DNA of 64,000 nucleotides, taken from contig JAPFFF010000011.1 in assembly GCA_039105265.1 (NCBI GenBank), positions 744,001-808,000 of the forward strand. The letters run 5' to 3'. This document shows positions 1 to 64,000 of the stretch, one piece after another. Within the stretch, counting starts at the first letter, position 1; each line of letters opens with the position of its first letter. Under the pieces are notes generated by a model. The model had not been told where the DNA came from and ran no database searches. It saw only the letters and a program-made list of their open reading frames with translations. The stretch comes from Tritrichomonas musculus. Lineage: Eukaryota; Parabasalia; Tritrichomonadida; Tritrichomonadidae. A program made the position numbers and the translations under genes.

Positions 1-1
1 T

Positions 2-3000
2 AACCATGAAGGAAGAATAAAGGTACTAGAAGAGAATCCAGTAAAGCCAGATGGAGAAACATCACTGCAATACGAAGATGGTCTTGATGAATTCATTATA
101 GACAAAAATAGTCTATCACAGACGCAATCAGGTGATTATTATGAACTAGAGATTAAAGGTGACTTTACAGGCTACACTGGAGATTTATTCGAGGTGATTC
201 TTCCATCATACATCAGTAGAGAGACTGCTATAATTGGTTGCAACAAAGGCACATTCAGCAACCCAGTAATAGCCGACACTATAACATACAGAGAAGACTC
301 GGCAGCAAAGATAATAATGAGCATTAATAATAGCCCACTACAGCTATTCACTTCTGGTTCACTCAGAATAAACTTCATCGGCAAACAGAAAACGCTCTCA
401 ACAGTAGCAAACCTGAAGTGCAACCAGGTAGAGGCAGAGAATTGCTTTAAGCTCTATTGTTCACCCCTTCCAGACTTCTATGAGATGAAATCATTCGGAG
501 AAACGGGAACTGGTGAATATTATGCTGACTGGGGATATAAACCAGGCTCTGAAGAGTTTGATGCATTGATTAAAGGGCAAACATTTGAGTTTCACGACCA
601 AGCATTCGGTACCGACTATAAAATGACTAAACAGAATGGTAAATGGGTAGGAAATAATTACTGCTATAACATTTCACTGAAGACAACAAGGAAGAATCCA
701 GGCTCACATGAAGTAGCGTTTATAGCAATCAAGAAGAACGAAGCGAATAGAAATGTATTGCATTTACTGAGTGACTATACAGGCACCGGAAATGCACTGC
801 AATTACTGGCTGATAAGGGAATGCTCATAGCAAAAGATAATTGCACAATAAAGACATACAAAGAAGATGATGATGCATGGAGAGCTTACTTGTATCCAGT
901 AAAAGATTTCGCTGACTGCTCATATACAGCAACACTAAAGTATCTCGATAAGGAATATGACGTAAAAGTTGACTTCGAGTATAAATCATCAGGATTGAAC
1001 AACTACAAGCTCCAGTCAGATAACTACTTTGAGCATTTAGAGTATCATTACAGCTCCACTATAGAGCATACAGACCCTGACGGAGAACCAATGGACGGTC
1101 TTGTTATATTCATGCCATCCAATAACGACCTGATATTTACTATATCTGATGTAGACTACGAAGAAGGAACGAACACATTTGAGTTTCTGGCCGGCTCTGG
1201 TTACGATACGGTATCACCAAGGCCTGAATCTTGCACAACATTGTACACCAACTACAACATACAGACAACAGGAATAGTCATAGGAGAGAACATAGAAAGC
1301 CACGTATTTGTGCTGAATTCATTAGGCAATACAGTAGACATAGCAGTGAACCATATCAGCAGCTTACAGGATGCATGCAAGAAGCTACAGGATGAAATAG
1401 ATAACTTCAAGCCTAAAACTACCTGGTTCGATATAGTCAGAGATGTTATCAGTATCGGCAACTTCATAATGAACTTTGCGAATCCTGTAGGGCTACCAAT
1501 GACAATAGCTAATGGAGCAATAAGGTCTATTAAAGGTATCTCTATGGCTGCTAACGAAGCAAAAGGTGTGGAGCTCGAACTGGAAGAAATAATCCCTCAT
1601 ACAGAATTCTTATCGGCAACAGATGTGAATCGTACAGATGAACTGCAACTGGTAAACACAGAAGAAATCATTCCAGGTGAACAATATGTACATAAATACT
1701 TCTGTAACGGTATAGCTGAAGGATGGAAGATACAGATTAGCGTTGAAGGCTCTGAATGTGAATACGTTATGGGTAATGATAGAGAACTAACATGCAGCTC
1801 AGAAGAGTGCTATCAGGGAACAATTAAGGTCGAATACGAATATCCTTACCTGCTCATTTGTAGCCCCAAACAAGCAGCAACAGTAAAGCTCATTAGAGAA
1901 TACGGAAAGAGACCTGTACTAGGCATGGGTGAAGAACTTACAGATAAACAAGTACTGACAGCAAAGGCAACAATGGAGCTCATTAACAAACACCAGAGCA
2001 AACTGAAAGGTGAAACTAATGAATCATTTACAGTTGCTTTACAGCCATATGCTAGGAAAATAGACTTAATAGATTACACATATGAAAAGACCACAGATAG
2101 TAATTTATACGGTAGCTTTAAGTTAACATTAAATAATCCACCACCGAGCTTCAAGGTTCGTTTATGGTTTCATTGGGAACCTGTAGACCCAACACTGCAA
2201 ACTAAAACGTATGTAAATCTTGATATTGTCGATAACGTTATCGTCAAGTATGACTTCGAGTATATGATATATAACGAATTAGGTGGTGGAGCAAATGTAT
2301 TAGGTAACATTGCTTTAACCAGCCCAAGTGGAGTTCCAACGCCTATATTTGAAGGCAGCGGTGCTGAGATGAGATTAAATGCTACATATGAGAATAACAT
2401 TATATTATTACCATGGAGGCATGTTAGAGCAAGACAGAAATATTATCACAAAATATTTATATTCAAGCATGACGAAAACGATATCATCTATACCGATAGA
2501 GTAGCATATGAAAGTGATTTAGATACACTGAAGGCAACCATTCCGACAATCCCTGATAATCTCGTTACAGATGAATCATTAACGACTACACTACAGGATT
2601 ACAAGCAAAGCTTGCAGGCATCTTTAGATGCTTATGCATTGAAGACAGATATACCAACTCTACCAGAGAATATAGTTACCGGCGAATCATTAGCGACTAC
2701 ATTACAGGATTATGCATTAACGACTTCATTACCTGATATGTCGTTGTATGCATTGAAGACAGATATACCAACTCTACCAGAGAATATAGTTACCGGCGAA
2801 TCGTTAACGACTGCATTACAACCATATGCAATGAAATCAGATTGTGACGCTAAATATCCCAGTATTGATAACTTCAAGGTGCAAACAGAAGAAAACATAA
2901 CATATATGTATACAAGAAATAAATCATCGTATAGTTTTCTGGTACCTCATACATTCTCGTTCGGGGCCTTGAGGCCAACAAAAGTAAAAGCAAGATTGTA

Positions 3001-4597
3001 CTTCAAGGTAATAATAAATGATTCGTTATCGACTAAATCTCTATATGTTGAATTCGAGAGCGATTGTCCCGATTCTGGGTTCAATTATGCATATGGTTGC
3101 GGCGTAAACAATCCTGATATATTCCAAGATGGAACATTTGATGATGGCACAATGTGGACAGACTATTATTCAGACCCGAACAATAAGAATTATTTCGTAG
3201 GAATACAGAATTTCTGGTTGCTCATCCAAACACCCACTGCTATATACTTCGATGAAACAAATGAAGGCAATTATATTATATCAATAGCGGATAAATATGT
3301 TTATACACTAGACATAGTAGATAAGTATGCATTGAAGACAGATATACCAGAACTACCAACTAATTTGGTTAATGAATCTGCACTGAGTACCGCATTATAT
3401 GGCACTGAATTGAATATTGCATATCCAGCAAACTTATATGAGGGTGTATATATTACCCCTAAGCTACCCAATGCTGGAGTTCATTTGATATTTGATGTTA
3501 ATTGGGGTGATAATCAAGATGATGATATAATGCATATTGATGTAATATTTAAACCAACTGGTTCTACTAGCACTTATGACAGTATGGACAGGTATGATAG
3601 CAATAGTAAACGCATTGATTCAATAATATGGCGTCATGATGATTCACTAATTGTATATGTATCGCATATTTCAACACATAGAAATAATAATCCTATAGCA
3701 TATAACTTCATTAGAGCACAAATCGAATCACCATTCATTAAAACCGCAAATGTTGCTGATGGAAGTCCAGAACAAATCACAATTCAATGTACACAGAATG
3801 ATAGTGGTTGTGTAGTCCCAGATGCTGATATAAGAAGAGTATTAACAACAAAAAATATTATCGTAAAGTTCAAACGAAATGCTGATGATACAACATATGA
3901 AGAAGCTGAATATACTTATTCTGGACGAAAGAGTGGAAATCTCATATACAAATCAGTAAGTAGTGAGTCAAGTGAATCGATAGATATTCGTGTACTTTCA
4001 CGTATTGTTTCATTGAGAGCAGAGGATGATACATTGACTAATATATATGATGCATCTATCACATTAATCAGCAACCAACCTGTGAACGATAATATGATTA
4101 CTTCGGTGAAATATATGAATGATAACTTTGCACTGAAGTCATATGTTGATGAACTTCACGCAACAACAAACACTACCATCACTCATTACTGCCCTATAGA
4201 AGCTGGTGAAGAAATATCAGATTACAAGATTGGTAAACCCGTATATCTATCAGGACATGTATATAAGTACGATACAGAAGCTAAACGATTCATTAGCAGC
4301 GCCATTACTGATAGCACTGATTGTATCTGTTCAGTTATTGTTGATGGAACCTGGAAGGAATTCGTTGGTGTCATTACTAGCGTCGATGAAGAAAACGGAT
4401 GTATAACCTTTGCGACCCATGGTGACTATTTATTCTATGTTGATGATGCAAACGTGTACCAGATTGGCGATGTAATACTCTATGATGGAAGAATCCTGGA
4501 TGAAGATTATGCACTCACATTGAAGATACAACAGAGCATAGTAGGGAAAGTAAGCGGAAAAATAAACGAACATTATTTAGCGCTATTCAAGGCCTGA
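2..4597 (+). CDS. Fibre/spike-like giant structural protein, 5' end outside window
   Basis: The frame is open from base 2 (first codon AAC) to TGA at 4595-4597, giving at least 1,531 residues; the start lies to the left. The middle has a coiled-coil stretch followed by a hydrophobic glycine/alanine-containing segment (about 1430-1560). It then has shaft-like repeats built on ALKTDIPTLPENIVT (about 2630-2850, again near 3325) and a distinct C-terminal domain. It is homologous to the giant proteins of Mav-B (26724-33776) and Mav-E (61596-64000). All share the CTTLYTxxNI element before the coiled coil and an FGxxWxxxxxGxWxG module. The repeats resemble phage/viral fibre shafts, so a virion spike or attachment role is inferred. 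Not a named family. Confidence 0.75.
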   Translation, partial: NHEGRIKVLEENPVKPDGETSLQYEDGLDEFIIDKNSLSQTQSGDYYELEIKGDFTGYTGDLFEVILPSYISRETAIIGCNKGTFSNPVIADTITYREDSAAKIIMSINNSPLQLFTSGSLRINFIGKQKTLSTVANLKCNQVEAENCFKLYCSPLPDFYEMKSFGETGTGEYYADWGYKPGSEEFDALIKGQTFEFHDQAFGTDYKMTKQNGKWVGNNYCYNISLKTTRKNPGSHEVAFIAIKKNEANRNVLHLLSDYTGTGNALQLLADKGMLIAKDNCTIKTYKEDDDAWRAYLYPVKDFADCSYTATLKYLDKEYDVKVDFEYKSSGLNNYKLQSDNYFEHLEYHYSSTIEHTDPDGEPMDGLVIFMPSNNDLIFTISDVDYEEGTNTFEFLAGSGYDTVSPRPESCTTLYTNYNIQTTGIVIGENIESHVFVLNSLGNTVDIAVNHISSLQDACKKLQDEIDNFKPKTTWFDIVRDVISIGNFIMNFANPVGLPMTIANGAIRSIKGISMAANEAKGVELELEEIIPHTEFLSATDVNRTDELQLVNTEEIIPGEQYVHKYFCNGIAEGWKIQISVEGSECEYVMGNDRELTCSSEECYQGTIKVEYEYPYLLICSPKQAATVKLIREYGKRPVLGMGEELTDKQVLTAKATMELINKHQSKLKGETNESFTVALQPYARKIDLIDYTYEKTTDSNLYGSFKLTLNNPPPSFKVRLWFHWEPVDPTLQTKTYVNLDIVDNVIVKYDFEYMIYNELGGGANVLGNIALTSPSGVPTPIFEGSGAEMRLNATYENNIILLPWRHVRARQKYYHKIFIFKHDENDIIYTDRVAYESDLDTLKATIPTIPDNLVTDESLTTTLQDYKQSLQASLDAYALKTDIPTLPENIVTGESLATTLQDYALTTSLPDMSLYALKTDIPTLPENIVTGESLTTALQPYAMKSDCDAKYPSIDNFKVQTEENITYMYTRNKSSYSFLVPHTFSFGALRPTKVKARLYFKVIINDSLSTKSLYVEFESDCPDSGFNYAYGCGVNNPDIFQDGTFDDGTMWTDYYSDPNNKNYFVGIQNFWLLIQTPTAIYFDETNEGNYIISIADKYVYTLDIVDKYALKTDIPELPTNLVNESALSTALYGTELNIAYPANLYEGVYITPKLPNAGVHLIFDVNWGDNQDDDIMHIDVIFKPTGSTSTYDSMDRYDSNSKRIDSIIWRHDDSLIVYVSHISTHRNNNPIAYNFIRAQIESPFIKTANVADGSPEQITIQCTQNDSGCVVPDADIRRVLTTKNIIVKFKRNADDTTYEEAEYTYSGRKSGNLIYKSVSSESSESIDIRVLSRIVSLRAEDDTLTNIYDASITLISNQPVNDNMITSVKYMNDNFALKSYVDELHATTNTTITHYCPIEAGEEISDYKIGKPVYLSGHVYKYDTEAKRFISSAITDSTDCICSVIVDGTWKEFVGVITSVDEENGCITFATHGDYLFYVDDANVYQIGDVILYDGRILDEDYALTLKIQQSIVGKVSGKINEHYLALFKA

Positions 4598-4743
4598 ATC
4601 AATTCCGTAACAGCCTTAATTTTGTTTTTAATGCTCAATAATCTATTCTCTATGTCGTTAACGTCTCTCTCTATTTCTTCTGCTAGGATGTCTATGTTGT
4701 GTTGTATATTAGTGTGGTAGTATTGCTTTACCTTGCCAGACAT
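4573..4743 (-). CDS. Small coiled-coil protein (56 aa)
   Basis: ATG at 4743 to TAA at 4573, overlapping the last 25 bases of the convergent fibre gene. The product is almost entirely a charged heptad-type helix (IDILAEEIERDVNDIENRLL). A TTTTATTGCCAGAAAA leader stands directly before the ATG, matching the T-tract start context of the other Maverick genes, which is why I accept it despite its size. A similar small coiled-coil gene occurs in Mav-D at 43891. Function unknown; a role in fibre or virion assembly is only a guess from position. Confidence 0.5.
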   Translation of the reverse strand: MSGKVKQYYHTNIQHNIDILAEEIERDVNDIENRLLSIKNKIKAVTELIQALNSAK

Positions 4744-4759
4744 TTTTCTGGCAATAAAA

Positions 4760-5461
4760 TTAGCAGCACAGCTTCAGTGATATCCCATATTTAATGAATT
4801 CGGTATAGATATCGTTATAGCAATACTTCAACTCTTCTGTACGGCCATCCTTAGTGACAAGTATTTTGTCTATCTTTATCAGCTTTGCAGTAGAAGCAGA
4901 GCAACCACAACCAACTTCATAGTCATCCAGAACGAAATCTACTTTATCGCATTCTGTTAGTAGCTTTATCATGCTCATTAATGTACCACTCTTACATACT
5001 ACATATGAGTTTACCTTTAGTGGATTCTCAGAGTACATCTCAACGAGCAACTCCAGGAACCTATTTTTCTTCTCTAATGAATCTAGTTCAGTGCCTAAAT
5101 CTATGATGCCTCTCTCTTGTGCCAACAGGGAATTGCTGTTTGTTACTGCTGCTGATGGATACTGTAAACTCTCCGGATTCGTCTGTGTATGTAAAGCCTG
5201 ACCAGACGGATTTGTTGTTAGCTGGTTGGGCTGTTGTTGTTCCGCAAGCGGCCCAAGGCTTTGCTGAGTAAAATTTACGTTGCCAGGAACTGGCTGCTGT
5301 TGTGGTTGCTGTTCTCCCTGCGGTCGACTCGCAAGAGGCTCGTCGCTGACGCAAAAGCTTTGCTGTCGTGGCGTTATCTTTATGTTAACATTAGTGTTTT
5401 GCTCTTGCTTTATCGTATTGTCTGTTTCACTGCTTAGTATTCTTGCTGCTCTTAGAGTCAT
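4760..5461 (-). CDS. Conserved Maverick accessory protein, Gln/Pro-rich N-terminus (233 aa)
   Basis: The ATG at 5461 is preferred to the upstream GTG because it follows the TTTTTGTGTGCTACAA leader typical of these elements. The N-terminal half is Gln/Pro/Asn-rich and low in complexity. The C-terminal ~110 residues align with the Mav-B (26081-26605) and Mav-E (55200-55730) proteins: a GC(C/G)-containing centre, then KIDKILVTKDGR and a tyrosine-rich YNDIYTEF ending. The family is unnamed to me. Conservation in three divergent Mavericks argues for a real element function, possibly a virion or regulatory protein. It is divergent from the small gene at 5499 across a 37-bp shared promoter region. 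Confidence 0.65.
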   Translation of the reverse strand: MTLRAARILSSETDNTIKQEQNTNVNIKITPRQQSFCVSDEPLASRPQGEQQPQQQPVPGNVNFTQQSLGPLAEQQQPNQLTTNPSGQALHTQTNPESLQYPSAAVTNSNSLLAQERGIIDLGTELDSLEKKNRFLELLVEMYSENPLKVNSYVVCKSGTLMSMIKLLTECDKVDFVLDDYEVGCGCSASTAKLIKIDKILVTKDGRTEELKYCYNDIYTEFIKYGISLKLCC

Positions 5462-5498
5462 TTGTAGCACACAAAAATGTATTTTCTATACGGCTAAA
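5462..5498. promoter_or_regulatory. Bidirectional T-tract promoter-like spacer
   Basis: Only 37 bp separate the ATGs of two divergent genes. Each strand carries a T-run (TTTTTGTGTG reading left, TATTTTCTATA reading right) 10-25 bases before its ATG, which is then preceded by an adenine pair (CAAATG, AAAATG). The same arrangement precedes most Maverick genes in the window. Confidence 0.45.
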
Positions 5499-5720
5499 AT
5501 GGCTTTTGGGAGCTGGTTCAAGCAGATAAAAGATGCAGCAAAGGACTTCGTTAATGGATTCAAGTACGGATGGAATAAAAAGAAATCTATAATAGATAAA
5601 ATACCACTGATCAATCAAGTATCAAAGATGTTACCTAAATTCGATAACTCAAAGAATCCTGCGCTGGAATATTTTGGCTCGGATGGGTACTATACAGCTC
5701 CAACAAAGGATCCTGGGTGA
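5499..5720 (+). CDS. Small basic virion-like protein, MAFGSWFKQI start (73 aa)
   Basis: The start ATG at 5499 follows a T-rich leader; an open frame further upstream is only antisense to the neighbouring gene. The N-terminus (MAFGSWFKQIKDAAKDFVNG) is an amphipathic, Trp/Phe- and Lys-containing helix. It resembles the starts of the Mav-B 22783 (MGFKNFITSGWNRL) and Mav-E 50873 (MGFFKKLIKQSIG) proteins, which lie between ATPase and capsid genes. This copy is shorter, so it may be truncated or a diverged relative. Amphipathic N-termini suggest membrane or DNA binding, as in adenoviral core proteins, but that is inference. Confidence 0.5.
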   Translation: MAFGSWFKQIKDAAKDFVNGFKYGWNKKKSIIDKIPLINQVSKMLPKFDNSKNPALEYFGSDGYYTAPTKDPG

Positions 5721-6003
5721 AAATAAATGTGATATTCGGAATCTACGCCCGAATATACTATATGTTTTGTCTGCAGTATAGAACTGTTGCAGAATAACAT
5801 TTAATATAAAACACTAGAAATTCGTTACAACACTTCCGGTAACTAACAGTGAAAAATAGCCTGTTACCAAAAATAGCGATTTTCCGTATATAGAAACTGA
5901 TAGATTGCTAAGAAGTAATATATGAATGTTCGTGATGGATGCCGAGAAAAAACGCAATATCTCGAATGCAAATAAAAACAAAATTTTTTTTCGGGTAAAA
6001 TAG
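5721..6003. other. Gene-free spacer with hairpins before the PolB pseudogene
   Basis: No coding potential seen. Two clear inverted repeats: TATTCGG/CCGAATA at 5733-5755 and GGTAAC/GTTACC at 5838-5868. A long T-run (TTTTTTTTCGGG) lies just before the polymerase ATG, as at other Maverick genes. I see no similarity to the structured RNA of Mav-B and Mav-E. Confidence 0.4.
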
Positions 6004-8420
6004 ATGACTCTGCCAAACTTCACTCTCAAGCAACTCGTAAAAATATATAACGCTTTCAATGGTGACAGAACAACAGTAGCACAATGGCAAGATGCATTTG
6101 ACCTTTATGACCACCGAGACGCAAGACTAGCAAGATACTTATGGCAAGATGAAATCGTACCAATGTTGAACCAGACCAACTATACCGGAGACCGTAACAA
6201 CTTCAATCAAATCATAAATTCCGCCAGAGCATACTACAGACCAATCAGAGAAGAACAGAAAAGACTCGAAAGAAGATGGAGCGATACAGTATTGTTGGAA
6301 TACCGTTTACAATATCTAATACCTGAAGACCCATTTGATGCTATAGATAAGAAATTATCACAGTTCCATCAACGACCTAGAAACTATGCTGAATGGAGGG
6401 AACAACAAAATGAACTTAACGATGGCCAAGCAGAACTCGTTGAAGCTACAATGCAGAGACTATATGATAACCCAACCGACTGGTTTGTTGACTTCGAACA
6501 ATTCACATTACGCGGCCGTAAATTACTCTTCCCACGACTCAGACAGTTCTTCGATGAAGCAATAAGACCACTGCAAGAAGATATGAACCGTTTCGTTTTG
6601 CTCTTTCAGGTCAATAACACTATGCAACCTAAGGCAATACCACTTACACCTGAACACTTGCAAGAACTGGTCCGTAAATTAACCGAAGAAAGCTTTGTAT
6701 ATCAAATCGATGATGAAATCTCTCCCGATATCGTTTCAGACCCAGGACCTGATGACTTTATTGCTTCTTGGTCGATATTCACTAGAGTCGGTATAGTACC
6801 AATCAGATACCAAGGAGAAATGAAAAAGAATAAAGAACCTGGATTCTTCCAACACATCAACTGGGGCCAGTATATGATACTCAATACGATATACTATAAA
6901 GAAATAGAAAAGGACATGAATGAGATATCGTTAGAGTACAATCCAGAGTTCTGTACGCAACTCATAGAACCGAAAGTATATAAGAAACAGAAAGATAAAG
7001 CTCCACCGTCATACTGGTATGCAGACTTCGAAGCAGACGTAAGTGGTGATATTCACGTGCCGTTTATGTGTGTCGTACAGGACATGAAAGGAACAGAAAA
7101 GTACTCTAGGGTATTCAAAGGCAGAGACTGTAATGTACAGATGTTAAACTATCTCCCAGATGGTGCTGTTGTGTACTTCCATAACCTCGCATACGATATC
7201 AGAATGTTTGCCGGTTTCGGCATTACATCTTCTATCATTAAGGGCACAAAGACCATGAAAGCAAAAATCATATACAAAGGAAAAAAGATAACATTTAAGG
7301 ATTCCTATCCAGTTATTCCCAGCAAGCTCAGTGATTTCCCTAAGATATTCGGTATTAAAGGCGTAAAGAAAGAACTGTTTCCGTAATAATACTACACACT
7401 TGAACGACTCGAATCAGGTGCAATAGGAATCATATCTGAAGCAGGAATGAATGAAGATAGGGTCTGGAAGGAAGATGACTACAAGATATTTAACGAGAAC
7501 ATAGATAGCATAGAAGGATGCAGGAAAGGCGAGAATGAATTCGATATGTGGCTTTATTGTTCATTCTACTGCAAACAAGATGTCAACATCTTACGTAAAG
7601 GCTTCAACAAGTTCCGTAACGACTTCAAGAAAGAATTCAATATCGACCCGTTCGAGTTCGTTAGTATCTTATCACTGGCCAATGAAGTCTTCAACAGGCG
7701 TGTATGCTATCCCAATAAGAACCTGTACAAAGTCGGTGGAATAGTCAGAAAGTTTTGCTCTCAAGCTGTCTATGGTGGAAGATGTATGACTGCATACAAT
7801 AAGAAATGGCACACAACGAAACCATTAAGTGACTTCGATGCTGTCAGTTTATACCCTAGTGCAATGGCTGAATGTTATACCGTTGAAGATCTACCAGAAG
7901 TAATACCAGAGGATAAGCTTAATATGGAATTCTTATCGAGGCAGGGAGCGTACATAGTAGAAATCAGAATAACTAAAGTGAATAAACATTATGCATTCCC
8001 ATTAATAGTCAGAAAGAAACCTGATGGACTAAACCTGAATGAAGACAAGTTAGAGCCTGATGAAAACCTTACTATGGTCGTAGATAATATCATGTTAGAG
8101 GACCTTATAGAGTTCCAGAAGATAGAATTCGAGTTCGTTCGCGGTTACTACTGGGCAGGAAAGAGAGATTACAGCATCCAGAAAGTAATCAACAAGGCAA
8201 TCCATTACAGAACATCTATAAGTTAATCATGAATTCTTGCTATGGAAAGACAATACAGAAACCAATAGAGTTCGAGCATAGATACGTCCGTGAAGGAGAC
8301 GACTTCGATAAATTCTGGATGAGGCATTATACGAGTATCATAGAAGCAACGAAGCTAAACAATAGTGACATATACGACATAAAGGTACGTAAATCAATCG
8401 ATAAAGACTTCAACTTCATA
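6004..8420 (+). pseudogene. polB: Protein-primed family B DNA polymerase, broken (Mav-A)
   Basis: PolB motifs are readable in order: Exo I YADFEAD (about residue 340), Exo II YFHNLAYD (390), then Exo III FYCKQD, motif A DFDAVSLYPSAM and motif B NSCYGKT. Two adjacent in-frame stops (TAATAA near 7384-7389) interrupt between Exo II and Exo III without changing frame. A frameshift lies near 8205-8222, just before motif B. Homology stops near 8420, so motif C (YxDTDS) and the C-terminus are gone; the sequence continues into the 3' end of the integrase read on the other strand. The DNCF...H module seen in the Mav-B and Mav-E polymerases is not visible here. Clearly non-functional. Confidence 0.9.
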
Positions 8421-9490
8421 TCCCTTAATGTTCTTATCACTCTATCCATAATGGCAAGTGCACCGTGAAGCTGTTCGGTTTTATCATTAAGCTTCCTTTT
8501 CGTCTTCATGAATGGCAGATACTGAACTTTTTTCTGTCTAGGAACCGGCCAGTAATCGACAATATTATGTTTATCATAAAAGCCAGTCGCTGCGGGAGAC
8601 CAGAAACTTTTCTCTGAATCGCCGTATAAGTGCCTGATAATAATACCCTGCTGATAGAACCTTTCCATTGCTAATATGAAAAAACGTGACGATTTCACAT
8701 TTACTTTCCCATACGAGTTCGTAGCGGCATTTATAACCTTATTCATAAGTTGTGCGTACAGGAAACGAGTATTAATGTTTATCGCTAACAAATAACAAAA
8801 TGTAGCCTTTTCGTTGCTGGAGGGAATAATTCCTCTATCCTCGAACATTATATTGATGATATAGGAATGACGCGCTCCTGTTTTATGTAGTTGGTAACAT
8901 TTTCGATTTCGCTTCAATGGAAAAGATGTAGTGAAAGCTGTTTTGTTTATGTTTAATGTACCAAACTGTTGCTTTAGTGATTCTGCTTTTTGTTTACTCT
9001 TAAACCCTATTACTGTGCCTGGAGTGAATCTATACTGTTGCGGTAAATCTCTATATTGTCTTGCTGCAAAGTTAAATATACCAGATACATAATCTTCTCC
9101 AACAGATTCCAATCGTATGGCCGTCATGACCTTTATTATTTCCATTATTGCATCTGGTGGTATCTTATTGTTAGTTGCCGTATTTATATCTGCTATAAGT
9201 GCTTGCCTGCTAGTAGGTCGTGCTATTTTACTTAAACTGCTTCTTAACAGAATCATTAGACGATTATATTCGATTTTAGTTAATGCGGGAGCAATGGCTT
9301 TTATGAGCTCGAACAATTTATCTGTAAGTTCCATTATGATCTCGTTCTCGTCATCCAATTCTGTATTATCAATATAGTTATACTTTTGATACGCCTTAGA
9401 TATCTTCAATCCCTTAGCTGTCCCTATCATGTCTTCATCTTGCTCCTCTAGTGATTCCCTTTCAGACTCAGCTGTTTCTTTATAGAACAT
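8327..9490 (-). pseudogene. Retroviral-type (rve) integrase, 3'-truncated (Mav-A)
   Basis: The core FCYLLAININTRFLYAQLM ... LYGDSEKSF ... LAIMDRVIRTLRDM aligns with the intact integrases at 20803 and 48748. Homology ends at the RDM motif near 8412; the rest of the frame down to 8327 is antisense polymerase, so the C-terminal SH3/chromo-like half is lost. The first catalytic Asp position appears as Asn in this copy (IINIMFED against QMDTFID) and the third as Asp. The start is set at 9490 because a T-rich leader precedes it and a divergent gene begins at 9533; an upstream in-frame ATG at 9577 is also possible. Probably inactive. Confidence 0.7.
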
Positions 9491-9532
9491 TTCAGCATCG
9501 TAAAAGAAACTTTTTTCCGCATGGAAAAGAGC
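9491..9532. promoter_or_regulatory. Divergent promoter-like spacer between integrase and a small basic gene
   Basis: A 42-bp spacer with a T-run on each strand (TTTTTTCCGC to the right, TTTCTTTTACG to the left), followed by a purine-rich leader and ATG. This supports the starts chosen at 9490 (-) and 9533 (+). Confidence 0.35.
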
Positions 9533-9787
9533 ATGACCGAAGGATTTGCGACTGCAAGGAGCATGACCGAAAACCATTTAGCAACAAGAAAGCCATACCA
9601 GAAAAAAACTTTTGCTACAGATACATTAGCGAGAATTAACTGGAGATTAAAGTATTATCGTAGAGTTCTCAATAATGCTGATAACCGAAAGGATTAACGG
9701 TTCAATGAGAAGATACAAAAGAAGTATGACAGAGACATGAGAGTAAGAAGCTTGCTGAAAAAAGCTGTAAGCCACTTGTATGAGTAA
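9533..9787 (+). pseudogene. Small basic protein with one in-frame stop
   Basis: ATG at 9533 gives 54 codons to TAA at 9695. The same frame then continues for 29 further sense codons (RFNEKIQKKYDRDMRVRSLLKK) to TAA at 9785. The composition is strongly Arg/Lys-rich throughout, which suggests one 84-codon gene split by a nonsense mutation. A direct repeat GAGCATGACCGAA at the start duplicates the ATG in frame. Possibly a DNA-binding or core protein; no family recognised. Confidence 0.4.
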
Positions 9788-10074
9788 TTATTTTTGGCCT
9801 TTCATTTTTCCCGAAATGGTCCCGTCAGAAATAGACGGCGACATTGAAGTGACAAAAAATGATTTTGTCGTGAAATTGAATGAAACGTAAATGTCCTGAG
9901 TGAAAAGTTCGTTGTTAATAAAAAACAGGTGTTTTTAACGAAAGCATAGTGCGGGCAGTAGAGTATCTGGGAAGTTATCCAAAAACGCGAATTTTACAAC
10001 TGTGACGAAAAAATGAATGGGCTACGGGGTTTGGAGGGATGTTTGGCTGTAAGCCAGACATCACTCCAAATACT
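9788..10074. other. Terminal non-coding region of Mav-A with end hairpin
   Basis: No gene longer than about 25 codons. One such short frame (about 9815-9890) follows a T-tract and may be a remnant. The last 46 bases hold a near-perfect inverted repeat (TTTGGAGGGATG...CATCACTCCAAA around TGGCTGTAAGCCA), the last structure before composition changes to host DNA. Read outward it ends in AATACT, matching the AGTA termini of the other elements. Confidence 0.4.
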
Positions 10075-12593
10075 ATTGATGTTATTTCCTAAGAAAGAAA
10101 AAATAATCATTAAATTTTTTTTGAAAGATTTTGAATAAATTATTTATTTCTATTCAATTACTCTCAATTAAAATATTTATTTGAGATAATTTCTTTTTTT
10201 TTTAAGAATTTTATTTATTCTATTTATGGATAATTTATACAATATAAACTTATTATAATTATATTTATATAAATATGATATTTATTAATATTTATATATA
10301 AAATATTAAAAATAAATATTTCATTTATATAAAGATAAAAATAGTTCAATTTTACATTCTCAATCATCAATAAGAAATTTTAAATTAAATATCATCGTCC
10401 AAGAGTCAATTTTGAGAACAATTTCATATAAAATAAATCTTTCATATTCAATTATTAATTTTCATGAAATTCCATCATATAATGTATTAAAGTAGGATTT
10501 TTCTTATAAAACATTTGTATTTCTTTACCATTAAATCTGCATTTATATTAATTTAGCAAAATGAAGCCTATTAATAAATAATTTTATTATAATTTTAATA
10601 TTTATTAAAATATGCAAGTTTTATTAATTATTACATCAGTAATAAATAATATTTCCCACCTTTACTTTACTATTTTAGCCTTTTTCCTCAATCTAATATA
10701 TCATATATTTTAGCTTCAAATTTGAAATATATCATATAAAAAACCAATATTTAATCAATTTAACAGGCTGGGTAAGCTCTTTTAAATTTTTTTTATATTT
10801 GAAAAAAATATTTATAAAATATATACGAAATAATTTAGCATTACATTTTAGTATGTCATTATATAAAAATATAATAGTAAAAAAAGTGATTTATGTCATT
10901 TTTGTTAAGATAAAATAAAAATGAAAGAGATTATTTTATATAGTTTTAATTCAATTTTTTAAAAAAATAAAATGCTATTATCTTATTATATTTTTATAAA
11001 CTATACATAATATCACATGATATAAATTGTATACAATGTAAAAAAAATAGATAAAATCATAAACTATGAAAAATAATTATACAACTTGCACAGATTCTTT
11101 GTAACATTTTTGATATCTAAATGTTACTAGAAATTGAATTAAAAATCTATCATTACAATTCATTTTATTAACTTTTTCATAACTTTTATTTTTATTATGT
11201 GAATATCTTTGTTTCCCTACGATATTTCTTTTTGTTTTCTTATTAAGAATTATTCAATATATAATATTATATTTATATTTATATAAAATAAGCCGAAAAA
11301 AATCTTTGTCATAACCGTCTCTCCGTTCTCCTTTTTTAAAAAAGTTAATATTCATATGTTCAAAACTACGATTTCAAGTCTAAAATTTTGAAATATCATT
11401 CAATTTTCTTAACATTCGTTTATTAATAAAAATTTTTATTCAAAAAGCAAGAGACTGCAAAGCTGCTAAATATGATGTTAGGCAAGATTAAAATCAGGAC
11501 AGTGAATAGGAATATGCCAATTTTTTCGCAAAACTGCTATGATTATATTAACGATGTATAAGTAGATAAATATTATGAAGGAGCAAGAGTAATATTTCTA
11601 AAATTGCTGAAAAAGTATTCATAAATAGCTGGAAAACCGTTGACTATTAGTTAATTGATTCGAAAATCATAATCAACGAATAGTGTAAAATCTGGCATGT
11701 AATGGAAGTCAAGTTGTTATATGCATCTATACAAATATGAACCACTGGTTTTTGTCCGTATTTTATTTTAAGTATTGTTTCAAATTTGTTGGAATAAAGC
11801 CATGTAATATGAAATTGACCAATAATGATTAATTTTGTATCGATCATGATTCAAAAATATTGAAAAAATCTATTTAAAATATTTGAAAGTTTTGTTATAA
11901 TCAATTCAATTTTTAAAATCATAATTTCTTATTTATAAAATTAAAAAATTATTATATATTATATTTATATATTTTAAAAAAATTTTTATATAATATAATT
12001 CGATAATTTTACTAATAAATCACTTTTTAATGAGATAAACTCATTCATACTGTATTAATCTTTACTTTTTTTACATCACATTTTTATTAACGTAACATTT
12101 TAACGTAACTTTTTATAAAATCAAAAGTTTTGATGCAAATCAGTTATTTATGTTTAAAACAATATTTTTATTCAGAATCTAAAGATATATATTATTTTTC
12201 ATTAACTCTTGCTGATTTTGATCAAAAAACTATGTTATCATAGATGATTCTATCTGAGAGATATAATTAGAAGCAAAAAATCATAGAAAAAAAGGTTTTG
12301 TACATCGGTACTATTATAAAATAATTCAAATACATCGAATAAATAAATCAAAACGATTTGGCTAATCATAATAAGTCCAAATAAAATCAGAATTTTATAA
12401 TAAAATTAAAGTGTCATTTTACACCATCAAAAGAATGATCAAAGAAATAACAAAGTTTTAATATTTTATAAGCAATAATAAATGAATAAAAATTATTTCT
12501 ACTTTATATTCATGCTTTTTTTATTTTAATTGATTAAATTTTTGAAGATAAAAATATTTTTCAAATAAAAAAATTAACGGAAAATTACATATG
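10075..12593. other. AT-rich host intergenic DNA, no gene seen
   Basis: Extremely AT-rich sequence dominated by A/T runs and TATTTAT-type strings. A less AT-biased patch (11430-11850) includes a 66-residue minus-strand frame (11647-11847) that could be a decayed transposase fragment, but nothing in it is recognisable. I see no RNA gene. Confidence 0.6.
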
Positions 12594-12599
12594 TATTTA

Positions 12600-13168
12600 C
12601 CAGGTATGCCTTTCGGGAGTCCCGGGTAAACTCGGATAATTAAACGGTCTTCCTCGAAATTATTCCTCGAACTTTTTTCGAGAAAAAGATTTTACTCTAA
12701 CGTTTATTTTTTTTTAGTTCACATTTTTTTACTCGGGTAAATTTTCACTTTTTTACCCGAAAAACTCGAGTTTTAAATTAACAGAAAAATAATAAAAAAA
12801 TAAGCTTTATACATTTTCAAAATGAATCATTTCGCTGGAAATAGTGGTTTATTATATGATTTTTTTAAATAAATGTTAGATATAGCTTTATAATCAATGA
12901 CAAAAAATCTTTAATACTAAAATAAAGTATTCAAAAGTGTAAGAAAAATAATAAAAAAAATGAGAATTTTTTTTCGAACTTGAAACCTCGGGTATCCTCG
13001 AGATTTCCTCGGAAATTGAATACTTCGGGCAAATCGGGATCGAGGATGGCCGAGTAAAACGGTTATTTTACTCGGGTTTACTCGGGTAAACCGAGTACGG
13101 GAGTCTCCTCGATCCCGAAATTATTTTCGGGGAGACTACTCTTACCCGTCCTCGAAAAGCATACCTGG
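12600..13168. mobile_element. 569-bp MITE-like element with 6-bp target duplication
   Basis: The termini are inverted: CCAGGTATGCCTTTCG on the left, and CCAGGTATGCTTTTCG when the right end is read outward. The direct repeat TATTTA flanks both sides exactly (12594-12599 and 13169-13174). The interior carries many CTCGGG/ACCCGAG motifs near both ends and no coding capacity, so it is a non-autonomous DNA transposon. The superfamily is not clear from termini plus a 6-bp TSD. Confidence 0.7.
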
Positions 13169-13417
13169 TATTTACATATGTAATTTCTATCGTCCTGTGT
13201 AATTACATTGTATATACAAAAAGTAAAGATAATCATTGATTATCTTTAAATATAAATAAATATTTAATAATCGTATCGGTGTAATTAAAGATAATCTTAT
13301 ATAATTAAACATATCATAATATGATTAAATAAAAAACCTATTAAGTCTCAAAAAGTCCCAGCATATTGAGTCGGGACCCATTTTTATTTATTTATTTATT
13401 TATCTATACACTTAGGG

Positions 13418-13763
13418 GGCAGAGGAATCAGGGTCTATAAAAATCGGCACGAAAAAAGTTCGTTCGTAAAGGTGAAATACATGATCGGTATTGATCGGTA
13501 TGAACACAAAAAGTTTATCTCAGAAAAATGAGTACTACAAACTTTTTGAATTAAACAAGCGGTTAATAAATGAATTGACCTATCCATTGGTTAAAAAAAC
13601 CGTTGACGTTATTTTTTTATTTGAAATTTAGCGCCATTTTGCTTATTAGAAAGACTGGATTGCATGCTTCAACTGCAGAGAAGTTTGCTTTCTTGGTCTT
13701 TGAAGCTTAGACTGCTTGCTCTTACTGCAGGGGAGTTAGCTTTCTAAGCTTCCTTCTAATAAC
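13418..13763. repeat. Left long TIR of the foldback element
   Basis: This 346-bp segment is the reverse complement of 14771-15116 with only a few differences. It is more GC-rich than the interior and includes CTGCAG and AAGCTT palindromes. Confidence 0.85.
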
Positions 13764-14770
13764 AAATTTAATTAATCTTTAGATTCCATCATAACTCTTA
13801 TTTCTTATTGTTATTACAATATTCTCTCAATTAGTGACTCAATTTCTTTTTTATGTATCTCATTTACCTGTTAATCAAACTAATTTACTCAATATGAAAA
13901 ATTTATTTTTTTATTCAGATAACAAGTTTATTTATTTATAAAAGATCTTTTATTCAATTAATGCAATATACTGATTATATTTAATAAACATTTTCTAACC
14001 TAATATTTTATCTTATCTATGACTATTTTTGCTCTCATTTTTTTTTATCATTAATCTCATCTTTCTAACTAAATTTATTCATTTTATTGTAACATATTTT
14101 AATTTGATAGGTGTAAACAAACTTTTGCAAGTAGCATTTTAAAAATTTTGAGAAAAGTTTAGATTAAAAAAGAAAGTAAAATGTACCAAACAATTAAAAT
14201 AGTTTATTGATTAAGAAAATGAGATAAACCTGTAAAAATAAAAGCCATTAGTAATCAAATAAATTCTTTTATATAAAAATCGCATATGAGAAGTAATAAA
14301 CTAAAAAGCAAGTTGTGTTAATAAAGTAAAAAGTCTGATTAATTAAGAAAATGAGGTATATTGAAAAATAGTAGGTTATTGAAAATCAAATTAAATATTT
14401 TATAAAAAAATAGTAAATAAGTTGCATTGAACAAGAAAGCAAAATGTATATGACAATTAAAATGCTTTAAATATTTAAGAAGAAGAGATACATTTATAAA
14501 AATAAGAAGTTATTAATAATCGAATTAATTTTTTTTATATAAAAGTCGTATATGAGAAGTAATAAACTAAAAAGTACATTGTATTAATCAAGTAAAAAGC
14601 GCTTATTCATTAAGAAAATGAGGTATATTGATAAAAAAAGTTGGTTATTGTTAATTAAAGTTTAAATGAGTACCATTGAACAAGAAAGCAAGTTATTTTA
14701 GTCGAATAAATGCAAAAATACTAATTATAAACGCTGAGTTATGGTATCAAGACGTGTGAAAATTTGATAT

Positions 14771-15116
14771 GTTATTAGAGGAAAGCTTAGAAAGCTAACT
14801 CCCCTGCAGTAAGAGCAAGCAGTCTAAGCTTCAAAGACCAAGAAAGCAAACTTCTCTGCAGTTGAAGCATGCAATCCAGTCTTTCTAATAAGCAAAATGG
14901 CGCTAAATTTCAAATAAAAAAATAACGTCAACGGTTTTTTTAACCAATGGATAGGTCAATTCATTTATTAACCGCTTGTTTAATTCAAAAAGTTTGTAGT
15001 ACTCATTTTTCTGAGATAAACTTTTTGTGTTCATACCGATCAATACCGATCATGTATTTCACCTTTACGAACGAACTTTTTTCGTGCCGATTTTTATAGA
15101 CCCTGATTCTTCAGCC
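14771..15116. repeat. Right long TIR of the foldback element
   Basis: Inverted partner of 13418-13763. The very high identity suggests either recent insertion or maintenance by gene conversion/snap-back. Confidence 0.85.
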
Positions 15117-15833
15117 CACTTAGGGTACCTTTCAGAAAACATAAATTTTTCATATTTTTTATATCACATTTCCCCGCAAAGGTGATTAATGGAAGAAATA
15201 TCTGGGTATTTATAACCATCTGAGTATAGTCAATCTGAGACTAATCAATCTGAGAATAACTATTTGAGAATAACCAATTTGAGAATAACCAATCTGAGTA
15301 TAATCAATTTGAGACTAATTAATCTAATAGTCATCTTGTGAATGGCTATCTGAGTATAATGAACATTGGCGCCAAGTTTAAAAAGATGAAAAATTTATGA
15401 AATAATTTTTGGAAAAAAGTTTAAGGTAAAGTCCAAACTTTATTAATATTGTATTTTAGTGAAAAAATAGTGATTGCGCAAAATTCTCATTTATATTTAT
15501 TTATATTGTATTTTTGGATAATAATCTTTAAAATTACCCTGCTTTCATCTTCCTGAAATAAGATCTGATTAATCATAATATAACAAAAATTTCGTAAATT
15601 TCAGGTTTATAAAGGTTCAAAGTTGGGCTATAATGCTACTGGACAATTTTTGCTTTATTTGAACAGTTAAATTTTTGAAAAGATAATTATTGCATTTGAT
15701 ATGATAATTGAAGTTGGGGAAAAATGTTTTTGCATTAAATTGTGGGAAAATGGTAATTACCCTATATCACTGTAAACCATAGAATATTTGAAATAAAAGT
15801 GATCTGAGGTTTCTACAAAAGTATACATTTTTT
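15117..15833. other. Host intergenic DNA with 15-bp degenerate tandem repeats
   Basis: Positions 15214-15361 contain about eight degenerate copies of a 14-15 bp unit (AATCTGAGAATAACC and variants). The remainder is AT-rich 3' flank of the sulfatase-like gene, which ends at 15834. No gene seen. Confidence 0.55.
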
Positions 15834-17333
15834 TTATATAAAAAAGCTTGAAATCGAACTTTTATATATATATTGAAGTTCATCCGAATTTGGTGGTTTC
15901 CAATTATAATCAGGACTAAGTGGATCAGATCCAAAAATGAATTCAGGACTTGTATCACTAATATTTAATAAATGGAAAACTAAGTGTACAAAATCATAAT
16001 AATTAATTAACTTCGAAATATTTCCCCATTTGTGTTGTGGTAAAATAATAGCTTCGCTTCTATAAGTAGGTGTATAACCTCTATTATGATCACCATAAAT
16101 AATAATTTCTGTTTGGTTGAAATATTCTTGCTCCTTTAAGGCATTATACAATTTTTTAACCCAAATATCAACGCATTCAAATTCATCCAAAGCATCATCA
16201 TTATATTTTCTGAATTTTTTTGGACATTGATGCACATATTTACCCCAGTGGGTATTCACAGTATAAAATACAAAAAGAAAAGGTTGCGAATATTTGAGTT
16301 TTGGTAAAAAATTAGAAATTAACCAATCTGCTGCTTCATGATCAGTATATTTATGATGAACTGTTCCATCTAACATATGAAAAGAACGTCTTCTGAAAAA
16401 GTCCAAAATGTTATCTGACAAAAGTCTATAACTTCCTAGCATATAATTTGAATAGTTTATTTTTTCTAAGAATTTTGGAAAACACTTAAATTTTGGATTT
16501 CTATGAAATTTGGCTCGTCTTCTAATGTATGGAAAATTACAAAAAGCGCAAAGTGTTGATGCAATTGATTCTCTTACAAATTGTGGCATCAAAATATTGT
16601 CAAAAATAGTTGTTGAAGTTGCAAGTTTTGATAAAAATGGCATTAAATTAGGTAATTTTTGATTATATGGCCCTAAATCATTAAGTTCAAATGATTCCAA
16701 AATTAAAATAAAGAGATTTTTCTTAATTGAAGGAGCTCCTCTAATTGATGGATTTAAATTGTAATACTTATTTAATTTGTTGATAAAACCAACATCTTTA
16801 ACTTGAAAAGGGTTAGGGACAAATGGAAATAGCGTAAAATAAATATGAATTACTTTTTTATAAAGAAAAAAAGAAAAAAAAAGTATGATCAGAAACATAT
16901 ATCTATCCACTATGTATTTATAGGTACAATTATAGACGGTAAAAATGATTAGTAGAATAAATGCAATAACTATTAATCTGAAGGTTTCTGGCAAATCTTT
17001 AACCGCTGATGGAATATCGATGGCGTTATATAAAAATTGATCATTAAAAGTAAAACCTGTTGTATAGAAAGAAATATCTTCTATTATTTCTAAAAAATAT
17101 AGTAGAAAAAGGAGAAAAAATTTAATTATTTTATAACATTTTGTATTGAGAATTATAAAATAAGCAAGGATTGGAAAAAATAGTACAGTTATTTTGCTTT
17201 CTGATTTAAAGCACAACTTATAAAGCGAGAGACATATAAAAAGCGATAGTGAAATTAATATACGTATGTTTATATTCATTGAATTATTATGGCCATAATA
17301 ATAATCTATTAACTTTTTGAGAGCTACCTTCAT
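15834..17333 (-). CDS. LTA-synthase/sulfatase-like membrane protein (499 aa)
   Basis: The N-terminal ~170 residues contain about five hydrophobic transmembrane segments. A soluble alkaline-phosphatase-fold domain of the sulfatase/phosphoglycerol-transferase type follows. It shows LFILILESFELNDLG and NLMPFLSKLATSTTIFDNILMP, the RESIAST stretch around the expected nucleophile, and IIIYGDHNRGYTP as the metal-binding Asp-His. Members of this family cleave sulfate esters or transfer phosphoglycerol on lipids and glycans at membranes. Coding composition is very AT-rich like its surroundings and unlike the Mavericks, so it is read as a host gene. It is divergent from the glycosyltransferase at 17383 across 49 bp. 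The exact substrate cannot be told. Confidence 0.75.
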   Translation of the reverse strand: MKVALKKLIDYYYGHNNSMNINIRILISLSLFICLSLYKLCFKSESKITVLFFPILAYFIILNTKCYKIIKFFLLFLLYFLEIIEDISFYTTGFTFNDQFLYNAIDIPSAVKDLPETFRLIVIAFILLIIFTVYNCTYKYIVDRYMFLIILFFSFFLYKKVIHIYFTLFPFVPNPFQVKDVGFINKLNKYYNLNPSIRGAPSIKKNLFILILESFELNDLGPYNQKLPNLMPFLSKLATSTTIFDNILMPQFVRESIASTLCAFCNFPYIRRRAKFHRNPKFKCFPKFLEKINYSNYMLGSYRLLSDNILDFFRRRSFHMLDGTVHHKYTDHEAADWLISNFLPKLKYSQPFLFVFYTVNTHWGKYVHQCPKKFRKYNDDALDEFECVDIWVKKLYNALKEQEYFNQTEIIIYGDHNRGYTPTYRSEAIILPQHKWGNISKLINYYDFVHLVFHLLNISDTSPEFIFGSDPLSPDYNWKPPNSDELQYIYKSSISSFFI

Positions 17334-17382
17334 AAATCATTTTTTTATTCACATAGAGCTGACGAGATTTTAATTTCAGTTT

Positions 17383-18432
17383 ATGTGTACATTATCCCTA
17401 ATTCATGAAAACAGGAACTATCATATAAATAATTCAATAATCTTTTTAAAATTATTTTGGTTTATTTATTTTCATTTTTACAAATTAAATTTCGAATATG
17501 ATGATTTCATATTATCTATTTACTCGAAATCGTTAACTTCAGCAAATTTTTGCTACAAACTTAGTTTTTATTTTAAAATCAAAAGTAACCAATGCAGGCA
17601 GAATTGTTTTCAAATTCAGAAATATGGTGGCTTTGGAAATCAAATCGTTTCATTTTTAAGATCTGTCCAGCTTGCTAAGAAAATCGGAGTTTCTTTAATT
17701 TTTTTTCAACCTGGATTTATAATGCAACAGCAAACTTTTTTATATAATGGCATTTATTTTAATACAACAACATCAAAAAGCTTTAAATATTTTACTGGAA
17801 AATGTTTTCGTCATAACTTTTTTTTTCCTATTCCATATTTACCAAGAATTTCATTTGACATTGATCATTCTTTTCGTTTATTTTTTAGAAAGTTATTATT
17901 AAATATATCGATTCCTAACGATGCTCTTGTTATTCATTTAAGATCTGGAGATATTTTTGAAAGGAGCAAATATCCGAGTTATGGGCAGCCACCTTGTCAG
18001 TATTATAGAGATGTATTAAAGATGAAGAATTGGTCAAGAGTTATAATTGTGTCAAGTTCCACCAACAACCCATGTGTTAATATTTTATGTAAAGAAGTTG
18101 AACAAAAATATGTGCCTAACAGTTTTATTAAGGATATTTCCATTTTATTAAATGCTCCAAATATAGTTTTTTCAAGAGGTTCTTTTGGATTTGCAATAAT
18201 AGCTTTATCTTGCAAATTAAAAAACATTTTCATGTTCAATATCTCAAGTTCAAGAATTCCTAATCATATGAATTGCGTTCCAACTGATGAATATTTTGAT
18301 TCTGTAATAAAGAACTGGAAAAACACTCGATCACAAAAAAAAAAGATGATTAGTTCATATTGCAAAAAATGGGAATTTATACCATATGGTTCGAAAAATT
18401 TAAACATTTTTATGCATGAAGATATTTTTTGA
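17383..18432 (+). CDS. Fucosyltransferase-like glycosyltransferase (349 aa)
   Basis: It shows the KYGGFGNQIVSFLRSVQLA motif near residue 80 and VIHLRSGDIF near 185. These are the nucleotide-sugar binding signatures of GT11/O-fucosyltransferase-like enzymes (GGLGNQ and HxRRGD in relatives). It also has YGQPPCQYYRDVL and a C-terminal VFSRGSFGFAIIALS segment. A hydrophobic stretch in the first 45 residues could be a type II signal anchor, fitting a Golgi enzyme. The ATG follows TTTCAGTTT, an initiator-like context. It pairs divergently with the sulfatase-like gene, so both may act on surface glycoconjugates. The sugar transferred is not determinable. Confidence 0.65.
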   Translation: MCTLSLIHENRNYHINNSIIFLKLFWFIYFHFYKLNFEYDDFILSIYSKSLTSANFCYKLSFYFKIKSNQCRQNCFQIQKYGGFGNQIVSFLRSVQLAKKIGVSLIFFQPGFIMQQQTFLYNGIYFNTTTSKSFKYFTGKCFRHNFFFPIPYLPRISFDIDHSFRLFFRKLLLNISIPNDALVIHLRSGDIFERSKYPSYGQPPCQYYRDVLKMKNWSRVIIVSSSTNNPCVNILCKEVEQKYVPNSFIKDISILLNAPNIVFSRGSFGFAIIALSCKLKNIFMFNISSSRIPNHMNCVPTDEYFDSVIKNWKNTRSQKKKMISSYCKKWEFIPYGSKNLNIFMHEDIF

Positions 18433-18487
18433 TAATTGTTAGTAAACCTGTAACCGTTTTTCGTACGTTAAAAATGCTTAAAAATGC

Positions 18488-19211
18488 AGTAGTATGATGA
18501 AAAGGGTGATTTCGGACCGGGGGTCCTCACTCCCCCTTTTTGCATCCCGCGCCTAGTGAAAGTACAACTGTCAAACTTTCGGTACAATTCTTATATCATT
18601 TTCATATATGATCTACAACAGGCGTGATTTTTCAAAAATTACACTCAGACTTGTTTTCAAAATCGAAATTTACATCATTGAACTCAAAATCATGAACTTT
18701 TTTGATGATCTCAAATTTATCGAAATACATATGCGAGATAAATTTTTGAACTTTATATATGTTTTCAATACTGTTTTAATATTTGATCTTAGGTAGGTGA
18801 TTTTAGGACCTGTATTGCGCATAAATAAATTCTCATTTTTTACTTTTCATTTTTGAATTTCGTTTTTCTACAACCGTCTTTATTTTTTATTTATGAGAGA
18901 ATTCAATCTTTCTACAACCTTCTTTATGTCTACAACCATCTTAACATTTTCATTTTTATATCACAATTCACAATCCAAATCTGAAAATAAAAAATGATGG
19001 TCCTTCTATATTTCGAAACATGTAACTTTGCACTTATGAAATACCACTGAGCTAAGATTTCAATTATGATTTCAATTATGATTTTAATATTTGAAATTCA
19101 ATTCTGAAAAATCAAAAATGAAAAAAACATGATTTCTAAAAATTTCTGAATTTCATTTATTAAACATAATTTTTGTTTTTCATTTTTTTTTATCAAACAT
19201 AAACAACACAA
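18488..19211. other. Non-coding left region of Mav-C
   Basis: No convincing gene; one 62-residue frame at 18608 is rejected. Near the left end lies GGACCGGGGGTCC (18516-18528), a GC-rich inverted repeat. Around 18870-18945 the string TCTACAACC(G/T/A)TCTT occurs three times, reminiscent of the subterminal repeats of Mav-B and Mav-E. A T-run precedes the polymerase start. Confidence 0.45.
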
Positions 19212-19278
19212 ATGACAAAACTAGAGGACACACCTACGCCAAAATTATACGAACTTTTGAGCATGATAGAAAATGAGA
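19212..19278 (+). pseudogene. polB: PolB of Mav-C, first 22 codons (5' piece)
   Basis: ATG at 19212 after a TTTTTTTTATCAAACATAAACAACACAA-type leader (T-tract context). The frame MTKLEDTPTPKLYELLSMIENE runs to 19277 and continues at 42002 once Mav-B and one TGAGA copy are removed, the split codon AAG being restored. This is the 5' part of the polymerase gene whose remainder is at 42002-43002. Confidence 0.8.
19274..19278. repeat. Left target-site duplication TGAGA of Mav-B
   Basis: TGAGA immediately before the left TIR matches TGAGA at 41997-42001 after the right TIR. Polinton integrases usually generate 5-6 bp duplications. Confidence 0.85.
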
Positions 19279-19537
19279 AGTAGATACCCTAAGGGTGGCG
19301 TCTGATACTACGTATCATCTGCCCCCCTTAAGATGAAACTCCATACCTTTTGACATTTCTAGATCATAGCACTTTCAATATGAAACCTCATGTCGCCACC
19401 TCACGTCATCACCTCATGTTATCACCTCACATTAAACTCATGTCATCACCTCATGTTATCACCTCATGTCATCACCTCATGTCACACGCCACATATCACG
19501 TCACACAACGGTTCACATAACGTGCTTCAACTGTAAA
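19279..19537. repeat. Left TIR of Mav-B (259 bp)
   Basis: Reverse complement of 41738-41996 with one visible mismatch near the inner end (ACGTGCTTC against ACGTGGTTC). It includes an imperfect palindrome around TACGTA and then subterminal tandem copies of CTCATGTCATCAC/CTCATGTTATCAC (about 19388-19490). The capsid gene starts 18 bp inside. Confidence 0.95.
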
Positions 19538-19555
19538 GTGTTTAAGTAACATCAA

Positions 19556-20776
19556 ATGGCATACCGACGTGATGCTCCGCCAAGTGAAACAGTACCATTA
19601 CCTATTGAAACAGTATATAATTCATCTAATGATTCACTATCATGCATAATAAATGGGAATGAATGTTACTTTACTAATGGTTCTAATCATTTTAATCGTA
19701 TATATTTTAAGTATCCACCTGAATGGCTTACATCTGATGTAGGTGAGAAGATTATTGGTGTACGTAACATGAAAATCACTGTAAAAACATCCATGCAATT
19801 AAACTTCACACTATACATTCGCAAATATAGAAAGGATAAATTCGATAATATGGCCAGTATGATTTACCCTCATGATAATCCTAGTAATCTTGATGATGTA
19901 CAGATACAAGACGTGGTTGATCGTTTGGATAGAGATGATTGTAGAGTATTCAAGATTGATTATTGTCACGACATATTTGATAAACTAGATGATTTTATTG
20001 CAGATTTAATCGATACAATTAAAGATGAAAGCATATACGATAAACTTTACGATGCTATAATCACAGCAACTAATGATGATGATGAAGATGAGGCTGAATT
20101 TAAAGCTAGACAGATTGAATCAATTGAACAGTTGAATAAAGATAAGGATGATTACTATCTCATGTGTTTACGTAATGATATACCATTCTATCTCGACGTT
20201 GATAGTGACATAGATATAGTTAAAGACATAGGTGATACAACATTACTAGTTTTCGCTGGTAAAAATCCTGAATACTACATTGATTTTATGATGACAGCTA
20301 GAAATGATGATGTTACATATAAAAAGCTCTATGAATGGGGTGATCTTGAAGATGAACCATTATATATTAGCAAACTACAACAAGATGAACTTGATTTTAC
20401 TTACCACGATGATGGTACACCAAATGATAGGTTGGATTTCGATACATCATGTTATTTTGACCTTGATGATGATGACCGTGTTGATTTACATGATATAATT
20501 AAGTTTCATCGAGAATTATCATTCAAAAATGTAATGTTAACCCCTCAATGTGAAGTAGCTGCATCATTTGCCAGTCAATCTAATCACAACCTCATTGGTA
20601 GAACCAACGAAATGTACACACCAATTAAATACTATAAATTAAATGACAATGATGATAAATTCTGGATTGACTTTTATGATAGAAATGAGATTACTGTTCC
20701 AGTTTCATTTAATGATCATCTTGTATTTACAATCGATATGGTATTCTTACAGAATCGTAAGTTAATATATACTTAA
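19556..20776 (+). CDS. Putative minor capsid (penton-like) protein (406 aa)
   Basis: The family has paralogues at 45768 (Mav-D) and 47458 (Mav-E). Conserved N-terminal signature: PxPIETxY ... FNRIYFKYPPEWLTSDVGEKIIGVRNM. Conserved C-terminal block: PIKYYKLNDNDDKFWIDFYD ... FTIDMVFL. The middle is variable and acidic (NDDDEDEAEF). It heads the morphogenesis cassette upstream of integrase and ATPase. An all-beta virion protein acting with the major capsid protein is the best guess, since Polintons encode a single-jelly-roll penton, but I cannot confirm the fold. The ATG follows TCAA (TCAAATG context). Confidence 0.5.
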   Translation: MAYRRDAPPSETVPLPIETVYNSSNDSLSCIINGNECYFTNGSNHFNRIYFKYPPEWLTSDVGEKIIGVRNMKITVKTSMQLNFTLYIRKYRKDKFDNMASMIYPHDNPSNLDDVQIQDVVDRLDRDDCRVFKIDYCHDIFDKLDDFIADLIDTIKDESIYDKLYDAIITATNDDDEDEAEFKARQIESIEQLNKDKDDYYLMCLRNDIPFYLDVDSDIDIVKDIGDTTLLVFAGKNPEYYIDFMMTARNDDVTYKKLYEWGDLEDEPLYISKLQQDELDFTYHDDGTPNDRLDFDTSCYFDLDDDDRVDLHDIIKFHRELSFKNVMLTPQCEVAASFASQSNHNLIGRTNEMYTPIKYYKLNDNDDKFWIDFYDRNEITVPVSFNDHLVFTIDMVFLQNRKLIYT

Positions 20777-20802
20777 TAACATTTTTACTTTGCATTGATC
20801 AA

Positions 20803-21900
20803 ATGAGTAGAGTCAAGTTCAATACCATTGATGAAGTCTATGCTAACTACCCCACCAAGTCCCTACCTAAATTCAAACGCATAGCCAATCGTTATGGTTT
20901 CACTGATGATGAAGCTAAACACTATCTCAACACAATGGTTGTACACGATCAACGCAAGCCCAAACCTAAGTTCATGCATATATATTCGAAGCTACCACAT
21001 GCATTTCAAATGGACACGTTCATTGATCATAAAGCAGCAGGCCAACCTAACTACTTAATACTAATCAACATCAACACACGTAAAGCATATGCTTATATGA
21101 TACATGGTAAGGGTGCTAATGAAATACACAGAGCACTTAATGAGTTCATCAAAGTTGAACCTCAATGCAAAGCCATTATGTCAGATGAAGATGCTGCTTA
21201 TTTATCAAACACTGTGCTTGACTTCATGCAACAACATAACATCATATATACAACCACAACTGATAACGATCATAACAAGCTTGGCATTATCAACCGCTTC
21301 ATGAGAACGATACGTGATATGCGATTCAATCAACCAAAGCTAAGTGTACTACAGATAGTTGACTCATACAATGACATGCCACATGGTTCACTACATAACA
21401 AGTCACCCAATGATATCACTCAAGATGACGAGTTAACATACATACATGAGATGCAACATCAAGTTAATCCATATGATTTCAAACCAGGTGACAGAGTTAG
21501 GATAGTGTTTGATGCAAATCCATTCGTTAAACATCGTTCGAACCTATCTAAAGTTGCATACACAGTTGATTCTAATGATGGTAACCAATTCTTGATACGA
21601 TCTACAGATGGATCTGTCAATACAATGCCAGGTTACAAACTCGTTAAAGCAGCTAACAACATTCCATTAGCAACCACACTTGATGATGGCAAACGTGGTG
21701 TGGTTAAATCAATCACATCATATAACAAATCAAAAGACACATACAATATCATATATGATCTAGGCAATGGTTCAACAATGAAAGACACTATCCCATCTAA
21801 GAACATGCGTGAAGGTCACCCAACTAAGCTCTCAACAATGGAACGACAGTACTGGCTTAAACGAAAGACCATACCAGATCACATTAAGAAGTTCATCTAA
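20803..21900 (+). CDS. Retroviral-type (rve) integrase (365 aa)
   Basis: RNase H-fold core with QMDTFID (Asp71), ILININTRKAYAY, and SDEDAAYLSN (Asp128). At the exact D35E spacing stands Asn164 in LGIINRFMRTIRD, where the family normally has Glu (VERFNRT). The C-terminus has an SH3-like module (KPGDRVRIVFD, about 225-285) and a second chromo/Tudor-like module (GVVKSITSYNKSKDTYNIIYD, about 295-340) likely to contact DNA or chromatin. It would insert the element, producing the TGAGA duplication seen here. No HHCC zinc motif is visible. TCAAATG start context; it follows the capsid-associated gene by 26 bp. Confidence 0.9.
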   Translation: MSRVKFNTIDEVYANYPTKSLPKFKRIANRYGFTDDEAKHYLNTMVVHDQRKPKPKFMHIYSKLPHAFQMDTFIDHKAAGQPNYLILININTRKAYAYMIHGKGANEIHRALNEFIKVEPQCKAIMSDEDAAYLSNTVLDFMQQHNIIYTTTTDNDHNKLGIINRFMRTIRDMRFNQPKLSVLQIVDSYNDMPHGSLHNKSPNDITQDDELTYIHEMQHQVNPYDFKPGDRVRIVFDANPFVKHRSNLSKVAYTVDSNDGNQFLIRSTDGSVNTMPGYKLVKAANNIPLATTLDDGKRGVVKSITSYNKSKDTYNIIYDLGNGSTMKDTIPSKNMREGHPTKLSTMERQYWLKRKTIPDHIKKFI

Positions 21901-21906
21901 TATCAA

Positions 21907-22770
21907 ATGAGTCAACATAAAAACGTTATGAATGAAGTTAAACATCTTATTCAAGAGTCGTTACGTAAAAACCAACGTGATATTGAGATGGCATTGATTA
22001 AACCACTAAGTGAAGAGTATCCATTCTCATCAAATGGTATCTACTTTTTAATTGGTAAGATGGGCGCTGGTAAATCATTCTGGATATGGTCACACATCAT
22101 GATAACTGAACGACTATTTGCTAAGCCATACTATAGTAAGATCATCTTCTGTTCAACGTCGGGCAAACTTGATAAGACAGCTGAAGTACTATCCAAAAAT
22201 GTTAAGACACCCATTGAATACATCAAAGAAGAACATCTATTGCCATATCTCAAGCGTCATCTCAAACGCAAACTCAAGTACTACGCTATGGTTAAACATG
22301 TGTTATCAAAAATGGTTGACACCAATGAGGAGATGGCGAGAATCATTTCAAAGCATTCATTAAGTGAGATTGAAGATAGGATTGCATACATAGCAAATAA
22401 GCTAGTTAAATATCAAACAGCTTCATACCCATACAACACACTGCTGGTTCTTGATGATGCAGCTGGATCACCACTACTTAAGAATGGCAACAGTGAACTA
22501 TGTCGTTTACTAACTAAGACACGTCATTACAACTTAACCTGTATCATAGCAGTGCAAACACTTCGATTCGTTCATCTCAACGTTAAACGTTTAGCTACTG
22601 ACATCATATGCTATAGTGGCTTCAGTAAAGAGGATTTCACATCAATGCTACAGCAAACACCTAACAATCTTGACATTAAATCAACTACAGAAGCATACCT
22701 CAATCATAAAGGCCAACACGATAAATTCATAATCAATATCACAGCCAATCAATCACACTTTGAAGTTTAA
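21907..22770 (+). CDS. A32/FtsK-HerA-type DNA packaging ATPase (287 aa)
   Basis: Walker A GKMGAGKS at residues 50-57 and Walker B NTLLVLDDAAG near 180. A sensor-type CIIAVQT follows, and KTRHYNLTCI is conserved with the Mav-E copy. This is the genome-packaging ATPase of Polintons, virophages and NCLDV, which pumps DNA into the capsid. It starts at a TCAAATG 6 bp after the integrase stop, suggesting tight packing. About 65% identical by eye to 49980-50837. Confident assignment. Confidence 0.9.
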   Translation: MSQHKNVMNEVKHLIQESLRKNQRDIEMALIKPLSEEYPFSSNGIYFLIGKMGAGKSFWIWSHIMITERLFAKPYYSKIIFCSTSGKLDKTAEVLSKNVKTPIEYIKEEHLLPYLKRHLKRKLKYYAMVKHVLSKMVDTNEEMARIISKHSLSEIEDRIAYIANKLVKYQTASYPYNTLLVLDDAAGSPLLKNGNSELCRLLTKTRHYNLTCIIAVQTLRFVHLNVKRLATDIICYSGFSKEDFTSMLQQTPNNLDIKSTTEAYLNHKGQHDKFIINITANQSHFEV

Positions 22771-22782
22771 CGAATTACAAAC

Positions 22783-23187
22783 ATGGGATTCAAAAATTTC
22801 ATTACCAGTGGATGGAACAGATTAAAAAGCGATATTCATCAAGGATTGACTGGTGCAAAGAACGTAGCACACCGCATATGGAACGCTACTAAGAAGGGAT
22901 TGGTTGGTGCAAAGAACTATGCTATGAACAACCCTAAAGCAGTTGGCAATATACTACATGCTATCACACCATTTGCAACAGCATTCAATCCAACGTTAGG
23001 TGCAATCACTACAGCAGGTGCCAATATATTCAGTCACATGCCAAAGGGGTCGGTCACAGATAAGCTAGTTAAAATCAGTGAACAGTTTGCACGTGGTGAG
23101 TTGAAACCAAGTGGATCGCCATCAGCACAAGCAGCAGCTGACTCACGTAAGAGAACACACAACGCAGTACCATTTAGAAGTGTTTAA
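22783..23187 (+). CDS. Small basic virion-like protein (134 aa)
   Basis: It begins MGFKNFITSGWNRLKSD, an amphipathic helix, and carries two copies of a short repeat (LTGAKNVAHRIWNATKKG, LVGAKNYAMNNPK). A hydrophobic Ala/Thr/Gly-rich segment (about 58-85) and a basic tail (SRKRTHNAVPF) follow. The Mav-E counterpart at 50873 has the same position between ATPase and capsid genes. The layout recalls adenoviral membrane-active/core proteins, but that is analogy and no family is assigned. Confidence 0.6.
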   Translation: MGFKNFITSGWNRLKSDIHQGLTGAKNVAHRIWNATKKGLVGAKNYAMNNPKAVGNILHAITPFATAFNPTLGAITTAGANIFSHMPKGSVTDKLVKISEQFARGELKPSGSPSAQAAADSRKRTHNAVPFRSV

Positions 23188-23197
23188 CGAGGTGTAA

Positions 23198-23413
23198 ATG
23201 AGTTTCAACACAAGAACTAATGCATATAGATCGAACAATTCAGTTATCGTATCTGGACCTGGTACGATGTATAATGAAGTAACTAGACCTAGATCAAATA
23301 CCAAACAATATTATGCTAATACTAACACACATGATGTAACCGCACCATATATAAAGTCAAGTAATAGTCGCAAATCAAAGTCAAGTAATAAACGCAAATC
23401 ATCACGTAAGTGA
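23198..23413 (+). CDS. Small Ser/Asn/Lys-rich protein (71 aa)
   Basis: Unrecognised. The tail is a repeated basic serine-rich run (SSNSRKSKSSNKRKSSRK), typical of DNA-binding or core proteins. The centre has GPGTMYNEVTRP, which resembles GTTGCMYNEST in the Mav-E protein at 53691, so the two may be related. Lies 10 bp after the preceding gene. Confidence 0.5.
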   Translation: MSFNTRTNAYRSNNSVIVSGPGTMYNEVTRPRSNTKQYYANTNTHDVTAPYIKSSNSRKSKSSNKRKSSRK

Positions 23414-23446
23414 ACATTATTGACTTTTTATTTTTGTGTATTTCAA

Positions 23447-24115
23447 ATGTCCAAATATGTTACTGGCATGAAGCGCAATCAAATCATTCAACGTTGGTTG
23501 CAAGGCATTGATGATGAACAATATGAAGTGTTCCCTACTAAGAAAGAGGGTAAGTACATTGTTAAACAACGAAAGCAACCACTCATTCATAGAGATAAAT
23601 CATCAGACAACCTCAATGGTATGCTTGAATCAAGTGATAACTCCAATGTTAACTCAAGTGATAACTGCATCAGAGATGTAGCTGCTGGCAAAGTCAGTAA
23701 CTCCAATGATAAACCGCCATCACAACATGAGGAAGCACAACCTACGCATACACCAACACGCATACCTAATAGAGTCAAACAACATTCAACACAACATACA
23801 ACATCACCACCACATCAAGTTGCCACACATGATACAACCATTAACTTAGAGATACTTGAACAGCTACGTTCATTAGGTGAAGAGCTACGTAATGATCGCT
23901 TCAAGCGTGAACAAAAACAATACATTAAACATGTCGTTAATAAAGAATTATCAAAGCCACGCATACGAAGTAAGTACGTACCTGATCTATTACCAACTGA
24001 TGATATACATGACCCACCACATGAATCACCACATGATCCATCTCATGACCCACCACAAGAATCACCTGATGTTATTGAATCAACACCATCGTTTAGATCG
24101 CGTATCAGGCGTTAG
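23447..24115 (+). CDS. Conserved Maverick protein before the capsid gene (222 aa)
   Basis: Start taken at 23447 (TTTCAAATG after a T-tract) because the Mav-E homologue (51411) begins at the same point. Conserved N-terminus: RNQIIQRWLQGIDDEQYEVFPTKKEGKYIVKQR. A low-complexity middle and a conserved helical block (TINLEILEQLRSLGEELR...REQKQYIKHVVNKELSKPRIR) follow, then a Pro/His/Asp repeat tail (HDPPHESPHDPSHDPP). Position directly upstream of the major capsid gene in both elements suggests a scaffold or internal virion protein. Function unknown. Confidence 0.6.
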   Translation: MSKYVTGMKRNQIIQRWLQGIDDEQYEVFPTKKEGKYIVKQRKQPLIHRDKSSDNLNGMLESSDNSNVNSSDNCIRDVAAGKVSNSNDKPPSQHEEAQPTHTPTRIPNRVKQHSTQHTTSPPHQVATHDTTINLEILEQLRSLGEELRNDRFKREQKQYIKHVVNKELSKPRIRSKYVPDLLPTDDIHDPPHESPHDPSHDPPQESPDVIESTPSFRSRIRR

Positions 24116-24150
24116 CTTATGTAATACATTCGTATTTTTAATTCATCCAA

Positions 24151-25767
24151 ATGACATTCAACGCAGAAGTCCTACACAAGACATCAGCTGAAGTTAACAC
24201 TCAAGTTGCAAGCTACTTTGACGTAGTTGATAATGCAATCGCCATGTCAGATACCAATAAGAAGTACGTCATTGATGCACAAGCTTCATACAGTCCATCT
24301 GCACCTATCCATGCAGGGTCATTCACCACATTCATCATCAGTCCAACATGTGATAACACTGCAGATATATATAATGGCTTCATCAAAGCGAATATGAGAC
24401 TTAGTGGTACGTTATCGACTGCATTACAAGCTGACTTAAGTAATGTTGATAACCATGCTTTTAATGGTATATGGGTTGGCTTTAAAGATGCAATGGATGC
24501 TGTTGAAAAGTATGAGATCCTTGCTAATGGCATATCAATATACACTCAAAACTTCGGTCCAGAAGAATCATTCTTAACTGCATGTGGTGATAACGAAGCA
24601 AGTAAACGAGGTGATGTCTATTCTAAAGCCCGTCATAAGGATATATTCAAACGCAAATTTGATCAAGCACGTTGTGGTTTCTTCGTTAAACTTGCTAATG
24701 GTGGTAATGCAATCAATAACATTAACATACCACTTAAGATTGACTTGCGAAGGTTCTTACCATTGAGCAACATCAAATATCTACCTGCATTCGCTGGTAA
24801 GCTTGAACTCAAGATTATGTTTGGTGTACAGGGTCTTGTATATTGTCCAGTTGGTATACCAGATGAGTTGATTAATGATGTAGCCAACTACAAATTGCTA
24901 AGTGATTTACCACCAATCACTAATGAGTTTACTCAAGCTGGCAGTCAATGCACTATATGGTTTAACAAAGACAATAATGATGCGAATAAGCTCGTTGTAG
25001 GTAACACTACATTCACACCAAGTCGAACATATGAAGTTACTGATTGCTATAGTGTCATACCTAACTTCGGCATTGACAACGATATATATCAAGCGCTTGT
25101 TCAACGTTACACGCAACAGGAACTCATCTTTCCAACGCAGATACTCACATTCACAACGATGAGTAAGCAACTAGCTGCTGGCCATTGTTCATCAACTCAA
25201 ACAATCACACCACGATTTGTTGATTCAATCTTCTTTCTATTTCCATTTAATGCAACACATCATACTGTATTTAAGAATCCACTGTTTACCAACTTCCAAC
25301 TGCGATGTGGTGGTTATGGCGTAGTACCAACCATTCCATTTGCAACAAATGGTAGTGATCCAATGTTCATTGAACTATGTCAGAATGCTATGAATGTTAA
25401 CGGTGAACAAACAGGTTTTAATAAAGAGGTCGTTCAATCATTAGTTAATACACGACCTTATGATGAATCACTTGGTAGAGTCAGTTATGATCGTACATCA
25501 TTCTTCATTGGGTTACCAACTGAGACAGACAACACATTCCAACAAGGTCAAACATCAAACACGCCAATCACATATGAAATAGTATGTGACTTACCTGCTC
25601 AAGTACGTAATATTGCTGACAATGGTGATGTAGCAAACGCATATATCAACAACACAACACCACCATTAATGGCATTGTTACAAGACACTGTCATATCAAT
25701 TCATGTTCAACCCAATGGTATGCCACCTGTTGTTGAGATGGGTTCGTATGACATTACAAGCAGATAA
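24151..25767 (+). CDS. mcp: Major capsid protein, double jelly-roll type (538 aa)
   Basis: Well conserved with the 525-residue Mav-E protein (52063-53640) along its whole length. Examples: QVASYFDVVDNAIAMSDTNK, YEILANGISIYTQNFG, IDLRRFLPLSNIKYLPAFAGKLELKI, NGEQTGFNKEV, FFIGLPTETDNTFQQG and VQPNGMPP. Length, beta-rich sequence, low charge and position after the ATPase fit the Polinton double-jelly-roll hexon. The fold is inferred from family knowledge and context, not seen directly. Full length, no breaks. Confidence 0.75.
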   Translation: MTFNAEVLHKTSAEVNTQVASYFDVVDNAIAMSDTNKKYVIDAQASYSPSAPIHAGSFTTFIISPTCDNTADIYNGFIKANMRLSGTLSTALQADLSNVDNHAFNGIWVGFKDAMDAVEKYEILANGISIYTQNFGPEESFLTACGDNEASKRGDVYSKARHKDIFKRKFDQARCGFFVKLANGGNAINNINIPLKIDLRRFLPLSNIKYLPAFAGKLELKIMFGVQGLVYCPVGIPDELINDVANYKLLSDLPPITNEFTQAGSQCTIWFNKDNNDANKLVVGNTTFTPSRTYEVTDCYSVIPNFGIDNDIYQALVQRYTQQELIFPTQILTFTTMSKQLAAGHCSSTQTITPRFVDSIFFLFPFNATHHTVFKNPLFTNFQLRCGGYGVVPTIPFATNGSDPMFIELCQNAMNVNGEQTGFNKEVVQSLVNTRPYDESLGRVSYDRTSFFIGLPTETDNTFQQGQTSNTPITYEIVCDLPAQVRNIADNGDVANAYINNTTPPLMALLQDTVISIHVQPNGMPPVVEMGSYDITSR

Positions 25768-25826
25768 ATGAATTAACTAAATCACATTATCATTTTTAAC
25801 ATTAATCACTGTTTGCTTTGATTCAA

Positions 25827-26015
25827 ATGTCATCACATAGTGTTCAAGTCATGTCGTACAAACAACATGTAACTAAGCAACAACCCATCACACAACCTAA
25901 GTTCAAGCACCCAGCTACACATCATAAAGAGAACCTATCAGCAGTTGATGGGAAAGCTAATAAGGTTAATGCAAAGCAATTAATATTGTATAAAGATGAT
26001 GTCAACTCATATTAA
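25827..26015 (+). CDS. Small Lys/Gln/His-rich protein (62 aa)
   Basis: ATG at 25827 in a TTCAAATG context after a T-rich leader. Basic, with no recognised domain. The end (LSAVDGKANKVNAKQLILYKDD) is faintly like the end of the Mav-E gene 53691 (LAAIQGLANERDKANLIYNKP), which also follows the capsid gene. Probably a small virion protein. Confidence 0.45.
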   Translation: MSSHSVQVMSYKQHVTKQQPITQPKFKHPATHHKENLSAVDGKANKVNAKQLILYKDDVNSY

Positions 26016-26080
26016 CTTAACGAAACATCATGAGTGTATTAACTTAACAGATTGTGTAAAAATGTTTTTGTTTAATTCAA

Positions 26081-26605
26081 ATGATTAAGAAGCGACCACT
26101 AAACAATGGTGTAAATGCAAACGTCAGTCTTGAGCCAGCAGCTGCAGCACAATCAAACAACAATATTAACAACAACATATTCATCAACAAGCGTGATGAT
26201 GGCAAAGAAGATATCGTTATCACACGTGATATTCAACTTGATACACCACATGATAGTATTGATGTTGATGTTAAGGTACTCATACTTGAAACGTATGCTA
26301 AGATACTACTTGACAATGACAAAGCATTGATCAGCAATCTCATCAGTAAGCGCACTATCATCGTACCACAGCAAGCATTAGCAGCAATCATCAAGGCAGT
26401 CACTCATGGTGAGGTTGAGATATATGTCGATGACAACCCTGGTTGTTGTGTAGGTAAAGCATCACCCATTCAAAAGGTAGACGCCATTAAGATAATCAAA
26501 GATAATGGTGAGATTGTTACTGACTTCAAACAGGTATACAATAAAGAGTTCAATGATCTCGTTAATGTTTATCACTTATGTTTGAAGTATGTTGTTGTAT
26601 GTTGA
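26081..26605 (+). CDS. Conserved Maverick accessory protein (174 aa)
   Basis: Family member also at 55200 (Mav-E) and 4760 (Mav-A). N-terminus NAxVSLEPAAAAQS with an Asn-rich run, then KRDDGKEDIVITRDI and a ~110-residue conserved domain (LETYAKILLDNDKALISNLISK ... IIVPQQALAAII ... CCVGKASPIQKVDAIKII ... FKQVYNKEF). It ends just before an internal tandem repeat array and the convergent fibre gene. TCAAATG context. Unnamed family; kept in three elements, so functional. Confidence 0.6.
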   Translation: MIKKRPLNNGVNANVSLEPAAAAQSNNNINNNIFINKRDDGKEDIVITRDIQLDTPHDSIDVDVKVLILETYAKILLDNDKALISNLISKRTIIVPQQALAAIIKAVTHGEVEIYVDDNPGCCVGKASPIQKVDAIKIIKDNGEIVTDFKQVYNKEFNDLVNVYHLCLKYVVVC

Positions 26606-26688
26606 GTCATCACTCAAGTCATCACTCAAGTCATCACTCAAGTCATCACTCAAGTCATCACTCAAGTCATCATTCAAGTGATAGCTCA
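26606..26688. repeat. 12-bp tandem repeat between convergent genes
   Basis: About six copies of GTCATCACTCAA, slightly decayed at the right end. The unit is nearly the same as the TIR subterminal repeat (CTCATGTCATCAC), so the same motif occurs at both ends and inside the element. Confidence 0.7.
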
Positions 26689-26723
26689 AGCAGTATATAA
26701 AAACATAGGAGTTATTTTTACGT

Positions 26724-29700
26724 TCACAACAATGTATGTATTACATTCTTAGTGTTATCTTCAAGTAAGATACCATTTGATGTAAAGAATGTAGAATTAA
26801 TGTTTATGTAATTAGCTGTTGCATTTATTGCGAAATTGCTACTACTTAATGGAAATTCAATATTGTTTAACCAGATCTTAGTTGGTTCACATTGATATTC
26901 AAACTTAGGTGTATTATTAACGTTGAATGATATATTGATTTTGATTTCCCTTTCACTAGCAACATTATCTTTGGTTTCATTATAAGTCAAATAGAGTGTT
27001 CCATCATATGCGTCAAGTTGTTTCTCGAATTGATAACGAATGATATTACTATTCGCTACGCTGAATGTGTACTTGATTCGTGTTAAGCTATTCACCAATG
27101 CATCTAACCTAGCTCTTAATGATTCATTCTCATGCTGTAGATTTGTTATCTGATTAGTCATTGTTACTAATTTAGCAACATGATCACCTACTATATAAGA
27201 TAGATCTTGATAAGATTTAGCATATGAATCCAACTCACTCTTCAATGCATATCCATCGAGATCATCTATAGTAACATAATCATCTGGCATATCACTCTTC
27301 AACATGTACTCATTCAATGTTGATGTCAACTGTGATGTCGTAACATGATTGGTTGGTATCTCACTCTTCAATGCTATTTTATCATGCTTCAATATTTTTT
27401 CCGCTGATATTAATTTGGTATCAAAATAGTCTTCCCCATTATCGATGTAAAAGCATTGACCATTACTATCGCTTTTATAATAGATCAAGTTATAGGTTGT
27501 TCCATCAATTTCAACATCGACATTAACTCCATCTTCAGTAATAACACCATCATAGTCAAATGTATAGTCAAACACTTTTACAAAGCCATCGTTATTTGAT
27601 ATTGTTCCAACAAGGTGAATTCCATTAGTCAATGTTATTTTGACTTCCCACGATCCAGAGCTATCTTGTACGTTTTCAAATGGCACATCGACAGCATCGT
27701 TATATATCAAATCTGTCTTTAATCGATAATTAGATAAATCATTCATGTTAATCATATTGTTTTTTAATTCATCCAATGCTGTGTTAACCTCATCAACAGT
27801 TGGAAAGTCATTCAACGTTTTAGCAAGTGACTCATCGTTCAACTCAAGTTGAGCACGTAATGAATCAATGCTTTTATTCACTGCGTCAATGTCACATGTA
27901 TATGCTAAATCATTCGTTGTAAGTGTCAATTGTCTAACCGATGTGTTTTCTTTAACAGTTATGCTTGTGACCTGTACATTGTGTGGGTTGTTAATCGTAA
28001 TGACGTTGCCACTCATCGTTGCCGTTGGAAATGTATCTGTACCATTGAACTCAGCTATTGCATCATCCACAATGTTGATTGTAACATATTGTTCATCATA
28101 GTCAATGTCATTGAACTCGCTAATCGTTCTAACCATGAGTTTGACTTTAAGTACACCACTTGTGATTGTGTCTTCAGCTATGAGTTGAATTGTTTTACCG
28201 TCAACCTTGCCAACAACATCAATGGTATCATTACGTGCTAACTCATTCTTGTTAACATAACCATCCATCTGAACAGATACATCACTGATTGCATTTGCCA
28301 ATGCTTTGATGGTTGGCTTGAGTGTATGTCTGAATCGTTTACACATGTCCATTGTTGATGTCAATGTCATTGCCACTTTAGATGGATCATCGAGTTCATC
28401 ACTGAAGTTCATCTCAGTTACTGGTATGTATTCTTCATCACACCATTGAGCTATCTTAGTAAGCTTGTCATGAGTGCTAACTTGAGCTTCATCTTGAGTT
28501 GCATCGTTAGTTACACTTAACGTTGCCGTCTTAGCACCACTAACTAAGTCACCGAAGAATATATCAGAGCCAATATCAGGTAGTTCATCAGTCAGCTTAC
28601 CTACCATGTCATCCAATACATCAGCTCCAACATCACTAGCTTTAGTTATGGTGTTAACTAACTCACGACCACCTGATTTGACAGCTGAACCAACACCCTT
28701 CGTTGCAAATGATAATGCTTTACCAGCAACACCTATGCCAGTGGCACCTAACACACAGCCAACAGCACCTAACGCAATACCAACATTTGCTTTCATATCA
28801 ATCTTATCAACTTCCTTCTCAAGGTATTTAGTCTTAGCTTGTTGGTCAGTCATCTGCGAGCCAAGTGCATCAACCTTAGATTGCACTTCCTTAACATCAT
28901 ACGATACTACATCAACGTTGTTAGTAACGAGATTCAAGTCAGATCTCATTGTAGTGATATTGTCAGCAGTGATTATCTTCGATGATGTAATGTTGAAGTC
29001 AGTGTATAGTGTTGTAGCTGAGTTTGGATTAGGTGACACTTCATAGAACTGTTGCTTGATGATGTATTCGAATGCATTTGTAGATGGATCCCAATTAACT
29101 TCATCAATAGGATCAGTATAATCATGACGAAGGTATAATGCAATATCACGTGGTGTTAAGCCATCATCATTGCTGGTTTGAGTGGGTGTCTTACTCCATA
29201 CATATGCCACTCTTTCGACTGTATCAAGTGCTCCACTTAAATCAACGTATCCTCTATCATATACATCATTTTTATTATGAACTTCACCGACTGTGAATGA
29301 TAACCTCATGGTATGCTCTTGATGTGGCAACGTCAAGTCAAGGTATAGTAATTCAATGTCGCTTACTTTGAGTGTTGATGTTGAGTAATTATTATATGTA
29401 CAACTCATTGCAACCAAATCATAACCATCCATCGTTGCACCATTGAGTATAAATGAATAGCCAATGTTGAGTTCATACTCAGATGCATTAACCAATCTAC
29501 CATCACGCAACTTAATCAGTACCTCATACTTACCATCATTGCGGCATGTGTTGAGTAGTGAATATGCTAAGCCACGTGTTTTGTCTTCAGGTATTGCTCT
29601 GTAATTCAACGTATCACGCTTGACTGCAACCATACAACCAGTTGAACCATAGTTATCTGCCTTAGGATCACGTGTTTTACACTTGCTGATGACCTTGCTT

Positions 29701-32700
29701 TGGAACCTACCTTGAATACTGTCACCAACCCACTTGTTACCATCCCATGTCAATGCCCATGTGTTGCCAAAGCAGTACTCACTAAATTTGAACGTTAAGT
29801 TGGTTGGTATGTCATACGTTGATGGTATCTTATACACCATTCGATAGCACTCACATTCATACTCAAGTTGTTCATTCGCAAACATGTCAGTGTACTTAAC
29901 ATGTTCATCATAGTCAATCATTGATGGTCGATAGAAGTAATATGTGTCAGAGCGTTGTAACTTCAATGCATTAGTTGCATCTATGATGTCACACTTGATG
30001 GTTGGCTTGCATGATACCAATGCATCTGATGAGAGTAGGTTGTGAATCACTATGTCACCATTCAAGAAGCGTATGTATGGTTCAATATTGAAGTCACTTG
30101 CAAACATTATCTCAGGATCATCTCGTTTGCGTGTTGAGTATGTGCAACAATCACGTGCTACGTTGTGTGTCAACTCTGGGCAGATGAACTTACCATCTTT
30201 AGCTGATATGATGAAGTCATTTAAGATGTTACCTTGCCAATCAAATAATAACATGTTGCGTAAGTGAATCTTAAACACATCAACTGGTTTGGTAGCAGCA
30301 GTGAGTTTGTTTTTGAGTGTGGTTGGTAGTGTTATCTTCATGATTATGACTGGATCATTAACTGGATCATCAACATTCGTTTCACTGCTAACAGTTGGCG
30401 TATACACTGTTATGTCATCATGCTTGACGTAGTAATCAGGATAACCTTCAACTGCATTAAACTCACCTGAACTTGGTAGCTGACCTGATGATTTACTTTC
30501 AACATCTTTGATCTTATACGCGAGCAATGCAAGTGGACCTTTGATGGTATCTCTGAATGCTTTACATATGTTTACACATGAGTTTAATGAGATTGCCTCA
30601 TTTGTATCATCAGGTAATGATATATCAATGCCATTGCCAGTGCACCACTCAATGATTGCATCAAGACCATCATCATAAGTGGAGTATGTTGCATTATCAA
30701 CTTCAGAAAGTAATGCAAGTGTTTCTTCACCTGCTTTGTGAATCAAACGAGGGATGTATAACAACACATCAACGATTGGAATTAATATGGATGAACCACG
30801 TCCAACGATAATACGGTTAGTTGAATTAGGATTATCTAATAACCATTCAATGTTATTGTTGATGCGTTCTATTCGATCAGTGATGTTTGATATGAAGCCA
30901 CGTAATGTTTGACGTATTGTTTGCTGCTGTTCATCATGTTGACGTACCCATGCTATGTCACTATCAGTGAGTACGAGACTGGTATGTGGATTGGAAATGG
31001 TTATGTGATTATCATCTATTGATACTTGATTGAGATGTCTACGATCAATCACGCCAATGACGTTGTTATTATATAATACTTCAGTGTACTCCTCATCAGC
31101 ATCATTTAACGTTGGAACATGTGGTCTGAAGCGTATTGCTGGATTCTCAATGGTTAACCTACGTCGTTCATACCAAACCATCTGTTCAATGTCAGCCAAC
31201 GTGAGTGTTGTATTTGGAATTGTAACTGAGCCATCTGTAGTTGGTGTTAACTCATGAGTTGATACGACAACATTATGTTCGTTAGCAACTAACTCATGTA
31301 CTTCATCCTGTCCTGTTGCGTTGATATCACCTTGCTGCATACTGATGCCGTGTGAGTTGATCGTGATATTTGACTCAGGACTATGAATTGATATCTCATC
31401 ACTGCTAACATCAGTACTAACTGCTATTCTCACATCAATGACTGCTTGAATGGAACCATTCATGTCCCTCACTTCAGTCCAGCTAACTCCCATCTCATTA
31501 TCAACGTTGCGTGTGAATATATACTCTGGATGTGATGATTCAAATTGATACCTCTCATCTGGTTCCATGCGTTCGATCTGAGCTGCTGTATATACCGTAC
31601 CATTGTCATTGACACTCCACATTGAGTTGGTATTAACACTTCTCATTGTGCGTAAGCTTAATTGTTGTGATGTTAACGTGCTGCTTTCATTATCAATTCG
31701 TCTCATGTATATTATCTTATTAACACCCTTATCATTAACACGTGTTACATATATCAAGCCAAATCGATTGTCACCTACTCGTCTAACCATGATATCACCT
31801 ATTTGTGGACCTTCAATTGGATCGTATGTGTTCAAATCAAGTAGTTCATCTATTGATAGGTTTGATAATGATTCAATGGTATGATCACCGAATAATGGTT
31901 GACTAAAAGCTGATGTATTGGTAACTGTTTCATGAGTCAATCTAACGCATGGAATATTATTTACTTCTTCATTTGTATCATCTTCATCTAACTCCATCTC
32001 ATCAGTGTTAGTAATTGTATGATCGACAATGGTATTGTTGTTAGTTCGTTCTCTCCATCTGCGTCGCAACTCATGTATTGAATCAGTGAACGTTTGTAGT
32101 GATTGATATATCGTTCGTGTGTTATCAACTATGGTTGGTATACGATCGAATGTAAGTCCACCTGCAATTAATGTGGTAGTTGCATTACCTATTTGAGTTA
32201 ATGATTCTAATGCACTTAACACAAGTGCTGTTGCAGTTAATGATGATGTTGCTGCAGGTGTATCTGTTTGAGATGGTAGGTATCTGCTAAACTGTTGACC
32301 AAATGCATTAGCTGCATACTTAAGTAAGAACTGACCAACGATATCTATGCCTGGGAACTTGCCACCGCCGCCACCACCACCTGAACCACCACTAGGAAAG
32401 TCAGGGAAGTGAAAGTCTTCTGTATGAGTTGTGTTTAATGCCATACTCTCACTGTCAAATGAGAACTCAGATAATGCTGTTGCAATTTTAATAGCACCTG
32501 ACACAATGCTTAATACATTCTTAGTTATAGTTATATATTTTTGAAGGTCATTGACATAGTTATTGTATTTAGCTTGTAACCTCATCTGTTCTTGAATAGA
32601 ATTGATGATTGCTTTCAAGATAGCGTAGTCGTATGACAACACATCAAGTGTACCACCAACAACGTTAAGATCACGTCGCATTGTCATGATGTTATCAGCC

Positions 32701-33776
32701 CATATGATTTTGGATGAGAATATGTTATGATCTGTTGTTAATGTAGTGCAGTTACGTGGATCTGGTGTTACTTCATAGAATTGCTGTGAGATGATTGTAT
32801 CGAATGGATTGTAGTTTTCATCTGCGTTTTCAGGTAGTTGTTCGAAGTAATCTTTCTCAATGTATATGTTAATGTTCTTCTTAGTTGATGGTTCGATTAT
32901 CTTATTTGAGTGTCTGACTCTACGTTCATATCTAAATGATTCAATAACAACACTGTCATCCCATGTGTTAATGAATGATGCATCGATTGGTGTAACTGGA
33001 TGCATGTCCCATCGTAATGGTGTGGTAAAGTCGTCAATAACAATGTCAGCCATGATATAAAGTAGTTTCTTACTCGATACTTTGCTTGTTAACTTGACGG
33101 AGAAGTAATGTATATCACATGGAACATCTTTAATAGCAATCTGAGATGATGATGTTGGTGTAATTTTACTGTTTGAATCATTCAACTCGATTATAGTTCC
33201 ATCACCATATACCAAACGCCAGTTTTGAATGTACTTGCATAGTGCTGTTGCATAGTTAGTATCTGATGACACTTCTTCAAAGCTGCTTAACCATCTGGCA
33301 ATGCGTTCAGTGTGTTGTACATAAATATATGGTCTTCCTTTTTTACTTTCGTATGTTGATAGCTTAGCATATGAGTTATTCACAACGTTATCACCTGTCC
33401 ATGAATCACCATCCCATATCAATGACCATGCATGGTTGAAGAGATGATCAATGAATGTGAAGTTAGTATGTAGTGGTATGTTGTAATCTGGATCGATGTT
33501 CCATGTCATGACGTAGTACTTTGACGTTTGACTTATGGATGATGGTTTGTATAGGTAAAGCTGATCTGATTCTTTGAGTGTGAATTGAGTATTGTCTTTA
33601 ATGGTTGTTTGCATTGATTGTAATGCGTCATCGATTTCTTTCTTAGTATAGATGCAATTGATATGTACATCATCTGTTTTACCATAACGTGTTAATTTTA
33701 CTTCGCCATTACGTATTCTCATATCATAACCTTTATCATTGAGTGATAGTGCTTGAGCTGCAAGTGGTGTTATCAT
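26724..33776 (-). CDS. Giant fibre/spike-like protein with internal duplication (2,350 aa)
   Basis: Longest gene here. Two related halves are visible: the module FNHAWSLIWDGDSWTGD recurs as FGNTWALTWDGNKWVGD. The block CTTLTTDHNIFSSKIIWADNIMTMRRDLN recurs as ATTLYTDFNITSSKIITADNITTMRSDLN, each leading into a coiled coil. The first half then has a poly-Gly stretch (GGSGGGGGGG). The second has a hydrophobic Gly/Ala segment (VGIALGAVGCVLGATGIGVAG) and ALKSDIP/ALKSELD shaft repeats. A further coiled coil and a C-terminal head (YTFSVANSNIIRYQFEKQ) follow, shared with Mav-E. A virion-surface spike is inferred; no enzymatic motif seen. It starts 14 bp from the divergent gene at 33791. Confidence 0.75.
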   Translation of the reverse strand: MITPLAAQALSLNDKGYDMRIRNGEVKLTRYGKTDDVHINCIYTKKEIDDALQSMQTTIKDNTQFTLKESDQLYLYKPSSISQTSKYYVMTWNIDPDYNIPLHTNFTFIDHLFNHAWSLIWDGDSWTGDNVVNNSYAKLSTYESKKGRPYIYVQHTERIARWLSSFEEVSSDTNYATALCKYIQNWRLVYGDGTIIELNDSNSKITPTSSSQIAIKDVPCDIHYFSVKLTSKVSSKKLLYIMADIVIDDFTTPLRWDMHPVTPIDASFINTWDDSVVIESFRYERRVRHSNKIIEPSTKKNINIYIEKDYFEQLPENADENYNPFDTIISQQFYEVTPDPRNCTTLTTDHNIFSSKIIWADNIMTMRRDLNVVGGTLDVLSYDYAILKAIINSIQEQMRLQAKYNNYVNDLQKYITITKNVLSIVSGAIKIATALSEFSFDSESMALNTTHTEDFHFPDFPSGGSGGGGGGGKFPGIDIVGQFLLKYAANAFGQQFSRYLPSQTDTPAATSSLTATALVLSALESLTQIGNATTTLIAGGLTFDRIPTIVDNTRTIYQSLQTFTDSIHELRRRWRERTNNNTIVDHTITNTDEMELDEDDTNEEVNNIPCVRLTHETVTNTSAFSQPLFGDHTIESLSNLSIDELLDLNTYDPIEGPQIGDIMVRRVGDNRFGLIYVTRVNDKGVNKIIYMRRIDNESSTLTSQQLSLRTMRSVNTNSMWSVNDNGTVYTAAQIERMEPDERYQFESSHPEYIFTRNVDNEMGVSWTEVRDMNGSIQAVIDVRIAVSTDVSSDEISIHSPESNITINSHGISMQQGDINATGQDEVHELVANEHNVVVSTHELTPTTDGSVTIPNTTLTLADIEQMVWYERRRLTIENPAIRFRPHVPTLNDADEEYTEVLYNNNVIGVIDRRHLNQVSIDDNHITISNPHTSLVLTDSDIAWVRQHDEQQQTIRQTLRGFISNITDRIERINNNIEWLLDNPNSTNRIIVGRGSSILIPIVDVLLYIPRLIHKAGEETLALLSEVDNATYSTYDDGLDAIIEWCTGNGIDISLPDDTNEAISLNSCVNICKAFRDTIKGPLALLAYKIKDVESKSSGQLPSSGEFNAVEGYPDYYVKHDDITVYTPTVSSETNVDDPVNDPVIIMKITLPTTLKNKLTAATKPVDVFKIHLRNMLLFDWQGNILNDFIISAKDGKFICPELTHNVARDCCTYSTRKRDDPEIMFASDFNIEPYIRFLNGDIVIHNLLSSDALVSCKPTIKCDIIDATNALKLQRSDTYYFYRPSMIDYDEHVKYTDMFANEQLEYECECYRMVYKIPSTYDIPTNLTFKFSEYCFGNTWALTWDGNKWVGDSIQGRFQSKVISKCKTRDPKADNYGSTGCMVAVKRDTLNYRAIPEDKTRGLAYSLLNTCRNDGKYEVLIKLRDGRLVNASEYELNIGYSFILNGATMDGYDLVAMSCTYNNYSTSTLKVSDIELLYLDLTLPHQEHTMRLSFTVGEVHNKNDVYDRGYVDLSGALDTVERVAYVWSKTPTQTSNDDGLTPRDIALYLRHDYTDPIDEVNWDPSTNAFEYIIKQQFYEVSPNPNSATTLYTDFNITSSKIITADNITTMRSDLNLVTNNVDVVSYDVKEVQSKVDALGSQMTDQQAKTKYLEKEVDKIDMKANVGIALGAVGCVLGATGIGVAGKALSFATKGVGSAVKSGGRELVNTITKASDVGADVLDDMVGKLTDELPDIGSDIFFGDLVSGAKTATLSVTNDATQDEAQVSTHDKLTKIAQWCDEEYIPVTEMNFSDELDDPSKVAMTLTSTMDMCKRFRHTLKPTIKALANAISDVSVQMDGYVNKNELARNDTIDVVGKVDGKTIQLIAEDTITSGVLKVKLMVRTISEFNDIDYDEQYVTINIVDDAIAEFNGTDTFPTATMSGNVITINNPHNVQVTSITVKENTSVRQLTLTTNDLAYTCDIDAVNKSIDSLRAQLELNDESLAKTLNDFPTVDEVNTALDELKNNMINMNDLSNYRLKTDLIYNDAVDVPFENVQDSSGSWEVKITLTNGIHLVGTISNNDGFVKVFDYTFDYDGVITEDGVNVDVEIDGTTYNLIYYKSDSNGQCFYIDNGEDYFDTKLISAEKILKHDKIALKSEIPTNHVTTSQLTSTLNEYMLKSDMPDDYVTIDDLDGYALKSELDSYAKSYQDLSYIVGDHVAKLVTMTNQITNLQHENESLRARLDALVNSLTRIKYTFSVANSNIIRYQFEKQLDAYDGTLYLTYNETKDNVASEREIKINISFNVNNTPKFEYQCEPTKIWLNNIEFPLSSSNFAINATANYININSTFFTSNGILLEDNTKNVIHTLL

Positions 33777-33790
33777 TTACCATTGATAAA
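33777..33790. promoter_or_regulatory. 14-bp shared start region of divergent genes
   Basis: Only 14 bases separate the ATGs at 33776 (-) and 33791 (+), so each gene's T-rich leader must lie largely inside its neighbour's first codons. This is unusually tight even for this compact element. Confidence 0.4.
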
Positions 33791-34549
33791 ATGATACTTT
33801 CATTGAAGAGCAATGGTCCAGACTACAATCGCATACGTGCTAACATACAAATACCATGGAACTGTCAATATATTGAGTATTATGTTGCGGCAATCAATAC
33901 AAAGAATGTGTTACTTATATCACATGATGATAGTATAACATATGAGTGGGATGATAATGATTTAGCACATACACATCACGTCAGCACAATGAGCTTGGAA
34001 GATAGATACTATTCAATGCCAAGTGATATACCTGATTTATTTAATGTGAATGATGCTAATGGGCGACCGATTATGAATGTACAATTGAATAACAATACTA
34101 ATGTCATTAAGTTAACCCCACATGTTGACAACTTCACTATCAAATCAATGTCACATCGTATAGCATTGATAACAGGATTGTATAACACGCCACTTAACCA
34201 ACCGTTAGCAAATGGTAGAGCAACACAATGCGACATTCCGATAATAGACTACGCTAACAAGCTATACTTGATATCAAAGCAAGGTCAAGCTATACAATCC
34301 AACTTGGGTGATGTTGAGTATACACCATCAGTGATAGCAAGCATCGATCATATCATTCGTTATGGCTTACCAATCATACAGAACTTTGAAACGTATGGTA
34401 AACCAATTAAAAATGTTGTTAATATCGATTCATTCAAACAGATTGAGTTGGAGTTGGTTGACTTTGAATATCAGCCAGTTAAGTTGATGTCACCTATGTT
34501 TGTTACGATTAAGGTCAACCCATGTGATCCACCTAAGATGAAGCTGTAA
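33791..34549 (+). CDS. Putative virion protein (252 aa)
   Basis: ATG at 33791 is preferred over an upstream in-frame start inside the divergent gene. The sequence looks beta-rich with aromatic patches (ANIQIPWNCQYIEYYVAAINTKNVLLIS at the start, FVTIKVNPCDPP at the end) and has no catalytic motif. No counterpart is seen within the visible part of Mav-E. Could be a second capsid-associated or jelly-roll protein, a guess from composition and position next to the fibre gene. Confidence 0.5.
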   Translation: MILSLKSNGPDYNRIRANIQIPWNCQYIEYYVAAINTKNVLLISHDDSITYEWDDNDLAHTHHVSTMSLEDRYYSMPSDIPDLFNVNDANGRPIMNVQLNNNTNVIKLTPHVDNFTIKSMSHRIALITGLYNTPLNQPLANGRATQCDIPIIDYANKLYLISKQGQAIQSNLGDVEYTPSVIASIDHIIRYGLPIIQNFETYGKPIKNVVNIDSFKQIELELVDFEYQPVKLMSPMFVTIKVNPCDPPKMKL

Positions 34550-34560
34550 AAATGATTGAT

Positions 34561-34806
34561 CTATTTTTGATCACTGCTAATGTTGGTTGTTACACTAGCT
34601 TTAAATGCACGCAACTCAATGAGCTCTTGCTTTTTACGTTCACGGTACTGCTTTTGTTGTTGTCTTCTAGCATTGATACGTTCTTCATCAGTGAGGTAAA
34701 GCTTTTTACGACCACGCTTTTTAGGTTCGTTATCAATACCCTGCTTTGATTTAAGTGATTTAACAACAGCAGTATCGTTAAACAATTCAGTGTTGATGCT
34801 TGACAT
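34561..34806 (-). CDS. AT-hook plus bZIP-like basic-region protein (81 aa)
   Basis: KKRGRKK near residue 28 is an AT-hook-like motif. ERINARRQQQKQYRERKKQELIELRAF then resembles a basic region followed by a short heptad, as in bZIP proteins. Homologous to the Mav-E protein at 56729 (PRGRRCKYANDDERRTARRQQQREYRLRKK). Likely a sequence-specific DNA-binding regulator or an AT-rich DNA-compacting protein. The start is supported by a TTTTTTATCTCATAGCAAATG context. It diverges from the structured RNA at 34938. Confidence 0.6.
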   Translation of the reverse strand: MSSINTELFNDTAVVKSLKSKQGIDNEPKKRGRKKLYLTDEERINARRQQQKQYRERKKQELIELRAFKASVTTNISSDQK

Positions 34807-34937
34807 TTGCTATGAGATAAAAAATCATATTATGAAATGTGATATGAAAACAAATGAAAAAATTTTAAGTGTTTATAATGATATACATTATGTAATGTAG
34901 TGGGAATGGTTTAAATATCATATTGCAACTAACTAGT

Positions 34938-35279
34938 GTCTGGCCAGACGTGGTACAGTGGTTGAGTCATGAAGCGTGTCTCCCAGCTTCGGCGGCAGGC
35001 ATGAGTTCGATTCATAGCAGTACCGATTTTTCGTGTTATTTTATCACACTTGTGATGGAGCCTGTAGCGAATCAACACCTAAGGTAAGCCATTGCTTGTG
35101 ATATGTGTAACACGAAAGCATCTACTAGTAGGTGTATCTTTGTAATGAACGTGTTAAATCACGTTCCCCAACCATAGTGTGTGTAGTTCCTTTCCTGTGA
35201 GGGGTTGATGTACAATCCCGGGTACGTATGTTGATTCCTCATCGAATGCATAACACACTCACGAAGACGGTTGGTTTTT
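34938..35279 (+). ncRNA. Conserved structured RNA, Mav-B copy (~342 nt), novel
   Basis: Homologous to 55743-56067 on the minus strand of Mav-E, with pairing kept by compensatory changes. Stems in order: GTCT/AGAC around GGCC (34938-34949); GGTAC 34952-34956 with GTACC 35020-35024; an inner stem around CAGCTTCGGCGG; CGTGTTA 35032-35038 with TAACACG 35108-35114; AACGTG/CACGTT (35148-35165, Mav-B only); CCAACC 35168-35173 with GGTTGG 35269-35274; AGTGTGT 35176-35182 with ACACACT 35253-35259; GGGGTT 35201-35206 with AATCCC 35214-35219. TGGTACAGTGG and GAGTTCGATTC resemble tRNA A and B boxes. T5 runs stand at 35027 and at the very end (35275-35279), as for RNA polymerase III terminators. Flanked by no coding frame. 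Not a canonical tRNA. Function unknown. Confidence 0.65.
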
Positions 35280-35340
35280 GCACTTTTGTTTTTGCATTTG
35301 CATGACATGTTGAAGTGAACACTTGCGGTGTTACATGATG

Positions 35341-35508
35341 TATAACATAGTGTATCACTTAATGTATAACATAGTGTATCACTTGATGTATAACATAGTG
35401 TATCACTTGATGTATAACATAGTGTATCACTTAATGTATAACATAGTGTATCACTTGATGTATAACATAGTGTATCACTTGATGTATAACATAGAGTATC
35501 ACTTGATG
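35341..35508. repeat. Seven perfect-period 24-bp tandem repeats
   Basis: Unit TATAACATAGTGTATCACTT(G/A)ATG, seven copies with at most two variable positions. It lies between the structured RNA and the HNH gene. The open frame through it is an artefact of the repeat length being a multiple of three. Confidence 0.85.
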
Positions 35509-35542
35509 CTTATTATCAAACACTAACTTTAACTTACACCAA

Positions 35543-36079
35543 ATGAGTTACGTTGATTTAATCGATCATCCTGATTATGAAATCTTAAACGAATACCCAT
35601 TCACCATTCGTCGTAAGGACAACCATCATGAAATGCATGAATATTATCAACATGGTTATGTGTATGTTAGTATGAACCACCATAAGAAGTATAGAAAGCA
35701 TCGATTAATAGCAAAGCAATTCATACCAAACCCTCATCACTTACCAGAGGTAGATCATATTAATAACAATCGTTCAGATAACCATTTAACAAACTTACGA
35801 TGGGTAAGTCCTAAACAGAATATGCTTAATAGATCAGGCTATGGTCAAATCAAATATGAATATGTTAATGACTTACCAATTGATGTTAAGCCAATCATCA
35901 TGTATAAGCAATGGGAGTTTGAAGGGTATTGCATTGATGCAGATGGTAATGTATGGTTTGATAATGGTGAACGATTTCGTAAATTGCATGTTAATAAACA
36001 TAATGTGGTAGCAATGTATGATATAAATCATAAGCAACATAATGTAAGCATTTTAGCATTGCGACGTGAATATATGTAG
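35543..36079 (+). CDS. NUMOD4-HNH homing-type endonuclease (178 aa)
   Basis: The N-terminal NUMOD4-like segment (YEILNEYPFTIRRK) is followed by an HNH core: HRLIAKQFIPNPHHLPEVDHINNNRSDNHLTNLRWVSPKQNMLNR. It keeps the HR, DHI-N-R and NLRWV signatures of phage and intron homing endonucleases. A C-terminal ~70-residue domain (IKYEYVNDLP...) is shared with the Mav-E enzyme at 57209. It probably nicks or cuts DNA; whether for gene mobility or element rivalry is not known. Free-standing, with no intron around it. Confidence 0.8.
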   Translation: MSYVDLIDHPDYEILNEYPFTIRRKDNHHEMHEYYQHGYVYVSMNHHKKYRKHRLIAKQFIPNPHHLPEVDHINNNRSDNHLTNLRWVSPKQNMLNRSGYGQIKYEYVNDLPIDVKPIIMYKQWEFEGYCIDADGNVWFDNGERFRKLHVNKHNVVAMYDINHKQHNVSILALRREYM

Positions 36080-36130
36080 TAACGTTTTTGATTCATGCCA
36101 ACATTGAAGTGATGACCAAAAATGAATCGT

Positions 36131-36583
36131 TTAAACTACATCATTAGTAGCATCTCTCAACGCATCGACTGAGGTTTGTTCATTGAGTTTACTTCTATAT
36201 TCATTGATGGCATCATTTGCTTTGGCATAGATTGATTCATATCGTTTCAACTCATGACGTAAGCATAACTTATCGATGTAATACTTGTAATAGGTATGTG
36301 TTTCATCATTAGTTGATGTGAATTGTCTTGGTGTTAAGTCAATGGTTAACAGCATTGGATCACGATATACTGTTCGATAACGATTCTCACGTACAGTTAT
36401 GTATGGTACCTTACCAAAGATGTTAATCAACTCATTCATGTCAATGGTTCTGTTGCCATCAATGACTAGTAATGGTCGAACACTAATGCCAAAATCAATA
36501 GGGTATATCTTACTATCAAGATAGACAATTAACTTATCATCATTAGTTGGTTTGATTGTTTGAACGAAGCTAGTGACAGACAT
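36131..36583 (-). CDS. Conserved small Maverick protein next to PolB (150 aa)
   Basis: Resembles the Mav-E gene at 56223 in length, start (MSVTS/MSVDS), a shared centre (KPLFIT/RPLLVIDGN, then IN-IIKLFG/ELINIFGKVPYI) and a charged helical end (LRHELKRYESIYAK). It lies just downstream of PolB on the same strand, so the two may be co-expressed. One speculative role is in protein-primed replication; there is no motif evidence. Confidence 0.5.
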   Translation of the reverse strand: MSVTSFVQTIKPTNDDKLIVYLDSKIYPIDFGISVRPLLVIDGNRTIDMNELINIFGKVPYITVRENRYRTVYRDPMLLTIDLTPRQFTSTNDETHTYYKYYIDKLCLRHELKRYESIYAKANDAINEYRSKLNEQTSVDALRDATNDVV

Positions 36584-36649
36584 GGTTTGTGATGCGAATA
36601 AAAATTTACATTGATGAATTGCAATGTTTTTAATTGAATTACTGTAACG

Positions 36650-39600
36650 TTACTTGAATTGAACTGTCCTGGTAAATTGTGGTAGTGTAACTTGTTGAAA
36701 TGATTTTGTCTTTCTGAAGCAGTTGCAACCATCAGTTAAGTCAAATGTAATTGCTTCACCATGATACATACGTTCATACAACTCTTCAACTGTGATGTTC
36801 ATACGCTTGCACTTGTTAATGATGCATTGCTTTGGTATTGATTTCATTCTAATGTGATAGTCTTCATTACCATGTTCATCAACGAGTATATCAAGATATG
36901 ACTTCTTACCTAATGCAATGAGCTTACGTGAGTGTATCTTACCAACTGCACCTGGGAATACATCGAAGTCACAATGAAACTGTGTCATATCACTGCCAAT
37001 TAAGTCTTTACCATATGTTGCTTTGAATAGAGCAGCTAACTTATCAACATCATCTTCATTTAAGTGCATGCTATCAGTATCTTGGTAGTATATTGCAATG
37101 TCATTCTGTTCAGCGAGTGTCATGACTTGATTCATGATGTGCTTACTCCATGATAACACTGATGCACCAAACTGTGGTAAGTTGTAGTGTTTATTAATTG
37201 GTTTAATCATCTTAACGAATACTTTATTACCACCATTGTCAACAACCTCTTTGATGTAGTTGTATTTGCGATAAATGAATGGTATGATATCATCTCTGTT
37301 AATAATCTTGACTTCATCTGTGATTGGCTTTAATATTGACTTGCCATAGATTGAGTTGAGTAACAACTTGATGGTCTTCTCAAGTGGGTTATGTTCATGC
37401 TTGTATGTTTTTCGTAACTCGAATAGTGTATCAATGAATGTGTTGATGGATGAATTGAAACCATCATTGAAGTAGTAACCACGTATGAATTCATATTCAA
37501 TATCATAAGCTGCAATCAAATCAATCAAACCAATCTTGTCAATATAGAAGTGGTCAACTGGTTGGTTGCAAAACAGTTTAGTGCCTTCTTCATTGCGTAT
37601 GAATACCTGACCAAACCTATATGGGTTAGTTGACTTACACTTTATGTGTTTGATGTTGATCTCAATGAAGAACGTATCATAACACATGAGTTGATCGTGA
37701 GTTATGTTTGATGGTATAACTTGGGGTTTACCCTTTGGTATGCCTGGCATGATGTGCATAGCTGATGGATATAAGCTGACTGCATCGAAGTCCTGTATCT
37801 TACCTTCAACATATTGCTTCTCATTGTTAGCTGTCATTGTTCTACCACCACTTACACAACGTTGGATGAAGTTCTGTGGCTTGCCTGATAGTGTGAAGCA
37901 GTCTTTAGTGCAACCATATGTGCGTGCGAAGTCGTAGCCGATTGCACTGATTGATATGTACTGGTTAATGCCTGGGAATTTGTTGTTAGCTTTCTTGAAC
38001 ACTTCATTGAGGTCATGATCAAACTTACGTATACCATTAGCGAGTGTGATGCAGTCATGTTCACAGTAGAATTGAGCATACTTCATAATATCAATCATGT
38101 GTGTGGTTTCATCATATGACTCAGCTACTTTAGCATTGATGAGTAGTTGTAAGTAAGCTTGATCGAGTTCAGATGCTGACATATCATCAATGTGTTCGTT
38201 GCGATATTGATCTTTGAATTCATCGAATGGTATCATCTTACGTTTGATGTTAGCTGCTGTGTAGAGTTTGTATGGCATGATTTCTTTATGTACATTGAGA
38301 TTGAACATATTACCGAACTGTGATAGTGGCGCTGGTATGAGTGAGTAACTGTCACGGAATGTTAAACGCTTAGTTATGTTCTTAGTTACATATGTATGTT
38401 TGACTTTATCCCACTGTTTGATGGGTATGTATTGTTTCATGACTGCTTGTAAGATGGTACCACCACGTTTAATGACACTAGCCTTCCAACCTGGTTCGTT
38501 GATGAAGAAACATACGTCATACTTAAGATTGTGGAAGTAAACCAATGAATGATTGGGTAGATCATTTAAGAATCGTTTTGCAATGTCATCACCAGTGTAT
38601 GGCTCTTTACATTTAACACCATCGTACACACAGCATAAGTATGGTTGGTGTGGTGATACAGTTACGTCTGTTTCAAAGTCAGCGTAGTAAACTGCTTTCC
38701 ATGGTGTAATATGTTTGGCATTAGATGATTCTTCTTTACAATATAACGTTTCATCATAGTCGAGTTCAATGTAATCATTCAAATGGTTGTCATACTCACA
38801 GGTTGTTAATATGTTTTGTTCACATTGATTAATCTCACGAAAGCAGTTGCATTCAAACATCTTGCGGAATACCTTAGTGAAATCATTACCTGTCCAATCA
38901 GCAGTGGTGTAAAGTGGATAGCCTGTTTGATTAACTCCTCTGATGTGAAATCGTTTTTCAACTGGTATGTCAGCATGCTTTTCATCGAGTTCATCTCTAT
39001 GTTCAATGTAATAGGTGGTGATTGGCAACTTCTCATTGTTATCAATCATGAAATGGTCTTTGTATAATAGCAACCTAACCACTCTATCAGCAGTCACATT
39101 ACTGTTCTTATGTGTGTCAATGCTTAAGTGTTTTTGATGTTTAACATCACGTGATTCATCAATGCGATATACAATGAAGTGGCATTTCATTTCACTAGCT
39201 ATTTTGAGTATCATATTGATGGGTACTGAACGTGTGTGTATCATACCACGTAACATGTCAATCTCATCTTTAGTGAATACACCTGACTGAATGCATGCAT
39301 ATACGAAGCAGTTGTCAGTATAGTTTTTGGCATCGACCTCGTGAAAGATCTGATAACGTGATAAGTCAAGTGATGGGATGAGGTTAATGTATGGAAAGAA
39401 TGCACCATCATATGAGTTGCGGAATGAATCAACTGTTGCAACATCAACATATTCACCATTAATCTTCTCTTGAAATACTGTTTTACCATTGCGTTTAGTT
39501 AACTTATAGAAGGTAACAACAAACTTAACTGGGATGTAATCAGCATTAACTTCTGGATCAGTATCAGAACCGAATTGTTCAACTGTAATGTTACCAAGTA

Positions 39601-41668
39601 TTCCATCTATTACTTCATCAATAGTTAACTCATTGTTTATTGGAAAGGATTTTAGATGTCTATCTTCATTATCATAACTTAATACACTTGCTGTGGGAAA
39701 GCGTGATCTGTTATCGCGAATATATCTCAACACTTGTATGAATGCATGTTGTGTTTCAATGTTGTTATCAATATTAACTTCGAATGCATCGTGATTATTA
39801 GCAGCAATCATCATACGTTCCAACTCATCTTGATACTTAGTTTCATCGTAGTAGTGGTCTCCATACAAGCGTTCAGCTGCATCCATAAGTGAAAGAATGA
39901 ATTCATCATCATTGTATTGGTCATCATCAATCATTTGTAGAGTGTTAATAATCGTGGATGTAGCTATGAATGTGAATGGTGTATATTCAATAACGGCATT
40001 GGTAAGATCTGTTACGTGTTCAACATCATTATTTACAGTGGTGGCATCAACATCATTCGTAGTGGCTTCATAATCATCAACTAGGATTAACTTCTGATCA
40101 TCATCTGAATCGAAATCAATAATATCATATGGTGGCATTATGTAATTACGACGGTATAACGTAAGTGAACCGCCTTTCTCAATGATAGTGATGGCATGTT
40201 TGTTGTCATCATCGTATTGATATGTTTCAACAGCAGCAATATCAAAGGTTTCAATCTCAAGGTCTGGTTCGTATTTGGACTCAGCATAGAGTTTAACGTC
40301 AATAACATCGCCTGTTTCACGTACTACCTTGTGTAGTTCAAACTTAACAATATTATCATCATCATCTTGTCCGACTTCATCAAAACAATCATCTTCAACT
40401 TCATAATCACATACTTCAATGTCGATGATGTTACCATTGCTATCATATGTAACTTCACATGGTTTAACGTCAATAGTACAATACTCAACTGATTCATCGA
40501 CGAAATCAATAGCATTAACATTAACAATCGTCAACTTAGCGTGTTCATCAATGGGTTCGTCAACGAAATCAATAGCATCAACATATTCAATCATCAACTT
40601 GGCATGTTCATCAACTGGTTCGTCAATGAAATTAACAGCATTAACATCTTCAATCATCAACTTAGCGTGTTCATCAATGGGTTCAACTACTTCTTCACTA
40701 TGTGTTGTGTTATTAAGTGGTTCATCAACTAGTTCAATAGCGTCAACATCATCATCGTTAAGTTGTGCATCATCTTCATCATTATCATGTGTTGCATCAT
40801 CGTTAAGTGGTGTTGCATCATCATCTAATGTAGGTTCTTCTTCATCTGATGCTAATTCGTCATCGTTAAGTGATGCATCATCGTCATCGTTAAGTGTTGC
40901 ATAATCATCATCTAATGTAGGTTCTTCTTCATCTGATGCTAATTCGTCATCGTTAAGTGATACATCATCGTCATCGTTAAGTGTTGCATAATCATCATCG
41001 TTAAGTGGTGTTGTATCATTGTCATCGTTAAGTGATGCGGAATCGTCATCGAAAAGTGAATCACCCATGTCATAAAATGCAGACTCATCTTCAGCTGATG
41101 CTAACTCGTCATCGTTATGTGTTGCATCATTGTCATCGTTAAGTGGTACTGTAACTGGTGCTGTGATGGTAGCATCATCGTCGTCGAATATAATTTCAAC
41201 ATCATCATCGTTAAGTGATGCATCATCGTCATCGTTAAGTGGTGTTGTAACTGGTGTTGTGATGGTAGCATCATCGTCATCGAATATAATTTCAACATCA
41301 TCGTTAAGTGATGCATCATCGTCATCGTTAAGTGGTGTTGTAATGGTAGCATCATCATCGTCAAATATAAGTTCAACATCATCGTTAAGTGATGCATCAT
41401 CGTCATCGTTAAGTGGTGTTGCAATGGTAGCATCATCATCGTCAAATATAAGTTCAACATCATCGTCTTCGTCAAGTGATGCGGTATCGTCATCGTCAAA
41501 TATGAGTTCAACATCATCGTCAAGTGGTGTATCAATGTTATCGTATGATGGGATGACGTCATTACTATGTTCGGATATGATGAGTGAGTCGTTATCAATG
41601 TATGTGGTTGTGTCCTCATCATAAGTGCAGTTTTCAATTGCGATTAATTCGGATATGGCGAATGGCAT
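36650..41668 (-). CDS. polB: Protein-primed family B DNA polymerase, extended (1,672 aa)
   Basis: Order of parts: an acidic repeat region of Asp/Asn/Leu units (about residues 45-330), then a DNCFVYACIQSG ... LLYKDHFMI module (Cys ~783, His ~869) that looks like a papain/OTU-type peptidase fold. Next come Exo I YADFETD (~996), Exo II YFHNLKYD (~1046) and Exo III YCEHDC (~1203). Polymerase motifs follow: A DFDAVSLYPSAM (~1298), B KLLLNSIYGKS (~1438), C YYQDTDSMH (~1529) and ALGKKSYLD (~1589). All catalytic residues are present. It copies the element from terminal protein primers. The start has a TTTTTTTATCACCACACAAATG context. Its start lies about 330 bp inside the right end. Confidence 0.95.
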   Translation of the reverse strand: MPFAISELIAIENCTYDEDTTTYIDNDSLIISEHSNDVIPSYDNIDTPLDDDVELIFDDDDTASLDEDDDVELIFDDDDATIATPLNDDDDASLNDDVELIFDDDDATITTPLNDDDDASLNDDVEIIFDDDDATITTPVTTPLNDDDDASLNDDDVEIIFDDDDATITAPVTVPLNDDNDATHNDDELASAEDESAFYDMGDSLFDDDSASLNDDNDTTPLNDDDYATLNDDDDVSLNDDELASDEEEPTLDDDYATLNDDDDASLNDDELASDEEEPTLDDDATPLNDDATHDNDEDDAQLNDDDVDAIELVDEPLNNTTHSEEVVEPIDEHAKLMIEDVNAVNFIDEPVDEHAKLMIEYVDAIDFVDEPIDEHAKLTIVNVNAIDFVDESVEYCTIDVKPCEVTYDSNGNIIDIEVCDYEVEDDCFDEVGQDDDDNIVKFELHKVVRETGDVIDVKLYAESKYEPDLEIETFDIAAVETYQYDDDNKHAITIIEKGGSLTLYRRNYIMPPYDIIDFDSDDDQKLILVDDYEATTNDVDATTVNNDVEHVTDLTNAVIEYTPFTFIATSTIINTLQMIDDDQYNDDEFILSLMDAAERLYGDHYYDETKYQDELERMMIAANNHDAFEVNIDNNIETQHAFIQVLRYIRDNRSRFPTASVLSYDNEDRHLKSFPINNELTIDEVIDGILGNITVEQFGSDTDPEVNADYIPVKFVVTFYKLTKRNGKTVFQEKINGEYVDVATVDSFRNSYDGAFFPYINLIPSLDLSRYQIFHEVDAKNYTDNCFVYACIQSGVFTKDEIDMLRGMIHTRSVPINMILKIASEMKCHFIVYRIDESRDVKHQKHLSIDTHKNSNVTADRVVRLLLYKDHFMIDNNEKLPITTYYIEHRDELDEKHADIPVEKRFHIRGVNQTGYPLYTTADWTGNDFTKVFRKMFECNCFREINQCEQNILTTCEYDNHLNDYIELDYDETLYCKEESSNAKHITPWKAVYYADFETDVTVSPHQPYLCCVYDGVKCKEPYTGDDIAKRFLNDLPNHSLVYFHNLKYDVCFFINEPGWKASVIKRGGTILQAVMKQYIPIKQWDKVKHTYVTKNITKRLTFRDSYSLIPAPLSQFGNMFNLNVHKEIMPYKLYTAANIKRKMIPFDEFKDQYRNEHIDDMSASELDQAYLQLLINAKVAESYDETTHMIDIMKYAQFYCEHDCITLANGIRKFDHDLNEVFKKANNKFPGINQYISISAIGYDFARTYGCTKDCFTLSGKPQNFIQRCVSGGRTMTANNEKQYVEGKIQDFDAVSLYPSAMHIMPGIPKGKPQVIPSNITHDQLMCYDTFFIEINIKHIKCKSTNPYRFGQVFIRNEEGTKLFCNQPVDHFYIDKIGLIDLIAAYDIEYEFIRGYYFNDGFNSSINTFIDTLFELRKTYKHEHNPLEKTIKLLLNSIYGKSILKPITDEVKIINRDDIIPFIYRKYNYIKEVVDNGGNKVFVKMIKPINKHYNLPQFGASVLSWSKHIMNQVMTLAEQNDIAIYYQDTDSMHLNEDDVDKLAALFKATYGKDLIGSDMTQFHCDFDVFPGAVGKIHSRKLIALGKKSYLDILVDEHGNEDYHIRMKSIPKQCIINKCKRMNITVEELYERMYHGEAITFDLTDGCNCFRKTKSFQQVTLPQFTRTVQFK
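40480..41560 (-). repeat. Coding trinucleotide/minisatellite repeats in PolB N-terminus
   Basis: Tandem units encoding DDDATI-TPLNDDDDASLNDDVE and, nearer 40480-40700, VDEPIDEHAKLMIE-type repeats. The DNA is a GAT/ATC-rich minisatellite that stays in frame. It is not shared with the Mav-E polymerase, so it expanded in this lineage. Confidence 0.8.
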
Positions 41669-41737
41669 TTGTGTGGTGATAAAAAAATTGACACGCTAAA
41701 AAAAATTAGGGTGAGCTTAATTGAAAAAAGTAGTGTG

Positions 41738-41996
41738 TTTACAGTTGAACCACGTTATGTGAACCGTTGTGTGACGTGATATGTGGCGTGTGACATGAGG
41801 TGATGACATGAGGTGATAACATGAGGTGATGACATGAGTTTAATGTGAGGTGATAACATGAGGTGATGACGTGAGGTGGCGACATGAGGTTTCATATTGA
41901 AAGTGCTATGATCTAGAAATGTCAAAAGGTATGGAGTTTCATCTTAAGGGGGGCAGATGATACGTAGTATCAGACGCCACCCTTAGGGTATCTACT
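41738..41996. repeat. Right TIR of Mav-B (259 bp)
   Basis: Reverse complement of 19279-19537, ending GGGTATCTACT. Contains the same CATGAGGTGATGA/CATGAGGTGATAA subterminal tandem repeats in inverted orientation. Confidence 0.95.
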
Positions 41997-42001
41997 TGAG
42001 A
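41997..42001. repeat. Right target-site duplication TGAGA of Mav-B
   Basis: Matches 19274-19278. Removing one copy plus the element restores the Mav-C polymerase frame. Confidence 0.85.
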
Positions 42002-43002
42002 AGATAACAGAAGGCGATCTCGATATTGACAGCAAGGACGAGCTCATAGATATTATCGCTTTTGATATTCTACAACTTGGTTACAATGGTGATAACAATT
42101 ATGAAGCTATGTTCTGGTTCATGAAAGGTAGAGAACAAACGAAAAACACAAATGAAGTCCCACCATCACCAAGCGCAAATGTTCCTCCTCCAAGAGAAAT
42201 TCCACGCTATATCGACAATAATGATTATTACTTTTTGAAGAACATCAAGAACAACATATGGAGGAAGGTCACTAAGGATGATTCTTTTGTGAAGATAACT
42301 TATAACGATTTCATTAAGCTTAAGGACGAGCAGGAAAAAATAGTGGACGTAATTATGAAGAAACTTTATGATTCCCCTGAGTATTGGCATATAAATTTCG
42401 AGCAACTTACGAACTGAGGTAGAGAATTAATATTTCCTGCTCTTCATAATTTCTTTAACACTATTGTCAAAAATTTCTCTGTCACAAATCAATATAAGCT
42501 CAGGTTCAAAGTCAATAATGAATGGCGCACTTTACCTCTCACTTCTGAAAACTTCAACAAGCTTATGGAAAACTTTACGAAGAAACATTTTATATTCGAC
42601 ATGGATGATGTCAAGCCTGAGTACTTTTATGAGAAGGGCAGTATGGAACTCCCAGAATGGTCTCTCTTTTCTCAGCTCATCTTTAGCAAAACCAAAAATG
42701 TCAGAAGTAATGCAGATCGCGGAGGTTCATTCTTTCAATTCTTAGTCAAAGAGAGCTGCCCAAAAGAGATAGTAAAATACCTGACTCGCCTACAAATTTT
42801 CGACAATCTTGCTAACAACAAAGGTACACAACGAAAAGAACTTGATGACTGTTGTTTCATATATGCTCTTCAACAAACAGGGTCCTATGATGAAGAAACC
42901 TTAAATCAAATGCGGCTAAGAATCAACAACAGATATCTCTCCAATTCTGCTATCAACAATCTATGTCAGGAATTTAAGATCCACATCAGTAGTATATACT
43001 AG
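42002..43002 (+). pseudogene. polB: PolB of Mav-C, continuation (5' region only)
   Basis: Continues the frame of 19212-19278. It aligns with the Mav-A polymerase N-terminus (MKKLYDSPEYWHINFEQLT against MQRLYDNPTDWFVDFEQFT; GRELIFPALHNFF against GRKLLFPRLRQFF). An in-frame TGA at 42415-42417 replaces an expected Arg codon (CGA to TGA). The frame then runs on through the DDCCFIYALQQTG module to TAG at 43000-43002, where homology stops before the exonuclease domain. The gene was therefore split by Mav-B, has a nonsense mutation and is cut at 43000. Confidence 0.85.
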
Positions 43003-43246
43003 TCGGTTTCCGCGGGGCACAGGCTGCCCACGCGTCAACACGAACTAGTTAAAAAAAATAAAAAAAAAAAATAAAAAAGAAAAATAAAAAAAAAAACTTC
43101 TTCTTCTTTTCATGTTATCCCACCCACCCACCTCAACGCCTACCATCAATGAAACGGCACAGGTACCCCACCCCACAACCGCCCATCTATGAAACGGCAC
43201 AGGTACCTGCCCCGAGAATCTCGTACCTATTTCTTTCTATATGTAA
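43003..43246. other. GC-rich hairpin, A-rich tract and short repeats at Mav-C/Mav-D junction
   Basis: The sequence GGGGCACAGGCTGCCC within CGCG arms (about 43013-43034) is a GC-rich hairpin in an AT-rich setting, bounded by ACTAGT on both sides. It is followed by about 60 bases of A-rich tract (43047-43096). Then CTATGAAACGGCACAGGTACC-like strings occur twice, and a 27-bp sequence (43203-43229) reappears exactly at 61564-61590. The first part could be a retroposed fragment with a poly(A)-like tail; no family recognised. Confidence 0.45.
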
Positions 43247-43582
43247 ATGTCATTTGTACCACTCAAAGGCTTTACTAACGACTATGAGATACTGAATAGG
43301 TACCCCTTTACTATAAGACGTAAGAGTAATCATTTTATATGCAAAGATGCAAAACATATAAAGGGGTATATACGTGTATGTCTAAATGGCGACTACTACT
43401 TGAAACATGTACTTATAGCAAGACAGTTCATACCTAATGATGACCCACAACATAAAATAGAGGTAGACCATATCAATAGGAATAGGGCTGACTACCATCT
43501 AAGCAACTTAAGATGGGTAACCCCAACTGATAGTAACTATAACAGGGATATGCCCAAAATTATAAATGCGAGGGCAGATTAG
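43247..43582 (+). CDS. NUMOD4-HNH endonuclease, short form (111 aa)
   Basis: MSFVPLKGFTNDYEILNRYPFTIRRK (NUMOD4-like) followed by KHVLIARQFIPNDDPQHKIEVDHINRNRADYHLSNLRWVTPTDSNYNR (HNH). It stops right after the HNH core and lacks the ~70-residue C-terminal domain of the Mav-B and Mav-E enzymes, so it is either a minimal form or 3'-truncated. Overlaps the end of the convergent gene 43560-43823 by 23 bp. Confidence 0.75.
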   Translation: MSFVPLKGFTNDYEILNRYPFTIRRKSNHFICKDAKHIKGYIRVCLNGDYYLKHVLIARQFIPNDDPQHKIEVDHINRNRADYHLSNLRWVTPTDSNYNRDMPKIINARAD

Positions 43583-43823
43583 ATATTTGGTACTCTAAGA
43601 ACTCAAAGGCAAAATGTTCTATTTGGTCGATAAATTCCAAATCACCATCTTTCATCATTACACCAAGAAATTCAGGTTCGAAATACTCAGCAGCTAACTC
43701 TTTTATCTTATTAATTAAAATATTACATACTCCCTCATTAGTCTCACATCTATATTCATAGAGGTTTGATACTATTTTATAGAGGATATATATACGCTCT
43801 TTTATGGTCATGTAATAAGCCAT
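43560..43823 (-). CDS. Small acidic helical protein (87 aa)
   Basis: MAYYMTIKERIYILYKIVSNLYEYRC..., predicted mostly helical and acidic, no motif known to me. The start is supported by a TTTTTTTATTTCTGTATAAATG context, the same signature as other Maverick genes. Divergent from 43891 over a 67-bp spacer. Unknown function. Confidence 0.5.
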   Translation of the reverse strand: MAYYMTIKERIYILYKIVSNLYEYRCETNEGVCNILINKIKELAAEYFEPEFLGVMMKDGDLEFIDQIEHFAFEFLEYQISNLPSHL

Positions 43824-43890
43824 TTATACAGAAATAAAAAAAATGAAATGAACAATAGAAAAATGTTTAGTCATTTCATTTTTTTCTTTG

Positions 43891-44130
43891 ATGAATATCG
43901 ATAAGAAGATACGATTGACCACTGAAATGCTCAACGCTAAAATCATGGATGAAAAGCAAAAGCTTGAAACTTACTTGTTGCTCCAAATTGATCAACTCCA
44001 CCAACGACTTGATGAGGTTCTTAATAGGGTCAACCTGCTATCCTTAAAACTCGATTCTGTCATTGATGACCTTGCAAATATGAAGGTCAACGTTGATGAT
44101 ATCAACAGTAGCCTTGATAACCTTCATTAA
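43891..44130 (+). CDS. Small coiled-coil protein (79 aa)
   Basis: ATG at 43891 after a TTTTTTTCTTTG leader. Nearly all heptad repeat (QLHQRLDEVLNRVNLLSLKLDSVIDDLANMKVNVDDINSSLDNL). Functionally parallel to the small coiled-coil gene in Mav-A (4573-4743), though sequence identity is not evident. May trimerise or bind a fibre; inference only. Confidence 0.5.
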   Translation: MNIDKKIRLTTEMLNAKIMDEKQKLETYLLLQIDQLHQRLDEVLNRVNLLSLKLDSVIDDLANMKVNVDDINSSLDNLH

Positions 44131-44171
44131 TAAACAACATCTTCTTCTTCTTTCTTTTATTTGATTTTTAA

Positions 44172-45746
44172 ATGACAAGTGATGTAGGTACACAAACTAA
44201 ACCTAACAATAAAATACAACTATTACAAGGTACTATTAAATTTCGACCTAAACTAGTTGATAGAGATGTTGCAAGATTAACAAGAGGTTTGGGTCAAACT
44301 ATATGGAAGTTCTCTAATAATCAAATAAATCTACAAAAATTATATGAGACATATTTAAATACTAGTATAGCTTTTAAAGACGTACTTGAATTTGCTAATA
44401 GACTCAAGAGAGAGAAACCAAAAGCAAAATTTTCAGGTTGTGTGTTTGCTATTAAGAAAAATCAAGATGATAAAGATGAACATGGGCATTACATAACAGT
44501 ATTAAAGCCATATCAATATACTCTCCAAGAATCAGATCAAGGTATATTAACAGAGATAAAATTACATTATGATATTATCAACATAAGGATATCTCGAATG
44601 AAGACTGAGGAGGAAAAACAAGCAGCTAGAGAACTGAGAGAGCAGATGAAAGAAAGAACATTGAAAAGTGGTAAGAAAGAATATAAAACTAGAGGTATTC
44701 AAACAGATGATATACCAGAATTGGCTCCATTACCCAGACCTCCAACTTTAAATCGAAATGATTATCATCTTAACCTTAGGAAAATCGGTAGGAACCGACC
44801 CACAAATGTTGAGCCACCAACAAGGGATCAAAATCAAAACAGAATTCAACTTTTACTTCAAAGTAGTACAAATTTAGACGAGGATGATATACCTAAGAAA
44901 AAATCAAAACAACCTAAGAAAAAATCAAAACGACCTCGTTCACCTTCACCTCCACCTCCTCCTCCTTCTCGTTCACCTCCACCTCCACCACCTCCTCCTC
45001 CTTCATCACCACCTCCACAGTTTCCATCATCACATACCTCTCGAGGTACTAGTCCTCCTCCAAGAGAACCCCGTATGACACCACAGAAGACAGGAGAGTA
45101 TACAGTAGACCAAAGACGTCATAAAATTCATGATTGGAGGAGTTTAGTCAATGATGAAAATATAGAAGAAGATGTTATTGATGACTACTTGAAACTTCTA
45201 TATAACAAAGGAAAGAGATTGAATAAACAACCTGGTCAAAATGAGGCAGAGTTTGATAAAAAGAAAATATTGGTTTTACCTACTGCATTTTATACCTTCC
45301 TTTCTATAGCATATGAGACTAATGATATGGAAAAAATACATGAACTGATGAAAAGTCCTATCTCAGGTAAACAGTCATTTACACATTTCGATAAAGTATT
45401 TGTCCCCATTTGCTCAGATGGAGAACATTGGGTTTTATGTATTGTTCGATATCCAAAGAAAATAATCGAATGCTATGACTCTGAGAATAAGTCAATGGCA
45501 CCAGAGGTAAAGACACTTAATAAGTGGATCGATATTTCAGGAACAGGTAAGTTAAAAGCAAAATATTATGATGTACCTAGTCAAAAGAATAACAAGGATT
45601 GTGGAGTGTTTCTAATGGAATCTTGTCGTACCTTTTTGCATGAAGGAAATGGTAAGTTTAAACAACGCAATATACCAGATATTAGAAAGAGAATACTTCG
45701 AGAACTTCAAAACAATGAATTAGAAACAGGTGTTGTATATAAATAA
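44172..45746 (+). CDS. Ulp1/adenain-like cysteine protease with N-terminal extension (524 aa)
   Basis: The C-terminal domain (about 315-510) has the C48-type catalytic order: His in GEHWVLCI (~417), Asp in ECYDSENKS (~436), Gln in VPSQKNNK (~471) and Cys in DCGVFLMES (~477). It belongs with the maturation proteases of Polintons and adenoviruses, which process capsid precursors. The N-terminal ~160 residues form a separate unknown domain, followed by a basic linker and a proline-rich run (about 255-300, SPPPPPP-type). This is the only protease gene of this type in the window. Confidence 0.85.
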   Translation: MTSDVGTQTKPNNKIQLLQGTIKFRPKLVDRDVARLTRGLGQTIWKFSNNQINLQKLYETYLNTSIAFKDVLEFANRLKREKPKAKFSGCVFAIKKNQDDKDEHGHYITVLKPYQYTLQESDQGILTEIKLHYDIINIRISRMKTEEEKQAARELREQMKERTLKSGKKEYKTRGIQTDDIPELAPLPRPPTLNRNDYHLNLRKIGRNRPTNVEPPTRDQNQNRIQLLLQSSTNLDEDDIPKKKSKQPKKKSKRPRSPSPPPPPPSRSPPPPPPPPPSSPPPQFPSSHTSRGTSPPPREPRMTPQKTGEYTVDQRRHKIHDWRSLVNDENIEEDVIDDYLKLLYNKGKRLNKQPGQNEAEFDKKKILVLPTAFYTFLSIAYETNDMEKIHELMKSPISGKQSFTHFDKVFVPICSDGEHWVLCIVRYPKKIIECYDSENKSMAPEVKTLNKWIDISGTGKLKAKYYDVPSQKNNKDCGVFLMESCRTFLHEGNGKFKQRNIPDIRKRILRELQNNELETGVVYK

Positions 45747-45767
45747 AGACTTTTTATTCAACTCGAA

Positions 45768-46769
45768 ATGGAATTACCACCAAGTGTTAACACTTTATAT
45801 CCTAATCGAGATAATATAGTTAATGATGGTAATACACCTCTTCCAATCGAAACAGCCTACTTCCTTGAGGATGCTCAACATGATAAAGCTAAGTTTAATA
45901 GGTATTGGTTTAATTTCCCACCAGAATGGTCAACTGCAAACAAAGGGGAATCTATTGTTGGCGTTCGTTCAGCACATATCATTAAGAGAAGACGCAAAAT
46001 GGAAGTAGAGATTGAAATATATAAGATACATAAGAAAACATATGAGTTTGTTTGTGGTGGAACATGGAATGATGGAACACTAAAAGAAGACTATATAACT
46101 GGTTCAAATCATGAATATGGATGCTTCAAAGTCATTGATTGGGTGTCAGTCGATGGAGATTTACGTGGATTTTTTGATGCAGTTAATCGTGCATTCAAGT
46201 CATACATTAAAACTTCAACATTAGACAAATTTGTTCAAAATGATGATGATATACAGGATAGAGATATACAAACCGATGGATACTATGATAAAAATGGTTT
46301 TCATGAAATCATTTATACAGAAAGAAATAAAGCAGGGAACCATAAATACTACTATAACAATAGTAAGAATGAACGAGATTGGGAGTATACTGTACCATAT
46401 ATGAACTTTTTCCAACTTAAATCCTGGAATGATGACTTTGCAGATGTGTTTAATATAGGTAATGGCATATTTCAAAATAAACCAGAAAAATATCAAACAT
46501 GGAGTAAGACATTAATATTTGATAATATATGGGACAGACAATCATGCAAAATATATTCATCGATAGGTGAACAAGCATTACATAACTATATTGGAGATAG
46601 TGATGTTGAATATAGTCCAATTAAGTACTTCAAGTTAAACTCAATGGACCAAAGGTTTTGGATAGACTTCTATAGTGATGCCCATTATAATTGTCCAACA
46701 AAACTACCTCCAAATGATTCATTTGTAATCGAAATGCAATTCCTTCAATACGATAAGATGTTTATTTAA
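45768..46769 (+). CDS. Putative minor capsid (penton-like) protein, Mav-D (333 aa)
   Basis: Same family as 19556 and 47458: PLPIETAYFLEDAQHDKAKFNRYWFNFPPEW, then GESIVGVRSAHI, and at the end SPIKYFKLNSMDQRFWIDFYSD ... FVIEMQFLQYDKMF. Shorter middle than the other copies. It sits 21 bp after the protease and just before the gene interrupted by Mav-E, as in the Mav-B order capsid-associated/integrase. Confidence 0.5.
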   Translation: MELPPSVNTLYPNRDNIVNDGNTPLPIETAYFLEDAQHDKAKFNRYWFNFPPEWSTANKGESIVGVRSAHIIKRRRKMEVEIEIYKIHKKTYEFVCGGTWNDGTLKEDYITGSNHEYGCFKVIDWVSVDGDLRGFFDAVNRAFKSYIKTSTLDKFVQNDDDIQDRDIQTDGYYDKNGFHEIIYTERNKAGNHKYYYNNSKNERDWEYTVPYMNFFQLKSWNDDFADVFNIGNGIFQNKPEKYQTWSKTLIFDNIWDRQSCKIYSSIGEQALHNYIGDSDVEYSPIKYFKLNSMDQRFWIDFYSDAHYNCPTKLPPNDSFVIEMQFLQYDKMFI

Positions 46770-46775
46770 AAATAA

Positions 46776-46844
46776 ATGAGTAAAGAAGAACCAAGCCCAT
46801 ATGAAAAATTATACAACAAAGCTAAATGGAAGACCTTGGACAAA
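46776..46844 (+). pseudogene. First 23 codons of an interrupted gene, probably integrase (Mav-D)
   Basis: ATG at 46776 (AAATAAATG, 6 bp after the previous gene) reads MSKEEPSPYEKLYNKAKWK and stops matching anything at the Mav-E terminus. In Mav-B and Mav-E the gene in this position is the integrase, whose starts (MSYNTLDELFKKYPWKSKSK) have a similar LxxxYxWK-type pattern. The identity is inferred from position and weak similarity. Confidence 0.45.
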
Positions 46845-47107
46845 AGTAGTTATACATAGTGAAGGGGGGATAGATAACTAGTATAAGCAAATGAGGCTCT
46901 CCAGCTTTGAAAGCTTCCTGAAGAGACGATAATTTGAGGTACTTTGGAGATGTTTTATATTATAGCTCCCTCGCTTTGAAAAGCTCCCTCGCTATAATAA
47001 ACCATATCTCCAAACAGCCCCAAGCAACCCCCACCCAGCCACCCTACACGGAGAGCCTCATTTGCTTATACTAGTTATCTATCCCCCCTTCACTATGTAT
47101 AACTACT
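46845..47107. repeat. Mav-E terminal region: 263-bp imperfect foldback
   Basis: The outer ~60 bases (46845 onward: AGTAGTTATACATAGTGAAG, a G6 run, then ATAACTAGTATAAGCAAATG) are repeated inverted at about 47050-47107. Between them lie shorter inverted repeats (GCTCCCTCGCT twice, GGAGATG.../CATATCTCC). No target duplication flanks the foldback itself (ACAAA left, TAATA right), so I read it as the complex left terminus of Mav-E rather than a separate MITE. Confidence 0.55.
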
Positions 47108-47457
47108 TAATACCAACCTATCTAGCATACTCCTACAGCAATCATCTCATGCAATCATCTCAAGCAATCATCTCAAGCAACCCATCACACACATCCACTC
47201 AAGCAACCCATCTCATACATCCACTCATGCAACCTATCTAGTATACTCCTACAGCAATCCATCTCACACAAATCCACTCACACAAATCATCTCAAGTAAT
47301 CATCTCCCATATCTTGTATCGCAAATCATCTCATGCAACCATCACACACATCCACTCATGCAATCATCTCCCAAATCTCATCACATACATCCACTCATGC
47401 AACCACTTCATGTACACCCGATACCTACTCAAAAATAAATCTTTAATTGAATCATAA
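47108..47457. repeat. Mav-E subterminal degenerate repeats, non-coding
   Basis: About 300 bp of short imperfect direct repeats built on CAATCATCTCAAG, CATCCACTCATGCAAC and ATCTAGTATACTCCTACAG. The layout (between terminus and the first capsid-associated gene) matches the CTCATGTCATCAC repeats of Mav-B. No gene. Confidence 0.6.
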
Positions 47458-48726
47458 ATGTATAGTAGGTTTAAATCACTACATCCAACCATTGATAATA
47501 TCACAGATGAGCAGGTACCTATTCCTATCGAATCAGCATTCTTTCTAGAAGATGGGAAGCCCGATAAAGATAAGTTCAATAGGTACTATTTTGATTTCCC
47601 CCATGAATGGTGTACAGCTAATCGTGGTGAAACTATTATTGGTGTAAGGAATATTAATATGTTGGCTCGAAGAAGGAAATTGGAATTTGATTTGAGAGTT
47701 AGGAAATATTTAAGATCTACATTCGATGACCTCAAAAATAAAAATCCCGATAAGACCGATGATGAGATATATGATATGCTTACAGAAAAACAAAAAGCAG
47801 AGGTCTCATCCAAAATTATCTCATGGCTAGGCACTGAGCACGATTTTAGAAAGCTATTCGACGATGTTGAAAAACAAATTAAACCAAAGTTTGAAGAATA
47901 TAATAAAAATGCAATTACAAAACATAAGATTGCTCTCGATACGATAAAAGATGCGCTAACCAGTTATGGAAAAATATTACAAAGATATTATAAACCGATT
48001 ACTGGGCCAATTAATCTAATTAAAGATGTATATGGTTTCATATTTAAGACTAAAGATGAATATGATGCTGCTGTTAAAGAAATACTAGATTTTAAACGAA
48101 CCAATGAGGACAAATTAATACCGTTATTCCATCAGGATGATATCGATAGAAGTAATAATGATTTGCAAATGGATGGATATTATGATTATAATCTAAACAC
48201 ATTCATTGAAACTTTGTTTTCACCAAATAATGTTAAGATAGAGAATAGTTATATATTTGAAGAACTGCCACCACAAACAGCTGACCAAATAAATAAATTA
48301 GACCCAATCAATGTTGGATTATATTATATTGATTTTAAGATTATATTTAATGAAAGGGAGACCGATTCTAATTACCGAAGATACGATTTCGCCGATGTAA
48401 TGAATATTGGGTACGGACCAAATCAAAATAATCCCCAAAAATACAAAAATGTGTGGCTGAGACGATTAGATTTTTATAACGTTTGGGACCGACAACCATG
48501 CAAGATATGTTCATCCATAGCTGAACAATCCTCACGTCATTATATAGGAAACAGTGCAGTTGATTTTGTTCCAATAAAGTATTATAAATTAAACTCCACT
48601 GACCAAGTATTTTGGATTGAGTTTTATTCAGGTCGTCATAATAATATCCCAATCAAGATTCCTCGAAACGAATCATTTTGTATAGAGATGCAGTTCCTAC
48701 CATTTGATAAAATGTTATATACATAA
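47458..48726 (+). CDS. Putative minor capsid (penton-like) protein, Mav-E (422 aa)
   Basis: Family signatures as in 19556 and 45768: PIPIESAFFLEDGKPDKDKFNRYYFDFPHEW ... GETIIGVRNINM and FVPIKYYKLNSTDQVFWIEFYSG ... FCIEMQFLPFDKM. The middle carries a ~150-residue lysine/aspartate-rich helical insertion (about 75-240) absent from the Mav-D copy, so the centre of this protein is variable while the ends are fixed. Confidence 0.5.
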   Translation: MYSRFKSLHPTIDNITDEQVPIPIESAFFLEDGKPDKDKFNRYYFDFPHEWCTANRGETIIGVRNINMLARRRKLEFDLRVRKYLRSTFDDLKNKNPDKTDDEIYDMLTEKQKAEVSSKIISWLGTEHDFRKLFDDVEKQIKPKFEEYNKNAITKHKIALDTIKDALTSYGKILQRYYKPITGPINLIKDVYGFIFKTKDEYDAAVKEILDFKRTNEDKLIPLFHQDDIDRSNNDLQMDGYYDYNLNTFIETLFSPNNVKIENSYIFEELPPQTADQINKLDPINVGLYYIDFKIIFNERETDSNYRRYDFADVMNIGYGPNQNNPQKYKNVWLRRLDFYNVWDRQPCKICSSIAEQSSRHYIGNSAVDFVPIKYYKLNSTDQVFWIEFYSGRHNNIPIKIPRNESFCIEMQFLPFDKMLYT

Positions 48727-48747
48727 GCTTATTTAATCTAAAATCAA

Positions 48748-49830
48748 ATGAGTTATAATACACTTGATGAATTATTTAAAAAATATCCGTGGAAGAGCAA
48801 ATCAAAATTTGTTCCATTAGCAAAACGATATGGTTTCACTGCGAAAGATGCTAACGATTTCCTAGACAAAAATATTGTCCATGATGTCAAGGTACCCAAA
48901 GCTCAATATATACCAATCGTATCGAAACATTTACACGGATACCAAATGGATACATTTATTAATGAAAAGCATAAAGGAGGTCTCAATTATTTAATGTTCA
49001 TCAATATTAATACGAGGAAGGCATATGCATATCCGTTACAAGGCAAGGGTTCAAAATCTGTTATCAACGCGCTACAATGTTTCATAAAAGATGTACACAA
49101 TATTTATTCAATAACCAGCGACCAAGATGCTGCATATCTATCAAATGAGGTACTTAGTTTTATGAAATCAAATAATATAATATACACCACTACTGAAGAC
49201 AACAATCATAATGTACTAGGTATCATTAATCGATTCATGCGAACGATTCGTGATGCTATTGGTGAGAATAGATATATTGATGAAACTGAAATGAAAGATT
49301 TGATTGATGCGTATAACAATACTCCTCATAGAGGATTAGATAATAGAGCACCTAATGATATAACTAAAGATGATGAACTAACATACATCAATACTAAATC
49401 AAATATTAATCCATATAATTATAAAACAAATGATAGGGTTAGAATTGTATTAGCTAATGAACCATTCTCAAAGAAAAGAAATCGGGTGAGCAAGGAGGCA
49501 TATATTGTTGACTCGAAATCAGGTAACCAATTCATAATTCGGTCAAAGGATGATTCGATAGATAAGCTCCCGGGTTACCGCTTAATTAAAACTAATAATA
49601 ATATACCGTTAGCGAATACATTAAAGAATGGTAAGCGTGGTATCGTAAATAAAATAATCAGTTATGATGTTAAGAAAAATAAATATAGGGTCGAGTATGA
49701 AGGTGGTAAACGAGATACTATCCCAGCGAAAAATCTTAGAGAGGGTCATCCAATCAAGTTGTCAAATCTTGAACTCGAATACTGGTCTACCCAAAATAAT
49801 GTTCCCGAATCAATCACAAAATGGACATAA
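48748..49830 (+). CDS. Retroviral-type (rve) integrase (360 aa)
   Basis: Homologous to 20803-21900 throughout. Core: QMDTFINEKH (Asp68), MFININTRKAYAYPL, SDQDAAYLSN (Asp125) and LGIINRFMRTIRD with Asn161 at the +36 position where Glu is expected. C-terminal modules: KTNDRVRIVLANEPF and RGIVNKIISYDVKKNKYRVEYEG. TCAAATG start context. Full length, so the Asn is not decay. Confidence 0.9.
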   Translation: MSYNTLDELFKKYPWKSKSKFVPLAKRYGFTAKDANDFLDKNIVHDVKVPKAQYIPIVSKHLHGYQMDTFINEKHKGGLNYLMFININTRKAYAYPLQGKGSKSVINALQCFIKDVHNIYSITSDQDAAYLSNEVLSFMKSNNIIYTTTEDNNHNVLGIINRFMRTIRDAIGENRYIDETEMKDLIDAYNNTPHRGLDNRAPNDITKDDELTYINTKSNINPYNYKTNDRVRIVLANEPFSKKRNRVSKEAYIVDSKSGNQFIIRSKDDSIDKLPGYRLIKTNNNIPLANTLKNGKRGIVNKIISYDVKKNKYRVEYEGGKRDTIPAKNLREGHPIKLSNLELEYWSTQNNVPESITKWT

Positions 49831-49979
49831 TCAACATTGTTTCTTATTATTTGGCTTAATTAATTCATTATAAATTATTTTTCCTTCTTCCCATAATAAT
49901 TCAATGATAAATCCTATAAAATGATATTTAAAACATTCCTTAACAAATTCTAGATAGTTCATTTTATGATAATAAAAAT

Positions 49980-50837
49980 ATGACCAAGCAAATTATTAAA
50001 GAGGTTGACAAAGAAATTAATAAAGCGTTAAAGAAAAATCATCATGAAATAGAAGGCGCATTGATAATGCCTTTATCACCGGACTACCCATTTAGCACCA
50101 ATGGAATATATTTCCTAATAGGCAAACCAGGTGCAGGAAAATCTTTTTGGATTTGGCGTCATATTGCAATCACTGAAAAGTTATTTAAGCATCCATATTA
50201 TAATAAGATAATATTTTGTTCAACTAGTGGTAAAGCAGATAAGACTGCGGAGGTCTTAAGTAAAAATATTAAAACTCCTATTCATTATGTTAATGAAAAT
50301 GAATTAATGTCTTTTCTTAGAAAACATCTCAAACGTAAAGTTAAATATTATGCTCTTGTGAAATATGTTCTATCAAAAATGAAAGAAGTCAATGAAGAAA
50401 TGAAACGATTAATTAATAAGCATTCATTACAAGATATTGATGATATAATAGTATATATTGCAAACAAGCTAGTAAAATATCAAACGTCATCATATCCATA
50501 TAATACTTTAATCATTCTTGATGATTGCGCAGGTAGCGATTTATTAAAGAATGGAAATAGTGAATTTATTCGTTTGCTAACCAAAACTAGACACTATAAC
50601 ATTACATGTATCATGGCTTTTCAAACAATAAGATTCGTTCATATTAATGCCAAACGAATGGCTACTGATATCATTTGCTATAGTGGTTATAGCGAAGAAG
50701 ATTTTACATCTTTGCTTCAACAAACGAATAATAATCTCAATACAAAAGAAATGGTAAGGCAATATCTTCATCATCGGGAACCACATGATAAATTCATAAT
50801 GAATATTTCAGCAAACAAATATTATTTTGAATCATAA
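49980..50837 (+). CDS. A32/FtsK-HerA-type DNA packaging ATPase (285 aa)
   Basis: Walker A GKPGAGKS (~50-57), Walker B NTLIILDDCAG (~180), then CIMAFQT and the conserved CYSGYSEEDFTSLLQQ. Close homologue of the Mav-B ATPase with the same length and position. A 149-bp AT-rich gap separates it from the integrase, unlike the 6-bp gap in Mav-B. Confidence 0.9.
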   Translation: MTKQIIKEVDKEINKALKKNHHEIEGALIMPLSPDYPFSTNGIYFLIGKPGAGKSFWIWRHIAITEKLFKHPYYNKIIFCSTSGKADKTAEVLSKNIKTPIHYVNENELMSFLRKHLKRKVKYYALVKYVLSKMKEVNEEMKRLINKHSLQDIDDIIVYIANKLVKYQTSSYPYNTLIILDDCAGSDLLKNGNSEFIRLLTKTRHYNITCIMAFQTIRFVHINAKRMATDIICYSGYSEEDFTSLLQQTNNNLNTKEMVRQYLHHREPHDKFIMNISANKYYFES

Positions 50838-50872
50838 AGCAAATTATTAATATTATTTTTTAATACAATTAA

Positions 50873-51367
50873 ATGGGTTTCTTCAAGAAATTGATTAAGC
50901 AAAGTATTGGTCTTGGAGCTAATCATCTATTAAATCTAGGCAATAGTGTTTCAAGTGGTATGTTTGGTAAAGGTGTTAATTATGTTGTTAATGGGATGGA
51001 TAGAAATGCTGGGCTTATAGGAAAGCTAATTAAAGATGCTGGTCAAAATTATTTCAGCTATAATACTCGTAAAAACATATCCAATTTTGCGGATAAAGCC
51101 ATAAAATATATACCAAAAGGAAAAGTAAGAACAGCTTTAGAGAAAATTAAGAGTGCAGCCCAACAACAATATAATAACCCTTCTCAATCGAGTGACCCGA
51201 TATCAACAATGCATCCAAAAATTAGCTCCGTAACAAATCCAACGTTTTTAACAAGAATTTCTAACGATAACCAATGGAAAGACGAATATAATAATATCAA
51301 ATCAAATTTTAATAAACAACTGGATTCGACACTGCCGACTAGTTTATTAAAGAGTGGTAAGTATTAG
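50873..51367 (+). CDS. Small basic virion-like protein (164 aa)
   Basis: Starts MGFFKKLIKQSIGLGANHLL, an amphipathic/hydrophobic helix like its Mav-B counterpart (22783). KGKVRTALEKIKSAAQQQ parallels KGSVTDKLVKISEQFARG in Mav-B, supporting homology. Gly/Asn-rich centre and Ser/Thr-rich tail. Putative internal or membrane-active capsid component; unproven. Confidence 0.55.
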   Translation: MGFFKKLIKQSIGLGANHLLNLGNSVSSGMFGKGVNYVVNGMDRNAGLIGKLIKDAGQNYFSYNTRKNISNFADKAIKYIPKGKVRTALEKIKSAAQQQYNNPSQSSDPISTMHPKISSVTNPTFLTRISNDNQWKDEYNNIKSNFNKQLDSTLPTSLLKSGKY

Positions 51368-51410
51368 GTAAAAAAATAGTAAAACTTTGCATTTTTTATT
51401 TTTACCATAA

Positions 51411-52028
51411 ATGGCAAAGAATCTTAGAGGAAGCAAAAGATTGCAAGTTATTCAAAACTGGCTGAATGGTAAAGATGATGATGAATGGGAAGTATTCCCT
51501 TGTAAAACTGAAGGGAAATATATTGTGAGACCTCGTAAAGAATCAAATAATCATGTTGAACCTATTTTGAAAAAAGATGAAGAAACTACAGCGAATACTC
51601 CAGAAAATATTTATGATGAAAAAATGCAGAGCGCGGAAGTCCATAATGAACCTGAACATGATGAACAACTAATTACTGAAACAAAACATGTCATTAAAAA
51701 TAAAATAAAACGACCACCTTCAATGACTCACCATAATAATTATGAGTATGACCCAACTATCAATTTAGAGATATTAAACCAATTAAAACTTCTTGGAGAA
51801 GAAATTAAAAGTAGTCGTGAAAAAAAGGAACAAAAAAGAATGATTAAAGATGTTGTTCAAAAACAAATATCACGACCAAGGATGCGATATAATTATGAAT
51901 TCATTGAACCTGAATATAGACAATATCCAAATATTCAATCAAATGAACAACCTATAGAGCAACCAGTTGAGCACACTCAACAATTATATTCTATGAGAAA
52001 AAATAGAATATTTGCCGATGTTATCTAA
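51411..52028 (+). CDS. Conserved Maverick protein before the capsid gene (205 aa)
   Basis: Homologue of 23447-24115: SKRLQVIQNWLNGKDDDEWEVFPCKTEGKYIVRPRK at the start and PTINLEILNQLKLLGEEIK ... KKEQKRMIKDVVQKQISRPRMR in the second half, with a variable acidic linker. Lacks the Pro/His repeat tail of the Mav-B copy. Its fixed position suggests a scaffold or internal virion role. Confidence 0.6.
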   Translation: MAKNLRGSKRLQVIQNWLNGKDDDEWEVFPCKTEGKYIVRPRKESNNHVEPILKKDEETTANTPENIYDEKMQSAEVHNEPEHDEQLITETKHVIKNKIKRPPSMTHHNNYEYDPTINLEILNQLKLLGEEIKSSREKKEQKRMIKDVVQKQISRPRMRYNYEFIEPEYRQYPNIQSNEQPIEQPVEHTQQLYSMRKNRIFADVI

Positions 52029-52062
52029 TTTATAATTTTATTTTTTATTTTTATCAAAAGCA

Positions 52063-53640
52063 ATGTTGAACAATGAAGTAATAATGCAAACATCTGCGGA
52101 CGCATGCACCCAGATAGCCTCTTACTTTGATGTCGTTGATAATTGTATTGCGATGAGTGATACAAATAAACAATATTCAATCAACCCACAAACAAGTTAC
52201 GGACCATCGCCCCCAATCAAAAGTGGCTCATATACATCTATCATTATTTCACCTAATTGTCATAATACGGCTGATTTATACAACGGATTCATTAAGGCAA
52301 CAATGGAAATAAAAGTAGACATCAATGATGATATAGATACAGCAAATGTTGGTAATTATGATTTTAATAGGGTATGGTATGGATTTAAAGATGCACGCGA
52401 TGCAATTGAGAAATATGAAATTGTAGCTAATGGTATCACCATATATACCCAAAATTATGGCTGTGAAGAATCATTTCTTACAGCCTGTTGTTCCAATGAA
52501 ACCACAAAGAGGGCGGATATATATTCTAAAACAAGGCATAAAGATGTTTGGAGACAGAATGAAGGATGCCGTTGTGGATTTGTTGTTTCTTGGATAAAAG
52601 GTACGAAAAATGCTACTGGTACGATTAATTTGAAGATAGATTTGAGGAGATTCTTGCCGATATCTAACATTAAATATCTCCCAGCGTTTGCAGGCAAAAT
52701 AGAACTGCGATTATATTTCTCATGCGCGGGATTAGTATATTGTCCATGTGGTCCTGATGAAAGCTTAATTAATAATCCAGGTCTATATTCAAAATATACC
52801 CTTTCTCCTATCACTACAGAATTTAGACAAATAGGTAATTCAATCACATGTTGGGCAACATCTGCTACCGCTAATGGCTTATACACATTAAATGCTGCAG
52901 AAAGAACAAGTCATGCTACATGGTATGAGGTTAAGGATTGCTTGAGTATTATTCCATGTTTTGGCATTAGTGAGAATGTTTATAATTTATTGGTCCAAAG
53001 ATATAGCGACCCAACACACCCATTAACATTTCCCACACAAACATTATCTGTATACACGACAACTAATAAACTCGACCAACCTAACGATAAGACCACATGT
53101 ACTATCACTCCAAGATTTGTTGATAGTATATTTTGTTTATTCCCGTTGCGTAATACTGATAAAACTGTTTTCAAGAATCCATTATTCAATTCATTCTATA
53201 TTAATGCAGGTGGATATGGAAATATTCCTAATAGACCATTTGGTACAACGAAAGAGTACCCCGAATTCTTGGAGTATTGCCAGAATGCAATGAACATGAA
53301 TGGAGAGCAGAGCGGTTTCAATAAAGAAGTTATTAAATCACTTACAAATCCATATACTTTTAATTCAACAACAGGTTATTATAGTGACGATAGGTCATCG
53401 TTCTTTATTGGTCTCCCAACAGAGACTGATAATACATATCAACAGGGACTTACATCATTATCACCAATCAATTTTGAAATGAATATTGTCCAAAGTACAA
53501 ATGATAATTCATTTGCTAAAAAGGTTGATGCAAATCCACTTTTTTGTCTATTATATGATTCCTCTATTAGTATATTAGTTCAACCAAATGGTATGCCTCC
53601 ATTGGTTCGTATTGGTAACTATGATTTAACTACACCTTGA
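52063..53640 (+). CDS. mcp: Major capsid protein, double jelly-roll type (525 aa)
   Basis: Strongly conserved with 24151-25767: QIASYFDVVDNCIAMSDTNK, YEIVANGITIYTQNYG, IDLRRFLPISNIKYLPAFAGKIEL, ITPRFVDSIF, NGEQSGFNKEV, FFIGLPTETDNTYQQG and VQPNGMPPLV. The most conserved structural gene between the two elements besides ATPase and PolB. Complete. Confidence 0.75.
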   Translation: MLNNEVIMQTSADACTQIASYFDVVDNCIAMSDTNKQYSINPQTSYGPSPPIKSGSYTSIIISPNCHNTADLYNGFIKATMEIKVDINDDIDTANVGNYDFNRVWYGFKDARDAIEKYEIVANGITIYTQNYGCEESFLTACCSNETTKRADIYSKTRHKDVWRQNEGCRCGFVVSWIKGTKNATGTINLKIDLRRFLPISNIKYLPAFAGKIELRLYFSCAGLVYCPCGPDESLINNPGLYSKYTLSPITTEFRQIGNSITCWATSATANGLYTLNAAERTSHATWYEVKDCLSIIPCFGISENVYNLLVQRYSDPTHPLTFPTQTLSVYTTTNKLDQPNDKTTCTITPRFVDSIFCLFPLRNTDKTVFKNPLFNSFYINAGGYGNIPNRPFGTTKEYPEFLEYCQNAMNMNGEQSGFNKEVIKSLTNPYTFNSTTGYYSDDRSSFFIGLPTETDNTYQQGLTSLSPINFEMNIVQSTNDNSFAKKVDANPLFCLLYDSSISILVQPNGMPPLVRIGNYDLTTP

Positions 53641-53690
53641 GTAAATTTTCAAACAATACAACACATTATTTTTGTTTATTTGCATAATAA

Positions 53691-54119
53691 ATGAATAAGT
53701 ATAAAAACCCGAATTCAACAACCATCGGTACCACTGGATGTATGTATAATGAATCGACCACCACCAACGAAGATGTTGAGTATAATCATTATGGTATATA
53801 TTCAAATGATAATACTTATGCGGTCACATTCAATCCTCACATCAATCGACCACCTACCAAAAATATGCCACACAATCCAGTTAGACCACCTCCAACTGAT
53901 GAGCATATGACGCTTACTCAAAATGAGCCACCTGTGAGCATGACTGATGGGATGCATTATTTGAACAATGCGACAACGAAACCTCCTCCATTGCTACCAC
54001 CATATTTGAATAGACCTCAAGACCTGGCAGCGATTCAAGGATTGGCTAATGAGAGAGATAAGGCAAATTTGATATATAATAAGCCAGCTAATATCAGGTT
54101 CAAAAATATACATTATTGA
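53691..54119 (+). CDS. Pro/Asn-rich virion-like protein (142 aa)
   Basis: Follows the capsid gene. Proline-rich (NRPPTKNMPHNPVRPPPTDEH) with a conserved-looking GTTGCMYNEST start and a charged end. Possibly corresponds to one or both of the small Mav-B genes at 23198 and 25827. Its last codons lie in the 32-bp sequence repeated at 55149-55180. Confidence 0.5.
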   Translation: MNKYKNPNSTTIGTTGCMYNESTTTNEDVEYNHYGIYSNDNTYAVTFNPHINRPPTKNMPHNPVRPPPTDEHMTLTQNEPPVSMTDGMHYLNNATTKPPPLLPPYLNRPQDLAAIQGLANERDKANLIYNKPANIRFKNIHY

Positions 54120-54137
54120 GAAATCACATGGTTTATA
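54106..54137. repeat. 32-bp direct repeat, left copy, flanking KilA-N gene
   Basis: Identical to 55149-55180 (starts ATATACATTATTGAG, ends ACATGGTTTATA). It spans the stop codon of the gene at 53691. The two copies bracket the KilA-N gene and its partial duplicate. Confidence 0.85.
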
Positions 54138-54204
54138 GGTAGTAGGAGGCGAATTCATAAACTGACGAGTTTTCAAATCAATTTATTTTTTTATCCACTT
54201 AGAA

Positions 54205-54969
54205 ATGAACTCAACAGGTACTAACACATCAATGTTAGCCGTTGTTGAATCAATCAATGATGACTACGAATATATTCAGTATAATGAGAAGCTTCGTTTG
54301 ATACATTCAATCAAAGATGATATGTACCAGATGCAATCCATTATAATTGCGTGTAATTCAAAGAAACGAGTGAATGATTGGTTTCGAAATCAATCATCTC
54401 AAGAAATACTTGATGAAATGGGGTCGACGGGAATTCCCGCAGACCAAATTCATGATGATAGACCCAATTTACCTAATGATTTGAAAGGCGTATACATTCA
54501 TCGATTACTCGTCAATCATGTTGCAATGTGGGCATCTCCAAGATATTCTCTCCATATTATGAAACTTTTGGATTCACATTTTGAGAAGCAACGTGAGCAA
54601 CTCACTAATAAGATTGAAGACCTTACCCCGAGAGCTGTTCCTAAAGACCACAAACATAGCTACAGGTATATGATATGGCGTGAAGAACTTCCTAAAAATA
54701 AGAACTTTGTGATACTTCATCTCGTTCGTCGCAACAAGCATTCATGGAGGCAAGTCAGTAAGATTTATCAAGATGAGAAGAAGCGATGGATATATGTTGA
54801 TGACCTACCCATTGCGATGACTCCTAATGAAGATATCAAACGATTAGCACGAGCATTGTTCAAAGGTGATGATGTTAGAGTTGGCAGTACTGATATCATC
54901 ATTAACAAATCATGTCTAGAAGAGTTTCACAAAGCTATTGAAGAATACTTTAAAAATATGCATCTTTAA
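54205..54969 (+). CDS. KilA-N/MSV199-type domain protein (254 aa)
   Basis: GVYIHRLLVNHVAMWASPRYSLHIMKLLDSHF (about 95-127) fits the KilA-N/MSV199 DNA-binding domain common in large DNA viruses and phages. The C-terminal ~100 residues (RYMIWREELPKNKNFVILHLVRRN ... FHKAIEEYF) resemble the domain that follows KilA-N in iridovirus and mimivirus proteins. No homologue in Mav-B. With its flanking direct repeats it looks like an acquired cassette. Probably DNA-binding, in replication or regulation. Confidence 0.65.
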   Translation: MNSTGTNTSMLAVVESINDDYEYIQYNEKLRLIHSIKDDMYQMQSIIIACNSKKRVNDWFRNQSSQEILDEMGSTGIPADQIHDDRPNLPNDLKGVYIHRLLVNHVAMWASPRYSLHIMKLLDSHFEKQREQLTNKIEDLTPRAVPKDHKHSYRYMIWREELPKNKNFVILHLVRRNKHSWRQVSKIYQDEKKRWIYVDDLPIAMTPNEDIKRLARALFKGDDVRVGSTDIIINKSCLEEFHKAIEEYFKNMHL

Positions 54970-54983
54970 ATAATATTATATTT

Positions 54984-55181
54984 TTGCAATGCGATTCGTC
55001 TCAAGAATTCCTCGAAAGTGCGACTGGTAGAATTCTACCACCCGAAAAATTATATGAAAAACGTGATGAATTATCGTCACAGCAAAATTGCTGCGACCTA
55101 GATATTATTCAAGATAGACCAAATTTACCAAATGATTTGAAGGATATTATATACATTATTGAGAAATCACATGGTTTATAA
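54984..55181 (+). pseudogene. Partial duplicate of the KilA-N gene joined to another gene's end
   Basis: SSQEFLESATG ... IIQDRPNLPNDLKDI matches SSQEILDEMGSTG ... IHDDRPNLPNDLKGV of the KilA-N protein, which lacks the segment QLSS-like insertion. After DLK the frame runs into the 32-bp copy of the end of gene 53691. It is therefore a chimeric leftover of an unequal recombination, not an independent gene. Confidence 0.65.
55149..55180. repeat. 32-bp direct repeat, right copy
   Basis: Identical to 54106-54137; see that entry. It lies 20 bp before the next gene. Confidence 0.85.
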
Positions 55182-55199
55182 TATTTTATTTTTGGGGAA

Positions 55200-55730
55200 A
55201 TGATTAGGAAGAGGAATGCTAATGCAGGTATCAATGCAAACGTTTCATTAGAACCATCAGCTGCATCGCAATCAACATCTAATATTAATAATAATATCAT
55301 CATTAATAAGAGGGATGATGGCAAGGAGGATATCGTCATTACGAGAGATATCGATGAGGAGCAACCAGTATCATCCGCTGAGGGCATGGATGTGAGGACT
55401 GTTATATTAGAATCATATGCACAAATATTATTGAATCAAGATAAGGCGTTATTAAGTAATCTCATCTCCAAAAATTGTATCATTGTTCCCATGTCGGCTT
55501 TACAAAATATTATCAAGGCAGCAATCCATACTGAACAGGTAGATATATATCTGGATGAAGATATTAAATGTTGTGCAACTAAAGCTAATCCAATTCGTAA
55601 AATAGAAGCTATCAAAATTGTTAATGAGAATGGAGAAATTGTAACTGATTTCAAGCAGGTCTACAATAAGGAGTATAACGAACTCGTTAACGTATACCAT
55701 TTATGTCTCAAATACTGCATCAATATGTAA
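55200..55730 (+). CDS. Conserved Maverick accessory protein (176 aa)
   Basis: Clear homologue of 26081-26605: NAGINANVSLEPSAASQS, NINNNI, KRDDGKEDIVITRDI at the start, and CCATKANPIRKIEAIKIVNENGEIVTDFKQ then YNKEYNELVNVYHLCLKY at the end. In both elements it lies in the short interval between the capsid gene group and the next block. The T-tract TTTTATTTTTGGGG precedes the ATG. Unnamed family. Confidence 0.65.
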   Translation: MIRKRNANAGINANVSLEPSAASQSTSNINNNIIINKRDDGKEDIVITRDIDEEQPVSSAEGMDVRTVILESYAQILLNQDKALLSNLISKNCIIVPMSALQNIIKAAIHTEQVDIYLDEDIKCCATKANPIRKIEAIKIVNENGEIVTDFKQVYNKEYNELVNVYHLCLKYCINM

Positions 55731-55742
55731 AAATAAAAATGC

Positions 55743-56067
55743 AAAAACCAACCCCGTAACTGGATGCGTAATGCATTCTCTCGAGGAACCAACATACGTA
55801 CCCGGGATTATATATCAATCCCCCAAGGAAAATATCTGCATCCAATTACAGGAGCTGGTTTTGGGTTGCATTGCCGACAATGCTTCGTATTATCCATAAT
55901 CCACAAGTAATAGCTTACCACAAGGTGTTTAGTTCGCTAGGGCTCTATCACAAATATGGACCGAAAATAATACGAAAAATCGGTATGGCAGCGAATCGAA
56001 CTCATGCCTGCCGCCGAAGCTGGGAGACATGCTTCATGATCCAACAACTATACCAGTTAGCGCTAAC
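55743..56067 (-). ncRNA. Conserved structured RNA, Mav-E copy (~325 nt), novel
   Basis: Read on the minus strand: GTTA/TAAC around GCGC (56056-56067); GGTAT with ATACC (56050-56054 and 55982-55986); CATGTCT/AGGCATG around the invariant CAGCTTCGGCGG; a T5 run (55975-55979); CGTATTAT with ATAATACG; CAACCC with GGGTTG; a ~12-bp stem TGTAATTGGATGC/GCATCCAGTTACG; GGGATT/AATCCC; final T5 at 55743-55747. Each stem differs in sequence from Mav-B yet pairs, which is the covariation signature of a functional RNA. Unpaired CCCGGGTACGTATGTTG is invariant. A-box-like TGGTATAGTTG and B-box-like GAGTTCGATTC are present. No coding frame. Confidence 0.65.
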
Positions 56068-56222
56068 ACATATATGTTTTCGATTTACTATTTAAACTGT
56101 TCCAATTATATTCCATCATACATATAGAACGCAGTTCCTGCTCGCTCTATATACCCAAAATTTTTCAAAAATATTTTTTATATCACATGTCCAAAATTAT
56201 TTTATTTTTTATCCTAATATAA
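56068..56222. other. AT-rich spacer with dyad upstream of the structured RNA
   Basis: Contains an imperfect palindrome near 56122-56152 (ATATAGAACGCAG against CTGCTCGCTCTATAT read back). Mav-B has a perfect palindrome TACATTATGTAATGTA at a comparable place upstream of its RNA (about 34886-34901). Could be a regulatory dyad. Confidence 0.3.
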
Positions 56223-56681
56223 ATGTCTGTTGATTCAATCGTAGACACTAACAATAACTTCTACTCACCAACCAAGCTCGTTTCATTTATCAATGATACA
56301 TATAAGAACAACAAGTTTGTAAAGGCTGTCATCTATTTCGAAGGGGAGAAAGTATTTAAAAATAAGTTTGACAAATATTGTTGCAAACCTTTATTCATCA
56401 CACTCGAATCTAATAATAAGAAAAATAATGTATTCATCAACTATAATAAAATCATTAAATTGTTTGGGGATTCGATTATAGTATCATTCAACTGCAAATT
56501 CGATAGCAAGGATAAGCTATACGTCCTTATCATAGAACTCACAATGCAAACATATATGGACACCCCATACTATCCATGCCACGTTCTCGAATGCGTCAAC
56601 AAACATAATATCAAATGTATTCGCGACCAGTTCAAAATTGAATTCGATGATAGCGATATAAAGGATGATTGCTTCGTATAA
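56223..56681 (+). CDS. Conserved small Maverick protein (152 aa)
   Basis: Counterpart of 36131-36583 in Mav-B by length, start (MSVDSIVDT), central FVKAVIYFEGEK ... KPLFITLES ... INYNKIIKLFG and a C-terminal basic/helical block. Similarity is modest but spans the protein. T-tract TTTATTTTTTATCC precedes the ATG. Function unknown. Confidence 0.5.
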   Translation: MSVDSIVDTNNNFYSPTKLVSFINDTYKNNKFVKAVIYFEGEKVFKNKFDKYCCKPLFITLESNNKKNNVFINYNKIIKLFGDSIIVSFNCKFDSKDKLYVLIIELTMQTYMDTPYYPCHVLECVNKHNIKCIRDQFKIEFDDSDIKDDCFV

Positions 56682-56728
56682 ATATGCATCGATTATTTTT
56701 ATAAAAATATTTTTTTCTCGATAAGCAA

Positions 56729-57121
56729 ATGAGTGAATCGAAAGTAGATAGCCCAACTATTACTAAGCAACATCCATCCGTCAACAGGACAATTGTTAAA
56801 TCGAAATCGAGTGATGTATTAAATAAGATTGATAACATTGATGATGAACCTATTGAACCTACATCTAAGAAGCCTCGTGGGCGAAGATGTAAGTATGCTA
56901 ATGATGACGAGCGACGAACTGCTAGACGCCAACAGCAACGTGAATATAGATTACGCAAAAAATATGAAATGGAGATACTGAGGAGATATGTTAAGGAACA
57001 TCTTGATGAGCTTGCAGAGGAGGAAGATGCCCCTGATGCAGATAACATCGATTGTAGTGTTAATGAAACGATTAATGAGACACCTGATGATGAGCCCTTA
57101 GTAGATAATTGTAATAACTAA
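56729..57121 (+). CDS. AT-hook plus bZIP-like basic-region protein (130 aa)
   Basis: KKPRGRRCKYANDDERRT (about 49-66) is an AT-hook-like motif. ARRQQQREYRLRKKYEMEIL is a basic region followed by a short helix, and the tail is acidic. Homologous to the 81-aa Mav-B protein. Probably a DNA-binding regulator of element genes or a chromatin-like protein. Start in CAAATG context. Confidence 0.6.
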   Translation: MSESKVDSPTITKQHPSVNRTIVKSKSSDVLNKIDNIDDEPIEPTSKKPRGRRCKYANDDERRTARRQQQREYRLRKKYEMEILRRYVKEHLDELAEEEDAPDADNIDCSVNETINETPDDEPLVDNCNN

Positions 57122-57208
57122 ATAATTACATTTTATCGAACCATATTTTATTTTTGTTAGAATTATCAGTATTGAGGATAACAAATAATATGCTCCGCAA
57201 AAATAATA

Positions 57209-57934
57209 CTAATTCAAGTTATATATTTTCTTGAATTTATTTACATATACATTGACAGTTCTATTTTTAGTATCCTTCATGCTAACAAATAGAACACCTG
57301 ATTTATTCTCTTTGATATATAATTCTCTGTAACGTACTCCGTTGAAATAGTAAAACTTATTATCGAAATAATAATAGTTCTCAAATAAGTGGTCACCGTA
57401 TTTATTCACGACAATTGCATCTTCATCTATATCGTCAAAATACTCGTATACAATACCTCTCGTTGAACTCCTATTTTTATTATTATCTTGAGTCGAAACC
57501 CATCGTAAACATTTTACATGATAATATGTCCTATCCTGCTCTATATGGTCGACGATAGTTTTGTTTACAGGGTCATCGTTATATATGAATTGTAGTGCAA
57601 CAAGTCTATGTTTTTGTTGACAGCTACCATTGAGAGATACTTGGATGTATCCGCTAGTTTTATTTTTGAATTCAGTAACAATCCTACCAGTTGCTATCTT
57701 ACGAATTGGATAAGGGTAGCAGTTCCATATCTCATACTCGTTTTCATAATTCTTGAGGGGGAACCATTTAGCATCTTCATCCTTTTCAACGGTGGGACAT
57801 ACATCATCACCGCGTCCATCTGTATTGCAACCAACATCGACAAGATCAGGGGTAGCCTTCAATCTAGCATTCTCCTCCTCAAGTAATTTGATGCGTTCCA
57901 ATAATTGGTCAATATTGATATTATCGTGTGACAT
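57209..57934 (-). CDS. NUMOD4-HNH homing-type endonuclease (241 aa)
   Basis: An N-terminal coiled coil (IDQLLERIKLLEEENARL) is followed by NUMOD4-like WFPLKNYENEYEIWNCYPYPIRK. The HNH core is HRLVALQFIYNDDPVNKTIVDHIEQDRTYYHVKCLRWVS, then a C-terminal domain shared with 35543. The most complete of three HNH genes in the window. Free-standing. Diverges from PolB over a 62-bp spacer. Confidence 0.8.
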   Translation of the reverse strand: MSHDNINIDQLLERIKLLEEENARLKATPDLVDVGCNTDGRGDDVCPTVEKDEDAKWFPLKNYENEYEIWNCYPYPIRKIATGRIVTEFKNKTSGYIQVSLNGSCQQKHRLVALQFIYNDDPVNKTIVDHIEQDRTYYHVKCLRWVSTQDNNKNRSSTRGIVYEYFDDIDEDAIVVNKYGDHLFENYYYFDNKFYYFNGVRYRELYIKENKSGVLFVSMKDTKNRTVNVYVNKFKKIYNLN

Positions 57935-57996
57935 TTTGATAGCGCGATAAAAAAATGAGTTGATTTTGAAACCGGGCCATTTTTAATGATATATAA
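57935..57996. promoter_or_regulatory. Divergent promoter-like spacer HNH/PolB
   Basis: 62 bp with TTTTTTTATCGCG reading toward HNH and CCATTTTTAATGATATATAA reading toward PolB. Each T-run ends 10-20 bases before its ATG. Confidence 0.45.
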
Positions 57997-60900
57997 ATGA
58001 AAAATAAATTATTGAGTAAGCTCACCAAAAGAGATATCTTATCGTTACCCGGATTCGCTAATAAAACTGCATCGTTGAGAGAGTTGAAGGGTGAGTTATC
58101 GAATCGATTGATAAGTATGCATATTAATAGGAGAGGTGTTTGCGTTGATGATTATATTAGAGCATTTGATAAGGATGATAATAAATTATTCGCGACCATT
58201 CGTAAAGGCAAATTAAATCATATCAATCGAGTTCAGCAACGTAATCAGTATAAAAATAGTATTCGCGACAACGCATTAGAGGAGAGGCTTATATTAAACA
58301 TCCCCATCAACTTATATCAATCCAAGACTGATGAGAGAATTCAATATGAGAAACGAATCAAGGATGTTGTCAATAAACGCAATTTTCAAAAATATATGAC
58401 CGAATATATGTTATACGTGAATAGGAGGATATCATTTGATGTGTTGATAGGAGATGATGAAGACAAACGTTTAGCATTTTGTGAGGCGTTGAGAAAATGT
58501 TATAGTTTGAAAGGTGATGAGAGACCTGTTGTCAAAGCTCACTCACTCGATGGTACCTATAAATATTTCACCCTGAGTGATAAATGGATGATTGATAACA
58601 CGATTGGTCATATCGCAGGCACCGTTGATTTGATCGAAGATGCTAGTGATGTAAATCCCAACTACAACAGCACATTTATACCCGTTCGATACGAAGCATT
58701 ATTTGTAACTAAAAGTAAGTTCAAAAAGACCACCACATTTTCGATTCAAAAATTAGACCCTGATACGAATACAGTTTATAATGAAGAGATTGAGATTGAT
58801 GAAGATTTTAGAAACATGTATGATGGCGGATTTTTCCCATATATCAATTTGAGCAATATCGATTTGACAGATTATCATATATTTAGTTCCATAGACAAAA
58901 ATAATTATAAGGACAACTGCTTCGTATATGCATGTATTCAATCAGGTGTGTTTGAGATAGATGAAATAAATCATTTGAGGAATTATATTAGGACTAAGCG
59001 AGTTCCTTGTAATCGTATTATCAGTGTTGCCAAGGAATTCAAATGCCACTTCATTATACGACGTATCGATGAATCCAAAGATACTCGCCACCAATATAAT
59101 GTTAGAATTGATACGCGAAAGAAACCATGGGCTAAGGATTACGTGAGAACTGTCGACCTACTCCTATATAAGAATCACTACATGATTAATAAAAATATCA
59201 TGGCGACAACATATTATTTGGAACATAGAGATGAGCTCGATGAAAAATTTGCTCATATTCCAATTGATAGGAGAGTTCTAATCAAGGGTGTTAATAAAGA
59301 TACCCCTCTATATAAAAATGAAGGTACCACTCCAATGATTATACTACGTAAGATGTTTGATTTAAACTTATTTAGAGAGATTAAGAATTGTGAATTAAAT
59401 ATATTAGCAACGACCGAATTCAATAATAATCTCAATGACTATGTCGATTTAAATTATGATGAGGAGCTATGTTGCAAACCTATCAAAACAGATACTAATT
59501 ACGGTAAGCAATGGAGTAGGATTTATTATAGTGATTATGAAACCAACTCAACGGTGTCTCCTCATGTTCCATATCTAAATTGTACAGCTTGGAGAGATGG
59601 TGCATATATTCACAGTATATCTTTCACAGGAGATAATATTAATGAACAGCTATTAGATTATTTACAGGACCAATCATTAACATACTTTCACAATCTAAAA
59701 TATGATGCATGCTTCTTCATGAACACATATGGTTGGCAACCCAAGATACTTGAGCGAGCAGGTACTATATTACAAATCATTATGAACAAATATATCGATA
59801 ACAAGATTGTGAAAACGTTAACGTTCCGCAACAGCTATTCTCTAATTAATAAGCCCTTGAGGAAATTCGCGAGCATGTTCAACTTAGATGTCCACAAGGA
59901 GATCATGGCTTATAAGTTATATACGGAACATAATATTAAACGTTGTATCGTGCCAGCGTTAGAATTCCAAATACAATATTATGAAGAGAAAAAAGATGAG
60001 AAATCTTTGCATGAGATTGCACGAGATTTTAAACAGTTGATTGAAAATGCGAAGATAGCTGATGCGTATGACTCATTAAATATAGATATCATGAAATATG
60101 CGAAATTTTATTGCAAGAAGGATTGCATAGTTTTGATGAAGGGCTTGGAGAAATTTAATGAAGACCTCATGAAAATATTTCATGAAACCAAGATTAATAT
60201 GTTAAACATTCATAACTATATATCTATCTCAGCTATTGGATACGATTTCGCTAAGAGATATGGATGCTTTAATGGATGCTATGAGTTGAGTGGTAAGCCC
60301 CAGAATTTTATCCTGAGATGTGTAAGCGGAGGTAGGACAATGACTGCGAATAATGATAAGCAATACATAGAGGGGCGCATCCAAGACTTCGATGCCGTGT
60401 CTTTATATCCATCTGCGATGAGAATTATGAATGGGGTACCAAAGGGCAAGCCTAAGATCATCCCCGCAAATGTTTCGAAGGAAGAGCTGTTGAGATATGA
60501 CACGTTTTTTGCAGAAATCAATATTACAAAAATTAAATGTAAGAGTGATATTGATTACAAATTTGGGCATGTATTCCATCGGGATGATAATGGTAGCAAG
60601 ATATTTGATAACAATCCAGTCACCCATTTCTATATCGACAAGATAGCATTCATGGATTTAATGGAGTTTTATGATTTCGATTATGAGTTCATTCGCGGAT
60701 ACTATTTCAATGAAGGTTTCAATACAACTATAAATAAGTTCATCGATAAATTATTTAGACTTAGATTGAGATACCAACGAGCATGTAATCCGTTGGAGCA
60801 AACTATTAAGCTGCTCCTCAATAGTATATATGGTAAGTCTATTTTGAAAGCTATTCCAATCGAGACTAAATCCGTCCCAAAGGAGAAGATATATAACTAT

Positions 60901-61527
60901 ATCTGGAGGAATTATAATTATATAAGTGAGATTACAGAAACCGATAATATTAACAACGTTTATGTTAAGAAGATGAAGCCTATATATAATCACTTCAACC
61001 TACCACAATTTGGGGCATCAGTTCTCTCATGGAGTAAGCATATTATGAATAGAGTTATGAATACGGCTGAGCAACACGGCATCAATATATATTATCAAGA
61101 TACTGATAGCATGCATATTATGGAAGATGATGTTGAACGCATCGCAAAAATATATAATTCAAAATATGGGAGACAATTGATTGGTAAGCAGATGTGTCAG
61201 TTTCATATTGATTTCGACAGATTTGATGGTGCTGTTGGCGAAGTCCATTCACGTAAACTGATAGCGCTTGGTAAGAAATCATATCTAGATATACTGGTCG
61301 ATGAGAATGGCAACGAAGGATATCATATTAGAATGAAAGGTGTTCCTAAACAATGTATTCTCAATTATTGTAAGCATCATAATATTAGTGTTGAAGAATT
61401 ATATGAGCTCATGTATAATGGTGAGGAGATTACATTTAACCTACTCGATGGTGCCAATTGTTTTCGCAAAAATAAATTGTATCAGCAAATCAATCTCCCT
61501 CAATTTAATAGGACGATGAAGTTTTAA
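57997..61527 (+). CDS. polB: Protein-primed family B DNA polymerase (1,176 aa)
   Basis: Papain/OTU-like module DNCFVYACIQSG (~306) to LLYKNHYMI (~393). Exo I YSDYETN (~513; Tyr replaces Phe of DFET), Exo II YFHNLKYD (~566), Exo III FYCKKDC (~705). Motif A DFDAVSLYPSAM (~800), B KLLLNSIYGKS (~941), C YYQDTDSMH (~1034), ALGKKSYLD (~1093). Closely related to the Mav-B polymerase over about 950 residues but without its acidic repeat N-terminus. All catalytic residues present; likely active. Confidence 0.95.
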   Translation: MKNKLLSKLTKRDILSLPGFANKTASLRELKGELSNRLISMHINRRGVCVDDYIRAFDKDDNKLFATIRKGKLNHINRVQQRNQYKNSIRDNALEERLILNIPINLYQSKTDERIQYEKRIKDVVNKRNFQKYMTEYMLYVNRRISFDVLIGDDEDKRLAFCEALRKCYSLKGDERPVVKAHSLDGTYKYFTLSDKWMIDNTIGHIAGTVDLIEDASDVNPNYNSTFIPVRYEALFVTKSKFKKTTTFSIQKLDPDTNTVYNEEIEIDEDFRNMYDGGFFPYINLSNIDLTDYHIFSSIDKNNYKDNCFVYACIQSGVFEIDEINHLRNYIRTKRVPCNRIISVAKEFKCHFIIRRIDESKDTRHQYNVRIDTRKKPWAKDYVRTVDLLLYKNHYMINKNIMATTYYLEHRDELDEKFAHIPIDRRVLIKGVNKDTPLYKNEGTTPMIILRKMFDLNLFREIKNCELNILATTEFNNNLNDYVDLNYDEELCCKPIKTDTNYGKQWSRIYYSDYETNSTVSPHVPYLNCTAWRDGAYIHSISFTGDNINEQLLDYLQDQSLTYFHNLKYDACFFMNTYGWQPKILERAGTILQIIMNKYIDNKIVKTLTFRNSYSLINKPLRKFASMFNLDVHKEIMAYKLYTEHNIKRCIVPALEFQIQYYEEKKDEKSLHEIARDFKQLIENAKIADAYDSLNIDIMKYAKFYCKKDCIVLMKGLEKFNEDLMKIFHETKINMLNIHNYISISAIGYDFAKRYGCFNGCYELSGKPQNFILRCVSGGRTMTANNDKQYIEGRIQDFDAVSLYPSAMRIMNGVPKGKPKIIPANVSKEELLRYDTFFAEINITKIKCKSDIDYKFGHVFHRDDNGSKIFDNNPVTHFYIDKIAFMDLMEFYDFDYEFIRGYYFNEGFNTTINKFIDKLFRLRLRYQRACNPLEQTIKLLLNSIYGKSILKAIPIETKSVPKEKIYNYIWRNYNYISEITETDNINNVYVKKMKPIYNHFNLPQFGASVLSWSKHIMNRVMNTAEQHGINIYYQDTDSMHIMEDDVERIAKIYNSKYGRQLIGKQMCQFHIDFDRFDGAVGEVHSRKLIALGKKSYLDILVDENGNEGYHIRMKGVPKQCILNYCKHHNISVEELYELMYNGEEITFNLLDGANCFRKNKLYQQINLPQFNRTMKF

Positions 61528-61563
61528 TATTTTTGATTGGCTAGCTGATGACTAACTTGTTGA

Positions 61564-61590
61564 GTACCTGCCCCGAGAATCTCGTACCTA
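61564..61590. repeat. 27-bp dispersed repeat shared with 43203-43229
   Basis: Identical 27 bases with GTACCT at both ends and a CGAGAATCTCG hairpin inside, between the convergent ends of PolB and fibre genes. The other copy lies 18 kb away in front of an HNH gene. Confidence 0.7.
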
Positions 61591-61595
61591 CCTCC

Positions 61596-64000
61596 TTATA
61601 ATGAATGTATTCCATTCTTGGTATTATCTTCAGCTAAGATACCATTTGATGAAAAGAATGACCCACCAATCAATATGAAATTAGCTGTTGGATTGACCAT
61701 TAAATTGCTACTATTTAATGGAAATTCAATATTGTTTAACCAGATCTTATTTGGTTCGTATTGGTATTCATACGTAGGTGTATTTTTAACATTGAATGAT
61801 ATATTAATTTTAATTTCTTTTTCACTGGCAACATTATTTTTGTTTTCATGATATGTCAAATAGAGGGTTGCCTCATATGCATCAAATGGTTGTTCGAATT
61901 GGTAACGAATGCTAGTACTATTTGGTACGCTGAATGTATACTTAATTCGCGTTAATCTATTCGCTAATGCAGCTAATCTTGATTCAAAAGATTCTATGGT
62001 TGCTTTCAAATTTGTGTTCTCAGTTACCAAATTTTCTATCCTTGTCTTCAGTTCATCATAATCACTTTTTAATGCATAATTTGACAAATCAACTGGTTCT
62101 GGGATATCTGTTTTCAAAGCAAAAGTGTTCGACACATATCTTGCTGAATAAGCGTTTTTGTCTGTTGGTTCGATATTTTTGGTTATTGAACATGATAAAA
62201 TTTCCGGTGTTTCACCACTTCCTGGATTGATTAATTCATGGGAGCTATACAGAATCCAAAGACCAGAATTACTTCCTTCGATACGAATTATCTGAGAGGG
62301 TTGTTCGTCATCATCGTCATTGTACGAATAATCTATGTGAACATAATGAGCCGTATAGAAATTGTTTGATGAGACAATATCCAACCCATATTGCTCAATC
62401 AGTTCATGATATGTGTCGTAATCCAAATCAGGAATTGTATTATTGACGATTTTGAATTGAATAGTTGTTTGCCCCTCAATAATTTCTGGAATAATGCTTT
62501 TCATAGCATAATTGGTTAAATCAACAGGTTCAGGTATATCTTTCTTTAATGCATACTCCTTTAGTACATCATTGACCTCATCAACCGTGGGGTACTCGTT
62601 TATGATTGTAGCTAGTGAAGCATCATTAGATTTGGTCTGTTCATGGATAGCATCAATTTTATTATGAAGAGCATTTATGTCACAGGTATAGGCTAAATCA
62701 TTTGGTGTAAATGACATCCTCCTAACACAAGTATTCTCCTTGATAGTAATAGTATTGACTTTAACATTTTGGGGATTAGGTATGATTATAATCTTATCAT
62801 TGAGAGTGCATGTTGGGAAGTAATCGCAACCTTCATATTGACTAACACTACCATTGTCTATAGTAATTGTAACAATATATTCCTCATAGTCTATATCATT
62901 GAATTCGCTAATAAACATTAACATCAGCCTAACTTTGATAGTTCCATTTGTAATCACATCTTCAGCTTCAAGATGAACATCCTTATTGACTAGCTTACCA
63001 ACAATATCAATAGTGTCATCTCTAACTAAATTATTTTTGGAAATATAGATATCATCAAGTAGGGTTGTATTAAATTCAACCTCATTTATTTTTTCAGCTA
63101 ATAGTCTAAATGCTGGTTTCAATGACTCCCTGAAGTGGTTGCATAAATCGATAGCATCTCTATAGGTTGTAATGGTTGTTGAGGGGTTGTTAACATCATC
63201 AGTATATTCGACAGCAACTTTATCTGCATCGCACCAATTTATGATTGGAGTTAAATCAGTTGTAGTTGACCTTGCTATTTTTAATGGAGGTAGGTTGCTT
63301 CCATCACCTAGATGATATAAAGCTTGCTCACCTTGGGATATACCTTCAATGGTTGAATCTATACCAGCTTTAGTGATTGTGAACCCTGTTCGAAACAACG
63401 TCAATCCAACATTGGCTATGCTACCAGCCGTGCCGATGACTCCAAATGCCAGGGCTACATTTGATACGATTCGAACCTGGTCGATATCATCTTGCAAGTG
63501 TTGAGTAATTCTTTTAGTCTCACCCATTTCTGCATTTAATGTATCCACTCTACTGGTCAAATCTTTAACATCATAACTAACTACATCAAAGTTGTTAGTG
63601 AGTACATTCAAATCACTCCTCATGGTAGTAATATTATCAGCCGTAATGACCTTAGATGATGTTATATTGTAATCAGTATATAAGGTTGTCGCGGCATCTG
63701 GTCTCGGGAGTACTTCATAATATTGTTGGTCGATTATATATTTGAATGCGTTAGTTGATGGGTCCCAATTCACTTCATCAATGGGGTCCGTGAAATCTTT
63801 CTTCAAATATAGTTCAATATTTTTGGTATCTGTATTAATTTTAGTAGTAGAATATTCATAACTAATCATCTCGATAGTATCTAGGATTGGGATCACGTCG
63901 AGTAACCACTTATCATTCTTCTTAATAACATTATCAACTTTAAATGATAATCTCGTGCCTGTAATTGAATCACCAACATATATATCTAAATATATCTTCT
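61596..64000 (-). CDS. Fibre/spike-like structural protein, 5' end outside window
   Basis: The frame stays open to base 64000 (upstream codons read KIYLDIYVGDSITGTRLSF, matching LLYLDLTLPHQEHTMRLSF of Mav-B), so the gene continues beyond the window. Shared blocks with the second half of 26724-33776: FTDPIDEVNWDPSTNAF, ATTLYTDYNITSSKVITADN, a coiled coil, a hydrophobic segment (LAFGVIGTAGSIANVGL), ALKKDIPEP/ALKTDIPEP shaft repeats, a second coiled coil and the C-terminal head (YTFSVPNSTSIRYQFEQP, KIWLNNIEFPLNSSN). The surface spike role is inferred. Confidence 0.75.
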   Translation of the reverse strand, partial: KIYLDIYVGDSITGTRLSFKVDNVIKKNDKWLLDVIPILDTIEMISYEYSTTKINTDTKNIELYLKKDFTDPIDEVNWDPSTNAFKYIIDQQYYEVLPRPDAATTLYTDYNITSSKVITADNITTMRSDLNVLTNNFDVVSYDVKDLTSRVDTLNAEMGETKRITQHLQDDIDQVRIVSNVALAFGVIGTAGSIANVGLTLFRTGFTITKAGIDSTIEGISQGEQALYHLGDGSNLPPLKIARSTTTDLTPIINWCDADKVAVEYTDDVNNPSTTITTYRDAIDLCNHFRESLKPAFRLLAEKINEVEFNTTLLDDIYISKNNLVRDDTIDIVGKLVNKDVHLEAEDVITNGTIKVRLMLMFISEFNDIDYEEYIVTITIDNGSVSQYEGCDYFPTCTLNDKIIIIPNPQNVKVNTITIKENTCVRRMSFTPNDLAYTCDINALHNKIDAIHEQTKSNDASLATIINEYPTVDEVNDVLKEYALKKDIPEPVDLTNYAMKSIIPEIIEGQTTIQFKIVNNTIPDLDYDTYHELIEQYGLDIVSSNNFYTAHYVHIDYSYNDDDDEQPSQIIRIEGSNSGLWILYSSHELINPGSGETPEILSCSITKNIEPTDKNAYSARYVSNTFALKTDIPEPVDLSNYALKSDYDELKTRIENLVTENTNLKATIESFESRLAALANRLTRIKYTFSVPNSTSIRYQFEQPFDAYEATLYLTYHENKNNVASEKEIKINISFNVKNTPTYEYQYEPNKIWLNNIEFPLNSSNLMVNPTANFILIGGSFFSSNGILAEDNTKNGIHSL

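Follow-up and report, generated by a model that had tools for sequence, protein, structure and literature searches.

Elements of the Maverick/Polinton lineage are often placed near the root of the adenoviruses. Adenovirus VA RNA, a small RNA encoded by the virus, carries within its sequence a box B for polymerase III and has double-stranded rods that contain G-U pairs (PMC6599070). The predicted RNA described here, from Maverick-like elements of Tritrichomonas musculus, likewise has an embedded box B and G-U-bearing double-stranded rods, but it differs from VA RNA in its several separate hairpins, an internal T5 run, an upstream TATA-like box and self-complementary loops. It is about twice as long as VA RNA, and no Rfam match relates the two by covariance model. 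The packaging RNA of phage phi29 belongs to a protein-primed genetic element, is encoded near the packaging ATPase, and joins its copies via loops; the loops of the Maverick RNA could also join copies, but its gene does not lie beside the ATPase gene.

In descriptions of the TMER RNAs of murine gammaherpesvirus 68 (MHV68), a promoter module for polymerase III at the 5' end precedes the hairpins (PMC8223928), an order also seen in the Maverick RNA, whose 5' module, however, lacks a tRNA cloverleaf according to ARAGORN. Retroviral genomes begin to dimerise at an apical loop that contains a short palindrome (PMC5874298). Apical-loop palindromes are found in the Maverick RNA as well, but here in a small RNA gene with three such loops, all predicted from sequence. 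Mavericks are reported to make up about one third of the Trichomonas vaginalis genome (PMC10120064), and the non-coding RNAs listed in one survey of polinton-like viruses are tRNAs, group I introns and members of other Rfam families (PMC12220804). The RNA treated here is another case of a non-coding RNA gene in such related elements, but one without an Rfam match. No paper naming such a Maverick RNA was found in the openly licensed literature, and the family is apparently undescribed.

An RNA-like block in two Maverick-like elements

The window, a stretch of 64,000 nucleotides from contig JAPFFF010000011.1, contains copy B of the block at 34938-35279 on the forward strand and a diverged copy E at 56067-55743 on the reverse strand, which align over 426 columns with 71% identity (E 5e-45). 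A profile made from 55 copies matches the window at E<=10 at 34936-35279 (+) and 56069-55743 (-) and at no third place, and no open reading frame (ORF) of at least 100 aa from ATG overlaps either copy. An earlier, sequence-only reading had proposed a shared non-coding block in both elements, and the identity of the copies and the two profile matches confirm it. That a structured RNA gene is present is, in our view, close to certain.

Comparison with known families was negative. Rfam 15 gave no match above the gathering cut-off in any part of the window; when E values up to 10 were admitted, three weak matches appeared in each of the B and E regions, the best at E 0.27 and all below gathering, and six other loci (L084, L045, L062, L144, L146 and L093) gave none at E<=1, in agreement with the proposal of a new family. 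The 5' domain, D1, was considered as a tRNA and rejected. ARAGORN finds no cloverleaf, as the sequence-only reading had held, and the best similarity to the host tRNA loci fetched has an E value of 0.75. No relatives were found in viral contigs, searched with two exact patterns and the ATPase protein, or in prokaryote genome contigs, searched with one pattern.

Copy B lies within a Maverick-like element (19278..41997) bounded by 260-bp terminal inverted repeats (TIRs) that are 100% identical. The 12 ORFs of element B scanned against Pfam include a type-B DNA polymerase (DNA_pol_B_2, E 2e-33) and an A32-type ATPase (Pox_A32, E 1.7e-5); none of the 12 matched a retroviral-type integrase, which may be too diverged. 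No duplication of 4-11 bp was found by script at the called TIR edge, and with the edge shifted by one base a 5-bp duplication, TGAGA, is visible by eye. Element E is related to B, nine of its ORFs matching a B ORF at 34-70% identity. Elsewhere the window contains an inverted repeat at 13407-15127 (367-nt arms, 97% complementary, 987 nt apart), a pair of perfect 59-nt inverted arms 147 nt apart at 46844-47108, 5' of the first E ORF, and, outside element B, a sulfatase-like gene at 15834-17333 (Pfam PF00884, E 3.1e-14) that is perhaps a host gene.

The family-B RNA is located between the ORF at 33791-34549 and an HNH endonuclease gene (35543-36079) that has a coverage of 0.10 in 20 family-B copies and is therefore probably an optional insert. 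The family-E RNA is found between the ORFs at 55200-55730 and 56223-56681. In the L009 family, the RNA is near homologues of window ORFs 317-4597 and 4760-5461, and at that position the window has a gap of ~160 nt with no RNA by profile search. Orientation and neighbours of the RNA vary between element families. Its varying place, and its absence from the piece of a related element at the window's left, suggest an optional module that has been moved or lost. Within families B and E its neighbours recur, which speaks against independent insertion of the SINE type. In other families (e.g., L014, L045, L084) the flanking ORFs show no relation to window genes, except for a KilA-N relative beside L106; the RNA copies of these and similar families are likely also in Mavericks.

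Predicted domains and their copies in the genome

The predicted order from 5' to 3' is D0 (a 4-bp hairpin), D1, D2, D3, D4, D5 (with a 12-nt apical loop) and a T5 run. In copy B, all on the forward strand, the TATA-like TTTAAATA (34910..34917) lies 27 nt upstream of D0, the 12-bp palindrome GTCTGGCCAGAC with loop GGCC (34938..34949). D1 (34952..35024) is the 5' module, a UUCG-capped hairpin with an A-box-like motif at 34959-34969 and a B box at 35005-35013. A T5 run at the D1/D2 boundary (35027..35031) gives its final two T to the stem of D2 (35030..35116), a stem-loop of ~90 nt with a conserved inner loop. D3 (35118..35135) is a short hairpin with loop CUAG at 35125-35128, D4 (35147..35166) another hairpin, and D5 (35168..35274) a long rod with CCCGGG in its apical loop (35217-35222), after which come the terminal T5 (35275..35279) and a second T run. 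Copy E, on the reverse strand, has a TATA-like TTTAAATA read from the sequence (56089..56096), D0 with GTTAGCGCTAAC and loop GCGC (56056..56067), D1 (55982..56054; B box 56001-55993), D2 (55884..55976), D3 with loop UCGG at 55877-55874 (55868..55883), the long rod D5 (55748..55858; CCCGGG 55806-55801) and the terminal T5 (55743..55747). E-type families have no D4.

Individual folds of 19 distinct copies are concordant for most domains; the exceptions are E-type D0, for which RNAfold favours a shifted pairing, L045-type D3, and the two copies with inserts in D5, L040 and L064. The sequence-only reading had quoted six stems as pairing in both copies with different bases. Complementarity holds for all of these strand pairs, yet in both copies at once just two of them are the favoured helices: GGTAC/GTACC in B against GGTAT/ATACC in E, and CGTGTTA/TAACACG in B against CGTATTAT/ATAATACG in E. 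GTCT/AGAC is favoured in B, but in E RNAfold puts the shifted GTG/CGC ahead of GTTA/TAAC; similarly, CCAACC/GGTTGG is favoured in B, but E prefers AAAACCAGC/GTTGGTTTT over CAACCC/GGGTTG. For AGTGTGT/ACACACT, copy B pairs in another register (GTG/CAC, GTGT/ACAC), and the E stem has 15 bp. The hairpin GGGGTT/AATCCC is a less stable alternative. Among 13 copies examined, the small hairpin (GGGATT/AATCCC) is possible in 12, and in 12/12 the long rod is more stable, by 1.1-7.6 kcal/mol; the small hairpin was thus rejected as the main fold. Loops that had been called invariant have exceptions, as CAGCTTCGGCGG is replaced by GGGCTTCGGCTG in some copies and CCCGGG by CCTGGG in L144.

The genome searched is a 193-Mb assembly of 746 contigs. 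Its triosephosphate isomerase shares 194/251 residues (77%) with the best Protein Data Bank match, 3qsr, the T. vaginalis enzyme, which makes the host apparently a trichomonad distinct from T. vaginalis. When <=3 mismatches are allowed, a D1 30-mer matches 178 places, against 0 for the reversed control; a D5 20-mer matches 189 (reversed control 3), and a D2 motif 329 with <=1 mismatch (reversed-pattern control 3), so that by these patterns the observation is above chance level. A total of 102 loci (L009-L110) were taken, 77 by exact D1 and 25 by exact D5; with the two window copies they make 104 records at 103 places, L038 being copy B. As loci were selected by D1, D5 or the D2 motif, likeness within the selecting motif is not evidence. 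D1 and D5 are both present in 97/104 records, spaced 195-259 nt apart. Full copies, for which the criteria include D1 with <=6 mismatches and terminal GGTTGGTTTTT with <=2 mismatches, number 96 of the 104, and 59 of the 96 are distinct. The eight others (L020, L039, L054, L057, L090, L093, L103, L108) carry a deletion, truncation or interruption or run into the end of a contig. Clustering the 104 records at 93% identity gives 12 groups, five of them single records, with broken copies among these. The anchors were passed by 57/59 distinct full sequences (L013 and L106 were dropped), and the 55-copy alignment also leaves out L046 and L050, which have no D3. Three loci added by the D2 motif (L144-L146) bring the set with the 96 full copies to 99 records.

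Several irregular copies were observed. L054 has D1 only, without the palindrome and D2-D5, and its upstream flank matches the L014 family. In L093 a stretch of ~100 nt next to D2 (L093:424-525) is found elsewhere too, e.g. at G000 C29:1041664-1068531. It was considered as a second kind of 5' module and rejected, since at least 40 places match among the 40 of 325 candidates scored; these include 14 +/- pairs with spacings of 3.3-26.8 kb, 11 of which fall within 23-27 kb. Its occurrence in inverted pairs leads us to read the stretch as probably the terminal repeat of another element that replaced D1 by insertion or recombination. Tandem mini-hairpins are inserted in L040, L064, L090, L014 and L043, in L090 exactly at the UUCG loop of D1 and in the others in D5. 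One such short double-hairpin insert, searched as a candidate mobile element, has only 6 genome places at <=3 mismatches, at least 3 of them inside RNA copies, which suggests that the inserts grew out of loops of the RNA itself.

Covariation, strand preference and constraint

Covariation was assessed by an alignment-free swap test, in which for each domain the 5' half from one family is paired with the 3' half from another; without selection for pairing, native and swapped halves would be equal. The copies, which include L144 and L146, were hand-selected and some are closely related. For D2, the end of which was set by pairing of its first 9 nt (a milder bias), the native pairing won 33 of 36 comparisons and lost none, the rest being ties, and 2/20000 permutations equalled or exceeded the native value. 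The corresponding figures are 26:0 of 36 (3/20000) for D3 and 14:0 of 15 (2/720) for D4, both of which had strands chosen as folded hairpins and hence a bias toward native pairs, and 43:0 of 45 (0/20000) for D5, the halves of which were cut at sequence anchors. An earlier set, in which the script misplaced the D3 loop of the L045/L080 type, gave 30:0 of 36 for D2, 26:0 of 28 for D3 and 50:0 of 55 for D5. The covariation first proposed from two copies thus holds with more of them, in that native halves of D2-D5 are never worse than cross-family ones, D1 excepted: D1 as a whole has no covariation (23 comparisons for and 28 against, of 55), so the quoted stems are unequally supported. What is conserved in D1 is its sequence, the pattern expected of a promoter or of a site bound by protein.

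The sense strand folds more stably than its reverse complement in 11/11 copies, by 22-38 kcal/mol. The sense folds have 16-30 G-U pairs each, with z-scores of -1.8 to -5.9 against 60 dinucleotide shuffles (11 copies). DNA palindromes would favour both strands alike, and the consistent preference for the sense strand argues for selection on RNA; an explanation by DNA palindromes only was rejected on this ground.

Constraint was measured in 15 family-B copies selected via the neighbouring gene B9, with the window copy as reference. D2 and D5 have 0.0033 and 0.0025 mismatches per aligned base, and D0-D1 outside the selecting 30-mer 0.0188; the flanks have 0.0738 (B9 ORF), 0.0620 (upstream intergenic) and 0.134 (downstream, with 46% of bases aligned). 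The neighbouring gene and the upstream flank thus vary 19-30x more than D2 and D5, but D3-D4, at 0.0603, are no less variable than the flanks. Within family B, variation is highest in the downstream stretch, and a 24-bp tandem repeat is present at window:35333-35508, just 3' of copy B. A 20-copy count, in which some copies were ranked by likeness to the RNA, had the same outcome. In eight E copies the values are 0.0013 for D1, 0 for D2 and 0.0088 for D5, as compared to 0.0093 and 0.0068 for two ORFs, so that D5 is no more constrained there than the ORFs. Gene conversion could be an alternative cause of the likeness among copies, but it would need to stop near the edges of the RNA. The fold of D2-D5 is kept by compensatory change on the sense strand, in an RNA with hundreds of copies and strong constraint in family B. 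A predicted fold that stays constant across many Maverick copies despite letter changes points to a working RNA.

Putative transcription signals, self-complementary loops and possible roles

Type 2 genes of RNA polymerase III have a consensus of an A box, a B box and a terminal T run. Upstream of the RNA, 84/96 full copies have TTAAATA/TTAAATC with its first base 24-25 nt ahead of the cut start, which is 34936 in copy B; by this pattern 8/96 have no such box. The B box GTTCGAT(T/C)C is present in 22/22 full copies selected by D5 alone and in 96/96 overall, 74 of these being D1-selected or window copies. The A box matches poorly in the most frequent families, and in L040 3 nt of it are missing. 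T5 follows D1 in 95/96 full copies, with T4 instead in L144, L146 and L054. The terminal T5, which was also a selection criterion, is present in 95/96, and a further run of at least 4 T occurs within 35 nt of the RNA end in 96/96. Nine distinct host tRNA genes likewise terminate on a T run, of 5-8 T, with a second run, judged by eye, in eight; their first run is T5 in 2/9, both with a longer run just behind. Synthesis by RNA polymerase III is plausible from these motifs. Termination might already occur at the T5 that follows D1, in which case the RNA of those families may consist of D1 only. The upstream sequences of two host U6-like genes, both under the gathering score, were compared by eye as a match to the RNA promoter, and nothing convincing was seen.

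A feature absent from the sequence-only reading is the presence of three self-complementary loops, in D0, D3 and D5. D0 is a perfect 12-bp palindrome in 96/96 full copies, in two states; its loop is GCGC in 74 and GGCC in 25 of 99 records and is self-complementary in all 99. The D3 loop is CCGG in 46 records, UCGG in 42, CUAG in 5, UCGA in 3 and CCGA in 1, and is absent in 2; with G-U allowed it is self-complementary in 96 of the 97 records with D3, the exception being CCGA in L015. The D5 hexamer is CCCGGG in 98/99 records and CCUGGG in one, L144; of the 99, 22 were selected by that motif and 77 were not, and L144-L146 were read individually. UCGG and CCUGGG self-pair solely via G-U, i.e., as RNA. 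In 7 of 12 copies shown, RNAfold pairs some bases of the D5 hexamer within a mini-hairpin of 3 bp, and the loop states are few and related by descent. The loops suggest RNA dimers, as a lead rather than proof.

The reading we prefer, with a confidence that falls a little short of even, is that of a Maverick-encoded structured RNA of ~340 nt, probably made by polymerase III, which would act in trans in the manner of VA RNA, perhaps as a dimer. The likeness to VA RNA is drawn because of anatomy: a box B inside the gene is combined with long, imperfectly paired double strands, and the element has a type-B polymerase. Host RNA polymerase III would make the RNA, to judge from the TATA-like box, the B box in D1 and the T5 end, and the self-complementary loops would let two or more molecules join. 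In a weaker step, the long double-stranded rods of D2 and D5 might occupy a host factor for dsRNA handling or silencing during expression of the element. An anti-silencing decoy of this kind has a possible target, because a putative RNase III and two PIWI-like Argonautes are reported for T. vaginalis, along with small RNAs that cover 3,188 of 3,551 Maverick integrase genes and 1,069 of 1,491 polymerase genes (PMC7845603). The decoy role is argued from analogy and is the less secure part of the proposal.

The loops could instead belong to an RNA with an architectural or packaging task in the particle of the element, in which copies join and bind a capsid or motor protein on a principle like that of phi29; this we consider improbable. 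Their self-complementarity, including pairs that form only as RNA, favours it, but the D5 mini-hairpin would compete with dimers, the few loop states reflect shared descent, CCGA of L015 is an exception, and the related element piece at the window's left has no RNA at the L009-family position. In addition, phi29-type motors belong to a different ATPase family. The distance between the RNA and the ATPase gene is 12.2 kb in B and 4.9 kb in E, and the place of the RNA varies between families, so the packaging analogy raised in the sequence-only reading gains no support from position. A broader idea, that molecules joined via up to three loops assemble for the Maverick particle or for defence against silencing, is possible but on balance unlikely; a regulatory or replication RNA that acts on the element's genes or its protein-primed replication, e.g. 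as a polymerase III antisense or licensing RNA, is as improbable as the packaging role. It would fit the location of the B and E RNAs in the polymerase-gene part, beyond the gene runs B1-B7 and E1-E9, but not the variation of orientation and neighbours between families.

Two further alternatives concern the nature of the gene itself. D1 could be a polymerase III RNA of ~95 nt ended by T5, with D2-D5 a separate structure, e.g. within the leader of another transcript. The nearly constant T5 after D1, set beside the 2/9 host tRNA genes with T5 as first run, and the conservation of D1 by sequence, unlike the covarying D2-D5, speak for this division. Against it, D1 and D5 keep company in all but seven of the 104 records, L144 and L146 have only T4 at the boundary yet keep D2-D5 and the terminal T5, and the D2 stem includes the final two T of that run; the division is rather doubtful, if less so than the packaging or regulatory roles. 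By far the least probable is a DNA feature that merely resembles RNA, such as protein-binding palindromes or a recombination or replication site: the palindromic D0, and several D3 copies that are perfect palindromes too, would suit it, but not the greater stability of the sense strand in all 11 copies compared or the many G-U pairs. The strand result is silent on D0, which on its own could be a DNA site beside the RNA gene.

Under the preferred reading of a VA-like RNA, a constrained RNA in Mavericks that is an orphan with respect to Rfam makes it testable whether VA-type viral RNAs have a greater age or a wider distribution than has been assumed. We know of no earlier multimerising non-coding RNA in Polintons, and a self-assembling RNA, if true, would be the first. 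The Maverick RNA may also help to show how such elements cope with silencing by the host.
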